From contig JAOAEA010000005.1 in the NCBI GenBank assembly GCA_026417035.1, forward strand, positions 1-64,000: a stretch of DNA of 64,000 nucleotides. Direction: 5' to 3'. The DNA is from Burkholderiales bacterium (GTDB lineage: Bacteria > Pseudomonadota > Gammaproteobacteria > Burkholderiales > SG8-39). The position numbers and the translations under genes are program-made. A model generated the notes under the pieces. It had not been told where the DNA came from, did not search any database, and saw only the letters and a list, made by a program, of their open reading frames with translations. Positions 1 through 64,000 of this stretch are shown piece by piece; positions within the stretch are counted from its first letter, which is position 1; each line of letters opens with the position of its first letter.

Positions 1-2
1 CC

Positions 3-1703
3 CCCGCCTCACCGCAAGCCAAGCGGCACATCGGGCAGATCCTCATCTCCTTCGGTGTCCTCACCGAGGACCAGCTGCGCATCGCGCTGCTGGAGCAGAT
101 GAAGACGAAGCGCCCGCTCGGCAAGATCCTGGTCGAGCTGGGGTTCATCTCCGAGGCGACGCTCCGCGACGCCCTGTCGGAGAAGCTCGGGCTGCAGTCG
201 GTCGACCTGTCGCAGATCGTGGTCGATCCCGCGGCGATCAAGCAGGTGCCGCGCGACTTCGCCAAGCGCCACAACCTGTTCCCGGTGGCGATCGACCGGG
301 AGCACAAGCGCTTCATCCTGGCGCTGTCGGACACCAACAACATCGTCGCGCTCGACCAGGTCCGCGCCCAGCTCAAGGGCAACTACGAGATCGAGATACG
401 GCTCGCCGGCGAATCGGAGATCGCGCGCGCCATCGAGCAGTTCTACGGCCACGAGCTCTCGATCGACGGCATCCTGCACGAGATCGAGACCGGCGAGATC
501 GACTACCAGAGCCTCGCGGCGAGCGGCGACGAGTACTCGCAGCCGGTGGTGCGGCTGATCTCGGCGCTGCTGGCCGACGCGGTGGACCGCGGCGCCTCCG
601 ACATCCACTTCGAGCCGGAGCAGAACTTCCTCAGGATCCGCTACCGCATCGACGGCGTGCTGCGCCAGATCCGCAGCTTGCACAAGACCTATTGGCCGGC
701 GATGGCCGTGCGCATCAAGGTGATGAGCAAGATGAACATCGCCGAGACGCGCGCGCCCCAGGACGGGCGCATCTCGCTCTCCCTCACCGGCCGCCAGGTG
801 GACTTCCGCGTCGCCTCGCAGATCACCACGCACGGCGAGAACATCGTCCTGCGGATCCTGGACCGCCAGAAGGGCATCGTGCCCCTGGACCAGCTGGGGC
901 TGCAGGCCGAGCAGCTCGCCATGCTCAAGAAGATGATCGCCCGGCCCGAGGGCATCATCCTCGTCACCGGCCCCACCGGCAGCGGCAAGACCACCACGCT
1001 CTACTCGATCCTGAACCACATCAACCACGACGGGGTCAACATCATGACCCTGGAGGATCCGGTCGAGTACCCGATGACGCTCATTCGCCAGACCTCGGTG
1101 AACGAGGCGGCGAAGCTCGACTTCGCCAACGGCATCCGCTCGCTGATGCGCCAGGACCCCGACGTGATCCTGGTGGGCGAGATCCGCGACGAGGACACCG
1201 CGGCGATGGCCTTCCGCGCGGCCATGACCGGCCACCAGGTCTATTCGACGCTGCACTCGAACTCGGCGATCGGCGCGATCCCGCGCCTGGTGGACATCGG
1301 CATGTCCCCGGAGATCATGGCCGGCAACATCATCGGCATCGTCGCGCAGCGCCTGGTCCGGCGCCTGTGCAAGCACTGCCGGCAGCCCTACGAGGCCTCC
1401 ACCGCGGAGTGCCGCATGCTCGGGGCGAAGACCGAGCGGCCGCCGACGATCTACCGCGCCGTGGGCTGCGACCACTGCGACTACCAGGGCTTCCGCGGGC
1501 GCCTGGCGATCATGGAGCTGCTCAAGCTCGACGGCGAGACCGACGAGCTGATGGCGCACAAGGCCACCAGCCGCGAGATCCTCAAGGCGGCGCTCGCCAA
1601 GGGCTTTCGCACCCTCGCCGACGACGGCGCCCGGCGGGTGCTCGATGGCTCCACCTCGCTCGAGGAACTGATGCGGGTGGTGGACCTGACCGACCGAATG
1701 TGA
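3..1703 (+). CDS. GspE/PilB/MshE-type pilus assembly or type II secretion ATPase (5' end runs off the window)
   Basis: Frame 3 is open upstream of the listed ATG (PASPQAKRHIGQILISFGVLTEDQLRIALLEQMKTK...), giving an MshEN-like N-domain; Walker A GPTGSGKTTTLYS; Walker B/Asp box EIRDEDTAAMAFRAAMTGHQVYSTLHS; C-terminal CxxC zinc motifs (CKHCRQP, CDHCDYQG). Confidence 0.93.
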   Translation, partial: PASPQAKRHIGQILISFGVLTEDQLRIALLEQMKTKRPLGKILVELGFISEATLRDALSEKLGLQSVDLSQIVVDPAAIKQVPRDFAKRHNLFPVAIDREHKRFILALSDTNNIVALDQVRAQLKGNYEIEIRLAGESEIARAIEQFYGHELSIDGILHEIETGEIDYQSLAASGDEYSQPVVRLISALLADAVDRGASDIHFEPEQNFLRIRYRIDGVLRQIRSLHKTYWPAMAVRIKVMSKMNIAETRAPQDGRISLSLTGRQVDFRVASQITTHGENIVLRILDRQKGIVPLDQLGLQAEQLAMLKKMIARPEGIILVTGPTGSGKTTTLYSILNHINHDGVNIMTLEDPVEYPMTLIRQTSVNEAAKLDFANGIRSLMRQDPDVILVGEIRDEDTAAMAFRAAMTGHQVYSTLHSNSAIGAIPRLVDIGMSPEIMAGNIIGIVAQRLVRRLCKHCRQPYEASTAECRMLGAKTERPPTIYRAVGCDHCDYQGFRGRLAIMELLKLDGETDELMAHKATSREILKAALAKGFRTLADDGARRVLDGSTSLEELMRVVDLTDRM

Positions 1704-1804
1704 ACTTTCGCCCTTCACGGGCGAGCCCGTTCACCGCTAGACTCGGTTGCCGGCCGGCACGATTTTCGCTGCGAGAGCCGGGCGGTGCGCTCTGACAGGA
1801 TCCG

Positions 1805-3007
1805 ATGGCGCTATTCACCTACAAGGCAATCGACGCCTCCGGCAAGGCGGTCATCGGCCAGCTGGAGGCGGTGAACCCGGTCGACCTCGAGCTCCGCCTC
1901 AAGCGGATGGGGCTCGACCTGGTCGTCGGCGGACAGGCCAAGCGCGCCGGCGGCGTCGGCGGCGCGCGCGTGAAGCGTGCCGACCTCATCAACTTCTGCT
2001 TCCATCTCGAGCAGCTGACGCGGGCCGGCGTGCCGCTCGTCGACGGCCTCGCCGACCTGCGCGATTCCACCGAGAACCCGCGCTTCCGCGAGGTCATCTC
2101 CGGCCTGATCGAGAGCATCCAGGGCGGCCAGAACCTCTCGCAGGCCCTGGCGAGCCATCCGACCGTGTTCAACCCCGTCTTCCGCAGCCTGATCCGCGCC
2201 GGCGAGGACACCGGGCGGCTGCCGGAGGTGCTGAAGAGCCTCAACGAGAACCTGAAGTGGGAGGACGAGCTCGCCGCGCAGACGAAGAAGATCATCATGT
2301 ACCCGGCGTTCGTCGGGTCGATCGTCGTGCTCGTCACGTTGTTCCTCATGGTGTACCTCGTCCCGCAGATGGTCGGGTTCATCAAGAACATGGGGCAGGC
2401 AATCCCGTTCCACACCCAGGCGCTGATCGCCGTCTCGGGATTCCTGGTGAAGTACTGGTGGGCGGTGTTCCTCGTGCCGGCGGCGATCGCGCTCGTCGTC
2501 TACGTCCTCGCCCGGACCAACCCCGGCGTGCGCTACCAGCTCGACGCGCTGAAGCTACGCATTCCGCTGGTCGGCCCGATCCTGCGCAAGATCATCCTCT
2601 CGCGCTTCGCGAGCATCTTCGCCCTGATGTATTCCTCGGGCATCACGATCCTCGACGCCATCCGCAGCTCCGAGGAAACCGCGGGCAACCTGGTGATCCA
2701 GGAGGGTCTGCGCGCCGCGGGCCAGCAGATCGGCGAGGGCAAGAACGTCACCGCCGCGTTCCAGGAGGTGGGCCTCTTCCCGCCGCTGGTGATCCGCATG
2801 CTTCGGGTCGGCGAGAACACCGGGGCGCTCGACACGGCGCTCCTCAACGTGAGCTACTTCTACAACCGCGAAGTCCGCGAGGGCATCGGGCGGATCCAGG
2901 TCATGATCGAGCCGGCGCTGACGGTGCTCCTCGGGGTTATCCTCGGCTGGGTCATGCTCTCGGTCCTCGGACCGATTTACGACACGATCAGCAAGCTGAA
3001 GATCTGA
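1805..3007 (+). CDS. GspF/PilC/MshG-type inner-membrane platform protein
   Basis: MALFTYKAIDASGKAVIGQLEA N-terminus, two repeated T2SSF domains, FCFHLEQLTRAGVPLVDGL and FALMYSSGITILDAI motifs. Confidence 0.93.
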   Translation: MALFTYKAIDASGKAVIGQLEAVNPVDLELRLKRMGLDLVVGGQAKRAGGVGGARVKRADLINFCFHLEQLTRAGVPLVDGLADLRDSTENPRFREVISGLIESIQGGQNLSQALASHPTVFNPVFRSLIRAGEDTGRLPEVLKSLNENLKWEDELAAQTKKIIMYPAFVGSIVVLVTLFLMVYLVPQMVGFIKNMGQAIPFHTQALIAVSGFLVKYWWAVFLVPAAIALVVYVLARTNPGVRYQLDALKLRIPLVGPILRKIILSRFASIFALMYSSGITILDAIRSSEETAGNLVIQEGLRAAGQQIGEGKNVTAAFQEVGLFPPLVIRMLRVGENTGALDTALLNVSYFYNREVREGIGRIQVMIEPALTVLLGVILGWVMLSVLGPIYDTISKLKI

Positions 3008-3010
3008 TCC

Positions 3011-3080
3011 AGGATCTAGGATGTAGGATCGAGGGTCGGGGGTCGGGATTCGGGATGCAGGATCGGGGGCTGGGATCTAG
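3011..3080. repeat. Degenerate period-7 tandem repeat (about 10 units, core aGGATCg)
   Basis: aggatct-aggatgt-aggatcg-agggtcg-ggggtcg-ggattcg-ggatgca-ggatcgg-gggctgg-gatctag read directly in the intergenic region. Confidence 0.7.
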
Positions 3081-3256
3081 GAACATGGGACCGCAGGTCA
3101 TCCGGCTTGGGAGAGCTCGAGTGCTGGCCGCGCCCCGGCCTGGCCGCGCGTCGCGCGCCCGCGGGACTGAGATGAAGGCCGAGCCTCTGCTCAGGCCCGC
3201 CCCGCTGTCGAGGGCGGACCGGGGGATGCGCGCTGCCATTCTGGGGAGCCGCTGAG

Positions 3257-4798
3257 ATGCCCGAGAAGCGCGTCCTCTACCTCACTTCCGGCCTTCTCGC
3301 CGCCTACCGTGTCCGTCGCGGGACGGTGGAGCTCGACGCGCGGTTCGCGGAGACCGAGGAAGGCGTCGGCGCGTTCGACAGCTACGCGCGGAGCCTCGGC
3401 GACGCGCTCGTGTATTTCCTCGCGGACCTGGTCGAAGAGGACTTCCTGCCGGAGACGATCCCGTTCGTGCGCGGCGGCGACCGCCGCGCCCTCCTCGAGC
3501 GCCGGCTCGCGCAGCGTTACCGCGACGCGAGCCTGTCGCTCGTGCAGTCGCTCGGGACCGAGCGCACGCAGCGGCGCGAGGAGCGGATCCTGCTCTCCGC
3601 CTTCACCAACACGCAGCCGTTCGTGCCCTGGCTCACGGCGCTCCGCGAGGCCGGTGTCGCCGTCGTCGGCGTCTACTCGGTCGCGCAGCTCGCGCCGCGC
3701 CTCATGCGCGCCGCTGGCAAGAAGAAGGAAGCGGCGCTGGTCGTCACCCTCGACGCCGCGGGGCTGCGGCAGTCCTACGTCGAGGGCGGCCGGCTGCGTT
3801 TCAGCCGCCTGAGTCCGCTCGCCGCCGCCGACGTGGCATCGCCGGAGCGCACGGCCGGGGCCTTCGGCCGCGAGACGGTGCGGCTTCAGCAGTATCTCGT
3901 CTCGTCCCGGGCGATGGCGCGCGAGGGCGAGCGGCTCGACGCCGTCATGATCACGCCGCCCGGGCTGCGGGCCGCCACGCAGGCGTTCGTCGCCGACAAC
4001 GGCGTCGTCGCGGCGACGGTCCTCGACCTGCAGGACGCGATGACGGCGATCGGCCTGCGGCACCGGCCGCCCGACGCCGGCGCCGAGGTCCTCTACGTCT
4101 ACCTCGTCGCGATGTCCGCGCCGCGCGCGCAGTACGCGCGCGAAAGCCTGCGCGGGCGATACCGCGTGCACCAGGTTCGCAACGCGATCATGGCGGCGGG
4201 CGGTGCGCTCTTCTTCGCCGGCCTCGCGGTCGCGGCTTACGACTTGGTCGGCGTCCTGAGGATCCAGGGCGCGATCGAGCAGGACCAGCGGCAGCTCGCG
4301 CTCGCCAACGAGCAGTACGGCCGCATCACGGCGCGCTTCCCCGCGATGCCGACCACGACCGAGAGCCTGCGCGTCGCGATGACGCAGTACGGGGAGCTCA
4401 CCAGGCGGACGGTCGCGCCCGAGGCGCTGCTCGCCGAGCTGAGCGAAGCCCTGCAGCTGTCGCCGCGCATCGAGCTCGACAGCATCCGCTGGGAGCGCTC
4501 GGACACGCCGCCGCCCGGCCTCGCGACGCCTCAGGGCGCGCCGCCGCGCAGCGGCCCCTACGAGGTCGCCACCGTGAACGGGCGCGTGCTCGCTGCCCGT
4601 GCCTCGGACTACCGCAACATCACCAACCTCGTGAACGAGTTCATCGCCAACCTCAAGCGGCGCCCGGGACTGGAGGTCGTGGCGGCCAGGCTGCCTTTCG
4701 ACGTCGGCTCCCAGACGAGCCTCTCCGGGGACATCGGCGCCGAAAGGAGCGACGTCCCCACGTTCACGGTCACCGTCGTGCGGAGGCTCGCACCGTGA
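3257..4798 (+). CDS. PilM/GspL-like protein with PilN-like C-terminal TM domain
   Basis: Operon position; N-terminal actin-like (PilM/GspL) half, one central TM (IMAAGGALFFAGLAVAAYDLVGVL) and PilN-like periplasmic tail. Confidence 0.6.
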   Translation: MPEKRVLYLTSGLLAAYRVRRGTVELDARFAETEEGVGAFDSYARSLGDALVYFLADLVEEDFLPETIPFVRGGDRRALLERRLAQRYRDASLSLVQSLGTERTQRREERILLSAFTNTQPFVPWLTALREAGVAVVGVYSVAQLAPRLMRAAGKKKEAALVVTLDAAGLRQSYVEGGRLRFSRLSPLAAADVASPERTAGAFGRETVRLQQYLVSSRAMAREGERLDAVMITPPGLRAATQAFVADNGVVAATVLDLQDAMTAIGLRHRPPDAGAEVLYVYLVAMSAPRAQYARESLRGRYRVHQVRNAIMAAGGALFFAGLAVAAYDLVGVLRIQGAIEQDQRQLALANEQYGRITARFPAMPTTTESLRVAMTQYGELTRRTVAPEALLAELSEALQLSPRIELDSIRWERSDTPPPGLATPQGAPPRSGPYEVATVNGRVLAARASDYRNITNLVNEFIANLKRRPGLEVVAARLPFDVGSQTSLSGDIGAERSDVPTFTVTVVRRLAP

Positions 4799-5427
4799 AG
4801 CTCGAGCAGGGAACCGGCAAGCAGCTCCTCGGCCCGATCGCGATCGCGCTCGGGCTCGCGGCCGCGGGCGCGGCGGCGCTCTACTTCAGCCAGCAATGGC
4901 TCGCGCGGACGGCCGCCGCGGAAAAGGCCTTGCGCGCCGAGCGCGTTGCGATGCAGGAGAAGTTCGCGCGCGCGACCGAGGAGGAGCGCGAGATCCGCGA
5001 AAAGCTCGCCGCGTACAACCAGCTCGTGGAGCGCGGTATCGTCGGCGAAGAGCAGCGTCTCGACTGGGTCGACGCGATCGCCCAGATCAAGACGGAGCGC
5101 AAGCTCTTCGAGGTGAAGTACAGCATCGAGCCGCAGCGGGCCCTCGACCTACCCGGGGTGAAGGGCACGCCCGACGTGGAGTTCCGCGCGAGCCGCATGC
5201 GGCTCGAGCTGCCGCTCCTGCACGAGGGCGACCTCTTCGTCTTCCTGGGCGACCTCTCCCGGGCGCTGCGCTCGCACGTGCTCGTGCGCTCGTGCTCGAT
5301 CCAGCGCATCGACCGCGCTGCGGTCGACCGCGGCCTATCGCCGCGGTTGCGCGCCGACTGCAGCCTCGACCTGGTGACGATCCGGGACCAGCGCCGCACC
5401 GAAGCCGCCGCGAGGAACAAGCCATGA
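4795..5427 (+). CDS. PilO/GspM-like pilus assembly protein
   Basis: ATGA overlap with the upstream gene; N-terminal TM (LLGPIAIALGLAAAGAAALYFSQQW) followed by a coiled coil. Confidence 0.5.
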   Translation: MKLEQGTGKQLLGPIAIALGLAAAGAAALYFSQQWLARTAAAEKALRAERVAMQEKFARATEEEREIREKLAAYNQLVERGIVGEEQRLDWVDAIAQIKTERKLFEVKYSIEPQRALDLPGVKGTPDVEFRASRMRLELPLLHEGDLFVFLGDLSRALRSHVLVRSCSIQRIDRAAVDRGLSPRLRADCSLDLVTIRDQRRTEAAARNKP

Positions 5428-5879
5428 ACCGCGCCGTGTCACGACGCAGGCTGCAGAAGACGATCCTGACGGCCTTCACGGCCGCGGCCCTGTCGGCCAC
5501 CGCGTCCGGGCTCCCCCGGGCCGTCGTCGCCGCGGAGCTCGGCCGGCTTTTCCTCACGCCGCAGCAGCGGGTCGAGCTCGACAAGCGGCGCGCCGCCAAC
5601 GCTGCGGAGGCGGAGACGGTCGTCGAGAGCACCGTCACCGTCAACGGCGTGGTGATCCGCGAAGGCGGCAAGTCGACGGCGTGGGTGAACGGCGTCCCGC
5701 AGCACGGGCCCGACGCCGGCTCCGTGACGCGCCCGGGCGCGTATCGCGACCCGGAAACCAACGCCGCCGTGCGCGCCGGCCAGACGCTCGACCGCACCCG
5801 CGGCGAGCTCCGCGACGTCGTCGAGCCGGGGGCGATCCGGGTGAAGCGGGCGCAGGGCGCCGCGGCGGACAAGGAATGA
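5424..5879 (+). CDS. Small secreted protein of the pilus cluster (PilP/GspC-like position)
   Basis: ATG at 5424 overlaps the upstream stop; signal-peptide-like N-terminus; VNGVVIREGGKSTAWVNG segment; translationally coupled on both sides. Confidence 0.5.
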   Translation: MNRAVSRRRLQKTILTAFTAAALSATASGLPRAVVAAELGRLFLTPQQRVELDKRRAANAAEAETVVESTVTVNGVVIREGGKSTAWVNGVPQHGPDAGSVTRPGAYRDPETNAAVRAGQTLDRTRGELRDVVEPGAIRVKRAQGAAADKE

Positions 5880-7603
5880 CCTTCGCCGGGCCGATCGCCG
5901 TGAGACGCCGGCTGCCGGCATCGAGCACCCGCCAGGGTGGCATGGCGCTCCTTGCGCTGCTCGCCCTGATCGTGACGGGTGCCGTATTCCTCATGGTCCA
6001 GAAGCTGAATGCAGCCTCGGCGCAGGTCGACCGCGCCGCGGTCACGAACCGGGCGTTGCTGCAGGCGAAACAGGCGTTGCTCGCCTATGCGGCGCTCGAT
6101 GGCGGGCAGTCGCAGGCCATGAACCGCCCCGGGAGCCTGCCCTGCCCCGCGCAGCCGTTGGCCAGTAACCCGGTGCAGAACTGGGGGACGGCACTGGGTT
6201 CCTGCGGGACGGCGGCAACGCGCGTCGGCCGGCTGCCGTGGAAAACCTTGGGGCTGCCCGAGCTGCGGGATGGCAGTGGCGAGCTGCTCTGGTACGCGAT
6301 TTCCCCGCGGTTTCGCGACACCGCCACTTCGGTGATCAACAGCGACACGCGGGGCCAGATCCGGATCGTCGGTCCAGCGCGCAGCGAGGAGGTCGTCGCG
6401 GTGATCTTCGCGCCCGGTGCGCCGGTGAGAAAGTCGGACAACTCGCCCCAGGATCGGAGCACGGCGGCCGAAAGGGACAAGATCGTCAACTACCTTGAAG
6501 GCTACACGCTGGATCCGAACGCCTTGCTCGCCAACATCACCGACCAGTTCACGAGCGGGGCCGCGACCGACCATTTCAACGACCAGCTCGTGACGATCAC
6601 GCAAGAGGAGCTGATGGCGGCGACGGAGAACGTCGTGGCGGCGCGCCTGCGCACGCTGATCCTCCCCCGCCTCCAGCAGTATCTGGCGGACTGGGGCGCG
6701 CTTCCCTACGCGGCGCCTTTCGTCCCCACCGACCCGTCGGTGGATGCGCACGCGACGCCGCCGTTGCTGCAAGGAAGGCTCCCCCTTGCGCTCGGCGCTG
6801 GCACGCTCGATCTGCGGTGGAGAGCGTTGAGCTACGACATCAAGAACGGCGCCTTGACGGTGGGTACCTGCTCCACCGCTGATCCGCGCGCGAACCTGAC
6901 TTGCTCCATCCCGGCGCCCGGCCCCGGCCCGGTCAACGTCTCGGTGAACGTCGAAGTCGAGGACGTCGGGTTCGGCTTGGTCGAGCCGATGCCTCCGGTG
7001 ACGAGCGCGAGCCCCTCCATGTCGGTGGTTGTCTCCCAAAGCCTCACGGGAGCCGTGCAGGCGGACGGCTCGGCGGTCATTCAGGCGAACTTCACCATCA
7101 ACTCGACCAATCCCGTGAGCTTCAGCCTCGCCTTGCCGCAGAAAACCGCTTTGTCGGGTTTCAAGTACGACTGGCTCGTTCTCAACCAGTGGTATCAGCA
7201 GATCCTGTACGCCATCCCTCCGACCATGGCGCCCGGGGCGGCAGGCTCGTGTTCGACGTCCAGCCCCGGGAGCTGTTTGACCGTCGAGAGACGCGCCGGG
7301 CCCGCTGTGAGCGCGGCCGCGGCTCTGATCCTCGCCGGCCGCCCGGTGCTGCGGGAAAGCCCGCCCTCGGCCGAGTGTTCGATCCAGAAACGGCCCGCAT
7401 GGGACCCCAACCCGACCGCCTGCCCGGAGGCGCTGGGTCCGGCGAACTATCTGCAGAACTATTTCGAGGCCCAGAACAACGACGGCGTCACGACCCTTCC
7501 CGTGACGCTCAAGGAGGGCTACCGCTCGCCGGGCTTCAACGACCGCGTCGTGTGGCTCTCTCCCGGCCCGGGCATGGAGTGCAAGCCGTGGCCCTGCGAC
7601 TGA
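5876..7603 (+). CDS. Large prepilin/PilX-like surface protein (575 aa)
   Basis: ATGA overlap; N-terminal QGGMALLALLALIVTGAVFL hydrophobic helix, then ALLQAKQALLAYAALDG...RPGSLPCPAQP as in LPCPA-type secretion prepilins. Confidence 0.6.
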   Translation: MTFAGPIAVRRRLPASSTRQGGMALLALLALIVTGAVFLMVQKLNAASAQVDRAAVTNRALLQAKQALLAYAALDGGQSQAMNRPGSLPCPAQPLASNPVQNWGTALGSCGTAATRVGRLPWKTLGLPELRDGSGELLWYAISPRFRDTATSVINSDTRGQIRIVGPARSEEVVAVIFAPGAPVRKSDNSPQDRSTAAERDKIVNYLEGYTLDPNALLANITDQFTSGAATDHFNDQLVTITQEELMAATENVVAARLRTLILPRLQQYLADWGALPYAAPFVPTDPSVDAHATPPLLQGRLPLALGAGTLDLRWRALSYDIKNGALTVGTCSTADPRANLTCSIPAPGPGPVNVSVNVEVEDVGFGLVEPMPPVTSASPSMSVVVSQSLTGAVQADGSAVIQANFTINSTNPVSFSLALPQKTALSGFKYDWLVLNQWYQQILYAIPPTMAPGAAGSCSTSSPGSCLTVERRAGPAVSAAAALILAGRPVLRESPPSAECSIQKRPAWDPNPTACPEALGPANYLQNYFEAQNNDGVTTLPVTLKEGYRSPGFNDRVVWLSPGPGMECKPWPCD

Positions 7604-8415
7604 CCGGCGGCGTGCGCCAAAGCGCCGGCTTCACGCTGGTCGAGCTGTCAGTCGTCGTGGCCATCGTCGCGCTGCTGCTCGGGGGATTGCTGCTCACGCT
7701 CAGCGCGAGCCAGGAAGTCCGCGCCTATGAGGAGACGAACCGCCGGCTGGAGCGGGCCCGCGAGGCGCTTCTCGGGTTTGCCATTCAGAACGGCCGCCTC
7801 CCTTGCCCGGCGACCGCGACGAGCAACGGCCGCGAGGCGTTCGACACGGCGGCCGGTGGGAACGCCAGCAATGGTCTGTGCGCCGTCTGGGACGGCTATC
7901 TTCCGGCGATGGACTTGGGCATCTCCCCTGTGGACGATGCCGGCTTCCTCATCGACGCGTGGGGCGTGGGTTCCGACCAGAAGAACCGGGTGCGCTACGC
8001 CGTTTCCGATGCCAACAGCCAGGCGTTCACGAAGACGAACGGCCTCAAGGCGCGCATGCTCGCCGACCCCTTGGCGGGAGCGACGATCGAGACCGCGAAG
8101 CTCGTGCTGATCTGCGACAGCGCCGCCAACGTGACCGGCGCGCCCCCGCACCAGGACTGCTCGTCCGTCAAGTTCCAGGCGGCGGCCGCGGTCTACTCGT
8201 GGGGCAAGAACGCCCGGGACGCGTTCGATCTCGGCTCGGCATGTGGCTCGACGCTGCCGAACGCCGACGAGCGCGAGAACTGCGACGGCGACTTCATGCT
8301 CGTGTCCCGCCCCGCGAGCTCGACCCCGACCGTCTCCGACCTCTATGACGACGTCGTGGTTTGGCTGCCTGTCTCGATCCTCTTCAACCGCCTGATCTCG
8401 GCGGGAGCGATCTGA
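7588..8415 (+). CDS. Prepilin with N-terminal cleavage/methylation domain
   Basis: GTG start; QSAGFTLVELSVVVAIVALLLGG class III signal; RAREALLGFAIQNGRLPCPATATSNG motif. Confidence 0.8.
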   Translation: MALRLTGGVRQSAGFTLVELSVVVAIVALLLGGLLLTLSASQEVRAYEETNRRLERAREALLGFAIQNGRLPCPATATSNGREAFDTAAGGNASNGLCAVWDGYLPAMDLGISPVDDAGFLIDAWGVGSDQKNRVRYAVSDANSQAFTKTNGLKARMLADPLAGATIETAKLVLICDSAANVTGAPPHQDCSSVKFQAAAAVYSWGKNARDAFDLGSACGSTLPNADERENCDGDFMLVSRPASSTPTVSDLYDDVVVWLPVSILFNRLISAGAI

Positions 8416-8548
8416 CGCCGGGGCCCGGCGCGGGCATTTTCCTCATTTCGGCGTCGTGCGGTGGCCTCCGCCCGCGCTCGCGCATACAATCGCCGAGAGC
8501 ATCCCGCCCCGACTCGGCCGGCGGAGCACCCCTTTGCAGCCCGACCGC

Positions 8549-9844
8549 ATGAGCTACGCCACCACGCTCCTCCAGCGCCTGCGCACCGCCGGCGTGGAGC
8601 CGTCGGATTCCGAGGACGTGAAGCTCAAGAAGCAGCTCCTCATGTTCGCGATGGGGCTGATGACCGCGACGCCGGTGCTCTGGCTCGCGCTCTACTGGAT
8701 GATGGGGCTCGACGTGTCGGCGTCGCTCCCGTTCGGGTACCAGCTCGTGTCGCTCGCGACGCTGATCACGTACCTCGTCACCCTCAACTTCAACTTCTTC
8801 CGGGCCGCGCAGCTGGTCCTGTTCCTGTTCTTCCCGTTCGTGCTGCAGTGGAAGCTCGGCAACTTCATCACCGCGAGCGGGGTCGTCCTGTGGGGGCTGC
8901 TCGCCCCGATCGGCGCGATTCTCCTCTACAGCCCCCGGGAGTCGATCCCGTGGTTCGTCGCCTACGTGGTGCTGATCGCCGCCTCCGCGGCGATCGACTA
9001 CCAGCTCGCGGGCGTCGTGACGGTGCCGGCCATTCCCGAGCGCGCCAGCGTGGTCTTCTTCGCGCTCAATTTCATCGGCATGTCGAGCATCGTCTACTTC
9101 CTGCTCCGCTTCTCCACGGCCGAGCGCGACAAGTCGCAGGCGCACCTCGAGGAGACGCACCGTGCGCTGCAGGCGGAGCAGGAGCGCTCCGAGCGGCTGC
9201 TGCTCAACATCCTGCCCGGCCCGGTCGCCGAGCGGCTGAAGCAGGATGAGGGCACGATCGCCGACGGCTTCGCCGACGTGACGGTGATGTTCGCCGACAT
9301 CGTGAACTTCACGACGATCGCGGAAGGGATGTCCCCCAACCAGATCTTCTCGATGCTGAACAAGGTGTTCTCGTCCTTCGACGCGCTCGCGGAGAAGCAC
9401 GGGCTGGAGAAGATCAAGACGATCGGCGACGCCTACATGGTCGCCGGGGGGCTCGACACCGACGACAGCACCAACTACTCGGAGAAGATCGCCCTGATGG
9501 CGCTCGAGATGCGCGACATGCTCGAGCACGACCTCGGGGTGAACGAGCACCGGCTCCAGATCCGCATGGGCATCGGCACCGGCCCGGTGGTGGCCGGCGT
9601 CGTCGGCAAGAAGAAGTTCATCTACGACCTCTGGGGCGACACGGTCAACCTCGCGAGCCGCATCACCTCGGAGGCGGTCCCGGGGATGATCCAGGTGGAC
9701 GCGACGACCTATCGGCGCCTGCGCGCGAAGTTCGACTTCGACCCGCCCCACACGGTCTACCTCAAGGGCAAGGGTGACACCGTGATCTACCGGATGCGGG
9801 GCCTCAAGTCGGACGAGGCGCCGCGCGCAGCCGCGAGCGGCTGA
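8549..9844 (+). CDS. Membrane-anchored class III adenylate/guanylate cyclase
   Basis: About 6 TM segments, then catalytic domain VMFADIVNFT, EKIKTIGDAYMVAGG, FIYDLWGDTVNLASRI; Lys (EKIKT) and Asp (YDLWG) fit ATP specificity. Confidence 0.9.
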   Translation: MSYATTLLQRLRTAGVEPSDSEDVKLKKQLLMFAMGLMTATPVLWLALYWMMGLDVSASLPFGYQLVSLATLITYLVTLNFNFFRAAQLVLFLFFPFVLQWKLGNFITASGVVLWGLLAPIGAILLYSPRESIPWFVAYVVLIAASAAIDYQLAGVVTVPAIPERASVVFFALNFIGMSSIVYFLLRFSTAERDKSQAHLEETHRALQAEQERSERLLLNILPGPVAERLKQDEGTIADGFADVTVMFADIVNFTTIAEGMSPNQIFSMLNKVFSSFDALAEKHGLEKIKTIGDAYMVAGGLDTDDSTNYSEKIALMALEMRDMLEHDLGVNEHRLQIRMGIGTGPVVAGVVGKKKFIYDLWGDTVNLASRITSEAVPGMIQVDATTYRRLRAKFDFDPPHTVYLKGKGDTVIYRMRGLKSDEAPRAAASG

Positions 9845-9859
9845 AGGGCGGACGCGCGC

Positions 9860-11623
9860 TCAGGCGCGCGCGGCTGCCGCCTCCGCGGCGCGCTCCGGAC
9901 GCCGCACCGTCCCGGAGAGTTCGAAGCAGACGCGCCCGGCCTCGTTCGCCGCGAGCCGCAGGCTGAAGCCGGACATCTCCGCCTGCCGGGCGACCTGGTA
10001 GAGGCCGATGCCGTAGCCGGTCTCCGAGGGGACCGGGCCGCGCAGCAGCCCGTGGAGGACCTCGCCCGACACGGGCCGCCCGCTGTCGCAGACCTCGAGC
10101 ACGACGGTGTCCCGCGCCGCGAACGCCGCGGTCACCTTGAGACCCGGGTCGAGCTTGCGCTTGTCGAGCGCGTTCTGCAGCAGGTTCTCCGCGGCGCTGT
10201 CGAATAGCTCCTTCGGCAGCAGGATCTCGGGCTCGATCGTACCGGCGAGGAACTCGACGCCGCGCGGCTGGTAGATCTTCTGCAGCGCCTCCCACCACAC
10301 GGTCGCCTGAACGAAGCGCCCGCTCTCGACCTGCGGACGCTGCAGCTTGTCGAGCGTCTGCTGCAGGCGCTGCGTGACGGTCGGCAGATGCCGCCGGATC
10401 AGGGCCTGGAGCGCCGGCGAGTCGCCGGAGTCCTGCGCCGCGGCGGAGCAGAGGATGTTCAGCGACTGGAGCAGGTTCTTGACGTCGTGCGTCATGCGGG
10501 CGCCCGTCTCGTAGAGCGCCTGCACGTAGGTCTGCTGCTGCAGCTTCATCTCGCGCTGCTTGGCGATGTAGAACTGGCCGAGCAGCTGGCCGAGCAGGTT
10601 GAAGTGCCAGACGAGCGACGGGCTCGGGCGGTGCCGGCTGTAGAGCCGCACGCGCAGCTCGGGGCTCGCGAACTCGACGCTGTGCCGCGAGGTCACCCCG
10701 AAAGAGCCGCCGTCCGCTGCGGTCTTCCACTCGCCGCCCGTCACCCAGGGAAGACGACCGAGACCCTCGCAGGCGAGCCTGAGGAACTCGTCGGGCCGCG
10801 ACTCCGCCCGCGAGAGGTCGGCGAGGAAGTGCAGCCACTGCTCGAACGGCAGGCCGATCGAAAGGAGGTAGCGGGAGAAGAACATCGACAGTCCCGAGAA
10901 CCCGGCGCGCGGGTTCCAGGCGAGGCTCAGGAAGAGCAGCACGCCCGCGATCGTGAGCAGGCTGTAGGTGAGCGCGAACCCGTAGCTCGCGCCCCCCAGC
11001 GTCATGAAGGCGAACGCGCCGAGCACCAGCACGACGAGCAGCAGGAAGATGAGCGTCGAGTAGAAAAAGTCGACGATCTGCGGCTCGGCGATGTCGGACT
11101 CGACGGGCAGCACGAGCATCACCATGAACAGCGCCGGCAGGCCGATCTGCACGAGTGCGACGATCTCGGGCTCGAGGCGGCCGAGGGCGAAGCCGTTGGG
11201 GACGATCCAGAGCAACAGGAGCGAGACGAGGTAGAAGAGCACCAGCAGGTAGAAGACGCGCAGCCACCGCGCCTGGAAGAGGAAGACCTTGCCGCCCACG
11301 AGCCCGGCCAGCACGGACGCCCAGAGCCCGAGCATCCACCAGTTGAGGTAGAAGAGCACCGCGCCGCCGACGACCGCGACGCCGAGCGTCTCGGCGAGCG
11401 TGAGCCTGCGCTGCCCCTGCATGAAGGGCTGCCAGAGCATGAAGAGGCCGAAGTGCGCGAGCATGAGCCCGCGGGCCCAGAAGTCCTGGACGCCGCGCAT
11501 CGCGGCGAAATAGAGGAGCACGAGCATGGCGACGAGGAGCAGGCGCCAATGCCGTGCCGTGAACTGCCGGGATGCCTCGGAAAGGGTCGTCCGCACCGTG
11601 TATGCCCGCTCCCGGGGCGGCAT
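9860..11623 (-). CDS. Multi-TM sensor histidine kinase (PrsK-like architecture); ORF could start at 11710
   Basis: About 10 TM helices; H-box ARMTHDVKNLLQSL; N-box AENLLQNALDKR; G1 VCDSGRPV; G2 GYGIGLYQV. Confidence 0.8.
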   Translation of the reverse strand: MPPRERAYTVRTTLSEASRQFTARHWRLLLVAMLVLLYFAAMRGVQDFWARGLMLAHFGLFMLWQPFMQGQRRLTLAETLGVAVVGGAVLFYLNWWMLGLWASVLAGLVGGKVFLFQARWLRVFYLLVLFYLVSLLLLWIVPNGFALGRLEPEIVALVQIGLPALFMVMLVLPVESDIAEPQIVDFFYSTLIFLLLVVLVLGAFAFMTLGGASYGFALTYSLLTIAGVLLFLSLAWNPRAGFSGLSMFFSRYLLSIGLPFEQWLHFLADLSRAESRPDEFLRLACEGLGRLPWVTGGEWKTAADGGSFGVTSRHSVEFASPELRVRLYSRHRPSPSLVWHFNLLGQLLGQFYIAKQREMKLQQQTYVQALYETGARMTHDVKNLLQSLNILCSAAAQDSGDSPALQALIRRHLPTVTQRLQQTLDKLQRPQVESGRFVQATVWWEALQKIYQPRGVEFLAGTIEPEILLPKELFDSAAENLLQNALDKRKLDPGLKVTAAFAARDTVVLEVCDSGRPVSGEVLHGLLRGPVPSETGYGIGLYQVARQAEMSGFSLRLAANEAGRVCFELSGTVRRPERAAEAAAARA

Positions 11624-11681
11624 TCTCCCGCGGAACCGCCGTCCTTGGCGAGGGGGCAGGTTCCGTGCCATTCTTCGCGAG

Positions 11682-12455
11682 GTGAAAACCGCCCGCTTCG
11701 CGAGGACCATCGCCCGCTACACGCTCCTCGAGGCGCTGCGCAACCGCCTCGCGTGGCTCGCGCTCGCGGTCATCGGCGCGGCGCTCGGGGTCGCGGCGTT
11801 CCTGCACCAGGTGACGATCACCGAGTCGCGGGAGGTCGGGGCCGCCGTGGTCGCGGCCATGCTGCGGCTGGCGGCCGCGTTCCTTGTCGTCGCCTTCGTG
11901 GTGACGAGCATGGTCCGCGAGTTCAACGACAAGGTGCTCGAGATCGTCCTCGCCCGCCCCGTCCCCCGGGCGAGCTACCTTCTCGGCAAGTTCGTCGGCT
12001 TCTCGACCGCGGCGCTCGTCCTCGCGGTGGCCTTCGCGGCGCCCTTGGCCCTCTTCGCGCCGGCCGCACGCGTCATGCCATGGGCATTTTCGCTCGGCCT
12101 CGAGCTCGTGCTCATGGTCGCGGTCGGCCTCTTCTGCGTCCTCACCCTCACGAGCGTCGTCGCGGCGCTCGCGGCGGCAGCCGGGTTCTACCTGCTCGCC
12201 CGCTCCATCAGTGCCGCCCTCGTCATCGCCGCCGCGGGCGAAGGCTCCGCGCGCTGGACCGACCGCGTGGCCGACTGGACGGTGAGCGGGATCGCGCGCC
12301 TCGTCCCGGCGCTCGACCAGTGGACGCAGACGGCCTGGCTCGTGGTGGCGCCGCCGGACTGGGCGAACCTCGCCGGCATCGCGGCCCAGGCCGGCGTGTA
12401 CGTGCTGCTGATCGTCGCCGCGGCGCTCTTCGACTTCTACCGCCAGAACTTCTGA
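11682..12455 (+). CDS. ABC-2-like transporter permease
   Basis: GTG start in frame with ORF 11526..12455; YTLLEALRNRLAWLALAV start and MVREFNDKVLEIVLARPVPRASYLLGKFVG typical of ABC-2 permeases; 6 TM. Confidence 0.7.
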   Translation: MKTARFARTIARYTLLEALRNRLAWLALAVIGAALGVAAFLHQVTITESREVGAAVVAAMLRLAAAFLVVAFVVTSMVREFNDKVLEIVLARPVPRASYLLGKFVGFSTAALVLAVAFAAPLALFAPAARVMPWAFSLGLELVLMVAVGLFCVLTLTSVVAALAAAAGFYLLARSISAALVIAAAGEGSARWTDRVADWTVSGIARLVPALDQWTQTAWLVVAPPDWANLAGIAAQAGVYVLLIVAAALFDFYRQNF

Positions 12456-12526
12456 AGCGCGCACGCGTGCGGGCAACGCGCCGATCCATCCTCGCCCCCG
12501 CTGACTGACCACGACCGCCGCCCGAT

Positions 12527-13276
12527 ATGGCCTTCAGGAGCAAGTTCGCGCGGGACGAGCGGCCGGTGAAGGACGTCCCGGCTTGGGTCCTCGCTTTGCT
12601 CGCGCTCGCGCTCGCCGGGCAGATCGCCGCCTCGCTCCTGCGGCCCGCGCCGTCGGCGTCGGCGCAGGACCTGCCCGCGCCGCCGCCGCAGGCGTTCCTT
12701 CGCCTCGCGAGCCTCGGGGAGCCGATCCCCACGGCCAAGCTGATGATGCTCTACCTGCAGAGCTTCGACTATCAGGCCGGGTCGCGCGTACCTTATCGCG
12801 ACCTCGACTACGAACGCGTCGTCGCCTGGCTCGACCGCATCGTGGATCTCGATCCTGCCGGCCAGTATCCGTTGCTCTCGGCGGCCCGGATCTACGCCGA
12901 AGTGCCGAATCCCGAGAAGCAGCGACGGATGCTCGACTTCGTCTACCGCCGCTACCTCGAAGACCCGAACCGGCGCTGGCCTTGGCTCGCCCACGCGGCC
13001 TACGTCGCGAAGCACCAGCTGAAGGATCTCCCGCTCGCGCGCGAGTACGCCGTAGCGCTGCAAAAGCACACGACGACGCCCGACGCGCCCCTGTGGGTGA
13101 AGACCATGGAGTTTTTCATCCTCGAGGACATGGACGAGCTCGAGGCTGCCAAAATTCTCCTTGGGGGCCTGCTCGCGAGCGGGCAAATTCGGGATGCCCG
13201 CGAGATGGCAATGCTCGAGGCGCGGCTCAAGGATCTCGAAGCGCGGGCCGCGGCCCAGAAGAAGGGCAAACCCTGA
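12527..13276 (+). CDS. Conserved hypothetical TPR-like membrane-anchored protein
   Basis: N-terminal TM and repeated helical units; no enzyme motif; follows the permease. Confidence 0.55.
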   Translation: MAFRSKFARDERPVKDVPAWVLALLALALAGQIAASLLRPAPSASAQDLPAPPPQAFLRLASLGEPIPTAKLMMLYLQSFDYQAGSRVPYRDLDYERVVAWLDRIVDLDPAGQYPLLSAARIYAEVPNPEKQRRMLDFVYRRYLEDPNRRWPWLAHAAYVAKHQLKDLPLAREYAVALQKHTTTPDAPLWVKTMEFFILEDMDELEAAKILLGGLLASGQIRDAREMAMLEARLKDLEARAAAQKKGKP

Positions 13277-13317
13277 CGGTTTGTCGGCATTCCGTCGCAA
13301 TCGTCCGTTTCTCGACG

Positions 13318-13347
13318 AAATCACGCCCGCAAGGGCGTGATTTCTTT
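13318..13347 (+). terminator. Strong hairpin terminator
   Basis: AAATCACGCCC-GCAA-GGGCGTGATTT-CTTTC, 11 bp perfect stem with GCAA loop. Confidence 0.75.
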
Positions 13348-13367
13348 CACGGGAGGCCCTTTCCGGC

Positions 13368-13383
13368 TGGCACCGAACTTGCT
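13368..13383 (+). promoter_or_regulatory. Sigma-54 (-24/-12) promoter for the first tandem prepilin
   Basis: TGGCAC-CGAAC-TTGCT matches consensus TGGCAC-N5-TTGCW; predicted start near 13393, ATG at 13432, RBS AAGGAG. Confidence 0.8.
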
Positions 13384-13431
13384 CGGACGTCGATAGCACC
13401 CGAATACCAAGGGACCAGTAAGGAGTCACCA

Positions 13432-14121
13432 ATGCGCATCAAAGCGGTTTACCCCCGCCAGACCGGTTTCACGCTCGTCGAGATCGCGATCGTGCTCGTG
13501 ATCATCGGCCTGCTCCTCGGCGGGATCCTCAAGGGCCAGGAGATGATCACGCAGGCCCGGATCAAGAACATGGTGAACGACTTCAACGGCGTCACCTCCG
13601 CTTACTTCTCCTACCAGGACCGCTACAAGGCGGTGGCCGGGGATGACGTCAACGCCGACACGCGCTGGACGTCCTTCGGCGCCAAGAAGGGGTCCGGAAA
13701 CGGCATCGTGGGTGGCGCGTACGATCAGTCGCCGCCATCGGATCCTTCCACGATCAACATCACGAGCGCCAGCGAGGGCCAAGAGGCGGTGAACTTCTGG
13801 TGGCACATGCGCCTCGCGGGCTTCATCCCCGGACCGACGTCGGGGCCTGGCGCTGCCACCCAGCCGACCAATGCCGTCGGCGGGCTGACGGGGGTTCAAA
13901 CCGGGGGTCTCGGGCTGACGAGCCTCGTGGTCTGCTCGGCGAACATCCCCGACAAGATCGCGAGCGCGGTGGACACGCAACTCGACGACCAAAAACCGGG
14001 CACCGGCTCCATGCGCGCGATGTTGCAGTCGGGATCGATCTCCGTGACCCCGACCAGCACCACACCGTCGAACTTCGAGGAAACGGGGGCAAACCAGTAC
14101 GTCCTCTGCAAGAGCATCTGA
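13432..14121 (+). CDS. Type IV prepilin, tandem paralogue 1
   Basis: QTGFTLVEIAIVLVIIGLLLGGILKGQEMITQARIKN; C-terminal Cys pair (LVVCSANIP...YVLCKSI). Confidence 0.88.
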   Translation: MRIKAVYPRQTGFTLVEIAIVLVIIGLLLGGILKGQEMITQARIKNMVNDFNGVTSAYFSYQDRYKAVAGDDVNADTRWTSFGAKKGSGNGIVGGAYDQSPPSDPSTINITSASEGQEAVNFWWHMRLAGFIPGPTSGPGAATQPTNAVGGLTGVQTGGLGLTSLVVCSANIPDKIASAVDTQLDDQKPGTGSMRAMLQSGSISVTPTSTTPSNFEETGANQYVLCKSI

Positions 14122-14145
14122 CGCACTTCCCAGTCGGGGTGCGGT

Positions 14146-14172
14146 AAGCCCGCCGGAAGGCGGGCTTTTTTT
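14146..14172 (+). terminator. Rho-independent terminator after prepilin 1
   Basis: AAGCCCGCC-GGAA-GGCGGGCTT-TTTTT. Confidence 0.88.
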
Positions 14173-14230
14173 CTCCGGGCGAGACAGCGAACCGGCCGCG
14201 AGAGCCGGGAGCGGGAAAGGAGGCACGGCG

Positions 14231-14926
14231 ATGAGAGTCCTTCCGGTAGGTCCCCGCCGTGAGCGGGGCTTCACCCTGGTCGAGATCGCCATCGTGCTCG
14301 TGATCATCGGCCTGCTCCTCGGCGGGATCCTGAAGGGGCAGGAAATGATCACCCAAGCGCGGATCAAGAACGCGGTCAACGATTTCAACGGCATCACCGC
14401 GGCCTACTTCGCCTACCAGGACCGCTACAAGGCGGTCGCCGGCGACGATCCGAACGGCGGGAGCCGCTGGAACGCCTTCGGCGCCAAGGGCGGCACCGGG
14501 AACGGCCGGATCGGCGGCACCTACAACATGCCGGTCGTGAGCCCGCTCACGCTCGACCCGTCGAAGGACGAAGCGCACGAGGCCCTGAACTTCTGGTGGC
14601 ACATGCGCCTCGCCGGATTCGTCGCGGGCCCGACTTCGGGCAACGGCGCCACCACGCAGCCCAACAACGCGGTGGGCGGGCTGATCGGCGTGCAGACGGG
14701 CGGGCTCGGCCTCCCCGGGCTGATCGTGTGCTCTTCGGGGATCCCCGACAAGATCGCCGCCGCGGTCGACACCCAGCTCGACGACCAGAAGTCGCAGTCC
14801 GGCACGATGCGCGCGATGGAACAGGTCTCGAGCGCCGACGTCGCGACGAACTCCACCCAGGCCGCTGCGGCGTCGTCGTTCCAGGAGACCGGCGCGAAGC
14901 AGTACGTGCTCTGCAAGGCGATCTGA
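14231..14926 (+). CDS. Type IV prepilin, tandem paralogue 2
   Basis: ERGFTLVEIAIVLVIIGLLLGGILKGQEMITQARIKNAVNDFNG; near-identical N-terminal third to paralogue 1. Confidence 0.88.
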   Translation: MRVLPVGPRRERGFTLVEIAIVLVIIGLLLGGILKGQEMITQARIKNAVNDFNGITAAYFAYQDRYKAVAGDDPNGGSRWNAFGAKGGTGNGRIGGTYNMPVVSPLTLDPSKDEAHEALNFWWHMRLAGFVAGPTSGNGATTQPNNAVGGLIGVQTGGLGLPGLIVCSSGIPDKIAAAVDTQLDDQKSQSGTMRAMEQVSSADVATNSTQAAAASSFQETGAKQYVLCKAI

Positions 14927-15133
14927 CGCCCCCCCCCGCGAGCGCGTACCGGGTGCGGGCCGAGCGAGCGCTCTGCACCTTGGGCCGCCGCCGTCGATCC
15001 TGCGCCGTGATTCCGTCACGAAGCCGCGACGGCGCGGACCCGGGACGCATGGCCCGGGCGTCGTTCTTGCTGGAGCCAGGGGATGGCGGGCCGGGAAAAA
15101 GCCCGCGCGGGCGCCGCGCCGCCCGAAAACAAG

Positions 15134-15832
15134 ATGAAGTTGCCGAAGCTCCTTCCCGGGCTCCGCCGCGAGCGGGGTCTCGCACTCATCGAGATCGCGG
15201 TGACGCTGGTCGTGGTCGCGCTGGTCCTCTCGGGGATCCTCGCGGCCCAGGAACTCATCACCCAGGGCCGGATCAAGGCCGTGGTCGCGGACTTCAACAG
15301 CCTCGCGGCCGCGTATTACGCATACCAGGACCGATACGCCGCTCTGCCCGGCGATGACTCGCACGCCGCGGCCCGGTGGGCCGCCGGGGCCGCGCGCGAC
15401 GGCAATGGCGACGGGTTCATCGCCGGCGGTTACGACGACACGCCCCCGGCCGCGTCGGCCATCGGCACCTTCCCGATCGACGCTACGGCCGGCGAAACGC
15501 TGAACTACTGGTGGCACCTGCGCCTCGCCGGCTTCGTCCCCCGGCCGGCGGGGCTCGCCAGCATGGCGTCGCAGCCCCAGAACGCGTTCGCCGGCGTGAT
15601 CGGCATCCAGATGAACGGCGCGGGCCTCGCCGGACCCACGCTCTGCCAGGCGAACCTTCCCGGGAAGATCGCCGCGGCGGTGGACGGCCAGCTCGACGAC
15701 ACGCGCCCCGCGACGGGCAGGGTGCGCGGCCTCCGGCAGACGGTGACGCCGCAGCCGCTCGCGACGGCCCTGCCGGTGGCCGCCTATCAGGAGGACGGGA
15801 GCTCCGTCTACGTCGTCTGCCGCTCGCAGTGA
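15134..15832 (+). CDS. Type IV prepilin-like protein, divergent tandem paralogue 3
   Basis: ERGLALIEIAVTLVVVALVLSGILAAQELITQGRIKAVVADFNSLAAAYYAYQDRYAALPGDD; Glu5 kept; C-terminal Cys pair kept. Confidence 0.8.
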   Translation: MKLPKLLPGLRRERGLALIEIAVTLVVVALVLSGILAAQELITQGRIKAVVADFNSLAAAYYAYQDRYAALPGDDSHAAARWAAGAARDGNGDGFIAGGYDDTPPAASAIGTFPIDATAGETLNYWWHLRLAGFVPRPAGLASMASQPQNAFAGVIGIQMNGAGLAGPTLCQANLPGKIAAAVDGQLDDTRPATGRVRGLRQTVTPQPLATALPVAAYQEDGSSVYVVCRSQ

Positions 15833-15839
15833 GCCCGGC

Positions 15840-17810
15840 TCATCCTTGCAGGAGCCGCAGCTCCGCTGCGGCGAGCGCATCGGGGGTGCCCCGCAGGACG
15901 ACCACGTCGCCCGCCTCGAGCCGCGTCTCGGGACCGGGATCGGTGGCCCGGATGCTCCGGCGGCGGACGAGCGTCACCTCGGCGCCCAGCGCATCGAGCG
16001 CGAGATCGCCCAAGGTGCGCCCGACGGCGTAGGAACGCCCTTCGAGCGGGACGGAGTGCAGGCGCAGCTGGGTGTCCTCGTCGAAGTCGTCCGGCTCGTC
16101 GCTCGCTCCCGGGAAGAAGCCGCGCAGCAGCGAATAGCGTTGCTCGCGCGCGCTGCGGATCTCCGCGAGCACCCGCCGGATCGGCACGCCGAGGAGCACC
16201 AGCGCGTGCGACGCGAGCATGAGGCTCGACTCGAAGGTCTCCGGCACCACCTCCGTCGCCCCGGCGCGCGTGAGGCGCTCGAGGTCGGAATCGTCGCGCG
16301 TGCGCACGATGACCGGCAGGCCGGGATTCACCTCGTGCGCGTGGTGCAGGACCTTCAGCGCCGAGGCCGTGTCGATGTAGGTGACGACGAGCGCGCTCGC
16401 ACGGCGGACGCCCGCCGCGACGAGCATCTCGCGCCGCGCCGCGTCGCCGAACACGACCGTGTCGCCGGCGGCGGCGGCCTCGCGCACCCGCTCGGGGTCG
16501 AGGTCGAGCGCGACGTAGCCGATGTTCTCGCGCTCGAGGAAGCGCGCGAGGCTCTGCCCGGTACGGCCGTAGCCCGCGATGACGACGTGGCGCTCGCTCG
16601 CGAGCGTCTGCACCGCGGCCTGGTGCAGCTGCACCGCGCGCATCATCCACTCGCTCGACACGAGCTTCAGCACGATCCGGTCGCTCTTCTGGATAAGGAG
16701 CGGGGAGGCGAGCATGGAGAGGAGGATCCCCGCGACCACGATCTGCGCCGCCTCGTCCGAAAGGAGCCCGCCGCCCGCGGCCTGGATCACCAGCACCAGC
16801 CCGAACTCGCCCGCCCCGGCGAGCGCGAGCGCCGAGCGCAGCGCGGTCCCGGCCGAGCTGCCGAAGACGCGCGAGAGGGCGAACACGACGGCCAGCTTGA
16901 TGGCCATCGGCGCCACGAAGGCGAGCAGGACGGCGCCGAGGTGGCGCCACACGACGGCGAGGTCGAGATACATCCCGACCGCGACGAAGAAGAGGCCGAG
17001 CAGGACGTCCCGGAACGGCCGGATGTCCTCCTCGACCTGGTGCCGGTACTCGGTCTCCGCAATGAGCATCCCGGCGAGGAACGCCCCGAGCGCGAGCGAG
17101 AGCCCGGCGAGCTCCGTCACCCAGGCGAGCCCGAGCGTGATGAGCAGCACGTTCAGGATGAAGAGCTCGTGCGAGCGCCGGCGCGCGATCACATGGAACC
17201 AGCTGCGCATGAGCCGCTGGCCGATGAAGAGGATCAGCGCGAGCGCCGCGGCCGCCTTGACGAAGGCGAGGGCGAGGAGCCCCCCCAGGTTCTCGGCCCG
17301 GCCCGCGAGCGCGGGCACGACGATCAGGAACGGCACGACGGCGAGGTCCTGGAAGAGGAGCACGGCCACGGTCTCGCGGCCGTGCGCGGTCTCGAGCTCG
17401 ACCCGCTCGGCGAGCATGCGGCTCGCGATGGCCGTCGAGGACATGGCGAGGGCGCCGCCCAGCGCGAGCGCGCCCTGCCAGCCGATGCCGAGCGCCATCG
17501 CGCCCGCGCCGACGAGCAGCGTGACCGCGAGCACCTGCAGGCCGCCCAGCCCGAACACGAGCCGCCGCACCTGGAAGAGGCGCGCGAGGCTGAACTCGAG
17601 ACCGATGGAGAACATCAGGAACACGACGCCGAACTCGGCGAGGTGCCGCGTGCCGGCGACGTCGGGCGCGAGCGCGAGCGCGTTCGGCCCCACGGCGACG
17701 CCGACGATGAGGTAGCCGATGAGCGGCGGCAGGCCGACGCTGCGGAAGGCCACGACGACGAAGACCGCCGCCGCGAGCAGCATCAGGACGAATTCGAGCG
17801 TGCCGCTCAT
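15840..17810 (-). CDS. KefB-type monovalent cation:proton antiporter (CPA2) with TrkA-N and TrkA-C domains
   Basis: VGLPPLIGYLIVGVAVGPNALALAPDV; ALGGALAMSSTAIASRML; NAD-binding HVVIAGYGRTGQSLARFLE. Confidence 0.92.
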   Translation of the reverse strand: MSGTLEFVLMLLAAAVFVVVAFRSVGLPPLIGYLIVGVAVGPNALALAPDVAGTRHLAEFGVVFLMFSIGLEFSLARLFQVRRLVFGLGGLQVLAVTLLVGAGAMALGIGWQGALALGGALAMSSTAIASRMLAERVELETAHGRETVAVLLFQDLAVVPFLIVVPALAGRAENLGGLLALAFVKAAAALALILFIGQRLMRSWFHVIARRRSHELFILNVLLITLGLAWVTELAGLSLALGAFLAGMLIAETEYRHQVEEDIRPFRDVLLGLFFVAVGMYLDLAVVWRHLGAVLLAFVAPMAIKLAVVFALSRVFGSSAGTALRSALALAGAGEFGLVLVIQAAGGGLLSDEAAQIVVAGILLSMLASPLLIQKSDRIVLKLVSSEWMMRAVQLHQAAVQTLASERHVVIAGYGRTGQSLARFLERENIGYVALDLDPERVREAAAAGDTVVFGDAARREMLVAAGVRRASALVVTYIDTASALKVLHHAHEVNPGLPVIVRTRDDSDLERLTRAGATEVVPETFESSLMLASHALVLLGVPIRRVLAEIRSAREQRYSLLRGFFPGASDEPDDFDEDTQLRLHSVPLEGRSYAVGRTLGDLALDALGAEVTLVRRRSIRATDPGPETRLEAGDVVVLRGTPDALAAAELRLLQG

Positions 17811-17929
17811 CGACGTTGCGCCTGCGACCTTCGCTGCGTCCGTTGGGAAAGCCCGCGGCCGCGAGCGGGACCCGCCGCCGACCCGGCGCGCCAGAGGGGC
17901 GACGAGCACCCCTTTGTTATACTGGCCCT

Positions 17930-18934
17930 ATGATAAAGGGAGTCTCGGCCGCACACCAAGACGCTCGGGACGACGGCGCGCTGGCGCTCGCGCGCGAGGT
18001 GCTCGAGACCGAGGCGGCGGCGGTGGCGGCGCTCGTCGAACGGCTCGATGCCCGCTTCCTCGAAGCGGTGCGCCTCATCCTCGCGACGCCGGGCCGCGTG
18101 GTGGTGAGCGGCATCGGCAAGTCGGGCCACGTCGCCCGCAAGATCGCCTCGACGATGGCGAGCACCGGGACCCCCTCGTTCTTCATGCACCCGGCGGAGG
18201 CGAGCCACGGCGACCTCGGCATGATCACCCGCGACGACGTGCTGCTCGCGCTCTCCTACTCGGGCGAATCCGACGAGCTGCTCGTGATCATCCCGCTAGT
18301 GAAGCGCGAGGGCGCGAAGCTCATCGCGATGACCGGAAATCCGGACTCCACGCTCGCCCGCGAGGCCGACGTCGTCCTCGACACGCGCGTCGCGAAGGAA
18401 GCCTGCCCGCTCAACCTGGCCCCGACCGCGAGCACGACCGCCGCGCTCGCGATGGGCGACGCGCTCGCCATCGCCCTCCTCGACGCACGCGGCTTCGGGC
18501 CCGCGGACTTCGCGCGCTCGCACCCCGGCGGCTCGCTCGGCCGCAGGCTGCTCACCCACGTCCGGGACGTGATGCGCACCGGCACCGACGTTCCGTCGGT
18601 GCACGAGTCGGCGCTCTTCTCCGCGGCGGTGATCGAGATGTCCCGCGGCCGCATGGGGATGACCGCGGTCGTCGACGACGCAGGGCGCGTGGTGGGCGTG
18701 TTCACCGACGGCGACCTGCGCCGCACGCTCGAGAAAGTGCCGGACTTCCGCGCCGCGCGCATCGCCGAGCACATGACGCGCCATCCGCGCACGATCGCCC
18801 CGGAGAAGCTCGCGGTCGAGGCGGTGCAGCTCATGGAGCGCCACAAGGTCAACCAGCTCCTCGTGGTGGAGGCCGGCGGCCGGCTCGTCGGCGCGCTCAA
18901 CATGCACGACCTCTTCCGCGCGAAGGTGATCTAG
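17930..18934 (+). CDS. kdsD: Arabinose-5-phosphate isomerase
   Basis: SIS domain GIGKSGHVARKIASTMASTGTPSFFMHPAEASHGDLGM plus two CBS domains; next to kdsC/lpt genes. Confidence 0.95.
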   Translation: MIKGVSAAHQDARDDGALALAREVLETEAAAVAALVERLDARFLEAVRLILATPGRVVVSGIGKSGHVARKIASTMASTGTPSFFMHPAEASHGDLGMITRDDVLLALSYSGESDELLVIIPLVKREGAKLIAMTGNPDSTLAREADVVLDTRVAKEACPLNLAPTASTTAALAMGDALAIALLDARGFGPADFARSHPGGSLGRRLLTHVRDVMRTGTDVPSVHESALFSAAVIEMSRGRMGMTAVVDDAGRVVGVFTDGDLRRTLEKVPDFRAARIAEHMTRHPRTIAPEKLAVEAVQLMERHKVNQLLVVEAGGRLVGALNMHDLFRAKVI

Positions 18935-19041
18935 GCCCGATGGCGGAACCGACGCCGCAGGCAGCGCCTCTCGCGGTCGCGGGGAGCACGCGGGGGCGCC
19001 GCGCGAGCGGCCGCGCCCGCGCATAGCGCGGAGGACGAGGG

Positions 19042-19572
19042 GTGGCGAGCGCGGAGACGCTTGCGCGCGCCGGCCGGGTGCGGCTCATGATCTTCGATGT
19101 CGACGGCGTGCTGACCGACGGCACGCTCTACTACTCGGCGAGCGGCGAGGAGCTCAAGGCGTTCAACATCCGCGACGGCCAAGGGATGAAGATGCTCGCG
19201 GGGACGGGCGTGCGCCTCGCCATCGTCTCGGGACGACGTTCCGCGGCGCTCGCGAGGCGGGCCGCGGATCTCGGCGTCGACCTCCTCTACCAGGGCATCG
19301 AGGACAAGCTCGCCGCGTTCGACGAGCTGACCGCGCGCCTCGCGCTCGCGCCGGAGGCGTGCGGTTTCCTCGGCGACGACCTCATCGACCTGCCGGTGCT
19401 CGCGCGCTGCGGGTTCGCCGCCGCCGTCGCCGATGCGGCGCCCGAGATCCGCGCCCGGGCACACTACGTCACGGCCGCGCCGGGCGGGCGCGGCGCGGCC
19501 CGCGAGACGTGCGAGCTCGTGATGCGCGCGCAAGGGACGCTCGCCGGCGCGCTCGCCCGGTATCTCGCATGA
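19042..19572 (+). CDS. kdsC: 3-deoxy-D-manno-octulosonate 8-phosphate phosphatase
   Basis: FDVDGVLTDGTLYYSASGEELKAFNIRDGQGMKML; GFLGDDLIDLPVL. Confidence 0.95.
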   Translation: MASAETLARAGRVRLMIFDVDGVLTDGTLYYSASGEELKAFNIRDGQGMKMLAGTGVRLAIVSGRRSAALARRAADLGVDLLYQGIEDKLAAFDELTARLALAPEACGFLGDDLIDLPVLARCGFAAAVADAAPEIRARAHYVTAAPGGRGAARETCELVMRAQGTLAGALARYLA

Positions 19573-20273
19573 AGTCGCGCGCTTCCGCCTACTTCCCGAT
19601 CGTGCTCGTGGCGCTCCTCGCGGCCGCGACGTGGTGGCTCGAGCGCGTCGTCGAGCTCTCCGAGCCGCAAGCCTCGGCGAAGGCGCGGCACGACCCCGAC
19701 GCGGTCGTGGACCGATTCACGGTGCTGCGCCTGGGGCCGGACGGCAAGCTCGCTTCCACGCTCGCGGCGGTGAGGATGCTCCACTTCCCTGACGACGAGA
19801 CGACGGAGCTCGTCGAGCCGCGTGTGGTGCAGTATCCGGAGGGCGCGCCGCCGGTGCGCATGCGCGGCGACCGCGGGACGGTCTCCAAGGGCGGCGACGA
19901 GGTGCACATCCACGACAACGTCGTGGTCACGCGCGACGCGACCCCCGACCGGCCCGAGCTCCGCGTCGAGACGACCTACCTCCACATCTTCCCCAAGGAG
20001 GAGGTCGCGCGCACGCCCGAGCCCGTCGTCATCACGGAAGGCGATTCGCGCCTCGCCGGCGTCGGGATGGAAGTCCGCGGCAAGACGCGCGAGCTCGAGC
20101 TCCACGCGCGGGTGAAGGGAAGCTTCGCGCCCGCGAACACCCCGCGCCCCCCCGAGGCCACGGCCGCTCCGGCGAAGCGGGCCGAAACCAAGCCGGTGAC
20201 GACCCGGCCGGCGGCCGCGCGGCAGGGGACGGCGAAGAAGAGAACCCCGAACCCGAACACGACGAAGAAATGA
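19569..20273 (+). CDS. lptC: LPS export protein LptC
   Basis: N-terminal TM, DUF1239-type domain, ATGA coupling with kdsC and lptA. Confidence 0.85.
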
Positions 20274-20857
20274 CCCGCACGCTCCTTGCGCTCGCGATCG
20301 CCGCGGCGATGTGGTCCGCCTCGGCCCTCGCCGAGCGCGCCGACAGCGAAAAGCCGGTGAACGTCGAATCCGACCGGCTCACCGCCGACGACGCGAAGAA
20401 GGTGAGCGTGTTCGAGGGCCGCGTCGTGGTGACCCAGGGGACGCGCATCCTGCGCGCCGACCGCGTCACCATCCGCCGCGACGCGGACGGCTTCACGCTC
20501 GCCGTGGCCGAGGGCAAGCCGGCGACCTTCCGCGAGAAGCGCGAGGGGACGGCGGACGAGTGGATCGACGGCGAGGCCGAGCGCATCGAGTACGACGGGC
20601 GCAAGGAGTTCGTCGAGCTGTTCGTGAACGCGCGCCTCTCCCGCGACAAGGACGAGGTGCGCGGCAACTACATCTCCTACGACCAGAAGGCCGACTTCGT
20701 GCAGGTGCAGAACGCGAAGGAGTTCACGCCGTCGCCAGGGCGCGAGGGGCGCGTGCGCGCCGTGCTGCAGCCCAAGCCGAAGGCCGAGTCGGGACCCCGG
20801 CCCAAGGCCGCACCGCTCGACCTGAGGCCGACCGAAGTCCCGGGATCGCCGCGCTAG
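20270..20857 (+). CDS. lptA: LPS transport periplasmic protein LptA
   Basis: Signal peptide; [40 protein letters not shown] OstA-type domain. Confidence 0.9.
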
Positions 20858-20976
20858 GGACGAGCCGAGCGAAGGCGGCAGCCGCCCCCATGGCCCCCGT
20901 ATCCGAGGCAGCCCTGACCCATGCCGCGACCGGATCGGAGCTCCCCGCGCCCGCGGGCCCGTCGCGCCCGCCGCCC

Positions 20977-21699
20977 ATGAGCCAGCTCCGCGCCCTCGGC
21001 CTGCGCAAGCGCTACAAGACGCGCACGGTGGTGCAGGACGTCTCGCTCGAGGTCGCGAGCGGGGAGGTCGTGGGCCTGCTCGGCCCGAACGGCGCGGGCA
21101 AGACCACCTGCTTCTACATGATCGTCGGTCTCGTCCCGGCCGACGGCGGGCGGATCTTCCTCGACGGGCGCGACCTCACGCGAATGCCCATCTACCGGCG
21201 CGCCCGCCTCGGCGTGTCCTACCTCCCGCAGGAGGCCTCGGTCTTCCGCAAGCTCACCGTCGAGGAGAACGTCCGCGCGGTGCTGGAGCTCGTCGGCGTC
21301 GCGCCCGACGCGATCGAGGGCGAGCTCGCGCAGCTCCTCGCCGAGCTGCACGTCGATCACCTGCGCACGGCGCCGGCGCTGTCGCTCTCCGGGGGCGAGC
21401 GCCGCCGGGTCGAGATCGCCCGGGCGCTCGCGACGCGCCCGAAGTTCATCCTGCTCGACGAGCCCTTCGCGGGGGTCGACCCGATCGCGGTCATCGAGAT
21501 CCAGAAGATCGTGCGGTTCCTCAAGGACCGCGGCATCGGCGTGCTGATCACCGACCACAACGTCCGCGAGACCCTCGGCATCACCGACCGGGCGTACATA
21601 ATTAACGAAGGCGCGGTGCTCGCCTCGGGTAAGCCGGAGGATATCGTTTACAATGAGCGCGTTAGACGCGTTTATTTGGGCGAGCACTTCCGTCTCTGA
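20977..21699 (+). CDS. lptB: LPS export ABC ATPase LptB (in-frame ATG at 20890 also possible)
   Basis: [81 protein letters not shown]. Confidence 0.95.
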
Positions 21700-21835
21700 G
21701 CGCGGCCATGCGCTGTCCCGTCAGGCTCCGGCGGCACCTTCCCCGCAGGGAAGGCGGCTGCTCGCGCCCCGGCGCCGCTCCGGCCCTCGCCGAGCGAAGG
21801 CGTGACGAACCCGCGGCACGGCCCGCGGCACGCAC

Positions 21836-23263
21836 ATGAAGCAGACGCTGCAGATCAAGCTGTCGCAGCACCTCACGCTGACGCCGCAGCTGCAGCAGTC
21901 CATCCGGCTTCTCCAGCTCTCGACGCTCGAGCTGAACCAGGAGCTCGAGCGCTTCCTCGCCGACAACCCCCTGCTCGAACGCGAGGACGCCGAAGAGGCC
22001 CCGGGGCCGGGCGCGCGGGGCGCCGAGGCGGCCCCGGGCCCCGCCGAGGCGCCCGCGGCGGCCGACGCGGGCGCGGAGCGGCCCGAGCCGGAGACCCGCT
22101 TCGACGAGTCGGACTGGCTCGGCGAAGGGAGCTATGGGAGCGGCGCCCGCGACGACGAGGAAGGCGATTTCCCGCAGGTCGCCGCGGACGCGCCGACGCT
22201 GCGCGACCACCTGCTCGAACAGGTGTCGCTGACGCCGCTGCCGGCGCGCGACCGCGGGCTCGTGACGGTGCTCGTCGAGGCGCTCGACGAGGACGGCTAC
22301 CTCACGCAGTCGCTCGACGAAATCCGCGAAATGCTGCCGGCCGAGCTCGCGGTCGAGCCCGAGGAGCTCGCCGTCGCGCTCAGGCATCTCCAGAACCTCG
22401 ACCCGACCGGCGTCGGCGCGCGCAGCCCCGCCGAGTGCCTCGAGGTGCAGCTCGAGGCGCTTCCGCCCGCCACGCCGGCCCGCTCGCTCGCGCTGCGGAT
22501 CGTGCGCGAGCATCTGCCGCTCCTCGCGGCGCGCGACTTCGCGCGACTGCGCAAGGCGCTCGGCTGCGACGACGAGCACCTGCGTGCCGCGCAGCGCCTC
22601 ATCCAGAGCCTCAACCCGCGCCCCGGGGCCGCCTTCGCCCCGGTCGAGGCGCGCTACGTCGTGCCGGACGTGATCGTGAGGAAGGTGAAGAACGTCTGGG
22701 TGGCGCAGCTCAACCCCGACGCGATGCCGAAGCTGCGCATCAACCGGATGTACGCCGACATCCTGCAGCAAAACCGGGGCGGCCAGCTCTCGCAGCAGCT
22801 CCAGGAGGCGCGCTGGCTGATCAAGAACGTCCAGCAGCGCTTCGAGACCATCCAGCGGGTCGCCCAGGCGATCGTGGACCGCCAGCGCCATTTCTTCGAG
22901 CACGGCGAGGTGGCCATGCGCCCGCTCGTGCTGCGCGAGATCGCCGATCTCCTCGGCCTGCACGAATCGACCGTGTCGCGGGTGACGACGCAGAAGTTCA
23001 TGGCGACGCCGCGCGGCATCTTCGAGCTGAAGTACTTCTTCGGCAGCCACGTCGCGACGGAGACCGGCGGCGCCTGCTCGGCCACCGCCATCCGGGCGCT
23101 CATCAAGCAGCTCGTCGCCGCCGAGGACGCGCGAAAACCCCTCTCCGACGCGAAGATCTCCCAGCTCCTCGGCCAGCAGGGGATCGTCGTGGCCCGGCGG
23201 ACGATCGCCAAGTACCGGGAATCGCTGCACATTCCCCCGGTGAACCTGCGCAAGTCGCTGTGA
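21836..23263 (+). CDS. rpoN: RNA polymerase sigma-54 factor
   Basis: [38 protein letters not shown]-terminal RpoN box [21 protein letters not shown]. Confidence 0.97.
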
Positions 23264-23398
23264 CCCCGACGCGACGCCCCGGCGCGCCCGTGGCCCGCTC
23301 TCCCTCTCGGCGGCCTGCCCCGGCGCTATAATCCGCCCCCTCTTCACACCGCGCCGGACGCCAATCCCTCTCACTCCCAGGAGCGCCCGGCTTCCCGC

Positions 23399-23884
23399 AT
23401 GAACCTGATCGCCAAGCTCCTGCCGCTCTCGAACATCGTGCTCGGGCTCGAAGTGAGCAGCAAGAAACGGATGTTCGAGCAGGCGGGCCTCATCTTCGAG
23501 AACAACCAGGGGATCGCCCGCAGCCAGGTGTTCGAGAGCCTGTTCGCGCGCGAGCGGCTCGGCTCGACCGGGCTCGGCCAGGGCGTGGCCATCCCCCACG
23601 GGCGGATCAAGGGCCTGCGCGAGTGCGTGGGCGCGCTGTGCCGCCTGGCCACCCCGGTGCCGTTCGACGCGCCCGACGGCAAGCCGGTGACGCTCGTGTT
23701 CGTCCTGCTCGTCCCGGAACAGGCCACCGAGCAGCACCTGCAGATCCTCTCCGAGCTCGCCCAGATGTTCAGCGACCGGGACCTGCGGGAGAAGCTCGCG
23801 ACCGAAGCCGACCCGGCGCGCCTGCACGAGATCATCACCGCCTGGCAGCCGTATGTCGCAGACCAGCGTCGCGCGTCTGTATGA
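23399..23884 (+). CDS. ptsN: PTS IIA-like nitrogen regulatory protein
   Basis: GLGQGVAIPHGRIKGL active-site His; rpoN-ptsN-hprK order. Confidence 0.93.
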   Translation: MNLIAKLLPLSNIVLGLEVSSKKRMFEQAGLIFENNQGIARSQVFESLFARERLGSTGLGQGVAIPHGRIKGLRECVGALCRLATPVPFDAPDGKPVTLVFVLLVPEQATEQHLQILSELAQMFSDRDLREKLATEADPARLHEIITAWQPYVADQRRASV

Positions 23885-24827
23885 GAAGCACCGCGAGCGG
23901 CTGCGGCTCGCGTGGCTCGACGAGCCGACCGGTGGCGACGCGCTCCTCACGCGCGACGCGCCGGAGGCGGCCGCCCTCGTCGGGCACCTGAACCTCATCC
24001 ACCCGAACCGCATCCAGGTCGTCGGCCGGTTCGAGGAAGCGCACTTCGTGGGCCTGCCCCGTGCCGAGCGCGCGGCGCTGATCGAGAAGCTGTTCGCTGC
24101 CGCGCCCGCCGCGGTCGTGGTCGCCGACGGCGTCGTGGCGCCGCCCGAGCTCGTCGCCTCGACGGCGCGCCGCGGCATCGCGGTATTCGCGACGCCGGAG
24201 CCAGCCGGCCTCGTGATCGACGTGCTGCGCCGGCACCTCGCGAAGGCGCTCGCGGAGTCGACCGAGCTCCACGGCGTCTTCATGGACGTCCTCGGCGTCG
24301 GCGTGCTCATCACCGGCGAGTCGGGGGTCGGCAAGAGCGAGCTCGGGCTGGAGCTGATCAGCCGCGGCCACGGTCTGGTGGCCGACGACGTGGTCGAGCT
24401 CGCGCGGCTCGGCCCGGCGACGCTGGAGGGCCGCTGCCCGCCGATGCTCAAGGACTTCCTCGAAGTGCGCGGGCTCGGCTTCCTCAACATCCGCACCATC
24501 TTCGGCGAGACGGCGATCCGCCCGAAGATGAACCTGCGGCTCATCGTGCACCTCGAGCGGCCGTGGCGATCCGCGGTCGCCCCCGCCGAGCGCCTGCCGC
24601 TCGCCGCGCTCTCCGAGGACATCCTCGGCGTCACGGTGAGCAAGGTCGTGATCCCGGTCGCCGCCGGGCGCAACCTCGCGGTCCTGGTCGAAGCCGCGGT
24701 GCGCAATTACATCCTCAGGCTCCGCGGCACCGACAGCACCGCCGAATTCCTGGCCCGCCAGCAGGCGGCCCTCGAGGCCGACGCCGGCGCGCCGGAAGCG
24801 GGCAGCGCCGCGGCCGGGCGCGCGTAG
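23853..24827 (+). CDS. hprK: HPr kinase/phosphorylase
   Basis: GVLITGESGVGKSELGLELISRGHGLVADDVVEL; EVRGLGFLNIRTIFG. Confidence 0.95.
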   Translation: MSQTSVARLYEKHRERLRLAWLDEPTGGDALLTRDAPEAAALVGHLNLIHPNRIQVVGRFEEAHFVGLPRAERAALIEKLFAAAPAAVVVADGVVAPPELVASTARRGIAVFATPEPAGLVIDVLRRHLAKALAESTELHGVFMDVLGVGVLITGESGVGKSELGLELISRGHGLVADDVVELARLGPATLEGRCPPMLKDFLEVRGLGFLNIRTIFGETAIRPKMNLRLIVHLERPWRSAVAPAERLPLAALSEDILGVTVSKVVIPVAAGRNLAVLVEAAVRNYILRLRGTDSTAEFLARQQAALEADAGAPEAGSAAAGRA

Positions 24828-24887
24828 AATTCGCCCGCGGGGCTCACCGCGCCCCCGCGCCAGGACTATCCGACAGGGGAGGAACCG

Positions 24888-25319
24888 ATGAGAAAGCTTG
24901 CAGTCACGCTGGCCGCCGCGTTGTTCGCGTTCACCGCCGCCCACGCCGCCGACCAGAAGAAGGAGCTCACCGAGCAGCAGAAGCGCATGGCCGACTGCAA
25001 CGCCGAGGCGAAGAAGCGCACGTTCAAGGAGAAGGCCGAACGCGACGCGTTCATGAGCGCCTGCCTCAAGGGCGAGATGCCCGCCGAGAAGAAGGAGCTC
25101 ACCGCCCAGCAGCAGCGCATGGCCGACTGCAACGCCGAGGCGAAGACGAAGAAGTTCGCCAGCAACGACGAGCGGCAGGCGTTCATGAGCGCCTGCCTCA
25201 AGGGCGAGAAACCCATGACCCAGCAGGAGCGCATGACCTACTGCAACAAGGAGGCCGGCGCGAAGAACCTGAAGGGCGACGAGCGGCAGAAGTTCATGTC
25301 GAGCTGCCTCAAGGGCTGA
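24888..25319 (+). CDS. PsiF-repeat secreted protein with three repeats
   Basis: Signal peptide then three copies of (Q)xRMxxCNxEAxxxxxxxxERxxFMSxCLKG. Confidence 0.85.
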   Translation: MRKLAVTLAAALFAFTAAHAADQKKELTEQQKRMADCNAEAKKRTFKEKAERDAFMSACLKGEMPAEKKELTAQQQRMADCNAEAKTKKFASNDERQAFMSACLKGEKPMTQQERMTYCNKEAGAKNLKGDERQKFMSSCLKG

Positions 25320-25331
25320 GGAAGCGGCACG

Positions 25332-25359
25332 GAGGGCGCGCGGGAGACCGCGCGCCCTC
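25332..25359 (+). terminator. Perfect 12-bp GC hairpin downstream of the psiF-like gene
   Basis: GAGGGCGCGCGG-GAGA-CCGCGCGCCCTC; weak U tract. Confidence 0.5.
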
Positions 25360-25504
25360 GCCGTTTCTGCGGTCCGGCGGGAACGGCTCCCGTGCGGCGG
25401 GTCGAGGACGGCCGTTGTTTTCTCTTGCCGGGATGCTCCCGGGCGGCTCAGCGGCGGGCGCGTTCGTTGCCGCTGCCATGTCCATCCGCTATGCTCGGCC
25501 GCGT

Positions 25505-26344
25505 ATGCAGCTCGTCGTGATCACCGGCCTCTCCGGCTCGGGCAAGAGCGTCGCGCTCGCGGTGCTCGAGGACGCCGGGTTCTACGTCGTCGACAACCTG
25601 CCGGCAACGCTGCTCGCCGCGAACCTCGCGTTCCTGCGCGAGTCCGGTTACGACCGCGTGGCGGTGACGGTGGATGCGCGCAGCGGGGCGGCGCTCGCCG
25701 AGCTGCCGCCGGTGCTCGACGCGCTGCGCTCGCGCGGCGACGACGTGCGCGTCCTCTTCCTCGACGCGCGCAACGACACGCTCGTGCGGCGCTACTCCGA
25801 GACGCGGCGCAAGCACCCGCTCGCCGGCGACGGCCGCACGCTCGAGGAATCGATCCTGCGCGAGCGGGAGCTCCTTGCCGACATCGGCGAGCGCGGCCAC
25901 CACGTGGACACGAGCGACCTCGCGCCGAACGCGCTCCGCGCCTGGGTGAAGGAGTTCGTCGGCATCCCCGCCGCCGGCACGACGCTCCTCTTCGAGTCCT
26001 TCGGCTTCAAGCAGGGCATCCCGCTCGACGCCGACCTCGTCTTCGACGTGCGCTGCCTGCCCAACCCCTTCTACGATCCGCGGCTGCGGCCGCTCACCGG
26101 GCGCGATCCGGCGGTGGTCGGGTTCCTGGACGCGAACGCCGACGCGCAAAGGATGCTCGCCGACATAGGCGACTTCATCGAGCGCTGGCTGCCCTGCTTC
26201 CGGCGCGACCACCGCGCCTACGTGACCGTCGGCCTCGGCTGCACCGGCGGCATGCACCGCTCGGTCTATTTCGCCGAGAAGCTCGCGGCGCGCTTCGGCG
26301 GGGCGGCGACCGTGCTCGTCCGCCACCGGCAGCTCGCGCCATGA
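25505..26344 (+). CDS. rapZ: RNase adapter / nucleotide-binding protein RapZ
   Basis: VVITGLSGSGKSVALAVLEDAGFYVVDNLP; DVRCLPNPFYDPRLRPLTGRD; GLGCTGGMHRSVYFAE. Confidence 0.95.
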   Translation: MQLVVITGLSGSGKSVALAVLEDAGFYVVDNLPATLLAANLAFLRESGYDRVAVTVDARSGAALAELPPVLDALRSRGDDVRVLFLDARNDTLVRRYSETRRKHPLAGDGRTLEESILRERELLADIGERGHHVDTSDLAPNALRAWVKEFVGIPAAGTTLLFESFGFKQGIPLDADLVFDVRCLPNPFYDPRLRPLTGRDPAVVGFLDANADAQRMLADIGDFIERWLPCFRRDHRAYVTVGLGCTGGMHRSVYFAEKLAARFGGAATVLVRHRQLAP

Positions 26345-26958
26345 CGGCGCCGGTCGCGAGCGTGACGCTCGGCCTCACCGGCGCCTCCGGCATCGGCTAC
26401 GGGCTGCGCCTCGCCGAATGCCTGCTCGCGGCCGGCGTCGAGGTCGCGCTCGTCTATTCGCAGGCGGCGCAGATCGTGGCGAAGCAGGAGCTCGACCTCG
26501 CCCTGCCGGCACGTGCGCCGGACGCCGAGCGCTTCCTGCGCGAGCGCTTCGGCGACGCCGGCGAGCGCCTGCGTGTCTTCGGCCGCGAGGACTGGTACGC
26601 GCCGATCGCTTCGGGCTCCAATCCGAGCGATGCGATGGTCGTCTGCCCGTGCTCGATGGGCACGCTCGCCGCCGTCGCCGCGGGGCTCGCCGACAACCTG
26701 ATCGAGCGCGCGGCGGACGTCGCGCTGAAGGAGCGCCGCAAGCTCGTGCTCGTGCCGCGCGAGACGCCGTTCTCCGCGATCCACCTCGAGAACATGCTGC
26801 GGCTCGCGCGCGCGGGCGCCGTCGTCCTGCCCGCGAACCCGGGCTTCTACACGCGCCCGCAGCGCGTCGAGGATCTCGTCGACTTCGTGGTCGCGCGCGT
26901 GCTCGACCACCTCGGCGTGCGCCACGAGCTCGTGCCGCGGTGGGGACGGGGCGAATGA
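26341..26958 (+). CDS. ubiX: Flavin prenyltransferase UbiX
   Basis: LGLTGASGIGYGLRL; VVCPCSMGTLAAVAAGLADNLIERAADVALKERRKLVLVPRETPFS. Confidence 0.95.
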   Translation: MTAPVASVTLGLTGASGIGYGLRLAECLLAAGVEVALVYSQAAQIVAKQELDLALPARAPDAERFLRERFGDAGERLRVFGREDWYAPIASGSNPSDAMVVCPCSMGTLAAVAAGLADNLIERAADVALKERRKLVLVPRETPFSAIHLENMLRLARAGAVVLPANPGFYTRPQRVEDLVDFVVARVLDHLGVRHELVPRWGRGE

Positions 26959-26989
26959 CGATGCGCCGCAGGCCGCGGCGGGGCCGCCG

Positions 26990-27595
26990 TTGAGCACCGA
27001 GACGCTCGAGGACCTGCCGATCTTCCCGCTGAAGACCGTGCTCTTCCCCGGCGGCATGCTGCCGTTGCGCGTGTTCGAGACCCGCTACGTCGACATGACG
27101 CGCGAGTGCATGAAGGACGCGCGGCCCTTCGGTGTCTGCCTGATCCGCGAGGGGGCCGAGGTGGGGCTGCCGGCGGTGCCCGAAGACGTCGGCACCCTGG
27201 CGACGATCGTCGACTTCGACACGACCGACGCGGGCGTGCTCGCGCTGAAGGTCCGCGGTGGCCGCCGCTTCCGGATCGTCGCGCGGACCGTGTCGCGACA
27301 GGCGCTGGTGCGCGCCCGCGTGGAAGTCCTCGACGACGAGGCGGACGCGCCGGTGCCGCCGGAGTTCGCGAGCTGCGCGCGCATCGTGCAGCTCGTGATC
27401 GCCGACCAGGCCGCGGGCACGTTCGCCGAGCCCTACGATCTCGAGAGCGCGTCGTGGGTGGGCTACCGGCTGTCCGAGATCCTGCCGGTGCCCCTCAAGG
27501 CGAAGCAGAAGCTCCTCGAGCTCGAGGGCGCGATCTCGCGGCTCGAGGTGCTGCAACGCTTCCTCGAGCAGCGCGGGCTTGCCTCCGGGCGGTGA
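26990..27595 (+). CDS. LON peptidase substrate-binding domain protein (stand-alone)
   Basis: LPIFPLKTVLFPGGMLPLRVFETRYVDM typical LON N-domain; no AAA or protease part. Confidence 0.85.
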   Translation: MSTETLEDLPIFPLKTVLFPGGMLPLRVFETRYVDMTRECMKDARPFGVCLIREGAEVGLPAVPEDVGTLATIVDFDTTDAGVLALKVRGGRRFRIVARTVSRQALVRARVEVLDDEADAPVPPEFASCARIVQLVIADQAAGTFAEPYDLESASWVGYRLSEILPVPLKAKQKLLELEGAISRLEVLQRFLEQRGLASGR

Positions 27596-27649
27596 GCCGC
27601 CGCGTGCACCGGAACGCGCCGCGCCGCACGGCCCGCGCTCCACGGTCAG

Positions 27650-28753
27650 TCAGCTCCCGGCGGCCCCTCGCGCTTCGCGCGCCCTCGACCTTGCGCGCCG
27701 GCTGCCGCCACGCTCGCCCTGCCGCGCGACGAGAGCGAGAATCTTGCGCACCGCCGCGGGCACCGCGCCCGCGCCGGCGTCGTCGAGCGGCACCCACATC
27801 GTGCCCGGCTCGCCCGCGCGCGGATCACGCTTCGCGCTCATGGCGAGAAGCGGCGCGATCTCCAGCGTGAAATGCGTGAAGCCGTGCGTGACCGGCGGCA
27901 GCGTCGCGGTGCGCCCGACCTTGCAGCCGAGCCGCGCCGCGATCGCCTTCGCGCCGGCGACCGAGGGCGCCTCGGGAAAGCACCACAGCCCGCCCCAGAC
28001 GCCCGTCGGGGGGCGCTTCTCGAGGAGCACGTCGCCGCCGTGCAGGAGAACGAGCATGACGGTGCGCCGGCGCGGGATCTCGCGGCGCGGCCGGGGCGCC
28101 GGGAATGCCTCGGGCGCGCCGCGGCGGAACGCTTCGCAGCTTCGCGACACCGGGCAGCGCCCGCAGGCCGGAGCGCGCGTCGTGCACACGGTCGCGCCGA
28201 GGTCCATGAGCGCCTGCGTGTAGCGCTCGATGCCCCGCGCCGGGGCGAGCGATTCGGCGAGCGTCCAGAGCCTGCGTGCCACACGCGGCTCACCGGGAAA
28301 ACCGGGAAGCGCGAAGTGCCGCGCCAGCACGCGCTTCACGTTGCCGTCGAGAATCGCCTCCCGGCGGCCGAAAGCGAAGGCCGCGATCGCCGCGGCCGTG
28401 GACCGTCCGACGCCCGGCAGCGACTCGAGCGCGGCGCGGGTCTCGGGGAAGTGGCCGCCGTGCTCGGAGACGAGGAGCCGCGCCGCCCGATGCAGGTTGC
28501 GCGCGCGGCTGTAGTAGCCGAGCCCCGCCCAGAGCGCGAGCACCTCGTCCTCGTCCGCGGCCGCGAGGCTCGCCACGTCCGGGAATCGCGCGCGGAAGCG
28601 CTCGAAATAGGGCACGACCGACGCGACCTGCGTCTGCTGCAGCATGATCTCCGAAAGCCAAACGAGGTAGGGGTCGCGCGTCCCCTGCCAGGGCAGGTCG
28701 TGGCGCCCGTGCCGGCGCTGCCACGCAACAAGCCGCCGGGAGAAGTCCTGCAT
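27650..28753 (-). CDS. mutY: A/G-specific adenine glycosylase
   Basis: LPWQGTRDPYLVWLSEIMLQQTQVASVVPYFERF; [4Fe-4S] CxxxxxxCxxCxxxxxC cluster (CTTRAPACGRCPVSRSC). Confidence 0.95.
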   Translation of the reverse strand: MQDFSRRLVAWQRRHGRHDLPWQGTRDPYLVWLSEIMLQQTQVASVVPYFERFRARFPDVASLAAADEDEVLALWAGLGYYSRARNLHRAARLLVSEHGGHFPETRAALESLPGVGRSTAAAIAAFAFGRREAILDGNVKRVLARHFALPGFPGEPRVARRLWTLAESLAPARGIERYTQALMDLGATVCTTRAPACGRCPVSRSCEAFRRGAPEAFPAPRPRREIPRRRTVMLVLLHGGDVLLEKRPPTGVWGGLWCFPEAPSVAGAKAIAARLGCKVGRTATLPPVTHGFTHFTLEIAPLLAMSAKRDPRAGEPGTMWVPLDDAGAGAVPAAVRKILALVARQGERGGSRRARSRAREARGAAGS

Positions 28754-28759
28754 CGAACC

Positions 28760-31038
28760 TTACTTCTTCCTCAGGATGCCACGCAGCACGTCCTCGACCC
28801 CGGTGCCCGCGCCGGCCGCGCCCTTGCCGATCGAGAGCCGCACGCCGGTCTTGGCCGACTCGACCGCGAGCTGCGCCATGTCCACCGAATAGCCTGGCGA
28901 CGTGAGCGGCCCGCTCACGCGCACCGGGACCGCGACGCCCTGGAGCACGGTGAGCTGGCGCCCGCCGCCGATCGGCACCGGCGCGACCGGCGTCGCCCTC
29001 AGGAGGTAGTCGATCGTCCCGGCGCCGAGGTCGATCGTGCCGGCGCCGCTCACCCTCACGAGCGGCGAGCGGCCCGCGAGGTCGTCGTTGCGGGCAACGC
29101 CGTTGCGGATCACGAAGCTCGCGGAGAGCTCCGAGAAGCGCGTCTCGCCGCCCGCCTGGCCGCGGCTCTCGCCCGACGCGGTCGATCCGAGGAGCGCCCC
29201 GGCCGCCCGCACGATCGCGTCGAGGTCGATGCCGCGCACCGCGCCATCGCGCAGCTCCACGCGCGCCGTGCCGCCGAGCGAGCGCTTCAGCGCCCCCACC
29301 GTCGTCCCGGTGGCCGCGAGATCGAGCGCCACGTTGCCGCGGCCGTCGATGCGGTCGAACTGCGCCGCGTCGCGCAGGAGCGGCCCGAGCGCCACGTTGG
29401 TGAGCTGCTCGCGCAGGGCGAAGCGGTTGGCGTGCGCGTCGATGCTGGCGCTGCCCGCGAGCGCGCCCTGGTAGAGCGTCGCGTTGAGGGGCGCCACTTC
29501 CACGCGCCCCCCTGCGGCGCGCAACCCGACGTTGACGTTCTGCGCCTTCACATTGCGCACCGAGAGCGCGCCGACGCGCACGCGCGCCTTGCCGTTGAGC
29601 GGCTTGAGGAACGCGAGGTCGATCCGCGTGTCGTCGGTTGCGGCGGCTTGCCGGACGCTGCGCCGCCCGCGCCCGCCGCCGGCCGCGTGGGCGGGAGATA
29701 GCGATCGACGTCGAGCCGGTCGGCGGCGAGATCGAAGTCGAACGCGGGCGCGTCCAGATTCGCGACGGCAAGCGTCGCCTCGAGAGTGGCGTCCTCGAGC
29801 TTCGCCACGAGGTCCGCGGCGGCCGACGAGGGTTTGCCCCAGGCGACGCGGGCGCCGCCGACGACGGACCCCTTCACCGATTTCTGCGGCAGGTGCGGGC
29901 CGCTCGCCACGAGCTCCCCGGCGAGCGGCGCGAGCCGCGCCGTCTTCGCGCCGAAGTCGATCGTCAGGGGCGAAGCGACGCGCGTCGCGAAGGTCGCTTC
30001 CCCCTGGCGCACCTCGGCATCCACGGCCAGCCGCTCGAAGCGGATCTCGCCACCCTTCGCCGCGAGCGGCGACAGCGCGACCCGCGCGATCACCGTGCGG
30101 GCAGGCCGCGCCAGCTTCAGCTCGGCGCTCGCCGCGTCCCCCGCGGCCCCCTCCGGCGCGATGCGGAGCTTCGGCACGCTCGCCTTCAGCTCGAGACCGT
30201 CCCTGGTCGTCGCTGCGAGCACGAGCCGCGCGACGGAAAAGCGCTCGCGGGCGGGATCGAGCTCGAGATCGCCTTGCGCCCGGGCCGCGAGACCCGCAGC
30301 GCCGGGCGCATCCCCGTCCACCTTCAAGTCCAGGTCCTCGAGCGCGAACGCGCCGCGCGCGAGCTCGAGCCGGTAGTCTGCGGATCCCTTGACCGCCAGG
30401 TCCAGCGGCGGGCCGCTCCCCTGGATGCGCGTGGCGACCTCGAGCCTGCCGCGGGCCCCCTCGGCGATGCGCCCCGTGCGCAGGTCGAGCCCGGCGAGCT
30501 TCACGGTCTGCGCTTTCCCCTCGTCGCGCCACACGATGCTCGCGTCTCGGAGGGCGACGCCGCCGATCTCGAGCGCCGGCGCGGACGGCGCGGACGGCGC
30601 GGACGGTTCCTTTCCCGGGGCTCCGGCGGCGGGCTTGGTGTCCTCGCCCAGGAGGTCGTCGAAATTGGTCGAGCCGTCCTTGCGCCGCACGAGCTCCGCA
30701 TCGAGGCCGGCGAGCTCGATGCGATCGACCACGACGCGCCTCGCGAGGAGCGGCAGCAGCGCGATCGCGACGCGCGCCTCCGTGACGGAGGCGAACTTCC
30801 CGCTGCCACCGGGTCCCGACAAGGCGGCTTTTTCGACCGCGAGGCCGAGCCGCGGGAAGAAGGTGAGCGTGATCCTCCCGTCGATCGTGAGCGTGCGGCC
30901 GGTCCTCTCCTTCACCAGGCGGACGATCTCGGGCTTGTACCGGTTCGGATCGACGGCGAGCGAGACGACGACGGCCGCCGCCACGGCGAGGACGAGGAGC
31001 GCGGCGATGCCGATGGCAGCGTACTTGAGCGCCCTCAT
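28760..31038 (-). pseudogene. AsmA-family protein, split by one frameshift (N-part 29650..31038, C-part 28760..about 29650)
   Basis: ORF 29548..31038 carries the AsmA N-domain (MRALKYAAIGIAALLVLAVAAAVVVSLAVDPNRYKPEIVRLVKERTGRTLTIDGRI); ORF 28760..30532 carries the AsmA C-domain from ATDDTRIDLAFLKPLNGKARV to the stop; homology switches frame near 29632-29655. Confidence 0.8.
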
Positions 31039-31042
31039 CGCC

Positions 31043-31951
31043 TCACTCGTTCGCCACCCCGAAGGGGACGTGCCCGGTCGCGACGTGGTCGCGCGCCGAC
31101 TCGCAGTGCCCGCGCTGGTCGTCGAAGAAGATGTCCGCGCCGAAAGCCTTGAGGAACGGCGCCTTGTCGAGCCCGCCGAGGAAGAGCGCCTCGTCGATGC
31201 GGATGTCCCAGGCGCGCAGCGTGCGGATCACGCGCTCGTGCGCCGGCGCGCTGCGCGCGGTGACGAGCGCGGTGCGTATCGGCGCGGCGGCCTGGGGGAA
31301 CTCGGTCTGGATGCGGTGCAGCGCCGCGAGGAAGCTCTTGAACGGGCCACCCGAGAGCGGCTCCCGCGCAGCGCTGGCTTCGCTGGCCGCGAACCGCTCG
31401 AGGCCCTCGCGCTTGAACACGCGCTCGGCCTCGTCCGAGAAGAGCACCGCGTCGCCGTCGAAGGCGATGCGCAGCTCCCCGGGCGCATCGACGTTCCGGC
31501 CGATCACCGCCGAGGGCAGGATGGTGGCGGCGGCGTGTCCGGCGTCGAGCGCCCTCGCGACGTCGCCGGGGTTGGCCGACAGGAAGAGATGGGCGTCGAA
31601 CGCCGGCACGTAGGGGTAAGTGCTCTCGCCGCCGGTGAACGCCGCGCGCGTGACGTCGAGCCCGTAGTGCGCGATCGAGTTCATGATCCTCAGGCCCGTG
31701 TCGGCCGTGTTGCGCGACAGCAGGATCACCTCGACGCGCGGCCGCCGGGGCGCGAGTGCGTTCAGCGCGAGGAGCTTCTTCACCAGGACGAACGCGATCC
31801 CCGGTGCGAGGACCTCGTCCTCGCGCTCGAGCTGGTAGCGGTGATAGGCCTCGACGCCCTCCGCCTCGAAGACGCGGTTGGACGCCTCGAGGTCGAAGAG
31901 CGCGCGCGAGGAGATGGCTACGACGAGCTTGCCGTCGAATGAGACCGGCAT
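31043..31951 (-). CDS. 5'-nucleotidase (cytosolic NT5C1-like family)
   Basis: LVVAISSRALFDLEASNRVFEAEGVEAYHRYQ; AFDGDAVLFSDEAERVFKREGLE; FLGGLDKAPFLKAFGADIFFDDQ. Confidence 0.88.
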   Translation of the reverse strand: MPVSFDGKLVVAISSRALFDLEASNRVFEAEGVEAYHRYQLEREDEVLAPGIAFVLVKKLLALNALAPRRPRVEVILLSRNTADTGLRIMNSIAHYGLDVTRAAFTGGESTYPYVPAFDAHLFLSANPGDVARALDAGHAAATILPSAVIGRNVDAPGELRIAFDGDAVLFSDEAERVFKREGLERFAASEASAAREPLSGGPFKSFLAALHRIQTEFPQAAAPIRTALVTARSAPAHERVIRTLRAWDIRIDEALFLGGLDKAPFLKAFGADIFFDDQRGHCESARDHVATGHVPFGVANE

Positions 31952-32078
31952 CGGGAATCGGGTCGTGGCGGCCGCACCGAAGGCGCCGCGGCCAGCGGCA
32001 GTGTAGCCGATCGCTCCCGCGCCCGGCTCGGCGCAGCGGATCGTCCGCGCCGGGCGGCGCCCGCCGTCCGGCCCACGC

Positions 32079-33491
32079 TTAGCGCAGCGCGCCCGCCGCG
32101 GCGCTCCGGTACATGTGCGCGGCGAGCTGCACCAGCGCCGCGGAGGCGAGCCACGAGCGGCGGTCGTCCCCGCGGCTCGTCAGCGCGATCGGCACGCGCG
32201 CGCCGAGCACGATGCCGGCCGACAGCGCGTCGGTGAGGAACATGAGCTGCTTGGCGATCATGTTCCCGGATTCGAGGTCGGGCACGAGCAGGATGTCGGC
32301 CTGCCCGGCGACCGGCGAGCGGATGCCGGTGGTCTCCGCGGCCTTGAGCGACACGGCGTGGTCGAAAGTGAGCGGCCCGTCGAAGATGCCGCCCCGGATC
32401 TGGCCGCGCTCGGCCATCTTGCAGAGCGTCGCGGCCTCGATCGTCGCCGGCATCTTCGGGTTCACGGTCTCGACCGCCGCGAGCACCGCGACCTTCGGCG
32501 CCGGGATGCCGAGCCAGTGCGCGAGGTCGATCGCGTTCTGCGCGATGTCGCGCTTCTCGGAGAGCCCGGGCGCGATGTTGATCATCGAGTCGGTGATGAG
32601 GAGCGGCTTCGGGTACGTGGGCACGTCCATCACGTGGATGTGGCTCACGCGCCGCTCGGTGCGCAGGCCCTTCGCCGCCGAGACCACCGGAACGATCAGG
32701 TCCTCGGTCGCGACGCCCGCCTTCATCATGCCCTCGACCCGGCCCTCGCGCGCAAGCCGGATCGCCTCGGCGATCGCGTCGCGGCTCGACGCCACCGGCA
32801 CGATCTGGAAGCCGTCGAGGTCCACGCCGCCGTCCGCCGCCGCCTGGCGAATGCGCGCCTCGACGCCGACGAGGATCGGCACGATCGCGCCCTCGGCCGC
32901 TGCGGCGGCGACGCTCGCGAGGCACTCGGGCGCCGCCGGGTCGACGATGGCGGTGGCGACCGGCGCGAGCTTGCGCGCCTTGACGCGCCCCATCACCTCG
33001 CGGAAGCGCGCCTCCTTGTCGTCGAAGCGCACCTCGGGGAGATCCACGCGCGGCCGCCGCACCTTCTCCTTCGGCGCGATCACCTCGGCAGTGCCGGAAA
33101 CGACGATCTCGCCATCCTGGTTCAGGCACTCGGTGTCGAGCACCACCTTGCCCTTCTCGGCGTCCTTCTCCTTCGCCGTCACCTTGATGGTGATGGTGTC
33201 GCCCACCTTCACCGGCCGGCGGAAGCGCAGGTTCTGGCCGAGATAGATCGTCCCAGGGCCGGGGAACTCGGTGCCGAGCACGGTCGAAATGAGCGCGCCG
33301 GACCACATGCCGTGGCCGATGACCTCGCGGAAGCGGCTGCTCTTGGCGTATTCGGGATCGACGTGCGCCGGGTTGATGTCGCCCGACATCACCGCGAACA
33401 GCGTGATGTCCTGCTCCGTGAGCGTGCGCTCGAGCGTGGCGCTGTCGCCGACCTGGATCTCGTCGAAGGTGCGGTTCTCGATGTGTTCCAC
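32079..33491 (-). CDS. Bifunctional enoyl-CoA hydratase (MaoC) / phosphate acetyl(butyryl)transferase
   Basis: GTG start; N-terminal MaoC domain (SGDINPAHVDPEYAKSSRFREVIGHGMWSGALISTVLG); C-terminal PTA/PTB domain (ILLVPDLESGNMIAKQLMFL). Confidence 0.88.
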   Translation of the reverse strand: MEHIENRTFDEIQVGDSATLERTLTEQDITLFAVMSGDINPAHVDPEYAKSSRFREVIGHGMWSGALISTVLGTEFPGPGTIYLGQNLRFRRPVKVGDTITIKVTAKEKDAEKGKVVLDTECLNQDGEIVVSGTAEVIAPKEKVRRPRVDLPEVRFDDKEARFREVMGRVKARKLAPVATAIVDPAAPECLASVAAAAAEGAIVPILVGVEARIRQAAADGGVDLDGFQIVPVASSRDAIAEAIRLAREGRVEGMMKAGVATEDLIVPVVSAAKGLRTERRVSHIHVMDVPTYPKPLLITDSMINIAPGLSEKRDIAQNAIDLAHWLGIPAPKVAVLAAVETVNPKMPATIEAATLCKMAERGQIRGGIFDGPLTFDHAVSLKAAETTGIRSPVAGQADILLVPDLESGNMIAKQLMFLTDALSAGIVLGARVPIALTSRGDDRRSWLASAALVQLAAHMYRSAAAGALR

Positions 33492-33830
33492 TGGGGTTCC
33501 TGACGGGGGAAGGCCGCTTCGCTGCGGCGCAACATGGATTCTAGCAGCGTCGCGGCAATCCGCCCCACTCTCGGGGCGGGACGTCGGCCAGGCGGCCGAA
33601 GCGCGGAACCGCGCGCGAAGATCCGCCGCAGCGCAGCAGCGAAGGAAGCCGGCACCGCCGGGCGATCCGGCGGTTGCCCCCCCGGGGCGGCCGCCCTGCC
33701 GCGTCGGCTCACCCCGTGGGCACGGAGGCGAAGGGTGCCCCCGAGACGCGCGCGCCCGCCGCGGCGGGCGCTCGCTCAGCCGTCGGGCCACGGCGCGCGG
33801 GGCCCACCCCTCGCGCCTGCCCTCCCGCCG

Positions 33831-36089
33831 CTAGAACCCGGTGTACGCGATCGAGATGCCGTAGAAGTTGTTCGTGTATCCGCCCGAGTTCTGGCCGGCG
33901 AAGATGGTCCGGTCGGAGGCCCACGGATTCACGCCGTCGTAGGCGTAGTCGAACGCGTTCAGCTTCTGGTACCACCAGTTCGCGCGTAGCGTCAGCGTCT
34001 TGGTGACCGCCCACTTGCCGTAGAGCTGGAACGAGTGCAGCGTGTACGTGGAGGGCGGCACCGCGAGCGGCGCCGGCACGAGCGCGGCGAGCGCCGGGCC
34101 CCAGGTGAGCCCGGTGTTGGTCCGGCCTTCGTTGTAGATGTAGGTCGCGCCCACGTCGATCTTCGTCGCGACGTTGTAGTTGGTGCCGAGGCCGTAGGTG
34201 TTCGACTTCTGCGCGAGGCTCGCCGTCCACAGCGCATTCTGGTTGTTGATGCCCTGGTTGATCTGCCGGCCGAACTGGTCGTTGCTCAGATCGCCATAGG
34301 TCGCGAACACGAACGTCGAGAGCGCCTCCGTGGGCCGCCATTGCAGGTCGGCCGTGTACGTCTGCCAGGACGAGGTCTGCAGGCCCATGCAGCGGTTCCC
34401 GTCGGGCCACGCGCCGGTCTGCGCACCGCAGTCGACGCCGCTCGACGGCTCGCTATACGAGCGCCGGCTCCAGTCGGCCGCGAGCGTCAGGTTGACCGTC
34501 TCGGAGAGGCCCAGGTCGGCCTGCGCGCGCACGCGGTTCTGTACGAAGTTGTTGAGGAAGTAAGGCGGGGTCGGCGGCGCGCCGGCGATCCAGGTGAAGT
34601 CGCTTCCGGACCGGTTCCAGTACTGATACTTGAGATAACCGGTGAAGAGCTCGGAAGCCGTCTGGCGCAGCTCGACGCCGACGATGTTGTCGTAGGTTCG
34701 CGCCCGGTCCTCGTCCACCCACTTCGTGTTGACGTAGGTGTAGTTGCCGCGCAAGAGCGTCCGCGCGAGGAGCTGATAGTCGGCCTCGACACTCGCCCGG
34801 TTGACCGTGTAGGAGCCGTACGGCGTGTTCTGCACGCCCGGCGCAGCCGCCTGCTGCAGCCCGCCGGGGACGACGCGGTAGAAGTTCTCGGCGGTCTTGT
34901 TGTTGTTGTCGTCATAGACGTACTTGGCGCGCAGCGTGAGGCGCGGCATCGGCCGGCCGTTCACCGCGATGTTGAAGAGCCACCGGTCGACCTTCCCGTC
35001 GAGCGAGCTCGTGGCCGGATTGCGGATCGCCCCGCCACCCGGCGCGAAGCCGATCGGCGCGTAGTAAGCGAGATACCCGGCGTCCTGCGTGCCCCAGCTG
35101 TATTGCAGCGAGCTGTTCACGCGCCAGCCGGGCATGAAGTTCCAGGCCCCTTGAGCGGTGATCTGGTTGAACGTGTTGCCCGGGTCGAGGCTCATCTGCC
35201 CGTAGCTGTTCGGATAGCCGCTGCCCGCCGGCCAGCCGGCGATGATCGAGAACGGGTTCTGCCAGATGAGCGAACTCGCGTCCGGCGAATACTTCGAGTA
35301 CCAGTAGGTGAGCTGCGCCTGGGCCTTGTCGGTGCTCCAGCGCAGGCCGGCGTCGAACTGGTGGGTCGTTTCGCTCACCGGCAGCGCCAGGGCGTTCGAC
35401 CGCGGGTTGCCGCCGGTCGCGAACATGGCGCCGTAGGTGAGGCGGTTGCCGTCCACGTTGTCCTGGCGGTAGTTCGCGTAGGTCTCGAAGTTGCCGCCGA
35501 AGAGGAGCTTGCCGCCGACCTGCCAGATGTCGCGCTGGGTGTCGAGGTCGAACGGGACCAGCGCGGCGTTGATGCGCGCCGGGTTCGTCCCCGCATTGGG
35601 GTTCGCGGTCGCGCCGATCACGCTGGTGCGCGCCACGAGGTTCGTGCCCCCGAGCCCGTCGAAGATGAACTTCGTCGAGTCCGACGCGTAGAAGGGCATC
35701 CCCTGGTAGGAGCCGTACACCGAGAAGCGCCCCTGCGAGGTGTAGCCGAGCGCGGCGTCGCGCGCGTCGAAGCCGAGGTTGTAGCCGTTCGCCCAGAAGT
35801 AATCCGGGCTGTCGCCGGCGCCGCGGCTCGAGTAGTTGAAGTTGCCGAGGACGTAGCCGCCGCGCTCGGTCATCCCCGTCCATTGCCCGAACTTGTACGA
35901 GTCCTGCGTGTTGAAGCCCCCGCCGATCTCGACGAAGTTGTCCGAGTACCGGGACATGTCGGTGCCCCGATAGAGGGGCGCCTGGAACATCGGCTCCGCG
36001 TGGGCCGTGCCCGCGGCGAGCAGCGCCGCGGCGACGGCGAGTGCGAGCGGCCGGCGCGCCGGCGCCGCGTTGTCTGTGCGGACTTTCAT
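33831..36089 (-). CDS. MtrB/PioB-family decaheme-associated outer-membrane beta-barrel
   Basis: Signal peptide; 752 aa with alternating aromatic beta-strands and terminal Phe (SIAYTGF); directly downstream of a decaheme cytochrome; Tyr/Asn-rich MtrB/PioB composition. Confidence 0.88.
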   Translation of the reverse strand: MKVRTDNAAPARRPLALAVAAALLAAGTAHAEPMFQAPLYRGTDMSRYSDNFVEIGGGFNTQDSYKFGQWTGMTERGGYVLGNFNYSSRGAGDSPDYFWANGYNLGFDARDAALGYTSQGRFSVYGSYQGMPFYASDSTKFIFDGLGGTNLVARTSVIGATANPNAGTNPARINAALVPFDLDTQRDIWQVGGKLLFGGNFETYANYRQDNVDGNRLTYGAMFATGGNPRSNALALPVSETTHQFDAGLRWSTDKAQAQLTYWYSKYSPDASSLIWQNPFSIIAGWPAGSGYPNSYGQMSLDPGNTFNQITAQGAWNFMPGWRVNSSLQYSWGTQDAGYLAYYAPIGFAPGGGAIRNPATSSLDGKVDRWLFNIAVNGRPMPRLTLRAKYVYDDNNNKTAENFYRVVPGGLQQAAAPGVQNTPYGSYTVNRASVEADYQLLARTLLRGNYTYVNTKWVDEDRARTYDNIVGVELRQTASELFTGYLKYQYWNRSGSDFTWIAGAPPTPPYFLNNFVQNRVRAQADLGLSETVNLTLAADWSRRSYSEPSSGVDCGAQTGAWPDGNRCMGLQTSSWQTYTADLQWRPTEALSTFVFATYGDLSNDQFGRQINQGINNQNALWTASLAQKSNTYGLGTNYNVATKIDVGATYIYNEGRTNTGLTWGPALAALVPAPLAVPPSTYTLHSFQLYGKWAVTKTLTLRANWWYQKLNAFDYAYDGVNPWASDRTIFAGQNSGGYTNNFYGISIAYTGF

Positions 36090-36121
36090 CGCTCAATCTC
36101 CCTTGACCCTTTCGCCTTCCG

Positions 36122-37090
36122 CTAGCGCGTGAAGGCGTTCCCCGACGGGTGGTTGCTGCCGTGCACCTTCGTGTGGCAGTTCGCGCAGGCCTGGCCGACC
36201 AGATAGGCGGTGTTGGCGTTGCCCAGGTTGCCCACGGTGTTCGACGGCAGCGCGTTGCCGCTGCGCAGCACGTTCGGGTGCTGGCCGATGATGTGGCACT
36301 GCTGGCAGAGGTACGGGCTGCGCGCGTTCAGCATCGGCGCGATGTTGGTCCCGTGCGGGTTGTGGCAGTTGCCGCAGTCCTCCACGACCGGCGGGTGCGG
36401 CCAGAGGAACGGCCCGCGCTTGCCTGCGTGGCAGGTGTAGCAGGTGTCGTTGACGCTGCTCTTCACGAGGCTGAAGCGCTCGCTCAGCGAGCCGTGCGGC
36501 GCGTGGCACGACGAGCAGCTCATCACCCCCTGCCGGATCGGGTGCGCGGAGACGGCGAACGTCTGCGCGCGCACGTCCTTGTGGCAGGTGTAGCAGACCC
36601 CGGCCTGCGTCGCGCGCACCAGCACCTGGTCCTTGGCGACGTGCACGCTGTGACAGCTCGAGCAGGAAGTCTGCGTCCGCTCGTGCGCGCTGCCGGCCCA
36701 CTGGATGAGGTGCCCGCCCTTGTGGCAGCTCGTGCAGGCCTCGCTCTGCGCCGCGGGCGTCGTGTGCGTGTCGTTGCGCTTGAAGGTGCGGTCGGGCTTC
36801 GGGCGCTCCGCCGCGCCGGCAGGCTTGTTGATGTGGCTCTCGCTCTCGCCGTGGCAGCTCGTGCACGTGGGCGTGCGCGCGTCGGCCTTGACCCCGTGCT
36901 TGGTCCTCGAGATGTCGAGGAGCGCCGGGTTGTCGTCCTGGTCGTGGCACTTGGTGCACTTGGCGTCGCCGCGCAGGACCAGATCCTTGGCCGGCGCGGC
37001 CGCGCCCTGGGCCTGGGCCCCCGCGGCCACGAACATCGCCAGCGCCGACGCCACGAGCGCCGACGCGACCCCTCTCCAGAGCTTTCGCAT
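36122..37090 (-). CDS. DmsE/MtrA/PioA-family periplasmic decaheme c-type cytochrome
   Basis: Signal peptide MRKLWRGVASALVASALAMFVAAGAQAQ; ten CXXCH motifs counted (CTKCH, CTSCH, CTSCH, CSSCH, CYTCH, CSSCH, CYTCH, CGNCH, CQQCH, CANCH). Confidence 0.95.
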   Translation of the reverse strand: MRKLWRGVASALVASALAMFVAAGAQAQGAAAPAKDLVLRGDAKCTKCHDQDDNPALLDISRTKHGVKADARTPTCTSCHGESESHINKPAGAAERPKPDRTFKRNDTHTTPAAQSEACTSCHKGGHLIQWAGSAHERTQTSCSSCHSVHVAKDQVLVRATQAGVCYTCHKDVRAQTFAVSAHPIRQGVMSCSSCHAPHGSLSERFSLVKSSVNDTCYTCHAGKRGPFLWPHPPVVEDCGNCHNPHGTNIAPMLNARSPYLCQQCHIIGQHPNVLRSGNALPSNTVGNLGNANTAYLVGQACANCHTKVHGSNHPSGNAFTR

Positions 37091-37153
37091 TCCCCGTCCC
37101 CTTCGGCTGCGGGCGCGGCGGTGTCCCGCTTCTTCGCCCGGTGTTTCTCGGAT

Positions 37154-37763
37154 TTACCCGCTCGTTCCCACCTTCAACTCACCCGGCCCCGGTCCGCCCT
37201 CGGGCTCGGTCTGCGCGATGCCCGAGTGGCCGTCGACGCAGGTCTTCCCCGCGGCCCCGCCCTTCTCATGCCCGGATCGGGCCCGTTTCCGACGCGAGGT
37301 CCGGGCTCATCGCGGCCTCGTCGCGGCAGTGGCGGCAGGGCCGCGAGTCGTTCGCCTCGAGCCGCAGCCACTCGCGCTTGGCCATCTCGTAACGCGGGGC
37401 GTTGTACTTCTCCGGCGTATCGATCACGCCCGTCGGATGGCCCCGCACCTCCCGCGCCGCCTCGACCTTGCGCACGAGCTTCCGTCCGGGCTCGAGGGGA
37501 ATAGGGCAATCGGCGCAGGTCGCACCCACCCCGGAGCGGTTCCTCGCGTGTCGTGTCCTTGTTCTCCTCGAAGGCGTGCTGCTTCCTCTCACGGCACGAA
37601 AACGCAGAACGCTTCGGTGCTCGTCGCGTGGAGCGCCTGCGCGCCGGCCCCGACCGCAGCCACCCCGATGCCGAGAACGACCAGCGCGGCGATGCCGACG
37701 CGCACGAGGACGACGAGCGGCCTCCCCGACTCGCCGCGGATCGCCGCCCAGATCCTGCCCCAT
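37154..37763 (-). pseudogene. Degenerate NapC/NirT/CymA-type tetraheme quinol dehydrogenase remnant
   Basis: Frame-corrected reading gives MGRIWAAIRG...TSTEAFCVSCRE...NRSGVGATCADCPIPLEPGRKLVRKVEAAREVRGHPTGVIDTPEKYNAPRYEMAKREWLRLEANDSRPCRHCRDEAAM...HEKGGAAGKTCVDGHSGIAQ; at least three frameshifts and all four CXXCH motifs altered. Confidence 0.78.
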
Positions 37764-37799
37764 GCCGCCGATCCCGCCCCCCGCGGTCGCCGACGCGAT

Positions 37800-38133
37800 C
37801 CAGCGGCTCAGGACGAACGCGAGCACGTTCCGGATCCCGGCCTCGTTCCTGGTCTTCCGCGCGTCGTGCGTCTCCTCCTTGCCGTCGACCTTGATCTCGG
37901 GATTGATCGTGACGAACGCGGTCACTTCCTTCTCGGCGTCGGCCTTACCCTTGAGCCGCGCGGCCGTCTCCTCGGACGAGGGGTCGTCCTTCGTGCGGTC
38001 CACGCCGTGGCACTTCAGACAGCCGCTCTTCTCGAGCAGCGCCTCGGCCGCGGCCGCATCCACCTGCGCGAACCGGCGCCGCGAGGCCGAGCGCAGCGAC
38101 GGCGGCTGCGACCGAAAGGCCTTGGCATTTCAC
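37800..38133 (-). pseudogene. Monoheme class I cytochrome c (MtoD-like position), signal peptide and mature part in different frames
   Basis: VKCQGLSVAAAVAALGLAAPVRA in one frame; AQVDAAAAEALLEKSGCLKCHGVDRTKDDPSSEETAARLKGKADAEKEVTAFVTINPEIKVDGKEETH...NVLAFVLSR in the next; CLKCH intact. Confidence 0.7.
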
Positions 38134-38230
38134 ACCCTCCCCCCGTGTCGTTTTTCTCGTGCGCCCGGGCCGCGCGAACGCCACCCGGGTGCGCGCCGCC
38201 TCACAGTGCTACTTGGGCCACGCCCGCACT

Positions 38231-38244
38231 TTGATCCCGGTCAA
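38231..38244 (-). promoter_or_regulatory. FNR/ANR-type box upstream of the cytochrome cluster
   Basis: Minus strand TTGACCGGGATCAA versus consensus TTGAT-N4-ATCAA, 9 of 10 half-site bases; about 100 bp upstream of the first cytochrome start. Confidence 0.55.
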
Positions 38245-38474
38245 ATACTAGAAAAGTGCCGCTTATGAAGGCAATCGTGCAGATGATCCCCGAGGTGGAC
38301 TCGGGCGCGCGTTGTTGTCTGCCCGCCACAAGGGCGCCGTCGCGAGCTTCGAGCGAGGGGCCTGGCAACGGCGCGCCGGGCACGCGCGAGCGCGAAGCGC
38401 AGCGGCTAGCTGGCGGCGCGGCCGGCCGCAGAACACGGCCGGATTCGGGGACTTGCGCCCAAGAGGCGCAGGGC

Positions 38475-38548
38475 TGGAGCGGGTGATGGGAATCGAACCC
38501 ACGTTCTTAGCTTGGGAAGCTAATGTTCTACCATTGAACTACACCCGC
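38475..38548 (-). tRNA. tRNA-Gly (anticodon CCC)
   Basis: Reverse complement GCGGGTGTAGTTCAATGGTAGAACATTAGCTTCCCAAGCTAAGAACGTGGGTTCGATTCCCATCACCCGCTCCA folds as a cloverleaf; loop TTCCCAA; CCA encoded. Confidence 0.95.
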
Positions 38549-38690
38549 GGGCCGGCCGAATTCTAGCGCGGCGCGAGACCTGCGCGCAGCCATGCCGCGG
38601 CGGGACCGGCTCCGCTGCCCTCCGCGAGGCCCTGCGGGCGCGTCCGGCCGTCGCCGGGAGAGGCGTCCCCGGGCTGCTAAGATTGCCGCC

Positions 38691-38894
38691 ATGATCCGCC
38701 TGTCGGTGAACGGCGAACACCGCGAGCTCGCCGAGCCGGCGAACCTCGCCCGGCTCGTCGAAACGCTGGGCCTCGCCGGAAAGAGGATCGCCGTCGAGCG
38801 AAACGGTGAGATCGTGCCGCGCACCCGCTACGCGGCGACGGCGCTCGCCGATGGCGACCGGCTCGAGATCGTCGTCGCCGTCGGCGGCGGCTGA
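38691..38894 (+). CDS. thiS: Sulfur carrier protein ThiS
   Basis: [28 protein letters not shown]...IVVAVGGG, C-terminal GG. Confidence 0.93.
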
Positions 38895-38946
38895 CGAACC
38901 ACGGCGTCCGCGCGGACGCGCCCGAACCCACCCGGAAAGTGCTTCC

Positions 38947-39771
38947 ATGAACGCCCCGCTCCCCACCGCCGAAGCCGGCGCCGATCCCCTGGTGATCGCT
39001 GGCCGCGCCTACCGCTCGCGCCTGCTCATCGGCACCGGCAAGTACAAGGACTTCGACGAGACGCGCCGCGCCGTCGAGGCGAGCGGCGCCGAGATCGTGA
39101 CGGTCGCGATCCGCCGCACCAACATCGGCCAGAACGCGAACGAGCCGTCGCTCCTCGACGCGCTGCCGCCGTCGAAGTACACGTATCTCCCCAACACCGC
39201 CGGCTGCTACACCGCGGAGGATGCCGTGCGGACGCTGCGCCTCGCGCGCGAGCTCCTCGACGGGCACGACCTCGTGAAACTCGAGGTGCTCGGCGATCCG
39301 AAGACGCTCTTCCCGAACGTGGTCGAGACCATCGCCGCGGCCGAGACCCTGGTGCGCGAGGGCTTCAAGGTGATGGTGTACACGAGCGACGACCCGATCG
39401 TCGCGAAGCGGCTCGAGGAAGCAGGCTGCGTCGCCGTGATGCCGCTCGCGTCGCTCATCGGCTCCGGCATGGGCATCCTGAACCCGTGGAACCTCGCGCT
39501 CGTCATCGAGAACGCCAAGGTCCCGGTGATCGTGGACGCCGGCGTCGGCACGGCCTCAGACGCGGCGATCGCGATGGAGCTCGGCTGCGACGCGGTGCTC
39601 ATGAACACCGCGGTCGCGCAGGCGAAGCATCCGGTGCTGATGGCGCAGGCGATGCGCAAAGCGGTCGAGGCGGGCCGCGAAGCGTTCCTCGCCGGCCGCA
39701 TGCCGAAGAAACTCTATTCGGCGAGCCCGAGCTCGCCCGCCTCCGGGCTCATTCCGCCCAAGGCCGGCTGA
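38947..39771 (+). CDS. thiG: Thiazole synthase
   Basis: [72 protein letters not shown]. Confidence 0.97.
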
Positions 39772-39894
39772 GAGGCCATCCCGGAGGCGGCCCGGCGGAG
39801 CGCACGTGGTCGTCGACGGCGCGATCGCCCGGATGTTCCGCATGGCCGACGCAGGCGCCGGCGCGACCTCCGCGCCTGCGGCGAGCGGCATCGC

Positions 39895-40599
39895 GTGACC
39901 GAGCCGCGCGACCCGGCCGGCACGCCGCCCCCGGCTCGGCGCACGGTCCGCAGCTACGTGCTGCGCGCGGGACGCATCACCGACGCCCAGGCCCGCTCGG
40001 TCGCCGAGCTGCTGCCGGTCTATGGCATCGCCTTCTCCGCTGCGCCGCTCGACCTCGACGCCGCGTTCGGGCGCAGCGCACCGAAGGTCCTCGAGATCGG
40101 CTTCGGCATGGGCGAGACGACCGCCGCGATCGCGCAGGCGAACCCCGGCACCGACTATCTCGCGATCGAGGTGCACACGCCGGGCGTGGGCGGGCTGCTC
40201 AAGCGCATCCGCGACCTCCGGCTCGCGAACGTGCGCATCGTGCAGCACGACGCGGTCGAGGTGCTCGAGAAAATGATCCCGCCGGGAACGCTCGACGGCG
40301 TGCACATCTTCTTCCCCGACCCGTGGCCGAAGAAGCGCCACCACAAGCGGCGCCTGGTGCAGCCGCCTTTCGTCGCGCTCGTCGCCTCGCGCCTGAAGCC
40401 GGGCGGCATCCTCCACGTCGCCACCGATTGGGAGGACTACGCGCTGCAGATCCTCGCGGTGCTTTCCGCCGAACCGCTGCTCGCGAACACCGCGGACGGT
40501 TTCGCGCCGCGGCCCGAGACGCGGCCGCTCACCAAGTTCGAGAACCGCGGCCTGAGGCTCGGGCACCGCGTGTGGGACGTCGTGTTCCGGCGGCGCTAG
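39895..40599 (+). CDS. trmB: tRNA (guanine-N7-)-methyltransferase
   Basis: [56 protein letters not shown]. Confidence 0.95.
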
Positions 40600-40782
40600 C
40601 GCGCGAGGCGCCGCCAAGGGGGCCCGCGGCGGACGCGGGGGACACGGGGGACGGGGAGGAGCTAGGGCGAACGGTCCCGGCCCGGCAGGGCGCGCCCTGC
40701 CGGCGCGACGCGCGCTCGCGGTGCGACCCGTCCACTCGCGCGGCCCGTCGCGCTTTTCGCGCTTTCGCGGCTCGCGCCCTTC

Positions 40783-42996
40783 CTAGTCGCCGACCGCCGC
40801 CGCGAGCGCGCGGTCGAAGGCGCTCTCCCCGGTCTCCACGACGCGCAGCCAGCCCGCCTTCACCGCCTCCGCGAGCTCGCCGGCGTCCATCGACCGCGGC
40901 GGCTGGCCGGCCGCGCGGAACGCATAGAGGGTCCGCTTGGGACTCACCCAGCCGATCTTCATCCGCACCGGCGGATCCGCGTCGCCGAACTCCACCACGG
41001 TCCCGCGCTCGAGGCGCAGGAAGCCGAGCTTCGCCGCCGCGGCATCGAACTCGCCGAGCGGCGACGGCGCGGCCGCGGGCGCGGGTGCGGCGGGCTTCGG
41101 CGCAGGCGGCGGCGGGACGGCCTGCGCGCGCGCCGCGTTGAGGAGCGCGGTGTGGGCCTGCATCAGCTCTTCCAGGAATGCGTCGCGCTCGGCATGGGGG
41201 ACATTGGCGGCCTGCATGCCCTTGACCAGCGCCGGGACGAGCTTCGGCAGCAGCGCCGCGAGCTTCGGCACGTCGGCGCGCGCCTTCGGCGCGACGCTCC
41301 ACACGAGGTCGTCCATCGCCTGCACGAGGGCGCTGCGGGGCTCGCGCGCCGCGTCGCCGGCGAGCTCGGCGAGCGCGAGCGCCGGCACCCACACCTCGCG
41401 GAGGAACTTCGCGACGAAGCCGGGGACGTCGCCGCCGGCCCGCAGCTCGACCTCGGCGCGCGCGGTCGCCCGCGCCTGCTCGGCGCGCTCGCGCTCGGCG
41501 AGCTCCGCCGCGACGCGCTCGAGCTCCGCATCCTGCCGCCGCGCCGCTTCGCCGGCGGCCTGCTCGATCCGCGCGATCGCGTCCTCGAAGATGGCCAGGT
41601 CCGTTTCGAAGCGCGCATTGAGATCTTCCACCACCGCGCGCAGCGTGGCGACGAAGGCGCCCTCGGGCGAGGCGTCGAGCTCCGGATCGGAGGCGAGCTC
41701 GGTAATCCGGGTGAGGAGCCTGCGCACCGGATGCTCGCGGCGCGCGAAAAAGCTGCGGTCGAGGAGCGCCGCCTTGAACGCGGCGATCCGCAGGCGGTCG
41801 ACCTCGGCCTTGACCGCATCCGGGACCGAGCGGTCGCCGAGCACGAAGTCGAAGACGACGCCGACGAGCTCGCCGGTGAGCTGGTCGAGCGGATGCGCGC
41901 CGGCGACGCGCTGCACGGCCTCCGCGTAGGCGATGCCGGCGAGCGGCGCGCCCACGACGGCGCCTGCGTGGCCCGCGCCCGCAACCGCGGGGGGTGCGCC
42001 GGCCGCCGGGGCGGCGCCCGGGACCACCGGCACGAGCGCCGCCGCCTGCAGCTGGGCGAGCGAGGCGAGCACCTCGGGGTCCACCGGCGTGGCGAGCGCG
42101 CTCGCATACAGCGTCCCTTCCGGGTTCGCCATCATCCGCGCGCCTTGCCGCAACGAGCCGCCGCCGGCCGCAAGCATGGAGGCGACGATCGCGCCGAGAT
42201 CCATCGGCATGCCGGCGGCCCCGGGCAGGAGATCGCGCAGCGACAGCACCTGGCTCACGGAGAGATCGGGGCGCTTGCGCCCGGATCCGGCCTCCGCCGC
42301 GGCGCCCCCCGCGGCGCCGCCGCGCCCCGTGTCGCGGGCGCGCTGGATCTCGTGCTTGAGCCGCGGCACGATGCCCGCGGCGATCAGTTGCTCGTTCAGC
42401 TCGAAGTAGAGCTTGCGCAGCGCGAGCGTGAGATGCGGCTGCAGCACGTTGAGGATCGTCGCCCGGACCGGGCCGGAGTCGGCCGCGGCGTCGATCGCGT
42501 GCTTGAGGGCCGACAGCGCCGCGTCGGGGTCGACCGGGTTCGCCTCGCGCTCGACCGGGCCGTCCTCGCCGAGCAGGGCGCCGATGCGCGTCTCGACCCC
42601 GAGGAGCTCGTCGGCGTCGAGCTCGTTCATCGCCTTCGAGCGCAGCCGCCCGATGGCGATCTGGTCTTCGATCATGCCGTCGTCGACGAGCGTGAGCTCG
42701 TCGAGCGAGAGCGCCTGCGCCGCCGGCTTCGGCCCGCCGCGGTCGAGCCGCGCGTCGAAGCCCTGCAGGAACCGCTTCTCGAAGTCGGCGAGGATCGCCT
42801 CCCGCGACGCGCGTGCCCGCCCGGCGGCCTCGGCGATGATCCGCTGCTCCGCCATGTTGCCGGAGGCCGCTTCGAGCTCGTGCAGCGCCTGCGGCAGGGC
42901 GTCGAATCCCGACTTCACGCCGCCCGCGAGCTCGGCGCGCGCGAGCTCGCGGATGTGCCCGAGCAGCGCGGGTGCGTTCGGGTGGCGCCTGTGCAT
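40783..42996 (-). CDS. DUF1631 family protein
   Basis: Long acidic/Ala-rich protein; LDELTLVDDGMIEDQIAIGRLRSKAMNELDADELLGVETRIGALLG and C-terminal VRMKIGWVSPKRTLYAFRA. Confidence 0.8.
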   Translation of the reverse strand: MHRRHPNAPALLGHIRELARAELAGGVKSGFDALPQALHELEAASGNMAEQRIIAEAAGRARASREAILADFEKRFLQGFDARLDRGGPKPAAQALSLDELTLVDDGMIEDQIAIGRLRSKAMNELDADELLGVETRIGALLGEDGPVEREANPVDPDAALSALKHAIDAAADSGPVRATILNVLQPHLTLALRKLYFELNEQLIAAGIVPRLKHEIQRARDTGRGGAAGGAAAEAGSGRKRPDLSVSQVLSLRDLLPGAAGMPMDLGAIVASMLAAGGGSLRQGARMMANPEGTLYASALATPVDPEVLASLAQLQAAALVPVVPGAAPAAGAPPAVAGAGHAGAVVGAPLAGIAYAEAVQRVAGAHPLDQLTGELVGVVFDFVLGDRSVPDAVKAEVDRLRIAAFKAALLDRSFFARREHPVRRLLTRITELASDPELDASPEGAFVATLRAVVEDLNARFETDLAIFEDAIARIEQAAGEAARRQDAELERVAAELAERERAEQARATARAEVELRAGGDVPGFVAKFLREVWVPALALAELAGDAAREPRSALVQAMDDLVWSVAPKARADVPKLAALLPKLVPALVKGMQAANVPHAERDAFLEELMQAHTALLNAARAQAVPPPPAPKPAAPAPAAAPSPLGEFDAAAAKLGFLRLERGTVVEFGDADPPVRMKIGWVSPKRTLYAFRAAGQPPRSMDAGELAEAVKAGWLRVVETGESAFDRALAAAVGD

Positions 42997-43045
42997 GACG
43001 CGAAATCTATCACGCCCGCTCTGACGGCCCGCTGACGCGCGGCGG

Positions 43046-43768
43046 CTACGCGCCGAGCTTCTTCGCGAGGTCGATGAAGTCCTTCGCGTTCACCTCGAAG
43101 CGCGGCTCCGGCTTCAGGTCCTTGCGGGCGCCGGGCCCGAACTCGAGCGGCCGCTGCACGAACGCCGCCTTGAGGCCGCAGCGCTTCGCGGCGTCGAGGT
43201 CGCTCTTGTGCGCCGCGACCATCATCATCTGCCAGGGCCGCAGGCCGAGGAGCTCGCACGCGCCGAGGTACACCTGCGGGTCGGGCTTGTAGTGGCGGAA
43301 GAGTTCCGCCGAGAGCACCGCGTCCCAGGGGAGCTTCGCGTGCTTCGCCATGTCGACGAGCAGCGCGACGTTGCCGTTGGAGAGCGTCGCGATCACGAAC
43401 CGCTTCTTCAGCCGCTTGAGGCCCGCGACCGCGTCGGGCCAGGGCTTGAGCCGGTGCCAGACCCGGTTGAAGTGCGAGCGCTCCGCTTCGTCGAACGCCG
43501 CGGCGATCCCGAACTGCGCGAGGAGGTCGTCGAGGATCATCCGGTGCAGGGCGTCGACCGGCGTCCACGCGAGCTCGCCGCGGCGCACGCGGTCCATCGC
43601 CGGCGCGTAGCCCGCCCGCCAGCCGTCGGCGAACGCGGCCCAGTCGACCACGAGCCTCTTCGCGGCGCCGAGCCGGCGGCCCTCGCGGATGATCGTGCCG
43701 CGCCAGTCCACGACGGTGCCGAACACGTCGAAGGCGAGCGCCTTCACTTCCGCCAGTGCTTTCCTCAT
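43046..43768 (-). CDS. Haloacid dehalogenase type II (HAD superfamily)
   Basis: KALAFDVFGTVVDWRGTIIREG; ATLSNGNVALLVDMAKHAKLPWDAVLSAELFRHYKPDPQVYLGA. Confidence 0.93.
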   Translation of the reverse strand: MRKALAEVKALAFDVFGTVVDWRGTIIREGRRLGAAKRLVVDWAAFADGWRAGYAPAMDRVRRGELAWTPVDALHRMILDDLLAQFGIAAAFDEAERSHFNRVWHRLKPWPDAVAGLKRLKKRFVIATLSNGNVALLVDMAKHAKLPWDAVLSAELFRHYKPDPQVYLGACELLGLRPWQMMMVAAHKSDLDAAKRCGLKAAFVQRPLEFGPGARKDLKPEPRFEVNAKDFIDLAKKLGA

Positions 43769-44973
43769 CGGCTCCCCTCCGGTCCGGAATCCAGGAACAG
43801 CTCGAGCAGGTCGTTGAGGTAGCGCCGGCCGCGCTCGGTCGGCCGCACCAGCGTCGGGCCGACCACGGCGAGCCCCTTCGCCTCCGCGCGCGCGAGCGGC
43901 GCCGCGACGGCGGCGATCGCGAGCCCCGTGCGTTCCGTGAAGAGCGCGGGCGCGAAGCCCTCCGTCAGCCTGAACGCGTTCATCATGAACTCGAAGGCGA
44001 GCTCTCCCCGCGCGACCTCGCGGCGCTCGACGACCTGCGCGCCCGCCGCGACGCGGCGCATGTACTCGGCCGGCGTGCGCGCGCGCGCTTCGCGCACGAC
44101 CCGGTCGGGAAACGAGATCTTGGCGTGCGCGCCGGCGCCGATGCCGAGATAGTCGCCGAAGCGCCAGTAGTTGAGGTTGTGCCGGCACTCGTGCCCGGCG
44201 CGGGCGTGCGCGGAGGTCTCGTAGTGACGGAAACCGGCCGCCGCGAGCGTCGCCTCGACGGCGTCGTGGATCGCCGCCGCCGCGTCCTCGTCGGGGAGCG
44301 GCGGCGGACGGGTCGCGAAGAGGGTGTTCGGTTCGATCGTGAGGTGATAGGCCGAGACGTGCGGCGCCCCGCTGGCGATCGCGGCTTGCGCGTCGCGCCG
44401 CGCGCCCGCTTCGTCCTGGCCGGGCAGCGCGTACATGAGGTCGATGTTGAAGTTCGCGAAGCTCTGCGCGGCGATCTCGACGGCACGATGCGCCTCGCGC
44501 GCGCCGTGGATGCGCCCGAGCGACGCGAGGCACCCGTCGTCGAAGCTCTGCACGCCGAGCGAGAGCCGGTTCACGCCGGCGGCGCGGAAGTCGCGGAACC
44601 GGCCGGCCTCGACCGTGCCGGGATTGGCCTCGAGCGTCACCTCCGCGTCGGGGTCGAGCGCGAGGCGCGCGCGGATCGCGGCGAGGAGCCGGTCGATCGA
44701 ACGCGCCGCGAAGAGGCTCGGCGTGCCGCCGCCGAGGAATACCGTGTGCACGCGCCGCCCCCAGACGGCCGGCAGCGCCGATTCCAGGTCGGCGATGAGC
44801 GCATCGACGTACTCGTCCTCGGGCAGCGCGCCGCGCGCCTCGTGCGAGTTGAAGTCGCAATAGGGGCACTTCCTCACGCACCACGGCAGGTGGACGTAGA
44901 CGGCAAGGGGCGGCAGGACGGCGAGGCGCGTTCCGCTCGCCGGGGCCGGTGCCTGGATGACTGCGGTGGCCAT
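43765..44973 (-). CDS. hemW: Radical SAM heme chaperone HemW
   Basis: LAVYVHLPWCVRKCPYCDFNSH; HTVFLGGGTPSLF; RLSLGVQSFDDGCLASLGR. Confidence 0.93.
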   Translation of the reverse strand: MATAVIQAPAPASGTRLAVLPPLAVYVHLPWCVRKCPYCDFNSHEARGALPEDEYVDALIADLESALPAVWGRRVHTVFLGGGTPSLFAARSIDRLLAAIRARLALDPDAEVTLEANPGTVEAGRFRDFRAAGVNRLSLGVQSFDDGCLASLGRIHGAREAHRAVEIAAQSFANFNIDLMYALPGQDEAGARRDAQAAIASGAPHVSAYHLTIEPNTLFATRPPPLPDEDAAAAIHDAVEATLAAAGFRHYETSAHARAGHECRHNLNYWRFGDYLGIGAGAHAKISFPDRVVREARARTPAEYMRRVAAGAQVVERREVARGELAFEFMMNAFRLTEGFAPALFTERTGLAIAAVAAPLARAEAKGLAVVGPTLVRPTERGRRYLNDLLELFLDSGPEGSR

Positions 44974-45100
44974 GGGAGTTCGCGCGCGCGGGAATCGCGG
45001 GACGCAGCCCGAGGGTCGGACGGCCCGCGTTTGACCCGCGCCTGCCGCGATTTTACAGTGCCGCATCGCGGCGGATGCCGCGCTGCCGCGACTTCCGCCG

Positions 45101-45550
45101 ATGCACCGCCTCTTTCGCCACGAGTTCGAGGTCCTGCCTTCCGCGCTCGACCGCAACGGCCACGTGAACAACGTCCAGTACGTGCAGTGGATGCAGGACG
45201 TCGCCGTGATGCACGCCGACGCCGCCGGCTGCAGCGCGGTGACCGAGGCGATCGGCGCGACCTGGGTCGCGCGGAGCCATTGGATCGAGTACCTCCGCCC
45301 CGCCTTCGCGGGCGACCGCATCGCGGCGGTGACCTGGGTCGCGAACTTCCGCCGGGTGCGCTCGCTCAGGAAGTACCGGTTCGTGCGCATCGGCGACGCG
45401 GCGCTCATCGCCCAGGGCGAGACCGACTGGGTCTTCGTGGACGCCGCGACCGGCAAGCTGCGCGCGATCCCGGAGAGCGTGTCCGGCGCGTTCGTCCTCG
45501 TCCCCGAGGCCGAGGAGCCGGACGCCGCCGCGATCGCGGCGGGCCGCTGA
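45101..45550 (+). CDS. Hotdog-fold acyl-CoA thioesterase (4-hydroxybenzoyl-CoA thioesterase-like)
   Basis: DRNGHVNNVQYVQWMQDVAVMHADAAG; ARSHWIEYLRPAFAGD. Confidence 0.85.
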   Translation: MHRLFRHEFEVLPSALDRNGHVNNVQYVQWMQDVAVMHADAAGCSAVTEAIGATWVARSHWIEYLRPAFAGDRIAAVTWVANFRRVRSLRKYRFVRIGDAALIAQGETDWVFVDAATGKLRAIPESVSGAFVLVPEAEEPDAAAIAAGR

Positions 45551-45566
45551 CGCGGGCGGCGGCGCG

Positions 45567-46091
45567 ATGACCGTCCATCGGCCGGTCAGGCTCTTCATCG
45601 CAACGAGCCTCGACGGCTGCATCGCGCGCGCCGACGGGCGCGTGGACTGGCTCTTCACGGACGGCGACTACGGTTACGCGGCGTTCTACGACGCCGTCGA
45701 CACGGTGATCATGGGCCGGCGGACCTACGACGATGTCCTCGGGTCCGGGCCTTACCCGTATCCCGGCAAGGCGGGTTTCGTGTTCTCCCACTCGCCGCCC
45801 GCCGCGGCCCCCGAGCACGTGACCTTCGTGTCCGGCCCGCCGGCGGCGCTCGTCGCGCGGCTGCGCGAGGCGCAGGGCAAGGCCCTGTGGCTCGTCGGCG
45901 GCGCCGGCCTGGTCGCGTCGTTCCTCGACGCGGACCTCGTCGACGAGATCATCGTCTCCGTGCATCCGCGGATCCTCGGTGCGGGGATCCCGCTCTTCCC
46001 GCGCCAGGGCCGGGAACTCGCCCTCGAGCTCGCCGGCGTCACCCCGTTCCCGAGCGGGTTGGTGCAGCTGCGTTACGCGCGGCGGCGCTGA
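45567..46091 (+). CDS. Dihydrofolate reductase/RibD C-terminal family protein
   Basis: RLFIATSLDGCIARADGRVDWLF; DTVIMGRRTYDDVL; LWLVGGAGLVASFLDADLVDEIIVSVHPRILGAGIPLF. Confidence 0.9.
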   Translation: MTVHRPVRLFIATSLDGCIARADGRVDWLFTDGDYGYAAFYDAVDTVIMGRRTYDDVLGSGPYPYPGKAGFVFSHSPPAAAPEHVTFVSGPPAALVARLREAQGKALWLVGGAGLVASFLDADLVDEIIVSVHPRILGAGIPLFPRQGRELALELAGVTPFPSGLVQLRYARRR

Positions 46092-46202
46092 GGCGGCCCC
46101 CGCCCCTCGCCCGCTATCGGCTTGCCGAAGAACGCTCCCCTCTTGAGCGCGCCGGTCGTCGTCGCCGTCGGAGAGCGTGGCGAAGCGTTTATCAAGGGCC
46201 CG

Positions 46203-46793
46203 CTATCCGTCCTCGCGGATGAGCTCGATCAGGCGCCGCAGCGCCTGCCCGCGGTGGCTGATGGCGTTCTTCTCGTCCGGGGCGAGCTCCGCGGCGGTCC
46301 GCCCGAGCGCGGGGACGAGGAAGTGCGGGTCGTAGCCGAAGCCGCCGCTGCCGCGCGGCTCGTCGATCACCTCGCCGTGCCAGCGGCCCTGGGCGATCAG
46401 GGGCTCGGGGTCGTGCGCGTGGCGGACCAGGACGATGACCGCGTAGTAGTGGGCGGCGCGGTCGGCGACGCCCGCGAGCAGCCGCACGAGCTTCGCGTTG
46501 TTGCGGTTGTCCGAGCGGGGCTCGCCCGCGAAGCGCGCCGAGTGCACGCCGGGCTCGCCGCCGAGCGCGCGCACGCAGATGCCCGAATCGTCGGCGAGCG
46601 CGGGCAGGCCGGAGAGCTCGGCCGCGTGGCGCGCCTTGACGAGCGCGTTCTCGACGAAGGTGTCGTGCGGCTCCGCGACCTCCAGGATGCCGAGGTCGCC
46701 CTGCGGGACGATCGCGTAGCCGAGCGGCGCGAGCAGCTCGCGGAACTCGCGCAGCTTGCCGGGGTTGCCGGAGGCGAGGACGATCGTTCTCAC
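46203..46793 (-). CDS. rdgB: XTP/dITP diphosphatase (RdgB/HAM1)
   Basis: TIVLASGNPGKLREFRELL; FVENALVKARHAAELSGLPALADDSGICVRAL; GFGYDPHFLVPALGRTAAEL. Confidence 0.95.
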   Translation of the reverse strand: MRTIVLASGNPGKLREFRELLAPLGYAIVPQGDLGILEVAEPHDTFVENALVKARHAAELSGLPALADDSGICVRALGGEPGVHSARFAGEPRSDNRNNAKLVRLLAGVADRAAHYYAVIVLVRHAHDPEPLIAQGRWHGEVIDEPRGSGGFGYDPHFLVPALGRTAAELAPDEKNAISHRGQALRRLIELIREDG

Positions 46794-46815
46794 GCCGCGG
46801 CCCGAGCTGACAGCT

Positions 46816-46993
46816 CAACGCAGAGGACGCAGAGAACGCAGTAAGGCGCACCCACGATGTTGTTCCTCGACCGATCCGTGCACACGCCACGCGCCTCCAC
46901 GATCGTTTCTCGCCGCTCGAGGGGGAAGCTGCAGGAGGGCGGTCGGGCCGACGCTCTCAGCGGCCCTCTGCGGCCTCCGCGCCCTCTGCGTTG
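46816..46993. repeat. Inverted-repeat-bounded intergenic element (GCAGAG-type repeat)
   Basis: Left arm 46816-46841 CAACGCAGAGGACGCAGAGAACGCAG matches the reverse complement of the right arm (46968-46993) CAACGCAGAGGGCGCGGAGGCCGCAG at 22/26 positions. Confidence 0.65.
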
Positions 46994-46999
46994 AAAGGT

Positions 47000-47716
47000 T
47001 CAGACGCCCAGCGCCCGGCGCTGCAGCGCCACCAGCTCGCGGATGCCCTTCTCCGCCAGCGCGAGCAGCGCGTCCATCTCGGCGCGCGTGAAGGGCCGGC
47101 CTTCCGCGGTCCCCTGCACCTCGACGAACCCGCCGGCACCCGTCATGACGACGTTCATGTCGGTGTCGCACGCCGCGTCTTCGGCGTAGTCGAGGTCGAG
47201 CACCGGCACGTCCTCGTGGATGCCCACGGAGACGGCGGCCACGAAGTCGGTGAACGGCAGCGCCGCGACCTTCCCCTCGCCGACGAGCCGCGCGCAGGCG
47301 TCGTGCAGCGCGACGAACGCGCCGGTGATCGACGCCGTGCGCGTGCCGCCGTCGGCCTGGATCACGTCGCAGTCGATCTGCACCGTGCGCGGCCCGAGCC
47401 GCTCGAGGTCGGTCACGGCGCGCAGCGAGCGGCCGATCAGCCGCTGGATCTCCTGCGTGCGGCCACTCTGCCGGCCGCGCGCCGCCTCCCGGTCCGTGCG
47501 CGTGTTGGTCGAGCGTGGGAGCATGCCGTACTCCGCGGTCACCCACCCGCGCTGCGTGTCGCGCAGATGCGGGGGCTGGCGCTCTTCGATGCTCGCGGTG
47601 CAGACGACGCGCGTGTCGCCGAACGCCACCAGGACCGACCCTTCGGCGTGCTTGGTGAAGCCGCGCTGGATCGTGACCGGGCGCAGCTCGTCGGGTTTGC
47701 GGCCGGAGGGGCGCAT
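47000..47716 (-). CDS. rph: Ribonuclease PH
   Basis: [61 protein letters not shown]. Confidence 0.96.
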
Positions 47717-47846
47717 CAGCCGGCTCTCGGCGATCGGCTGCCGGCAGCCGGCGCCGGACGTTCGGTTGCCCGGCCGATACGCGCACGGGGCGCCGGGGCG
47801 CGCGCGCACGCCGGCGCCGGTCCGACAGCGGGGTGCCGGCCGGCGG

Positions 47847-48758
47847 TCATCCCGAGTGCTTGCGGATCGCGGAGCGGATCTCGTCGATCGCGCGCTCGAT
47901 CTCGTCGTCGGTGAGGTGGGACTGCGCCTCGCCGGCCGCCTTGCCCCAGTCCGAGAGCTTGGTCGTCTTCTCGTTCGTCTCCATGGCGAGCGTCGAGATC
48001 CAGCTGCCAGCCTCCGCGACCTCGTCCGCCCAGGTCATGGCGACGACGGACAGGTTGTCGCGCTCCGCGCCGCCGCGCGCCTCGGCGAGGTCCATGAGCT
48101 GCGGGACGCCGTGCATCACGTCGCCGCTGGCGAGCCGCTCGCCGATCTCGCGGGCGCCGAGCGGGCCCCAGAACCCGTCCGTGCACAGGACGATCGTGTC
48201 GCCGTGCCGCAGCAGCGCCCGGCGCGAGAGCTCCACCTTCGGCGGCGTCATCTGGCCGAGGCAGTTGAAGATCTTGTTGCGCTCCGGGTGCACGCCGACC
48301 GCCTCCTCGCGCAGCCGCCCGAGGTCGACGAGCATCTGCACCCGCGAGTGGTCCTTGGTCTGCATCTCGACGCGGCCGTCGCGGACGAGGTAGAGCCGCG
48401 AATCGCCGACATGCGCCCAGTAGGCGACCCCGTCCTGCACGACGCAGGCCACGCACGTGGTGCGCGGCGTCTCGAGGAGCCGGCGCACCTCGGCGTAGTC
48501 GAGGATCGCGAAGTGCGCGTTGGTGATCGAGTCGAGGAGGAAGCGCACCGGGTCGGCGAGCTTGGGCGTCGCCTCGCGCTGGAACGCCTCGGCGATGAAC
48601 TGCACCGCGATCTGTGCCGCGACCTCGCCGTGCAGGTGCCCGCCCATGCCGTCGGCGACGATCATCACCACCGCGTCGCGGCTGTAGCAGTAGGCGACGC
48701 GGTCCTGGTTCTCGCGGCGCCCGCCGACGCGGCTCTCCTGGTAGATCGAAAACTTCAT
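47847..48758 (-). CDS. PP2C-family Ser/Thr protein phosphatase
   Basis: [74 protein letters not shown]. Confidence 0.92.
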
Positions 48759-48765
48759 CGCCGCG

Positions 48766-49713
48766 TCAGTGGCGCGCGAGCCGCGACAGCGCGCCGCGCA
48801 GGTTCAGGACGAAGGACTTCTTGCGCGCGATCTCGGGGTCGCGCTCGCGCAGCAGCACTTTCTGCAGCGCCATCGCGCTCTGCGGCCGCTTGAGGTGGTC
48901 GAGCTGCAGGCACCAGTCGATGGTCTCGAGCAGCTGCTCGGAGTAGCGTCCCGCGAAGAGCTGCGTGGCGGCGACGTAGCGATCCTTCTCCATGCGCAGG
49001 TCGGAAGCCTGCGGCGCCACCCCGGCGATGCAGGCGAACATGCTCGCGCCGACCGAGTACATGTCGCTCCACGGGCCGAGCAGCTCGCGGTTCTTGTACT
49101 GCTCCGGCGGCGCGAAGCCGGGCGTGTACATCGGGTTCAGCTTGAAGCCCCCCTGCACGAGCGTCTGGCGCGCGGCGCCGAAGTCGATGAGGACCGGGGT
49201 GCCGTCGTTGCGGATGTAGATGTTGGCCGGCTTGAGGTCGAGGTGCAGGAGCTTGTTCGCGTGCACCTCGCGCAGGCCGTTGAGCGCGAGGGTGAAGACC
49301 CGGCGGATGAAGTTCTCCTTGATCGCGCCCTTGCGCGCCTGGATGTACTCCTGCAGGGTGCGGCCGCGCTCGTAGCGCATCACGAGGTAGACGGTCTCGT
49401 TGGCGCGGAAGAAGTTGAGCACTCGCACGACGTTGGGGTGCGAGAGCCGCGCCAGGGCCCGTCCCTCCTCGAAGAAGCACTTCATGCCGTAGCGGAAGGT
49501 GGCGAGGTTCTCCTCCGAGATCGACGGCAGCGCATCGCCCTCGTGGCGCAGCGCGAGCGAGGAGGGCAGGTATTCCTTGATCGCGACCGGCTGGTCGTTC
49601 TCGTCGTGGGCGAGGTAGACGATCGAGAACCCGCCGCACGAGAGCATCTTCATGATGCGGTACGACTGCAGCTGATAGCCATCGGGGAGCGGCTGGTTCG
49701 CTTGCGACGGCAT
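48766..49713 (-). CDS. Eukaryotic-like Ser/Thr protein kinase
   Basis: LHLDLKPANIYIRNDGTPVLIDFGAAR catalytic loop; VAIKEYLPSSLALR; GFAPPEQYKNRELLGPWSDMYSVGASM. Confidence 0.9.
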   Translation of the reverse strand: MPSQANQPLPDGYQLQSYRIMKMLSCGGFSIVYLAHDENDQPVAIKEYLPSSLALRHEGDALPSISEENLATFRYGMKCFFEEGRALARLSHPNVVRVLNFFRANETVYLVMRYERGRTLQEYIQARKGAIKENFIRRVFTLALNGLREVHANKLLHLDLKPANIYIRNDGTPVLIDFGAARQTLVQGGFKLNPMYTPGFAPPEQYKNRELLGPWSDMYSVGASMFACIAGVAPQASDLRMEKDRYVAATQLFAGRYSEQLLETIDWCLQLDHLKRPQSAMALQKVLLRERDPEIARKKSFVLNLRGALSRLARH

Positions 49714-49823
49714 CGGCGGCTGCGGGCGGGAGAGCGCGGGTGTTATGAAAACGGCCGGATTTGCGCCCCATTTTCGGGGCTCGCCTGGCCAAAGTAAAGC
49801 GCCGCCCGACCGGAAAACCGCCA

Positions 49824-50690
49824 ATGGTTCACAGCATGACCGGCTACGCGGCGGTCGCGCGCGAGGTCGCGCTCGGCACCCTAGCGATCGAGGTGCGCAG
49901 CGTGAACTCGCGCTTCCTCGACCTGCAGTTCCGCATCGCCGAGGACGTGCGCGCCGCCGAGCCGCAACTGCGCGAGCTCGTCGCCGCGGCGGTCGCCCGC
50001 GGCAAGGTGGATTTCCGCGTGAGCTTCACCCCGGCGATCGGCGCGGGGGGCGAGGCGGCGCTCGACCGGCAGGTGCTCGACCGCCTCGCGGCCCTCACCC
50101 GCGCGGTGCGCGCCGCGATCCCCGACGCGCAGCCGCTGCGCGTCTCCGAGGTCCTGCACTGGCCCGGCGTGTTCGGCGAGGATCCGGGCGCGCAGGCGGC
50201 GCTGCGCGAGGCGCTCGTCGGGCTCGCCCGGGAGGCGCTCGCCGAGCTCGCCGCCACGCGGCAGCGCGAGGGCGCCAAGCTCGCCGAGATGATCGCGAGC
50301 CGCGTGGCGGCGATACGCGCGCGCCTCGCCGACATCGCGCCGGCGGTGCCCCAGGCGATCGCCGCCTACCAGGAGAAGCTCGCCGCACGCCTGCGCGAGG
50401 TGCTCGCCGGCGGCGAGGAGGAGCGCATCCGGCAGGAGATCGCGATGTTCGGCGTCAAGATCGACGTCGCCGAGGAGCTCTCCCGCCTCGCCGCGCACCT
50501 CGACGAGGTCGAGCGCGTCCTCGCCAAGGGCGGCCCGGTGGGCAAGCGGCTCGACTTCCTGATGCAGGAGCTCGCGCGCGAAGCGAACACGCTCGGCTCG
50601 AAGTCGGTCTCGAAACAGCTCGCCGATGCGGCGCTCGACTTCAAGCTCGCGATCGAGCAGATGCGCGAGCAGGTGCAGAACCTGGAGTGA
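49824..50690 (+). CDS. yicC: YicC/YloC-family endoribonuclease
   Basis: MVHSMTGYAAVAREVALGTLAIEVRSVNSRFLDLQFR; GKRLDFLMQELAREANTLGSKS. Confidence 0.94.
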   Translation: MVHSMTGYAAVAREVALGTLAIEVRSVNSRFLDLQFRIAEDVRAAEPQLRELVAAAVARGKVDFRVSFTPAIGAGGEAALDRQVLDRLAALTRAVRAAIPDAQPLRVSEVLHWPGVFGEDPGAQAALREALVGLAREALAELAATRQREGAKLAEMIASRVAAIRARLADIAPAVPQAIAAYQEKLAARLREVLAGGEEERIRQEIAMFGVKIDVAEELSRLAAHLDEVERVLAKGGPVGKRLDFLMQELAREANTLGSKSVSKQLADAALDFKLAIEQMREQVQNLE

Positions 50691-50768
50691 GGGTCGAGGA
50701 TCCGGGGTTCGGGCCGCGCGTCCCTCGACCCGCCCACGCCCGTCACCCTTCGATCCCTGAATCCTGAA
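50691..50768. repeat. Short GGATC/GGGTCGAGG inverted-repeat mosaic between yicC and gmk
   Basis: GGGTCGAGG ... CCTCGACCC and GGATCCGGGGTTCGGG ... TTCGATCCCTGAATCCTGAAT read directly; similar vocabulary to the 3011-3080 repeat. Confidence 0.45.
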
Positions 50769-51374
50769 TTGAACGGCCTCCTCTTCATCGTCTCGGCGCC
50801 CTCCGGCGCGGGCAAGTCCTCGCTCGTGAACGCGGTGCTCGCGGAAGACCCGCGGCTCGTGCTCTCGATCTCCTACACGACGCGCCCGCCGCGCCCCGCC
50901 GAGCGGCACGGGCGCGAATACTTCTTCGTGGACCGGGACGCCTTCCTCGCGATGGCCGCCGCAGGCGAGTTCCTCGAGAGCGCCGAGGTGCACGGCAATC
51001 TCTACGGCACGTCGCACCGGCAGATCAGCGAGGTCCGCGCGGGCGGGCGCGACGTCGTGCTCGAGATCGACTGGCAGGGCGCGCAGCAGGTGCGCCGCAT
51101 CTTCCCCGACGCCATCGGCATCTTCATCCTGCCGCCGTCGCTCGCGGAGCTGGAGCGGCGGCTGCGCGGCCGCGGGCAGGACGCGGAGGCGGTCATCCGC
51201 GCCCGGCTGGAGGCGGCCGCGGACGAGATGGGGCATGTGGCCGAGTTCGATTATGTTATTATCAACAACGACTTCGACGACGCGCGGCGCGACCTCGCGG
51301 CCGTCGTCCGCGCCTCGCGGCTGACCCTCGCCCGGCAGAGCGCGCTCCATCCCGAACTGTTCGCGAAGAGATAA
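50769..51374 (+). CDS. gmk: Guanylate kinase
   Basis: [72 protein letters not shown]. Confidence 0.96.
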
Positions 51375-51376
51375 CC

Positions 51377-51589
51377 ATGGCCCGCATCACCGTCGACGAC
51401 TGCCTCAAGCGCATCCCCAACCGGTTCCAGATGACGCTCGCCGCCACTTACCGCGCGCGCCAGCTCGCCCACGGCGGCTCGCCGCTCGTCGAGACGCAGC
51501 GCGACAAGCCGACCGTCATCGCGCTGCGCGAGGTGGCGGCCGGCAAGGTGGGCATCGAGATGCTCCAGCGGGTCACCACACTGGGTTGA
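51377..51589 (+). CDS. rpoZ: DNA-directed RNA polymerase omega subunit
   Basis: [33 protein letters not shown]; between gmk and spoT. Confidence 0.95.
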
Positions 51590-51658
51590 GACCGGACTGC
51601 GCCCGCGCCAAGTGCTTCCCCGACGTGCCGCGGCCCGCGCGGCACGGGGAGCGGGCTC

Positions 51659-53794
51659 ATGCAGGTTGAGCACGCGGGCATCCTCGAAGGGCTGAAGGCG
51701 GGGCTCTCCGCCTATCTCAAGCCGGCCGACCTCGAGCGCATCGAGGAGGCCTACCGGTTCAGCAACGCGGCCCACCGGGGCCAGTTCCGCCAGAGCGGCG
51801 AACCGTACATCTCGCACCCCGTGGCCGTCGCGGGGATCCTCTCGGAGTGGCAGCTCGACGCGCAGACGCTCGCCGCGGCGCTCCTGCACGACGTGATGGA
51901 GGACAGCCACGTCTCGAAGGACGAGCTCGCCGCGCGCTTCGGCAAGCCGGTCGCCGAGCTCGTCGACGGCGTCTCCAAGCTCGACCGGATCGAGTTCCAG
52001 TCGGCCCAGGAAGCGCAGGCCGAGAACTTCCGCAAGATGCTGCTCGCGATGGCGCGCGACGTACGCGTCATCCTCATCAAGCTCGCCGACCGCCTGCACA
52101 ACATGCGCACGCTGGACGCGGTCAGCCCCGCCAAGCGCCGACGCATCGCGAAGGAGACCGTCGAGATCTACGCGCCGATCGCGAGCCGCCTCGGCCTCGA
52201 CTCGCTCTACCGCGAGCTGCAGGACCTCGCGTTCAAGCACACCTACCCGCTGCGCTACCGCGTGCTCGCCAAGGCGATCCGCTCGGCGCGCGGCAACCGC
52301 CGCGAGGTGGTGGGCAAGATCGCCGAGGGCATCAAGGGCCGGCTCGCCGAGGCGAAGATCGAGGCGACGGTGCAGGGCCGCGAGAAGCACCTCTTCTCGA
52401 TCTACCGCAAGATGGTCGAGAAGAACCTCTCGTTCTCCGAGGTGCTCGACATCTACGGCTTCCGCGTGATCGTCAACGACACCCCGTCCTGCTACCTCGC
52501 CCTCGGCGCGCTGCACTCGCTCTACAAGCCGGTGCCGGGCAAGTTCAAGGACTACATCGCGATCCCGAAGGCGAACGGCTACCAGTCGCTGCACACGACG
52601 CTCATCGGCCCCTACGGCACCCCGGTGGAAGTGCAGATCCGCACCTGGGACATGAACCGCATCGCCGAGACCGGCGTCGCCTCGCACTGGCTCTACAAGG
52701 ACGACCAGGCGGTGAGCGAGGTGCAGCAGCGCACCCACCGCTGGCTGCAGTCGCTCGTCGAGATCCAGAACGCGAGCGGCGACCCGGCGGAATTCCTCGA
52801 GCACGTGAAGGTGGATCTCTTCCCCGACGAGGTGTACGTCTTCACGCCGAAGGGCAAGATCATGTCCATGCCGCGCGGCGCGACGCCGGTGGACTTCGCC
52901 TACGCGGTGCACACCGACATCGGCAACCGCTGCATCGCGGCGAAGGTGAACTACGAGCTGGTGCCGCTGCGCACCGAGCTGAAGAACGGCGACCGCGTCG
53001 AGATCGTCACCGCGGCGCACGCGCACCCCAACCCGGCCTGGCTCTCCTACGTCAAGACCGGCAAGGCGCGCTCGCAGATCCGCCATTTCCTGAAGACGAT
53101 GCAGCTCGAGGAATCGACCGCGCTCGGCGAGCGGCTGCTCGCGCAGGCGCTGCGCGCGCTCGGCGCCGACCCGTCGGCGCTCGGCCCCTGGCGCTGGGAG
53201 CGGCTCACGCGCGACGCGGGCGCGAAGTCGCGGCAGGAGATCCTCGCCGACATCGGCCTCGGCAAGCGGCTCGCGGCGATCGTCGCGCGGCAGCTGCTCG
53301 CGGTCGCCGAGCAGACCGCGGCCGAGCCGCGTCAGGCGAGCGCGATCACGGTGCGCGGCTCCGAGGGCATCGCGGTGCAGTTCGCGCGCTGCTGCCGCCC
53401 GATCCCGGGCGACCCGATCATCGGCTTCATCAAGAAGGGCCAGGGGCTGGTCGTGCACACCCACGACTGCCCGACGGCGCAGAAGTCGCGCACCGACCCG
53501 GAGAAGTGGATCGACGTCGACTGGGATCCGGACACGGCGCGCATGTTCGACGTCGGCATCCGCGTCGTCGCCGCCAACCAGCGCGGCGTGCTCGCCAAGG
53601 TGGCCGCGGCGATCGCCGAGGCCGGCTCCAACATCGACAACGTCAGCATGGACGAGGAGCGCGGCCTCTACACGGCGATGCAGTTCACGCTGCAGGTGCA
53701 GAACCGCCTGCACCTCGCGCAGGTCATGCGGGGCCTGCGGCGCATCCCCGAGGTCGTGCGGATGAGCCGCACGAAGGACCGCGTCCGCGAGTAG
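51659..53794 (+). CDS. spoT: Bifunctional (p)ppGpp synthetase/hydrolase
   Basis: HD domain HPVAVAGILSEWQLDAQTLAAALLHDVMEDS; synthetase YGFRVIVNDTPSCYLALGALHSLYKPVPGKFKDYIAIPKANGYQSLHTT; TGS and ACT domains. Confidence 0.96.
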   Translation: MQVEHAGILEGLKAGLSAYLKPADLERIEEAYRFSNAAHRGQFRQSGEPYISHPVAVAGILSEWQLDAQTLAAALLHDVMEDSHVSKDELAARFGKPVAELVDGVSKLDRIEFQSAQEAQAENFRKMLLAMARDVRVILIKLADRLHNMRTLDAVSPAKRRRIAKETVEIYAPIASRLGLDSLYRELQDLAFKHTYPLRYRVLAKAIRSARGNRREVVGKIAEGIKGRLAEAKIEATVQGREKHLFSIYRKMVEKNLSFSEVLDIYGFRVIVNDTPSCYLALGALHSLYKPVPGKFKDYIAIPKANGYQSLHTTLIGPYGTPVEVQIRTWDMNRIAETGVASHWLYKDDQAVSEVQQRTHRWLQSLVEIQNASGDPAEFLEHVKVDLFPDEVYVFTPKGKIMSMPRGATPVDFAYAVHTDIGNRCIAAKVNYELVPLRTELKNGDRVEIVTAAHAHPNPAWLSYVKTGKARSQIRHFLKTMQLEESTALGERLLAQALRALGADPSALGPWRWERLTRDAGAKSRQEILADIGLGKRLAAIVARQLLAVAEQTAAEPRQASAITVRGSEGIAVQFARCCRPIPGDPIIGFIKKGQGLVVHTHDCPTAQKSRTDPEKWIDVDWDPDTARMFDVGIRVVAANQRGVLAKVAAAIAEAGSNIDNVSMDEERGLYTAMQFTLQVQNRLHLAQVMRGLRRIPEVVRMSRTKDRVRE

Positions 53795-53816
53795 CCGCGC
53801 GCGGGGGACCGGCCAC

Positions 53817-54335
53817 TCAGGCCGGCGCGACGGCGACGCGCTTGTCCGCGAACGGCGTGCCGGCCTGGCCGACGAGCTGCACGTCGCCGGCGAGCTCGCC
53901 GCCCTCGGCGATGACGAGCTTCGCGTAACGGATCTTGCCGGTCACCTTGCCGGTCGCGTGCACCACCAGCCGCCTGCGCGCCGTGAGCTCGCCCTGGAAC
54001 GTGCCGCGGATCTCGGCGACGTCCACGCCCACGGTCCCGGCGTAGGCGCCTTGCTCCGCGATCTGGATCTCGCGGCTGTCCATGGTCGCCTCGACCCGCC
54101 CCTCGACGACCAGGGTGTCGCAGTCGGTGATCTCGACGCCCTTCAGCTTGATGTTCGGGCCGACGATGAGCTTGCTCCCGCGGGCGTCCGCCGCGGCTTC
54201 GGGCGCAGCCGCGATGGCGCCGGGCACGTCCTCCTTCTTCGGCTCGCCGGCCGTGCCGGAGGACGTGTAGGGGGCGAAGCGCGTCTCGCGCGAGAGCGTC
54301 GCGTCCTTGTTGAAGAGCCTTTCCTTGCCGAGCAT
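53817..54335 (-). CDS. Bactofilin (polymer-forming cytoskeletal protein)
   Basis: SKLIVGPNIKLKGVEITDCDTLVVEGRVEATMDSREIQIAEQGAYAGTVGVDVAEIRGTFQGELTARRRLVVHATGKVTGKI. Confidence 0.88.
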   Translation of the reverse strand: MLGKERLFNKDATLSRETRFAPYTSSGTAGEPKKEDVPGAIAAAPEAAADARGSKLIVGPNIKLKGVEITDCDTLVVEGRVEATMDSREIQIAEQGAYAGTVGVDVAEIRGTFQGELTARRRLVVHATGKVTGKIRYAKLVIAEGGELAGDVQLVGQAGTPFADKRVAVAPA

Positions 54336-54621
54336 GGTGCCTCCCTGGGCTGCGCGCGTGGCGGAGCCCGCGCCTACGCAAGGGCCGTACCCGCGCCCAG
54401 GATCGCGCCGCAACACCGTGAAAGCACGGGAGAAACGCCGCCGCGGCCGTGCGCGCGGCCAAGGCGGCGGCGTCGCCGGCTCCCGACGGCCGGTGCCGCG
54501 CACCGCGCGAAGCGGCTGTTCTGGCGGACATTGCCCCGTCGGCGCCCGCCGACAGCGCGCCGAGGCCGGATCGCCGCAGCCGGCGTAAGCTTCGCGCGCG
54601 AGGAGCGGAACCGGAGCGACG

Positions 54622-55419
54622 ATGGAAAGGATCGAGACGAACGGCGTGCGCCTGAACTGCGTCATCGAGGGCCAGGGGCCGTGGCTCGCGATGAGCCACT
54701 CGCTCGCCTGCAACCTCTCGATGTGGGACGCGGAGGCCGCGCGCCTCGCGACGCGGTTCCGGGTGCTGCGCTTCGACACGCGCGGCCACGGCGCGAGCGA
54801 CGCGCCGCCCGGACCCTACTCCCTCGAGATGCTCGCCGACGACGTGAGGGGGCTCTTCGACGCGCTCGGCATCCGCGAAGCGCATTGGGTGGGCCTGTCC
54901 ATGGGCGGCATGATCGGCCAGACGTTCGCGCTGCGCCATCCCGGCAGGCTCGCGAGCCTGGTGCTCGCGGACACCACGAGCCGCTACCCGAAGGAAGCCT
55001 GGCCGGTGTGGCAGGAGCGCATCGCGCTCGCGCAGGCGCAGGGGATGGAGCCGCTCGTCGCGCCGACCCTCGAGCGCTGGTTCACGGCGCCCTTCCGCGC
55101 CGCGCACCCCGAGCGGGTGGCACCGATCGCACAGGCGATCCGCGCCACCCCGGTCGCCGGCTATGTCGGCTGCAGCCACGCGATCCCGAAGATCGACCTC
55201 ACCGCGCGGCTGAAGGAAATCGCCGTGCCGACGCTCGTCCTCGTCGGCGAAGAGGATCCGGGAACGCCGGTTGCGATGGCACGGGAGATCCACGAGGCGA
55301 TGCCCGGCTCCGAGCTCGTCGTGATACCGGGCGCGGCGCACCTTGCGAACGTCGAGCAGCCGGCGGCGTTCGGCGCGGCGCTCGAGCGGTTCTACGCGCG
55401 CGTGCTCGGCGGCGCCTGA
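54622..55419 (+). CDS. Alpha/beta hydrolase, 3-oxoadipate enol-lactonase-like
   Basis: VLRFDTRGHGASDAPPGPYSLEMLADDVRGLFDALGI; HWVGLSMGGMIGQTFALRHPGRLASLVLADTTS. Confidence 0.85.
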   Translation: MERIETNGVRLNCVIEGQGPWLAMSHSLACNLSMWDAEAARLATRFRVLRFDTRGHGASDAPPGPYSLEMLADDVRGLFDALGIREAHWVGLSMGGMIGQTFALRHPGRLASLVLADTTSRYPKEAWPVWQERIALAQAQGMEPLVAPTLERWFTAPFRAAHPERVAPIAQAIRATPVAGYVGCSHAIPKIDLTARLKEIAVPTLVLVGEEDPGTPVAMAREIHEAMPGSELVVIPGAAHLANVEQPAAFGAALERFYARVLGGA

Positions 55420-55468
55420 AGCCGGCCTGACGCCGTGGCCGCCGCTGGCCGCGGCGGCACCCCGCCGG

Positions 55469-55909
55469 CTACTCCCGCACCCAGACCTGCGTGCGGCCAA
55501 GGAGCGAGAAGCCGATGAAGCCGCGCACCTCGAGCTTCCTCCCTTCGTCCGCGAGCCGCAGCCTCGCCCGGTAGATCCGGCCGTTGTTGGGGTCGAGGAT
55601 CTCGCCGCCGGTCCACTCGTCGCCGTCCGGCTTCAGCCCCCAAAGGATCTGCATGCCGGTGATCGGCTCGCCCTTGCGGGCGCCCTCACACTTGTCGCAC
55701 CGGGGGTTCGGATCCTCGCCCGGCTTGCGGAAGAGCTTCTCGATGGTCCCGGAGAGCACGCCGCCGCCGTCCGCGGCGATGCGCACCAGTGCCTTCGGCT
55801 CCCCGGAGGCGTCGTCGATGGTCTTCCAGGTTCCCGCGGGCGTGGGCGCCTGTGCGTGCGCGAGCGAGGCCGCGACGGCCAGCGTGAGGACGGGAAGAAG
55901 CCGCGTCAT
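55469..55909 (-). CDS. DUF2147 domain secreted protein
   Basis: Signal peptide; TPAGTWKTIDDASGEPKALVRI; ITGMQILWGLKPDGDEWTGGEILDPNNGRIYRARLRL. Confidence 0.85.
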   Translation of the reverse strand: MTRLLPVLTLAVAASLAHAQAPTPAGTWKTIDDASGEPKALVRIAADGGGVLSGTIEKLFRKPGEDPNPRCDKCEGARKGEPITGMQILWGLKPDGDEWTGGEILDPNNGRIYRARLRLADEGRKLEVRGFIGFSLLGRTQVWVRE

Positions 55910-55971
55910 GGGGTCACCTCCGGCCGCGCATCCTATGCCGGGCGGCGCGGCGGCTCAACCCGGGGCGGCGG

Positions 55972-56011
55972 TTGACGCATTCATTGAGGCCTCATATATT
56001 GAGGTCTCAAT
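55972..56011 (+). promoter_or_regulatory. Sigma-70 promoter with two overlapping palindromic (MarR-type) operators
   Basis: TTGACG (55972-55977), 17 bp, TATATT (55995-56000); palindromes TGAGGCCTCA (55985-55994) and ATTGAGGTCTCAAT (55998-56011). Confidence 0.75.
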
Positions 56012-56076
56012 CATGTGGGTGCCGCCGCCGGGCGCCGCCGCGCGGCCGGGCCCGGCGAGCCGGCGGAGAGCCGCGA

Positions 56077-56601
56077 ATGAGCGCCACGGATTCCCTGGAC
56101 GCGCCGGTGGACCGCGAGTCCCGGCTGAAGGACAGCGACCACGAGGCGCTGCGGCTCTGGCTGCGGCTCCTGACCTGCACCAACCTCGTCGAGGGCGCGG
56201 TGCGCAGCGAGCTGCGGCGCGAGTTCGACTGCACGCTGCCGCGGTTCGACCTGATGGCGCAGCTCGAGCGTCATCCCGAAGGGCTGCGCATGGGCGAGCT
56301 CTCCCGGCGCCTGATGGTCACCGGCGGCAACGTGACCGGCATCACCGACCAGCTGGTCCGCGAAGGGCTCGTCACCCGCGAGGCACCGCCGGACGACCGC
56401 CGCGCCTTCGTCGTGCGCCTGACCCCCGCGGGGCGCAGGAGCTTCCAGCGCATGGCGCAGGCGCACGAGCGCTGGGTGATCGGGCTCTTCGGCGCGCTTT
56501 CGGCCAGCGAGCGCCGCAGCCTGTACGCGCTGCTCGCGAAGCTGAAGGCCGGCGTGCTCGCCGCGACGCAGCGGGCCGACGAAGGCGAGGACGCGACGTA
56601 G
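56077..56601 (+). CDS. MarR-family transcriptional regulator
   Basis: LPRFDLMAQLERHPEGLRMGELSRRLMVTGGNVTGITDQLVREGLVTREAPPDDRRAFVVRLTPAGRRSF winged helix. Confidence 0.93.
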   Translation: MSATDSLDAPVDRESRLKDSDHEALRLWLRLLTCTNLVEGAVRSELRREFDCTLPRFDLMAQLERHPEGLRMGELSRRLMVTGGNVTGITDQLVREGLVTREAPPDDRRAFVVRLTPAGRRSFQRMAQAHERWVIGLFGALSASERRSLYALLAKLKAGVLAATQRADEGEDAT

Positions 56602-56685
56602 CAGCGCGTCCGAGGTCGATGGAGCAGGCGTGCTGGGCGGGGCGCGGGACACGGGCCGCCGCGGCGGCCGGATCGGGAGCGGAGC

Positions 56686-57384
56686 ATGAACGCGAGCTGG
56701 ATCGACATCGACGTGGGCGAAGGCGGACGCGCGAGCGGCTATCTCTCGCTCCCGCCCACGGGCGCCGGACCGGGGATCCTCCTCGTGCAGGAGATCTTCG
56801 GCGTGAACGCGCACATCCGCGCCGTCGCCGACCAGTACGCCATGGACGGCTTCGTCGTGCTCGCGCCCGACGTCTTCTGGCGCGCCGAGCCGCGCGTCGA
56901 CCTCGGCTACGGCGACGCCGACCGTGAGAAGGGTTTCGCCCTGCTCAAGCAGCTCGACTTCGGGCGGGCGGTCGCGGACCTCGCGGCGGCGGTCGCGGCG
57001 CTGCGCGCCCGGCCCGAGTGCACCGGCAAGGTGGCCTCGCTCGGGTTCTGCATGGGCGGCCTGCTCGCCTACCTCTGCGCCGCGGATGCGGGTGTCGACG
57101 CGGCGGTCTGCTACTACGGCGGCGGCATCCCCGACCGGCTCGCGGCGGCGCCGCGGATCCGGGTGCCGGTGCTCTTCCACTTCGCGGCGGAGGACGCCCA
57201 CATCCCCCTGGCGGGCGTGGAGAAGGTGAAAGTCGAGTTCGCGCAGCACCCGGGCAGCGCGGTGCACGTCTACGCGGGCGTCGGCCACGGGTTCAACTGC
57301 TGGGCGCGCGCGGCCTACAACCAGGCGGCGGCCGCGCTCGCGAGGGGGCGGTCGCTCGCGTTCCTCGCGACCACGATCGCCTGA
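56686..57384 (+). CDS. Dienelactone hydrolase family protein
   Basis: [68 protein letters not shown]. Confidence 0.93.
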
Positions 57385-57418
57385 CGCGCCGCTGCGCCCT
57401 TCCTGGGGGACCCTGCCC

Positions 57419-58585
57419 ATGAGCGACACGAGCTACCTCGACTGGCCCTTCTTCGACGAGGCGCACCGCGGGCTCGCGGCCGGGCTGCGCGCCTGGGCCG
57501 GCGAGCACGTCGGCCGGCTCGCGCACGACGCGGACGTCGACGCGCAGTGCCGCGGCCTCGTCGCGCGGCTCGGAGAAGCGGGCTGGCTAGGCTACTGCGT
57601 GCCGGGGGCGTTCGGCGGGCGGCTGCCGGCGCTCGACTCGCGCTCGCTCTGCCTCGCCCGGGAGACGCTCGCCTATCACGACGGCCTCGCCGACTTCGCG
57701 TTCGCGATGCAGGGCCTCGGCTCGGGCGCGATCTCGATCGCCGGCTCGCCGGAGCTGCAGCGCCGCTACCTGCCGCGGGTCGCGCGCGGCGAGGCGATCG
57801 CCGCGTTCGCCCTATCCGAGCCCGACGCCGGGTCGGACGTCGCCGCGATGTCCACGACCGCGCGGCCCGACGGCGACGGCTACCGCCTCGACGGCGTGAA
57901 GACGTGGATCTCGAACGGCGGCATCGCCGATTTCTACACGGTGTTCGCCCGCACCGAGGAGGCCCCGGGCGCGCGCGGCATCAGCGCCTTCGTGGTGGAC
58001 GCCGCGACCCCCGGGCTCGAGATCGCCCAGCGCATCGACGTGATCGCACCGCACCCGCTCGCGACGCTCAGGTTCGCGAACTGCCGCGTGCGCGCGTCGC
58101 AGCGCCTCGGCGCGCCCGGCGAGGGTTTCAAGGTGGCGATGCGAACGCTCGACATCTTCCGCGCGTCGGTGGCCGCGGCCGCGCTCGGCTTCGCCCGCCG
58201 GGCGCTCGACGAGGCGATCGCGCGCGCCAGGGCGCGCACGATGTTCGGGCAGACGCTCGCCGACTTCCAGCTGACGCAGGCCGCGATCGCCGAGATGGCG
58301 ACCGCGATCGACGCGGCGGCACTGCTCACCTACCGCGCCGCGTGGCTGCGCGACGCGAAGGGCGGCCGCGCGACGCGCGAGGCCGCCATGGCCAAGATGG
58401 TCGCGACCGAGGAGGCGCAGAAGGTGATCGACCGCGCGGTGCAGGTCTTCGGCGGCATCGGCGTCACCTCCGGCCACCCGGTGGAGCGGCTCTACCGCGA
58501 GATCCGCTCGCTGCGGATCTACGAAGGCGCGACCGAGGTGCAGAAGCTCGTCATCGCGAGGGAGACGCTGAAGGGCGCGGGCTGA
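57419..58585 (+). CDS. Acyl-CoA dehydrogenase
   Basis: [91 protein letters not shown]. Confidence 0.94.
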
Positions 58586-58663
58586 GCGCGCATGGCGCCG
58601 ACGCCCGCGCGGCGCGGCGAACGCTCGCGCGGAGGAGAACGACCGATCCGATGAGGTGAACCC

Positions 58664-60289
58664 ATGGCCTACACCGCACATGTGGACACGTTCGCGCGCG
58701 ACAACCTGCCGCCGCGCGAGCTCTGGCCCGAGTTCCTCTTCGAGCGGCCCGAGGTGCGCTACCCGGAGCGCGTCAACTGCGCCGCCGAGCTCCTCGACGC
58801 GGCGGTCGCGCGCGGCTGGGGCGGCCGCACCGCGATCCGCGCCGCCGACGGAGAGTGCACCTACCTGCAGCTCATGGCGCAGGCGAACCGCATCGCCGCG
58901 GTGCTCGTCGAGGACCTGGGCCTCGTGCCCGGCAACCGCGTCCTGCTGCGCGGGCCGAACAATCCGATGATGGCCGCCTGCTGGCTCGGCGTGGTCAAGG
59001 CGGGCGGCATCGCGGTGGCGACCATGCCGCTCCTGCGCGCGAAGGAGCTCACCGACATCGTCACCAAGGCGGAAGTGACCCACGCCCTCTGCGACCGGCG
59101 GCTCGCCGCGGACCTCGAGGCGGCGCTGCCCGCGTGCCCGACGCTGAAGACGGTCCGCTACTGGTACGACGACGGGCGCGACGCGCTCGATACGCTCGCG
59201 GCGGCGAAGTCCGGCGAGTTCGCGAACTGCCCGACGGCGCGCGACGACGTGGCGCTCATCGCCTTCACCTCGGGCACGACCGGCAAGCCGAAGGGCACGG
59301 TGCACTTCCATCGCGACGTGCTCGCGATGTGCGACCTCTTCCCGCGCTCGTGCCTGCGCGTCGCCGCCGACGACGTGTTCTGCGGCACGCCGCCGCTCGC
59401 CTTCACTTTCGGGCTGGGCGGGATGCTCTGCTTCCCGCTGCGCGCCGGCGCCTCGACGGTGCTCGTCGAGCGGCTCACGCCGGAGAAGCTCCTCGAGACC
59501 ATCGAAGCGTTCCGCGCGACCGTCTGCATCACCGCGCCCACGTTCTACCGTCAGATGGCCGCGATCGCGGGGCGCTACGACCTCTCGAGCCTCACGCGCT
59601 GCGTCTCCGCGGGCGAGGCGCTGCCCGACGCGACGCGCCAGGCGTTCAAGGCGGCGACCGGCATCGAGATCATCGACGGCATCGGCTCGACCGAGATGAT
59701 CCACATCTTCATCTCGCACACGCCCGAGACCGTGCGGCGCGGCGCGACCGGCTACGCGGTGCCGGGTTATCGCGCCACCGTCCTCGACGAAGCGGGCAAC
59801 CCCTGCCCGCCCGGGGTCGTCGGCCGGCTCGCCGTCAAGGGCCCGACCGGCTGCCGCTACCTCGCCGACGAGCGGCAGAGGAACTACGTGCAGAACGGGT
59901 GGAACGTCACCGGCGATGCCTACCTGATGGACGCCGACGGCTACTTCCACTACCAGGCGCGCACCGACGACATGATCATCTCCGCGGGCTACAACATCGC
60001 CGGCCCGGAGGTCGAGGGGGCGCTGCTCGCTCACGAGGCGGTCGCCGAGTGCGGCGTGGTCGCGGCGCCCGACGAGGAGCGCGGGCAGATCCCGAAGGCC
60101 TACGTCGTGCTGAAGCCCGGTTACCGGGGCGACGCCGCGCTGGTGAAGTCGCTGCAGGACTTCGTGAAGGCGACGATCGCGCCCTACAAGTACCCGCGCG
60201 CGATCGAGTTCGTCGATGCGCTGCCCCGCACCGAGACCGGGAAGCTGCAGCGGTTCAAGCTGCGCGAGATGGCGCGCGGGCCGGGCTGA
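58664..60289 (+). CDS. Benzoate/2-aminobenzoate-CoA ligase family protein
   Basis: AFTSGTTGKPKGTVHFHRDVLAMCD; IDGIGSTEMIHIFISHTPETVRRGATGYAVPGYRATVLDE; YFHYQARTDDMIISAGYNIAGPEVE; PRTETGKLQRFKLRE. Confidence 0.92.
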   Translation: MAYTAHVDTFARDNLPPRELWPEFLFERPEVRYPERVNCAAELLDAAVARGWGGRTAIRAADGECTYLQLMAQANRIAAVLVEDLGLVPGNRVLLRGPNNPMMAACWLGVVKAGGIAVATMPLLRAKELTDIVTKAEVTHALCDRRLAADLEAALPACPTLKTVRYWYDDGRDALDTLAAAKSGEFANCPTARDDVALIAFTSGTTGKPKGTVHFHRDVLAMCDLFPRSCLRVAADDVFCGTPPLAFTFGLGGMLCFPLRAGASTVLVERLTPEKLLETIEAFRATVCITAPTFYRQMAAIAGRYDLSSLTRCVSAGEALPDATRQAFKAATGIEIIDGIGSTEMIHIFISHTPETVRRGATGYAVPGYRATVLDEAGNPCPPGVVGRLAVKGPTGCRYLADERQRNYVQNGWNVTGDAYLMDADGYFHYQARTDDMIISAGYNIAGPEVEGALLAHEAVAECGVVAAPDEERGQIPKAYVVLKPGYRGDAALVKSLQDFVKATIAPYKYPRAIEFVDALPRTETGKLQRFKLREMARGPG

Positions 60290-60336
60290 CCCTCGGCGGC
60301 GATCGCGCGCGCACGCCGGAACCCGGTCGGCCCGCG

Positions 60337-60422
60337 GTTCGCGCTCACCGCTCCCGCTTGAGGAGCCTTAGCACCCCGCTGCTCACCACGACCTCGCCGT
60401 TGCGCGCGAACGCCTCGTGGTT
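60337..60422 (-). repeat. Partial duplicate of the malonyl-CoA decarboxylase 3' end (copy A)
   Basis: 82/86 identical to 60475-60560; encodes ANHEAFARNGEVVVSSGVLRLLKRER-stop in the matching frame. Confidence 0.92.
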
Positions 60423-60430
60423 TGCGGCAA

Positions 60431-60451
60431 CAAGGGAGCTACGCCCCCTTG
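60431..60451. terminator. Hairpin between convergent genes (possible bidirectional terminator)
   Basis: CAAGGGAGC-TAC-GCCCCCTTG, 9-bp stem with one mismatch, between the ligase and malonyl-CoA decarboxylase genes. Confidence 0.4.
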
Positions 60452-60482
60452 TAGATCCCCCGAGTCAGGGAGCCGTTCGCGC

Positions 60483-61901
60483 TCACCGCTCCCGCTTGAG
60501 GAGCCGCAGCACGCCGCTGCTCACCACGACCTCGCCGTTCCGCGCGAACGCCTCGTGGTTGGTTTCGATGTCTTCCGGCTTGTACAGGTAGTTCACCATC
60601 ACGCCGGCGGACTGGCGCAACCCGCGCGGCGAGGTGTCGGCCATCCAGTTCACGCGCTCCAGGCGCGCGCCGTTGCCGAGGTGGAAGCGCGCCACCGAGT
60701 CGAGCGGCCGGCCGGCCTCCTTCTCGACGACGAGATAGCGCGCGGCGAGGCGCGTGAGCGCGGGCTCGAGCGCGTCGCGGAGCTCGGGGCGCTCGTGCCA
60801 CTCGGGCGCGGCGAGGAGCGCGCGCAGCGCCTCGAACGGGTCCCGGTCGCCCGCAGCCGCGGCGAGCCGCTCGCGCTCGGGGCGGGTGAAGAGCGTCTCG
60901 TCGCGGATGGTCAGGCGGGCGTCGAGCCAGCGGCGGAAGCCGGGCAGCGGCGAGAGCGTCGCGAACTGCCGCAGGCGCGGCAGCTCGCTGCGCAGCTGCT
61001 CGACCACCCGCTTGATCAGGAACCCGCCGAACGAGACGCCGCGCAGGCCGGCCTGCGTGTTCGAGATCGAATAGAACACCGCGGTCGTGGCCTGCTCCGG
61101 GTCGCCGGGAGGCGCGGACTCGTCGAGCAGCGCCTGGACGTCGGTGGCGAGCCCCTTGACGAGGGCGACCTCGACGAACACGAGGGGCTCCTCGGGCATG
61201 CGCGGGTGGAAGAACGCGTAGCAGCGCCGGTCGGAATCGAGCCGGTGCCGCAGGTCGCTCCACGAGCGGATCTCGTGCACCGCCTCGTAATGGATGAGCC
61301 TTTCGAGCAGCGCCGCCGGCGAGTTCCACGAGATGCGGCGCAGCTCGAGGAAGCCGACGTCGAACCAGCTGCCGAAGAGCGAGTAGAGCTCGTCGTCGAG
61401 CCACTCGAGCTCGGGGAGCTCCGGCCGGTAGCGCAGCACGTCGGCGCGCAGGTCCACCAGGAACTTGACGCCGTCGGGCAGCAGGTTGAACTGCTTCATG
61501 ATCTTGATGCGCGGCGAGCCGAGGGCGAGGCGCAGGGCCTGCTCGGCGCGCCGGCGCCCCGCTTCGTCGTCCTCCGACAGGTAGGCCTGGATCGCGCGGT
61601 TCACGCCGGTCTCGTCGGGGCCGAACTCGGTCGCGAGCAAAGACAGGAAATCCTGCCGGCCGTCGTCGTCGAGCGCGCGGTATTGGTGGGCGAGCGACAC
61701 CACCCGTTGGCGGGCCGACACCTCGCCGCCGATCCCCGCGAGCACCTCGCGGAGCGTCGCCCGCAGCCGCGGGATGTCCGCCGAGGACCGGGGCCGCTCG
61801 GCGCCGGTCATCCGCGCCGCCCGGAACCAGCGAAGGAGCGAGCGCACGGTGCCACCGCGCGGGGCGTTCGCGCTCTGCACGGACGGGACAGGCTCGCTCA
61901 T
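60483..61901 (-). CDS. Malonyl-CoA decarboxylase
   Basis: RRISWNSPAALLERLIHYEAVHEIRSWSDLRHRLDSDRRCYAFFHPRMPEEPLVFVEVALV; TAVFYSISNTQAGLRGVSFGGFLIKRVVEQL; FHLGNGARLERVNWMADTSPRGLRQSAGVMVNYLY. Confidence 0.94.
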   Translation of the reverse strand: MSEPVPSVQSANAPRGGTVRSLLRWFRAARMTGAERPRSSADIPRLRATLREVLAGIGGEVSARQRVVSLAHQYRALDDDGRQDFLSLLATEFGPDETGVNRAIQAYLSEDDEAGRRRAEQALRLALGSPRIKIMKQFNLLPDGVKFLVDLRADVLRYRPELPELEWLDDELYSLFGSWFDVGFLELRRISWNSPAALLERLIHYEAVHEIRSWSDLRHRLDSDRRCYAFFHPRMPEEPLVFVEVALVKGLATDVQALLDESAPPGDPEQATTAVFYSISNTQAGLRGVSFGGFLIKRVVEQLRSELPRLRQFATLSPLPGFRRWLDARLTIRDETLFTRPERERLAAAAGDRDPFEALRALLAAPEWHERPELRDALEPALTRLAARYLVVEKEAGRPLDSVARFHLGNGARLERVNWMADTSPRGLRQSAGVMVNYLYKPEDIETNHEAFARNGEVVVSSGVLRLLKRER

Positions 61902-62031
61902 CGGGCGGCTTGCGGGAAAGTGTTCCTGCCGTCGCCCGAAGCAAGCGGCCTGCCCGCTGCAGGCATCGCTTCCGGGGGCGCGCGCCCGATAACGCGCGCC
62001 GCGTGAAACTTGCCCGCCCGCGGCCCGCCGG

Positions 62032-62533
62032 TCAGCCGATCTCGCCGCCCGCGGAGTGGTAGCGGCCGCCCCAGAAAACGAGTGGCCGATCCTTCGCCCC
62101 GTGGTCGAGGGCCTCGACGCGGCCGACGAGGATCGCGTGGTCGCCGCCGTCGTGGCTTGCGTGGGCCGCGGCACTGGATGTGCGCGATCACGCCGGCAAG
62201 GAGGGGGATGCCGCCGAGCCCCGGCCGGGTCGGCACCCCGGCGAAGGGGTCAGGGTCGCGAGAGGCGAACCGCCGCGAGAGCTCCACCTGGTCCTCGGCG
62301 AGCACGTTGACCGCGAAGCGCTCGGCCCGGTCGAAGATGGCGAGTTTCGGCGAGCGGACGTTGAGCGCCCAGAGGACGAGCGGCGGCTCGAGCGAGAGGG
62401 AGGCGAACGAATTGACCGTGATGCCGACCGGCTCGCCACCCGGCGCGAGCGTGGTGACGACGGTCACGCCCGTCGGGAAAGCGCCGAGGACGCGGCGGTA
62501 CCGCCGGAGGTCGAAGCCGTGCGGGGCGTTCAT
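62032..62533 (-). pseudogene. Flavin reductase-like domain protein, C-terminal third in a shifted frame
   Basis: MNAPHGFDLRRYRRVLGAFPTGVTVVTTLAPGGEPVGITVNSFASLSLEPPLVLWAL...GVIAHIQC then, in the next frame, HASHDGGDHAILVGRVEALDHGAKDRPLVFWGGRYHSAGGEIG-stop; junction near 62160-62175. Confidence 0.82.
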
Positions 62534-62630
62534 CCGCCCGGCCCTTCGCGTCCCACCCGCCCCGCCTGCCGTCCGGCCACCCCGTCGCTCCGCGCACTGC
62601 CGCGAACGCCGCGGCCACGAGGGCGGGAGT

Positions 62631-64000
62631 TTACGCCGCCGCCCTCGCCCCGGCGACTTCGGGCCGCGGCGGGCGGGGCTGCGCCGCCTTCCGGGCCGCC
62701 TCCTCCTTCGCCCGCTGGGCGAGCACGTACGCCTGCTCCGCGCCGGAGAGGTATTGCTTCGGCCAGCCGACGTCGCGGTAGCCGTATTGGGCGGCGGCGT
62801 GCAGGGTGAAGTACGGGTCGGCGAGGTGCGGCCGCGCGAGCGCGGCGAGGTCCGCGCGGCCCGAGGCGATGATGGTGTTCACCTGGTCGGCGCTGGTGAT
62901 CGCCCCGACCGCCATGGTCGCGATGCCGGCCTCGTTGCGGATCTGCTCGGCGAACACCACCTGGTACATGCGGCCGTAGACCGGCTTCGACGCCGGGTCG
63001 GTCTGGCCCGTGGAGACGTCGATCAGGTCGCAGCCGTGCGCCTTGAACGCCTGCGCGATCGCGACCGAGTCCTCGCCGGTGAGGCCTCCGGGGATCCAGT
63101 CGGTGGCCGAGATCCGCACCGACATCGGCTTCGCTTCCGGCCAGACGGCGCGGCACGCGTCGAAGACTTCGAGCGGGAAGCGCAGCCGGTTCTCGAGCGC
63201 CCCCCCGTACTCGTCCGCGCGCCGGTTGGTGACCGGCGAGATGAAGCTCGCGAGCAGGTAGCCGTGGGCCATGTGGAGCTCCAGCATGTCGAACCCGCAC
63301 TCCACGCCCATTTCGGTGGCGCGCACGAACTGCGCCTTCACCCGGTCCATGTCCGCGCGGGTCATCGCGCGCGGCACCTGCGAGACGCCGGCGTGGTAGG
63401 GCAGCGGCGAGGGCGCGAGGATCGGCCAGTTGCCGCTCTTGAGCGGCATGTCCATCGCCTCCCACAGGAGCTGGGTCGAGCCCTTGCGCCCGGCGTGCCC
63501 GAGCTGCAGCGCGATCTTCGCGTCCGAGCGACCGTGCACGAACTCGACGATGCGCTTCCAGGCGAGGACGTGCTCGGCCTTGTACAGGCCGGCGCAGCCG
63601 GGCGTGATGCGCGCGTCCGGCGCGACGCAGGTCATCTCGGTGAACACGAGGCCCGCGCCGCCGAGCGCGCGCGACCCGTAGTGGACGAGGTGCCAGTCGT
63701 CGGGCGTGCCGTCGGTCGCCGAGTACTGGCACATCGGGCTCACCACGACGCGGTTGCGCACCGTCATCCCGCGCAGCGTGAACGGCGAGAACATCGGCGG
63801 CGGCGGCGCGAAGTCCTTCGGCAGCCGCACCCGTTCGGCCGCCGCCACCCGGCGCGTCCACCAGCGATCGACCTCGTCGACGAGCCGGGCGTCGCGCAGG
63901 CGCAGGTTGTCGTAAGTGATCTGCTTCGAGCGCGACATCAGCGCGAAGTTGAACTGCACCGGCTCCATGTGCCAGAAGCGGCGCACGTTCTCGAAGAAGA
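62631..64000 (-). CDS. Oxidoreductase (OYE-like FMN) half of a bifunctional salicylyl-CoA 5-hydroxylase / 2-aminobenzoyl-CoA monooxygenase-reductase (N-terminal half beyond window)
   Basis: [47 protein letters not shown] linker, then [55 protein letters not shown]; frame stays open to position 64000. Confidence 0.88.

Follow-up and report, generated by a model that had tools for sequence, protein, structure and literature searches.

The described systems closest to the locus considered here are the PrsK-PrsR/PEP-CTERM system, the PilS-PilR system of P. aeruginosa pilA (PMC6058289) and Azoarcus pilAB (PMC3262810), and the MSHA locus of V. cholerae, with its mshI-F and mshB-Q operons (PMC4624765). 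In the first of these, a repeated enhancer motif is followed, across a spacer averaging 63 bp, by a sigma-54 site about 71 nt from the start (PMC1569441), and RpoN dependence has been demonstrated for pepA (PMC9850573). A search of the open-access literature, with most subscription journals outside its scope, returned nothing on the control of MSHA-type pilins by sigma-54 and an EBP.

The present locus lies in a window of 64,000 nucleotides (the whole stretch of DNA analysed) from a draft Burkholderiales genome of 3.77 Mb, in 249 contigs and ~90% complete. It resembles PrsK/PrsR in its single-gene units, repeated enhancer, spacer of ~60 bp, sigma-54 site and distance of ~50-70 nt to the start codon; as there, a regulator of the NtrC family (Fis type) and a histidine kinase of the membrane track the distribution of the motif. 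It differs in that the target is a prepilin within a pilus cluster, in that the motif is TGTC-N8-GACA rather than a 17-nt motif ending in TTTACA, and in that the EBP gene does not adjoin that of the kinase. The regulator, hereafter the cluster EBP, is a 477-aa NtrC-family response regulator encoded on contig C218 (10807-12237) of the same genome. Among NCBIfam models it scores highest against that of PrsR, TIGR02915, at 367.9 bits where the cutoff is 502.6, and its score to the NtrC model is also below cutoff; the kinase (9860-11710) has no NCBIfam match at E<=1e-3, the PrsK model (TIGR02916) included. A PrsR identity for the cluster EBP was rejected on the TIGR02915 cutoff and the differing motif. 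The system thus appears to work like PrsK/PrsR but is not classed as a member of it, and it would add to PrsK/PrsR another example of an NtrC-family activator and kinase that are dedicated to one locus and follow a surface structure.

With PilS-PilR the locus shares a pilin sigma-54 promoter and an NtrC-family activator. It differs in belonging to an MSHA-like cluster and not to a pilA gene beside pilB; in that PilSR is encoded elsewhere in the genome; and in that covariation points to another activator. Because the covariation test for PilR failed, as described below, we do not class the locus under PilSR. As far as the available part of the source describes the V. cholerae MSHA locus (PMC4624765), the likeness extends to the secretin, the MshEN ATPase, the platform protein, the TPR protein and the prepilins, while the locus described here has in addition an EBP, a kinase and a cyclase of its own, as well as tandem prepilins 229-249 aa long and a sigma-54 promoter.

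The promoter region of prepilin 1

The element TGGCAC-CGAAC-TTGCT (13368-13383, + strand) carries the GG and GC doublets of a -24/-12 promoter at fixed spacing, 48 nt from the ATG of prepilin 1 at 13432, with a predicted transcription start at about 13393-13395 and an AAGGAG resembling a ribosome-binding site, read from the sequence, at 13420-13430 (+). It is the only match to TGGCACN5TTGCW without mismatches in the window; when up to two mismatches are allowed, the window shows no enrichment (7 observed vs 14.9 expected). Across the genome there are 7 exact matches, compared with 1 for the reversed pattern. Two of the other exact sites stand before genes that, by reading, encode a PEP-CTERM protein and an ABC binding protein of the urea type, as one would expect of a functioning sigma-54 regulon. 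The window also holds rpoN itself (21836-23263, +), in its usual lptA-lptB-rpoN context and with all three sigma-54 domains (Sigma54_DBD, CBD and AID), and the genome encodes six strong sigma-54 activators (Sigma54_activat).

To place the element in a wider context, relatives of prepilin 1 were gathered, both in GTDB contigs and in genomes belonging to its order, and the 300 bp upstream of each copy were scanned with an approximate sigma-54 matrix modeled on the published consensus. Scores of at least 11.5 were obtained in 60 of 126 upstream regions, whereas the mirrored matrix and the opposite strand, as controls, gave 1 each; at a score of at least 14 the corresponding figures were 41, 0 and 1. 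The sites mostly lie 40-110 bp upstream of the prepilin gene and, in tandem arrays, nearly always precede the first copy only. On the evidence of its sequence and this comparison, the element at 13368-13383 is confirmed as conserved across many related bacteria, and it is very probably a genuine sigma-54 promoter. The initial annotation, which had described a canonical sigma-54 element at exact spacing with rpoN in the same window, is upheld on both points.

The same annotation placed the promoter just after a strong terminator, and this holds only in part. A strong hairpin, AATCACGCCC-GCAA-GGGCGTGATT (13319-13342, +), does precede the site and belongs to a fold of -25.9 kcal/mol (z -6.2); it has only a weak T tract, and no terminator was called there by the scan. 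The weak T tract would permit read-through, and one could suppose that the sigma-54 element is a chance resemblance, transcription of prepilin 1 starting instead at a sigma-70 promoter or reading through from upstream. We regard this as extremely improbable: dozens of relatives have the site in the same place, the controls being clean, it covaries with the cluster EBP, and no sigma-70-like promoter was found in 13200-15200. Taken together, the site, its phylogenetic conservation, the conserved enhancer described below, and the presence of rpoN and activators in the genome strongly support the prediction that prepilin 1 is under sigma-54 control.

Between the enhancer and the promoter, and overlapping the hairpin, lies a CRP-like palindrome, GTGA-N6-TCAC (13337-13350, +), which is lineage-restricted and whose significance is speculative. 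Of 48 relatives, 10 (strict) or 12 (relaxed) contain it, in most cases with 31 or 22 bp to the -24 box, compared with 0.03 and 0.18 in mononucleotide shuffles, although the sequences are related and inheritance inflates the difference. Given the palindrome and a class III cyclase encoded in the cluster, a CRP-like input may be proposed, as a lead only. Prepilin 3 is preceded by CGTGATTCCGTCACG, which is related to the palindrome.

Tandem prepilin genes

Prepilin 1 (13432-14121, +; 229 aa) matches Pfam N_methyl, carries an N-methylation motif and has two C-terminal cysteines conserved in the alignment. Its AlphaFold model (pLDDT 88) has a long N-terminal helix as in pilins, and the best PDB matches in a fold search were the TcpA/CofA pilins, at a marginal level (best E 2.5e-3, TM 0.41-0.51). 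An intrinsic terminator with 9 pairs and a T tract was found by the terminator scan at 14146-14167 (+), after prepilin 1. The tandem arrangement previously reported is borne out, with three genes and not two: prepilin 2 (14231-14926, +) is 71% identical to prepilin 1, and the third gene (15083-15832, +) is 44% identical. Upstream of prepilin 2 there is no sigma-54 site (best score 1.6), and an intrinsic terminator precedes the gene; before prepilin 3 there is a degenerate sigma-54-like sequence, GGGCGTCGTTCTTGCT, at 15056-15071. This pattern agrees with the earlier view of prepilin 1 as the regulated copy, and it accounts for the regulation of one among several tandem prepilins. Like the initial annotation, we infer that prepilin 1 is the major subunit; a single-gene transcript under strong inducible control would suit such a role.

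Departures from this arrangement occur among relatives. At L050:3887, the second tandem prepilin has a sigma-54-like site of its own (TGGCGCCTTTCTTGCT), unlike prepilin 2 of the window, and the second copy at L049 has a degenerate site similar to that of the window's prepilin 3. The window's genome also contains two more prepilin paralogues, on contigs C193 (9358-9987, -) and C181 (17927-18562, -); the former has GGGCACGCCGTTTGCT upstream and no strict dyad.

Tandem dyads upstream of the promoter

The initial annotation described no enhancer but proposed looking for one upstream of the promoter, and the search recovered conserved tandem dyads at 13282-13317. In 48 non-redundant upstream regions of relatives, the words TGTC and GACA are enriched, and they combine as TGTC-N8-GACA, with 45 occurrences at a spacer of 8. 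The next most frequent spacers, 28 (19 occurrences) and 17 (10 occurrences), agree with the pairing of halves from adjacent dyads in a tandem. Dyads in these regions are most commonly separated as GACA-N4-TGTC, which places two dyads 20 bp apart, centre to centre; distances between the last dyad and the -24 box likewise cluster at 49-53 and 69-72 bp, a step of 20 bp. In the window, dyad 1 (TGTC-GGCATTCC-GTCG, 13282-13297, +) fits TGTC-N8-GACA with a 3' half that is degenerate relative to GACR, and dyad 2 (CGTC-CGTTTCTC-GACG, 13302-13317, +) begins 4 bp after it and ends 50 bp before the -24 box.

A relaxed form of the tandem dyad with up to two mismatches occurs at 24 places in the genome; with at most one mismatch, 13282-13317 is the sole match. 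The exact tandem dyad has 2 matches in 300 order-level genomes and none in 369 class-level genomes. In both cases a sigma-54 site and then a prepilin gene come after the dyads, and a kinase related by family to that at 9860-11710 is encoded divergently. The prepilin at one of them, in genome G032, had been missed by the protein search, hence this match serves as an out-of-sample check. On the pattern and its recurrence, 13282-13317 is a putative conserved enhancer and the genome's best match to the dyad pattern. The MSHA-like pilus of Burkholderiales is widespread and little studied, and the enhancer sequence is now available for searches.

The strict dyad is present in only 37 of 92 genomes that carry the cluster EBP, so the enhancer or the activator's specificity has diverged in the others, or the pattern is partly misread. 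Near-perfect sigma-54 sites with an EBP homologue and no TGTC-N8-GACA were observed at L161-L163, L171, L180, L183-L185 and L187 (families f21, f22 and f25); in such families the enhancer has perhaps diverged. Elsewhere in the window's genome, two exact TGGCAT-N5-TTGCA sites on contig C166 (18048 and 19836; L154 and L155) precede two tandem look-alike genes of about 500 aa and unknown family, and one of the two has a TGTC-N8-GACA dyad 219 bp upstream.

Candidate activators

The initial annotation proposed a sigma-54 promoter, cited sigma-54/PilR control of major pilins in several Proteobacteria, and suggested that a PilR/NtrC-type activator be sought. PilR, the cluster EBP and other activators are indeed encoded in the genome, and control by sigma-54 is supported; the analogy with PilR is not. 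The sample for comparison comprised 123 prepilin-bearing genomes of the order, in which presence of the site was crossed with presence of the EBP and of PilR. The site is found in 76 of 92 genomes with the cluster EBP and in 5 of 31 without it (Fisher p=4e-11), under a rule that takes the 5'-most prepilin copy; in the window's genome (G000) and in G092 this selects spurious matches and scores both as lacking the site they possess, which works against the conclusion. For PilR the counts are 76 of 114 with and 5 of 9 without (p=0.49), a test whose power is limited by there being 9 genomes without PilR. Since the genomes are related, and many are incomplete, labels were also permuted within families, with G000 and G092 corrected by hand. 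Concordance between site and EBP is 104 of 123, where shuffles average 86 and reach at most 100 (p<=5e-5); for PilR, the within-family p is 0.56. Genomes with both EBP and site and genomes with neither are found side by side in single families (3 and 4 in f14, 3 and 2 in f34, 6 and 2 in f20, 3 and 1 in f48, 3 and 1 in f25). The EBP and prepilin genes lie within 40 kb of each other, on one contig and one strand, in 39 genomes. In five genomes the site is present although no EBP was detected; other members of their families have the EBP, and incomplete assembly is a possible reason.

PilR was the initial candidate, with an orthologue in 35 of 40 promoter-bearing genomes, and was dropped as the cluster EBP, with an orthologue in 38 of the 40, predicts the promoter better. 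In the window's genome, PilR (L129:3027-4385, -) and PilS (L129:4382-6013, -) were assigned on contig C166 by reading and context; no PilR equivalog is among the NCBIfam matches listed. The TGTC-type half-sites of the dyads recall the P. aeruginosa PilR site, which would favor this PilR as the activator of the promoter, as for pilA in Pseudomonas and Azoarcus. The encoded PilS/PilR pair and its wide distribution are compatible with such a role, and Azoarcus pilAB, which depends on PilR and whose sigma-54 start has been mapped, offers a precedent (PMC3262810). However, the presence of PilR does not predict the promoter, within families or overall; 25 genomes have PilR and a prepilin but neither the cluster EBP nor the site; and PilR is unlinked to the prepilin's cluster in the window's genome. 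We therefore consider activation by PilR unlikely. In its place stands a specific, testable regulator, where PilR had been a plausible default that now appears to be wrong.

The presence of six strong activators also raises the question of whether another of them—a NifA-like GAF protein on contig C112, NtrC, or one of the other NtrC-family proteins—acts on the dyads. The sequence TGTC-N8-GACA includes TGT-N10-ACA, the classical form of the NifA enhancer, and the model that fits the C112 protein best is that of NifA, at 468.8 bits, below the cutoff of 528.85. Yet this protein has no full-length orthologue in the other 39 of the 40 promoter-bearing genomes, and was dropped as a candidate for that reason; its matches listed elsewhere all score 305 bits or less, and almost every one is confined to the C-terminal AAA+/HTH part. 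NtrC sites, for their part, have a different consensus. Action of one of these other activators on the dyads is accordingly less probable still than action of PilR, and the cluster EBP is the preferred activator.

The MSHA-like cluster

The window's contig (C204) begins inside a gene for an MshE-like assembly ATPase with an MshEN domain (99-1703, +; T2SSE E=1e-125, MshEN E=2e-16), which is cut by the contig start. It is followed by an MshG-like platform protein (1805-3007, +; T2SSF E=1.9e-49) and an MshI-like (GspL-type) protein (3257-4798, +), the latter assigned by synteny: it is 51% identical to the protein at the same place in genome G010, which has a weak GspL_C match. A class III adenylate/guanylate cyclase (8456-9844, +; Guanylate_cyc E=3.4e-54) is syntenic in G010, with 71% identity. 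Divergent from these is the membrane histidine kinase (9860-11710, -), with a HATPase_c domain and an H-box, MTHDVKNLLQSL, identified by reading; a homologue lies upstream of the prepilin on the opposite strand in 55 of 82 loci. The kinase is a candidate partner of the cluster EBP. Directly upstream of the enhancer is a conserved 249-aa protein of unknown family (12527-13276, +), which has no Pfam match and has a homologue in 66 of the 82 loci.

In G010 a single contig carries, in order, the EBP, an ATPase, a secretin, a TPR protein, the MshE-like ATPase, the MshG-like platform protein, the GspL-like protein and more small genes, and then prepilin-like genes, the cyclase, the divergent kinase, the conserved protein and the tandem prepilins. 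Contig C218 carries the EBP, an ExeA/MshM-like ATPase, a secretin and, at its end, the first 173 codons of the TPR (mshN) gene. Compared with the synteny of G010, the end of C218 and the start of C204 indicate that C218 is very probably the adjoining contig upstream of the window, with the EBP at the head of the same cluster. Between the window, C218 and G010 synteny, the cluster comprises a secretin, an MshE ATPase with MshEN, an MshG platform protein, an MshN-like TPR protein and prepilins; the labels MshM, J and K follow from position and reading only.

Proposed mechanism

The features above can be joined in a model in which the sigma-54 promoter drives prepilin 1 alone, with the cluster EBP acting on the dyads and the cluster kinase controlling it; we put the probability of this model as a whole at roughly 75%. 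A signal would reach the membrane histidine kinase, which would phosphorylate the cluster EBP. EBP dimers would then occupy both dyads, on the same face of the DNA because the dyads are stepped by 20 bp, and DNA looping would bring them to the sigma-54 polymerase at 13368-13383. The resulting transcript would run from about 13394 to 14146-14167 and include prepilin 1 only. Binding of the EBP to the dyads, its pairing and phosphotransfer with the kinase, the signal and the looping are modeled on the behavior of the NtrC family; conservation of the promoter, its fixed spacing from the dyads, and the covariation and linkage of the EBP are observed in relatives. It is also possible, though we advance it as a doubtful extension, that in many Burkholderiales a dedicated cluster kinase/EBP pair, tandem dyads and sigma-54 switch an MSHA-like pilin, and that the window's lineage adds a cAMP/CRP-type input from the cyclase through 13337-13350.

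Other features of the window

Two further groups of genes were observed in the window, both on the minus strand. Genes at 33831-38063 encode an MtrB/PioB-type outer-membrane porin, a multihaem cytochrome and a NapC/NirT-type cytochrome, possibly an extracellular electron transfer cluster. At 47847-49824, a PP2C phosphatase gene adjoins a protein kinase gene.
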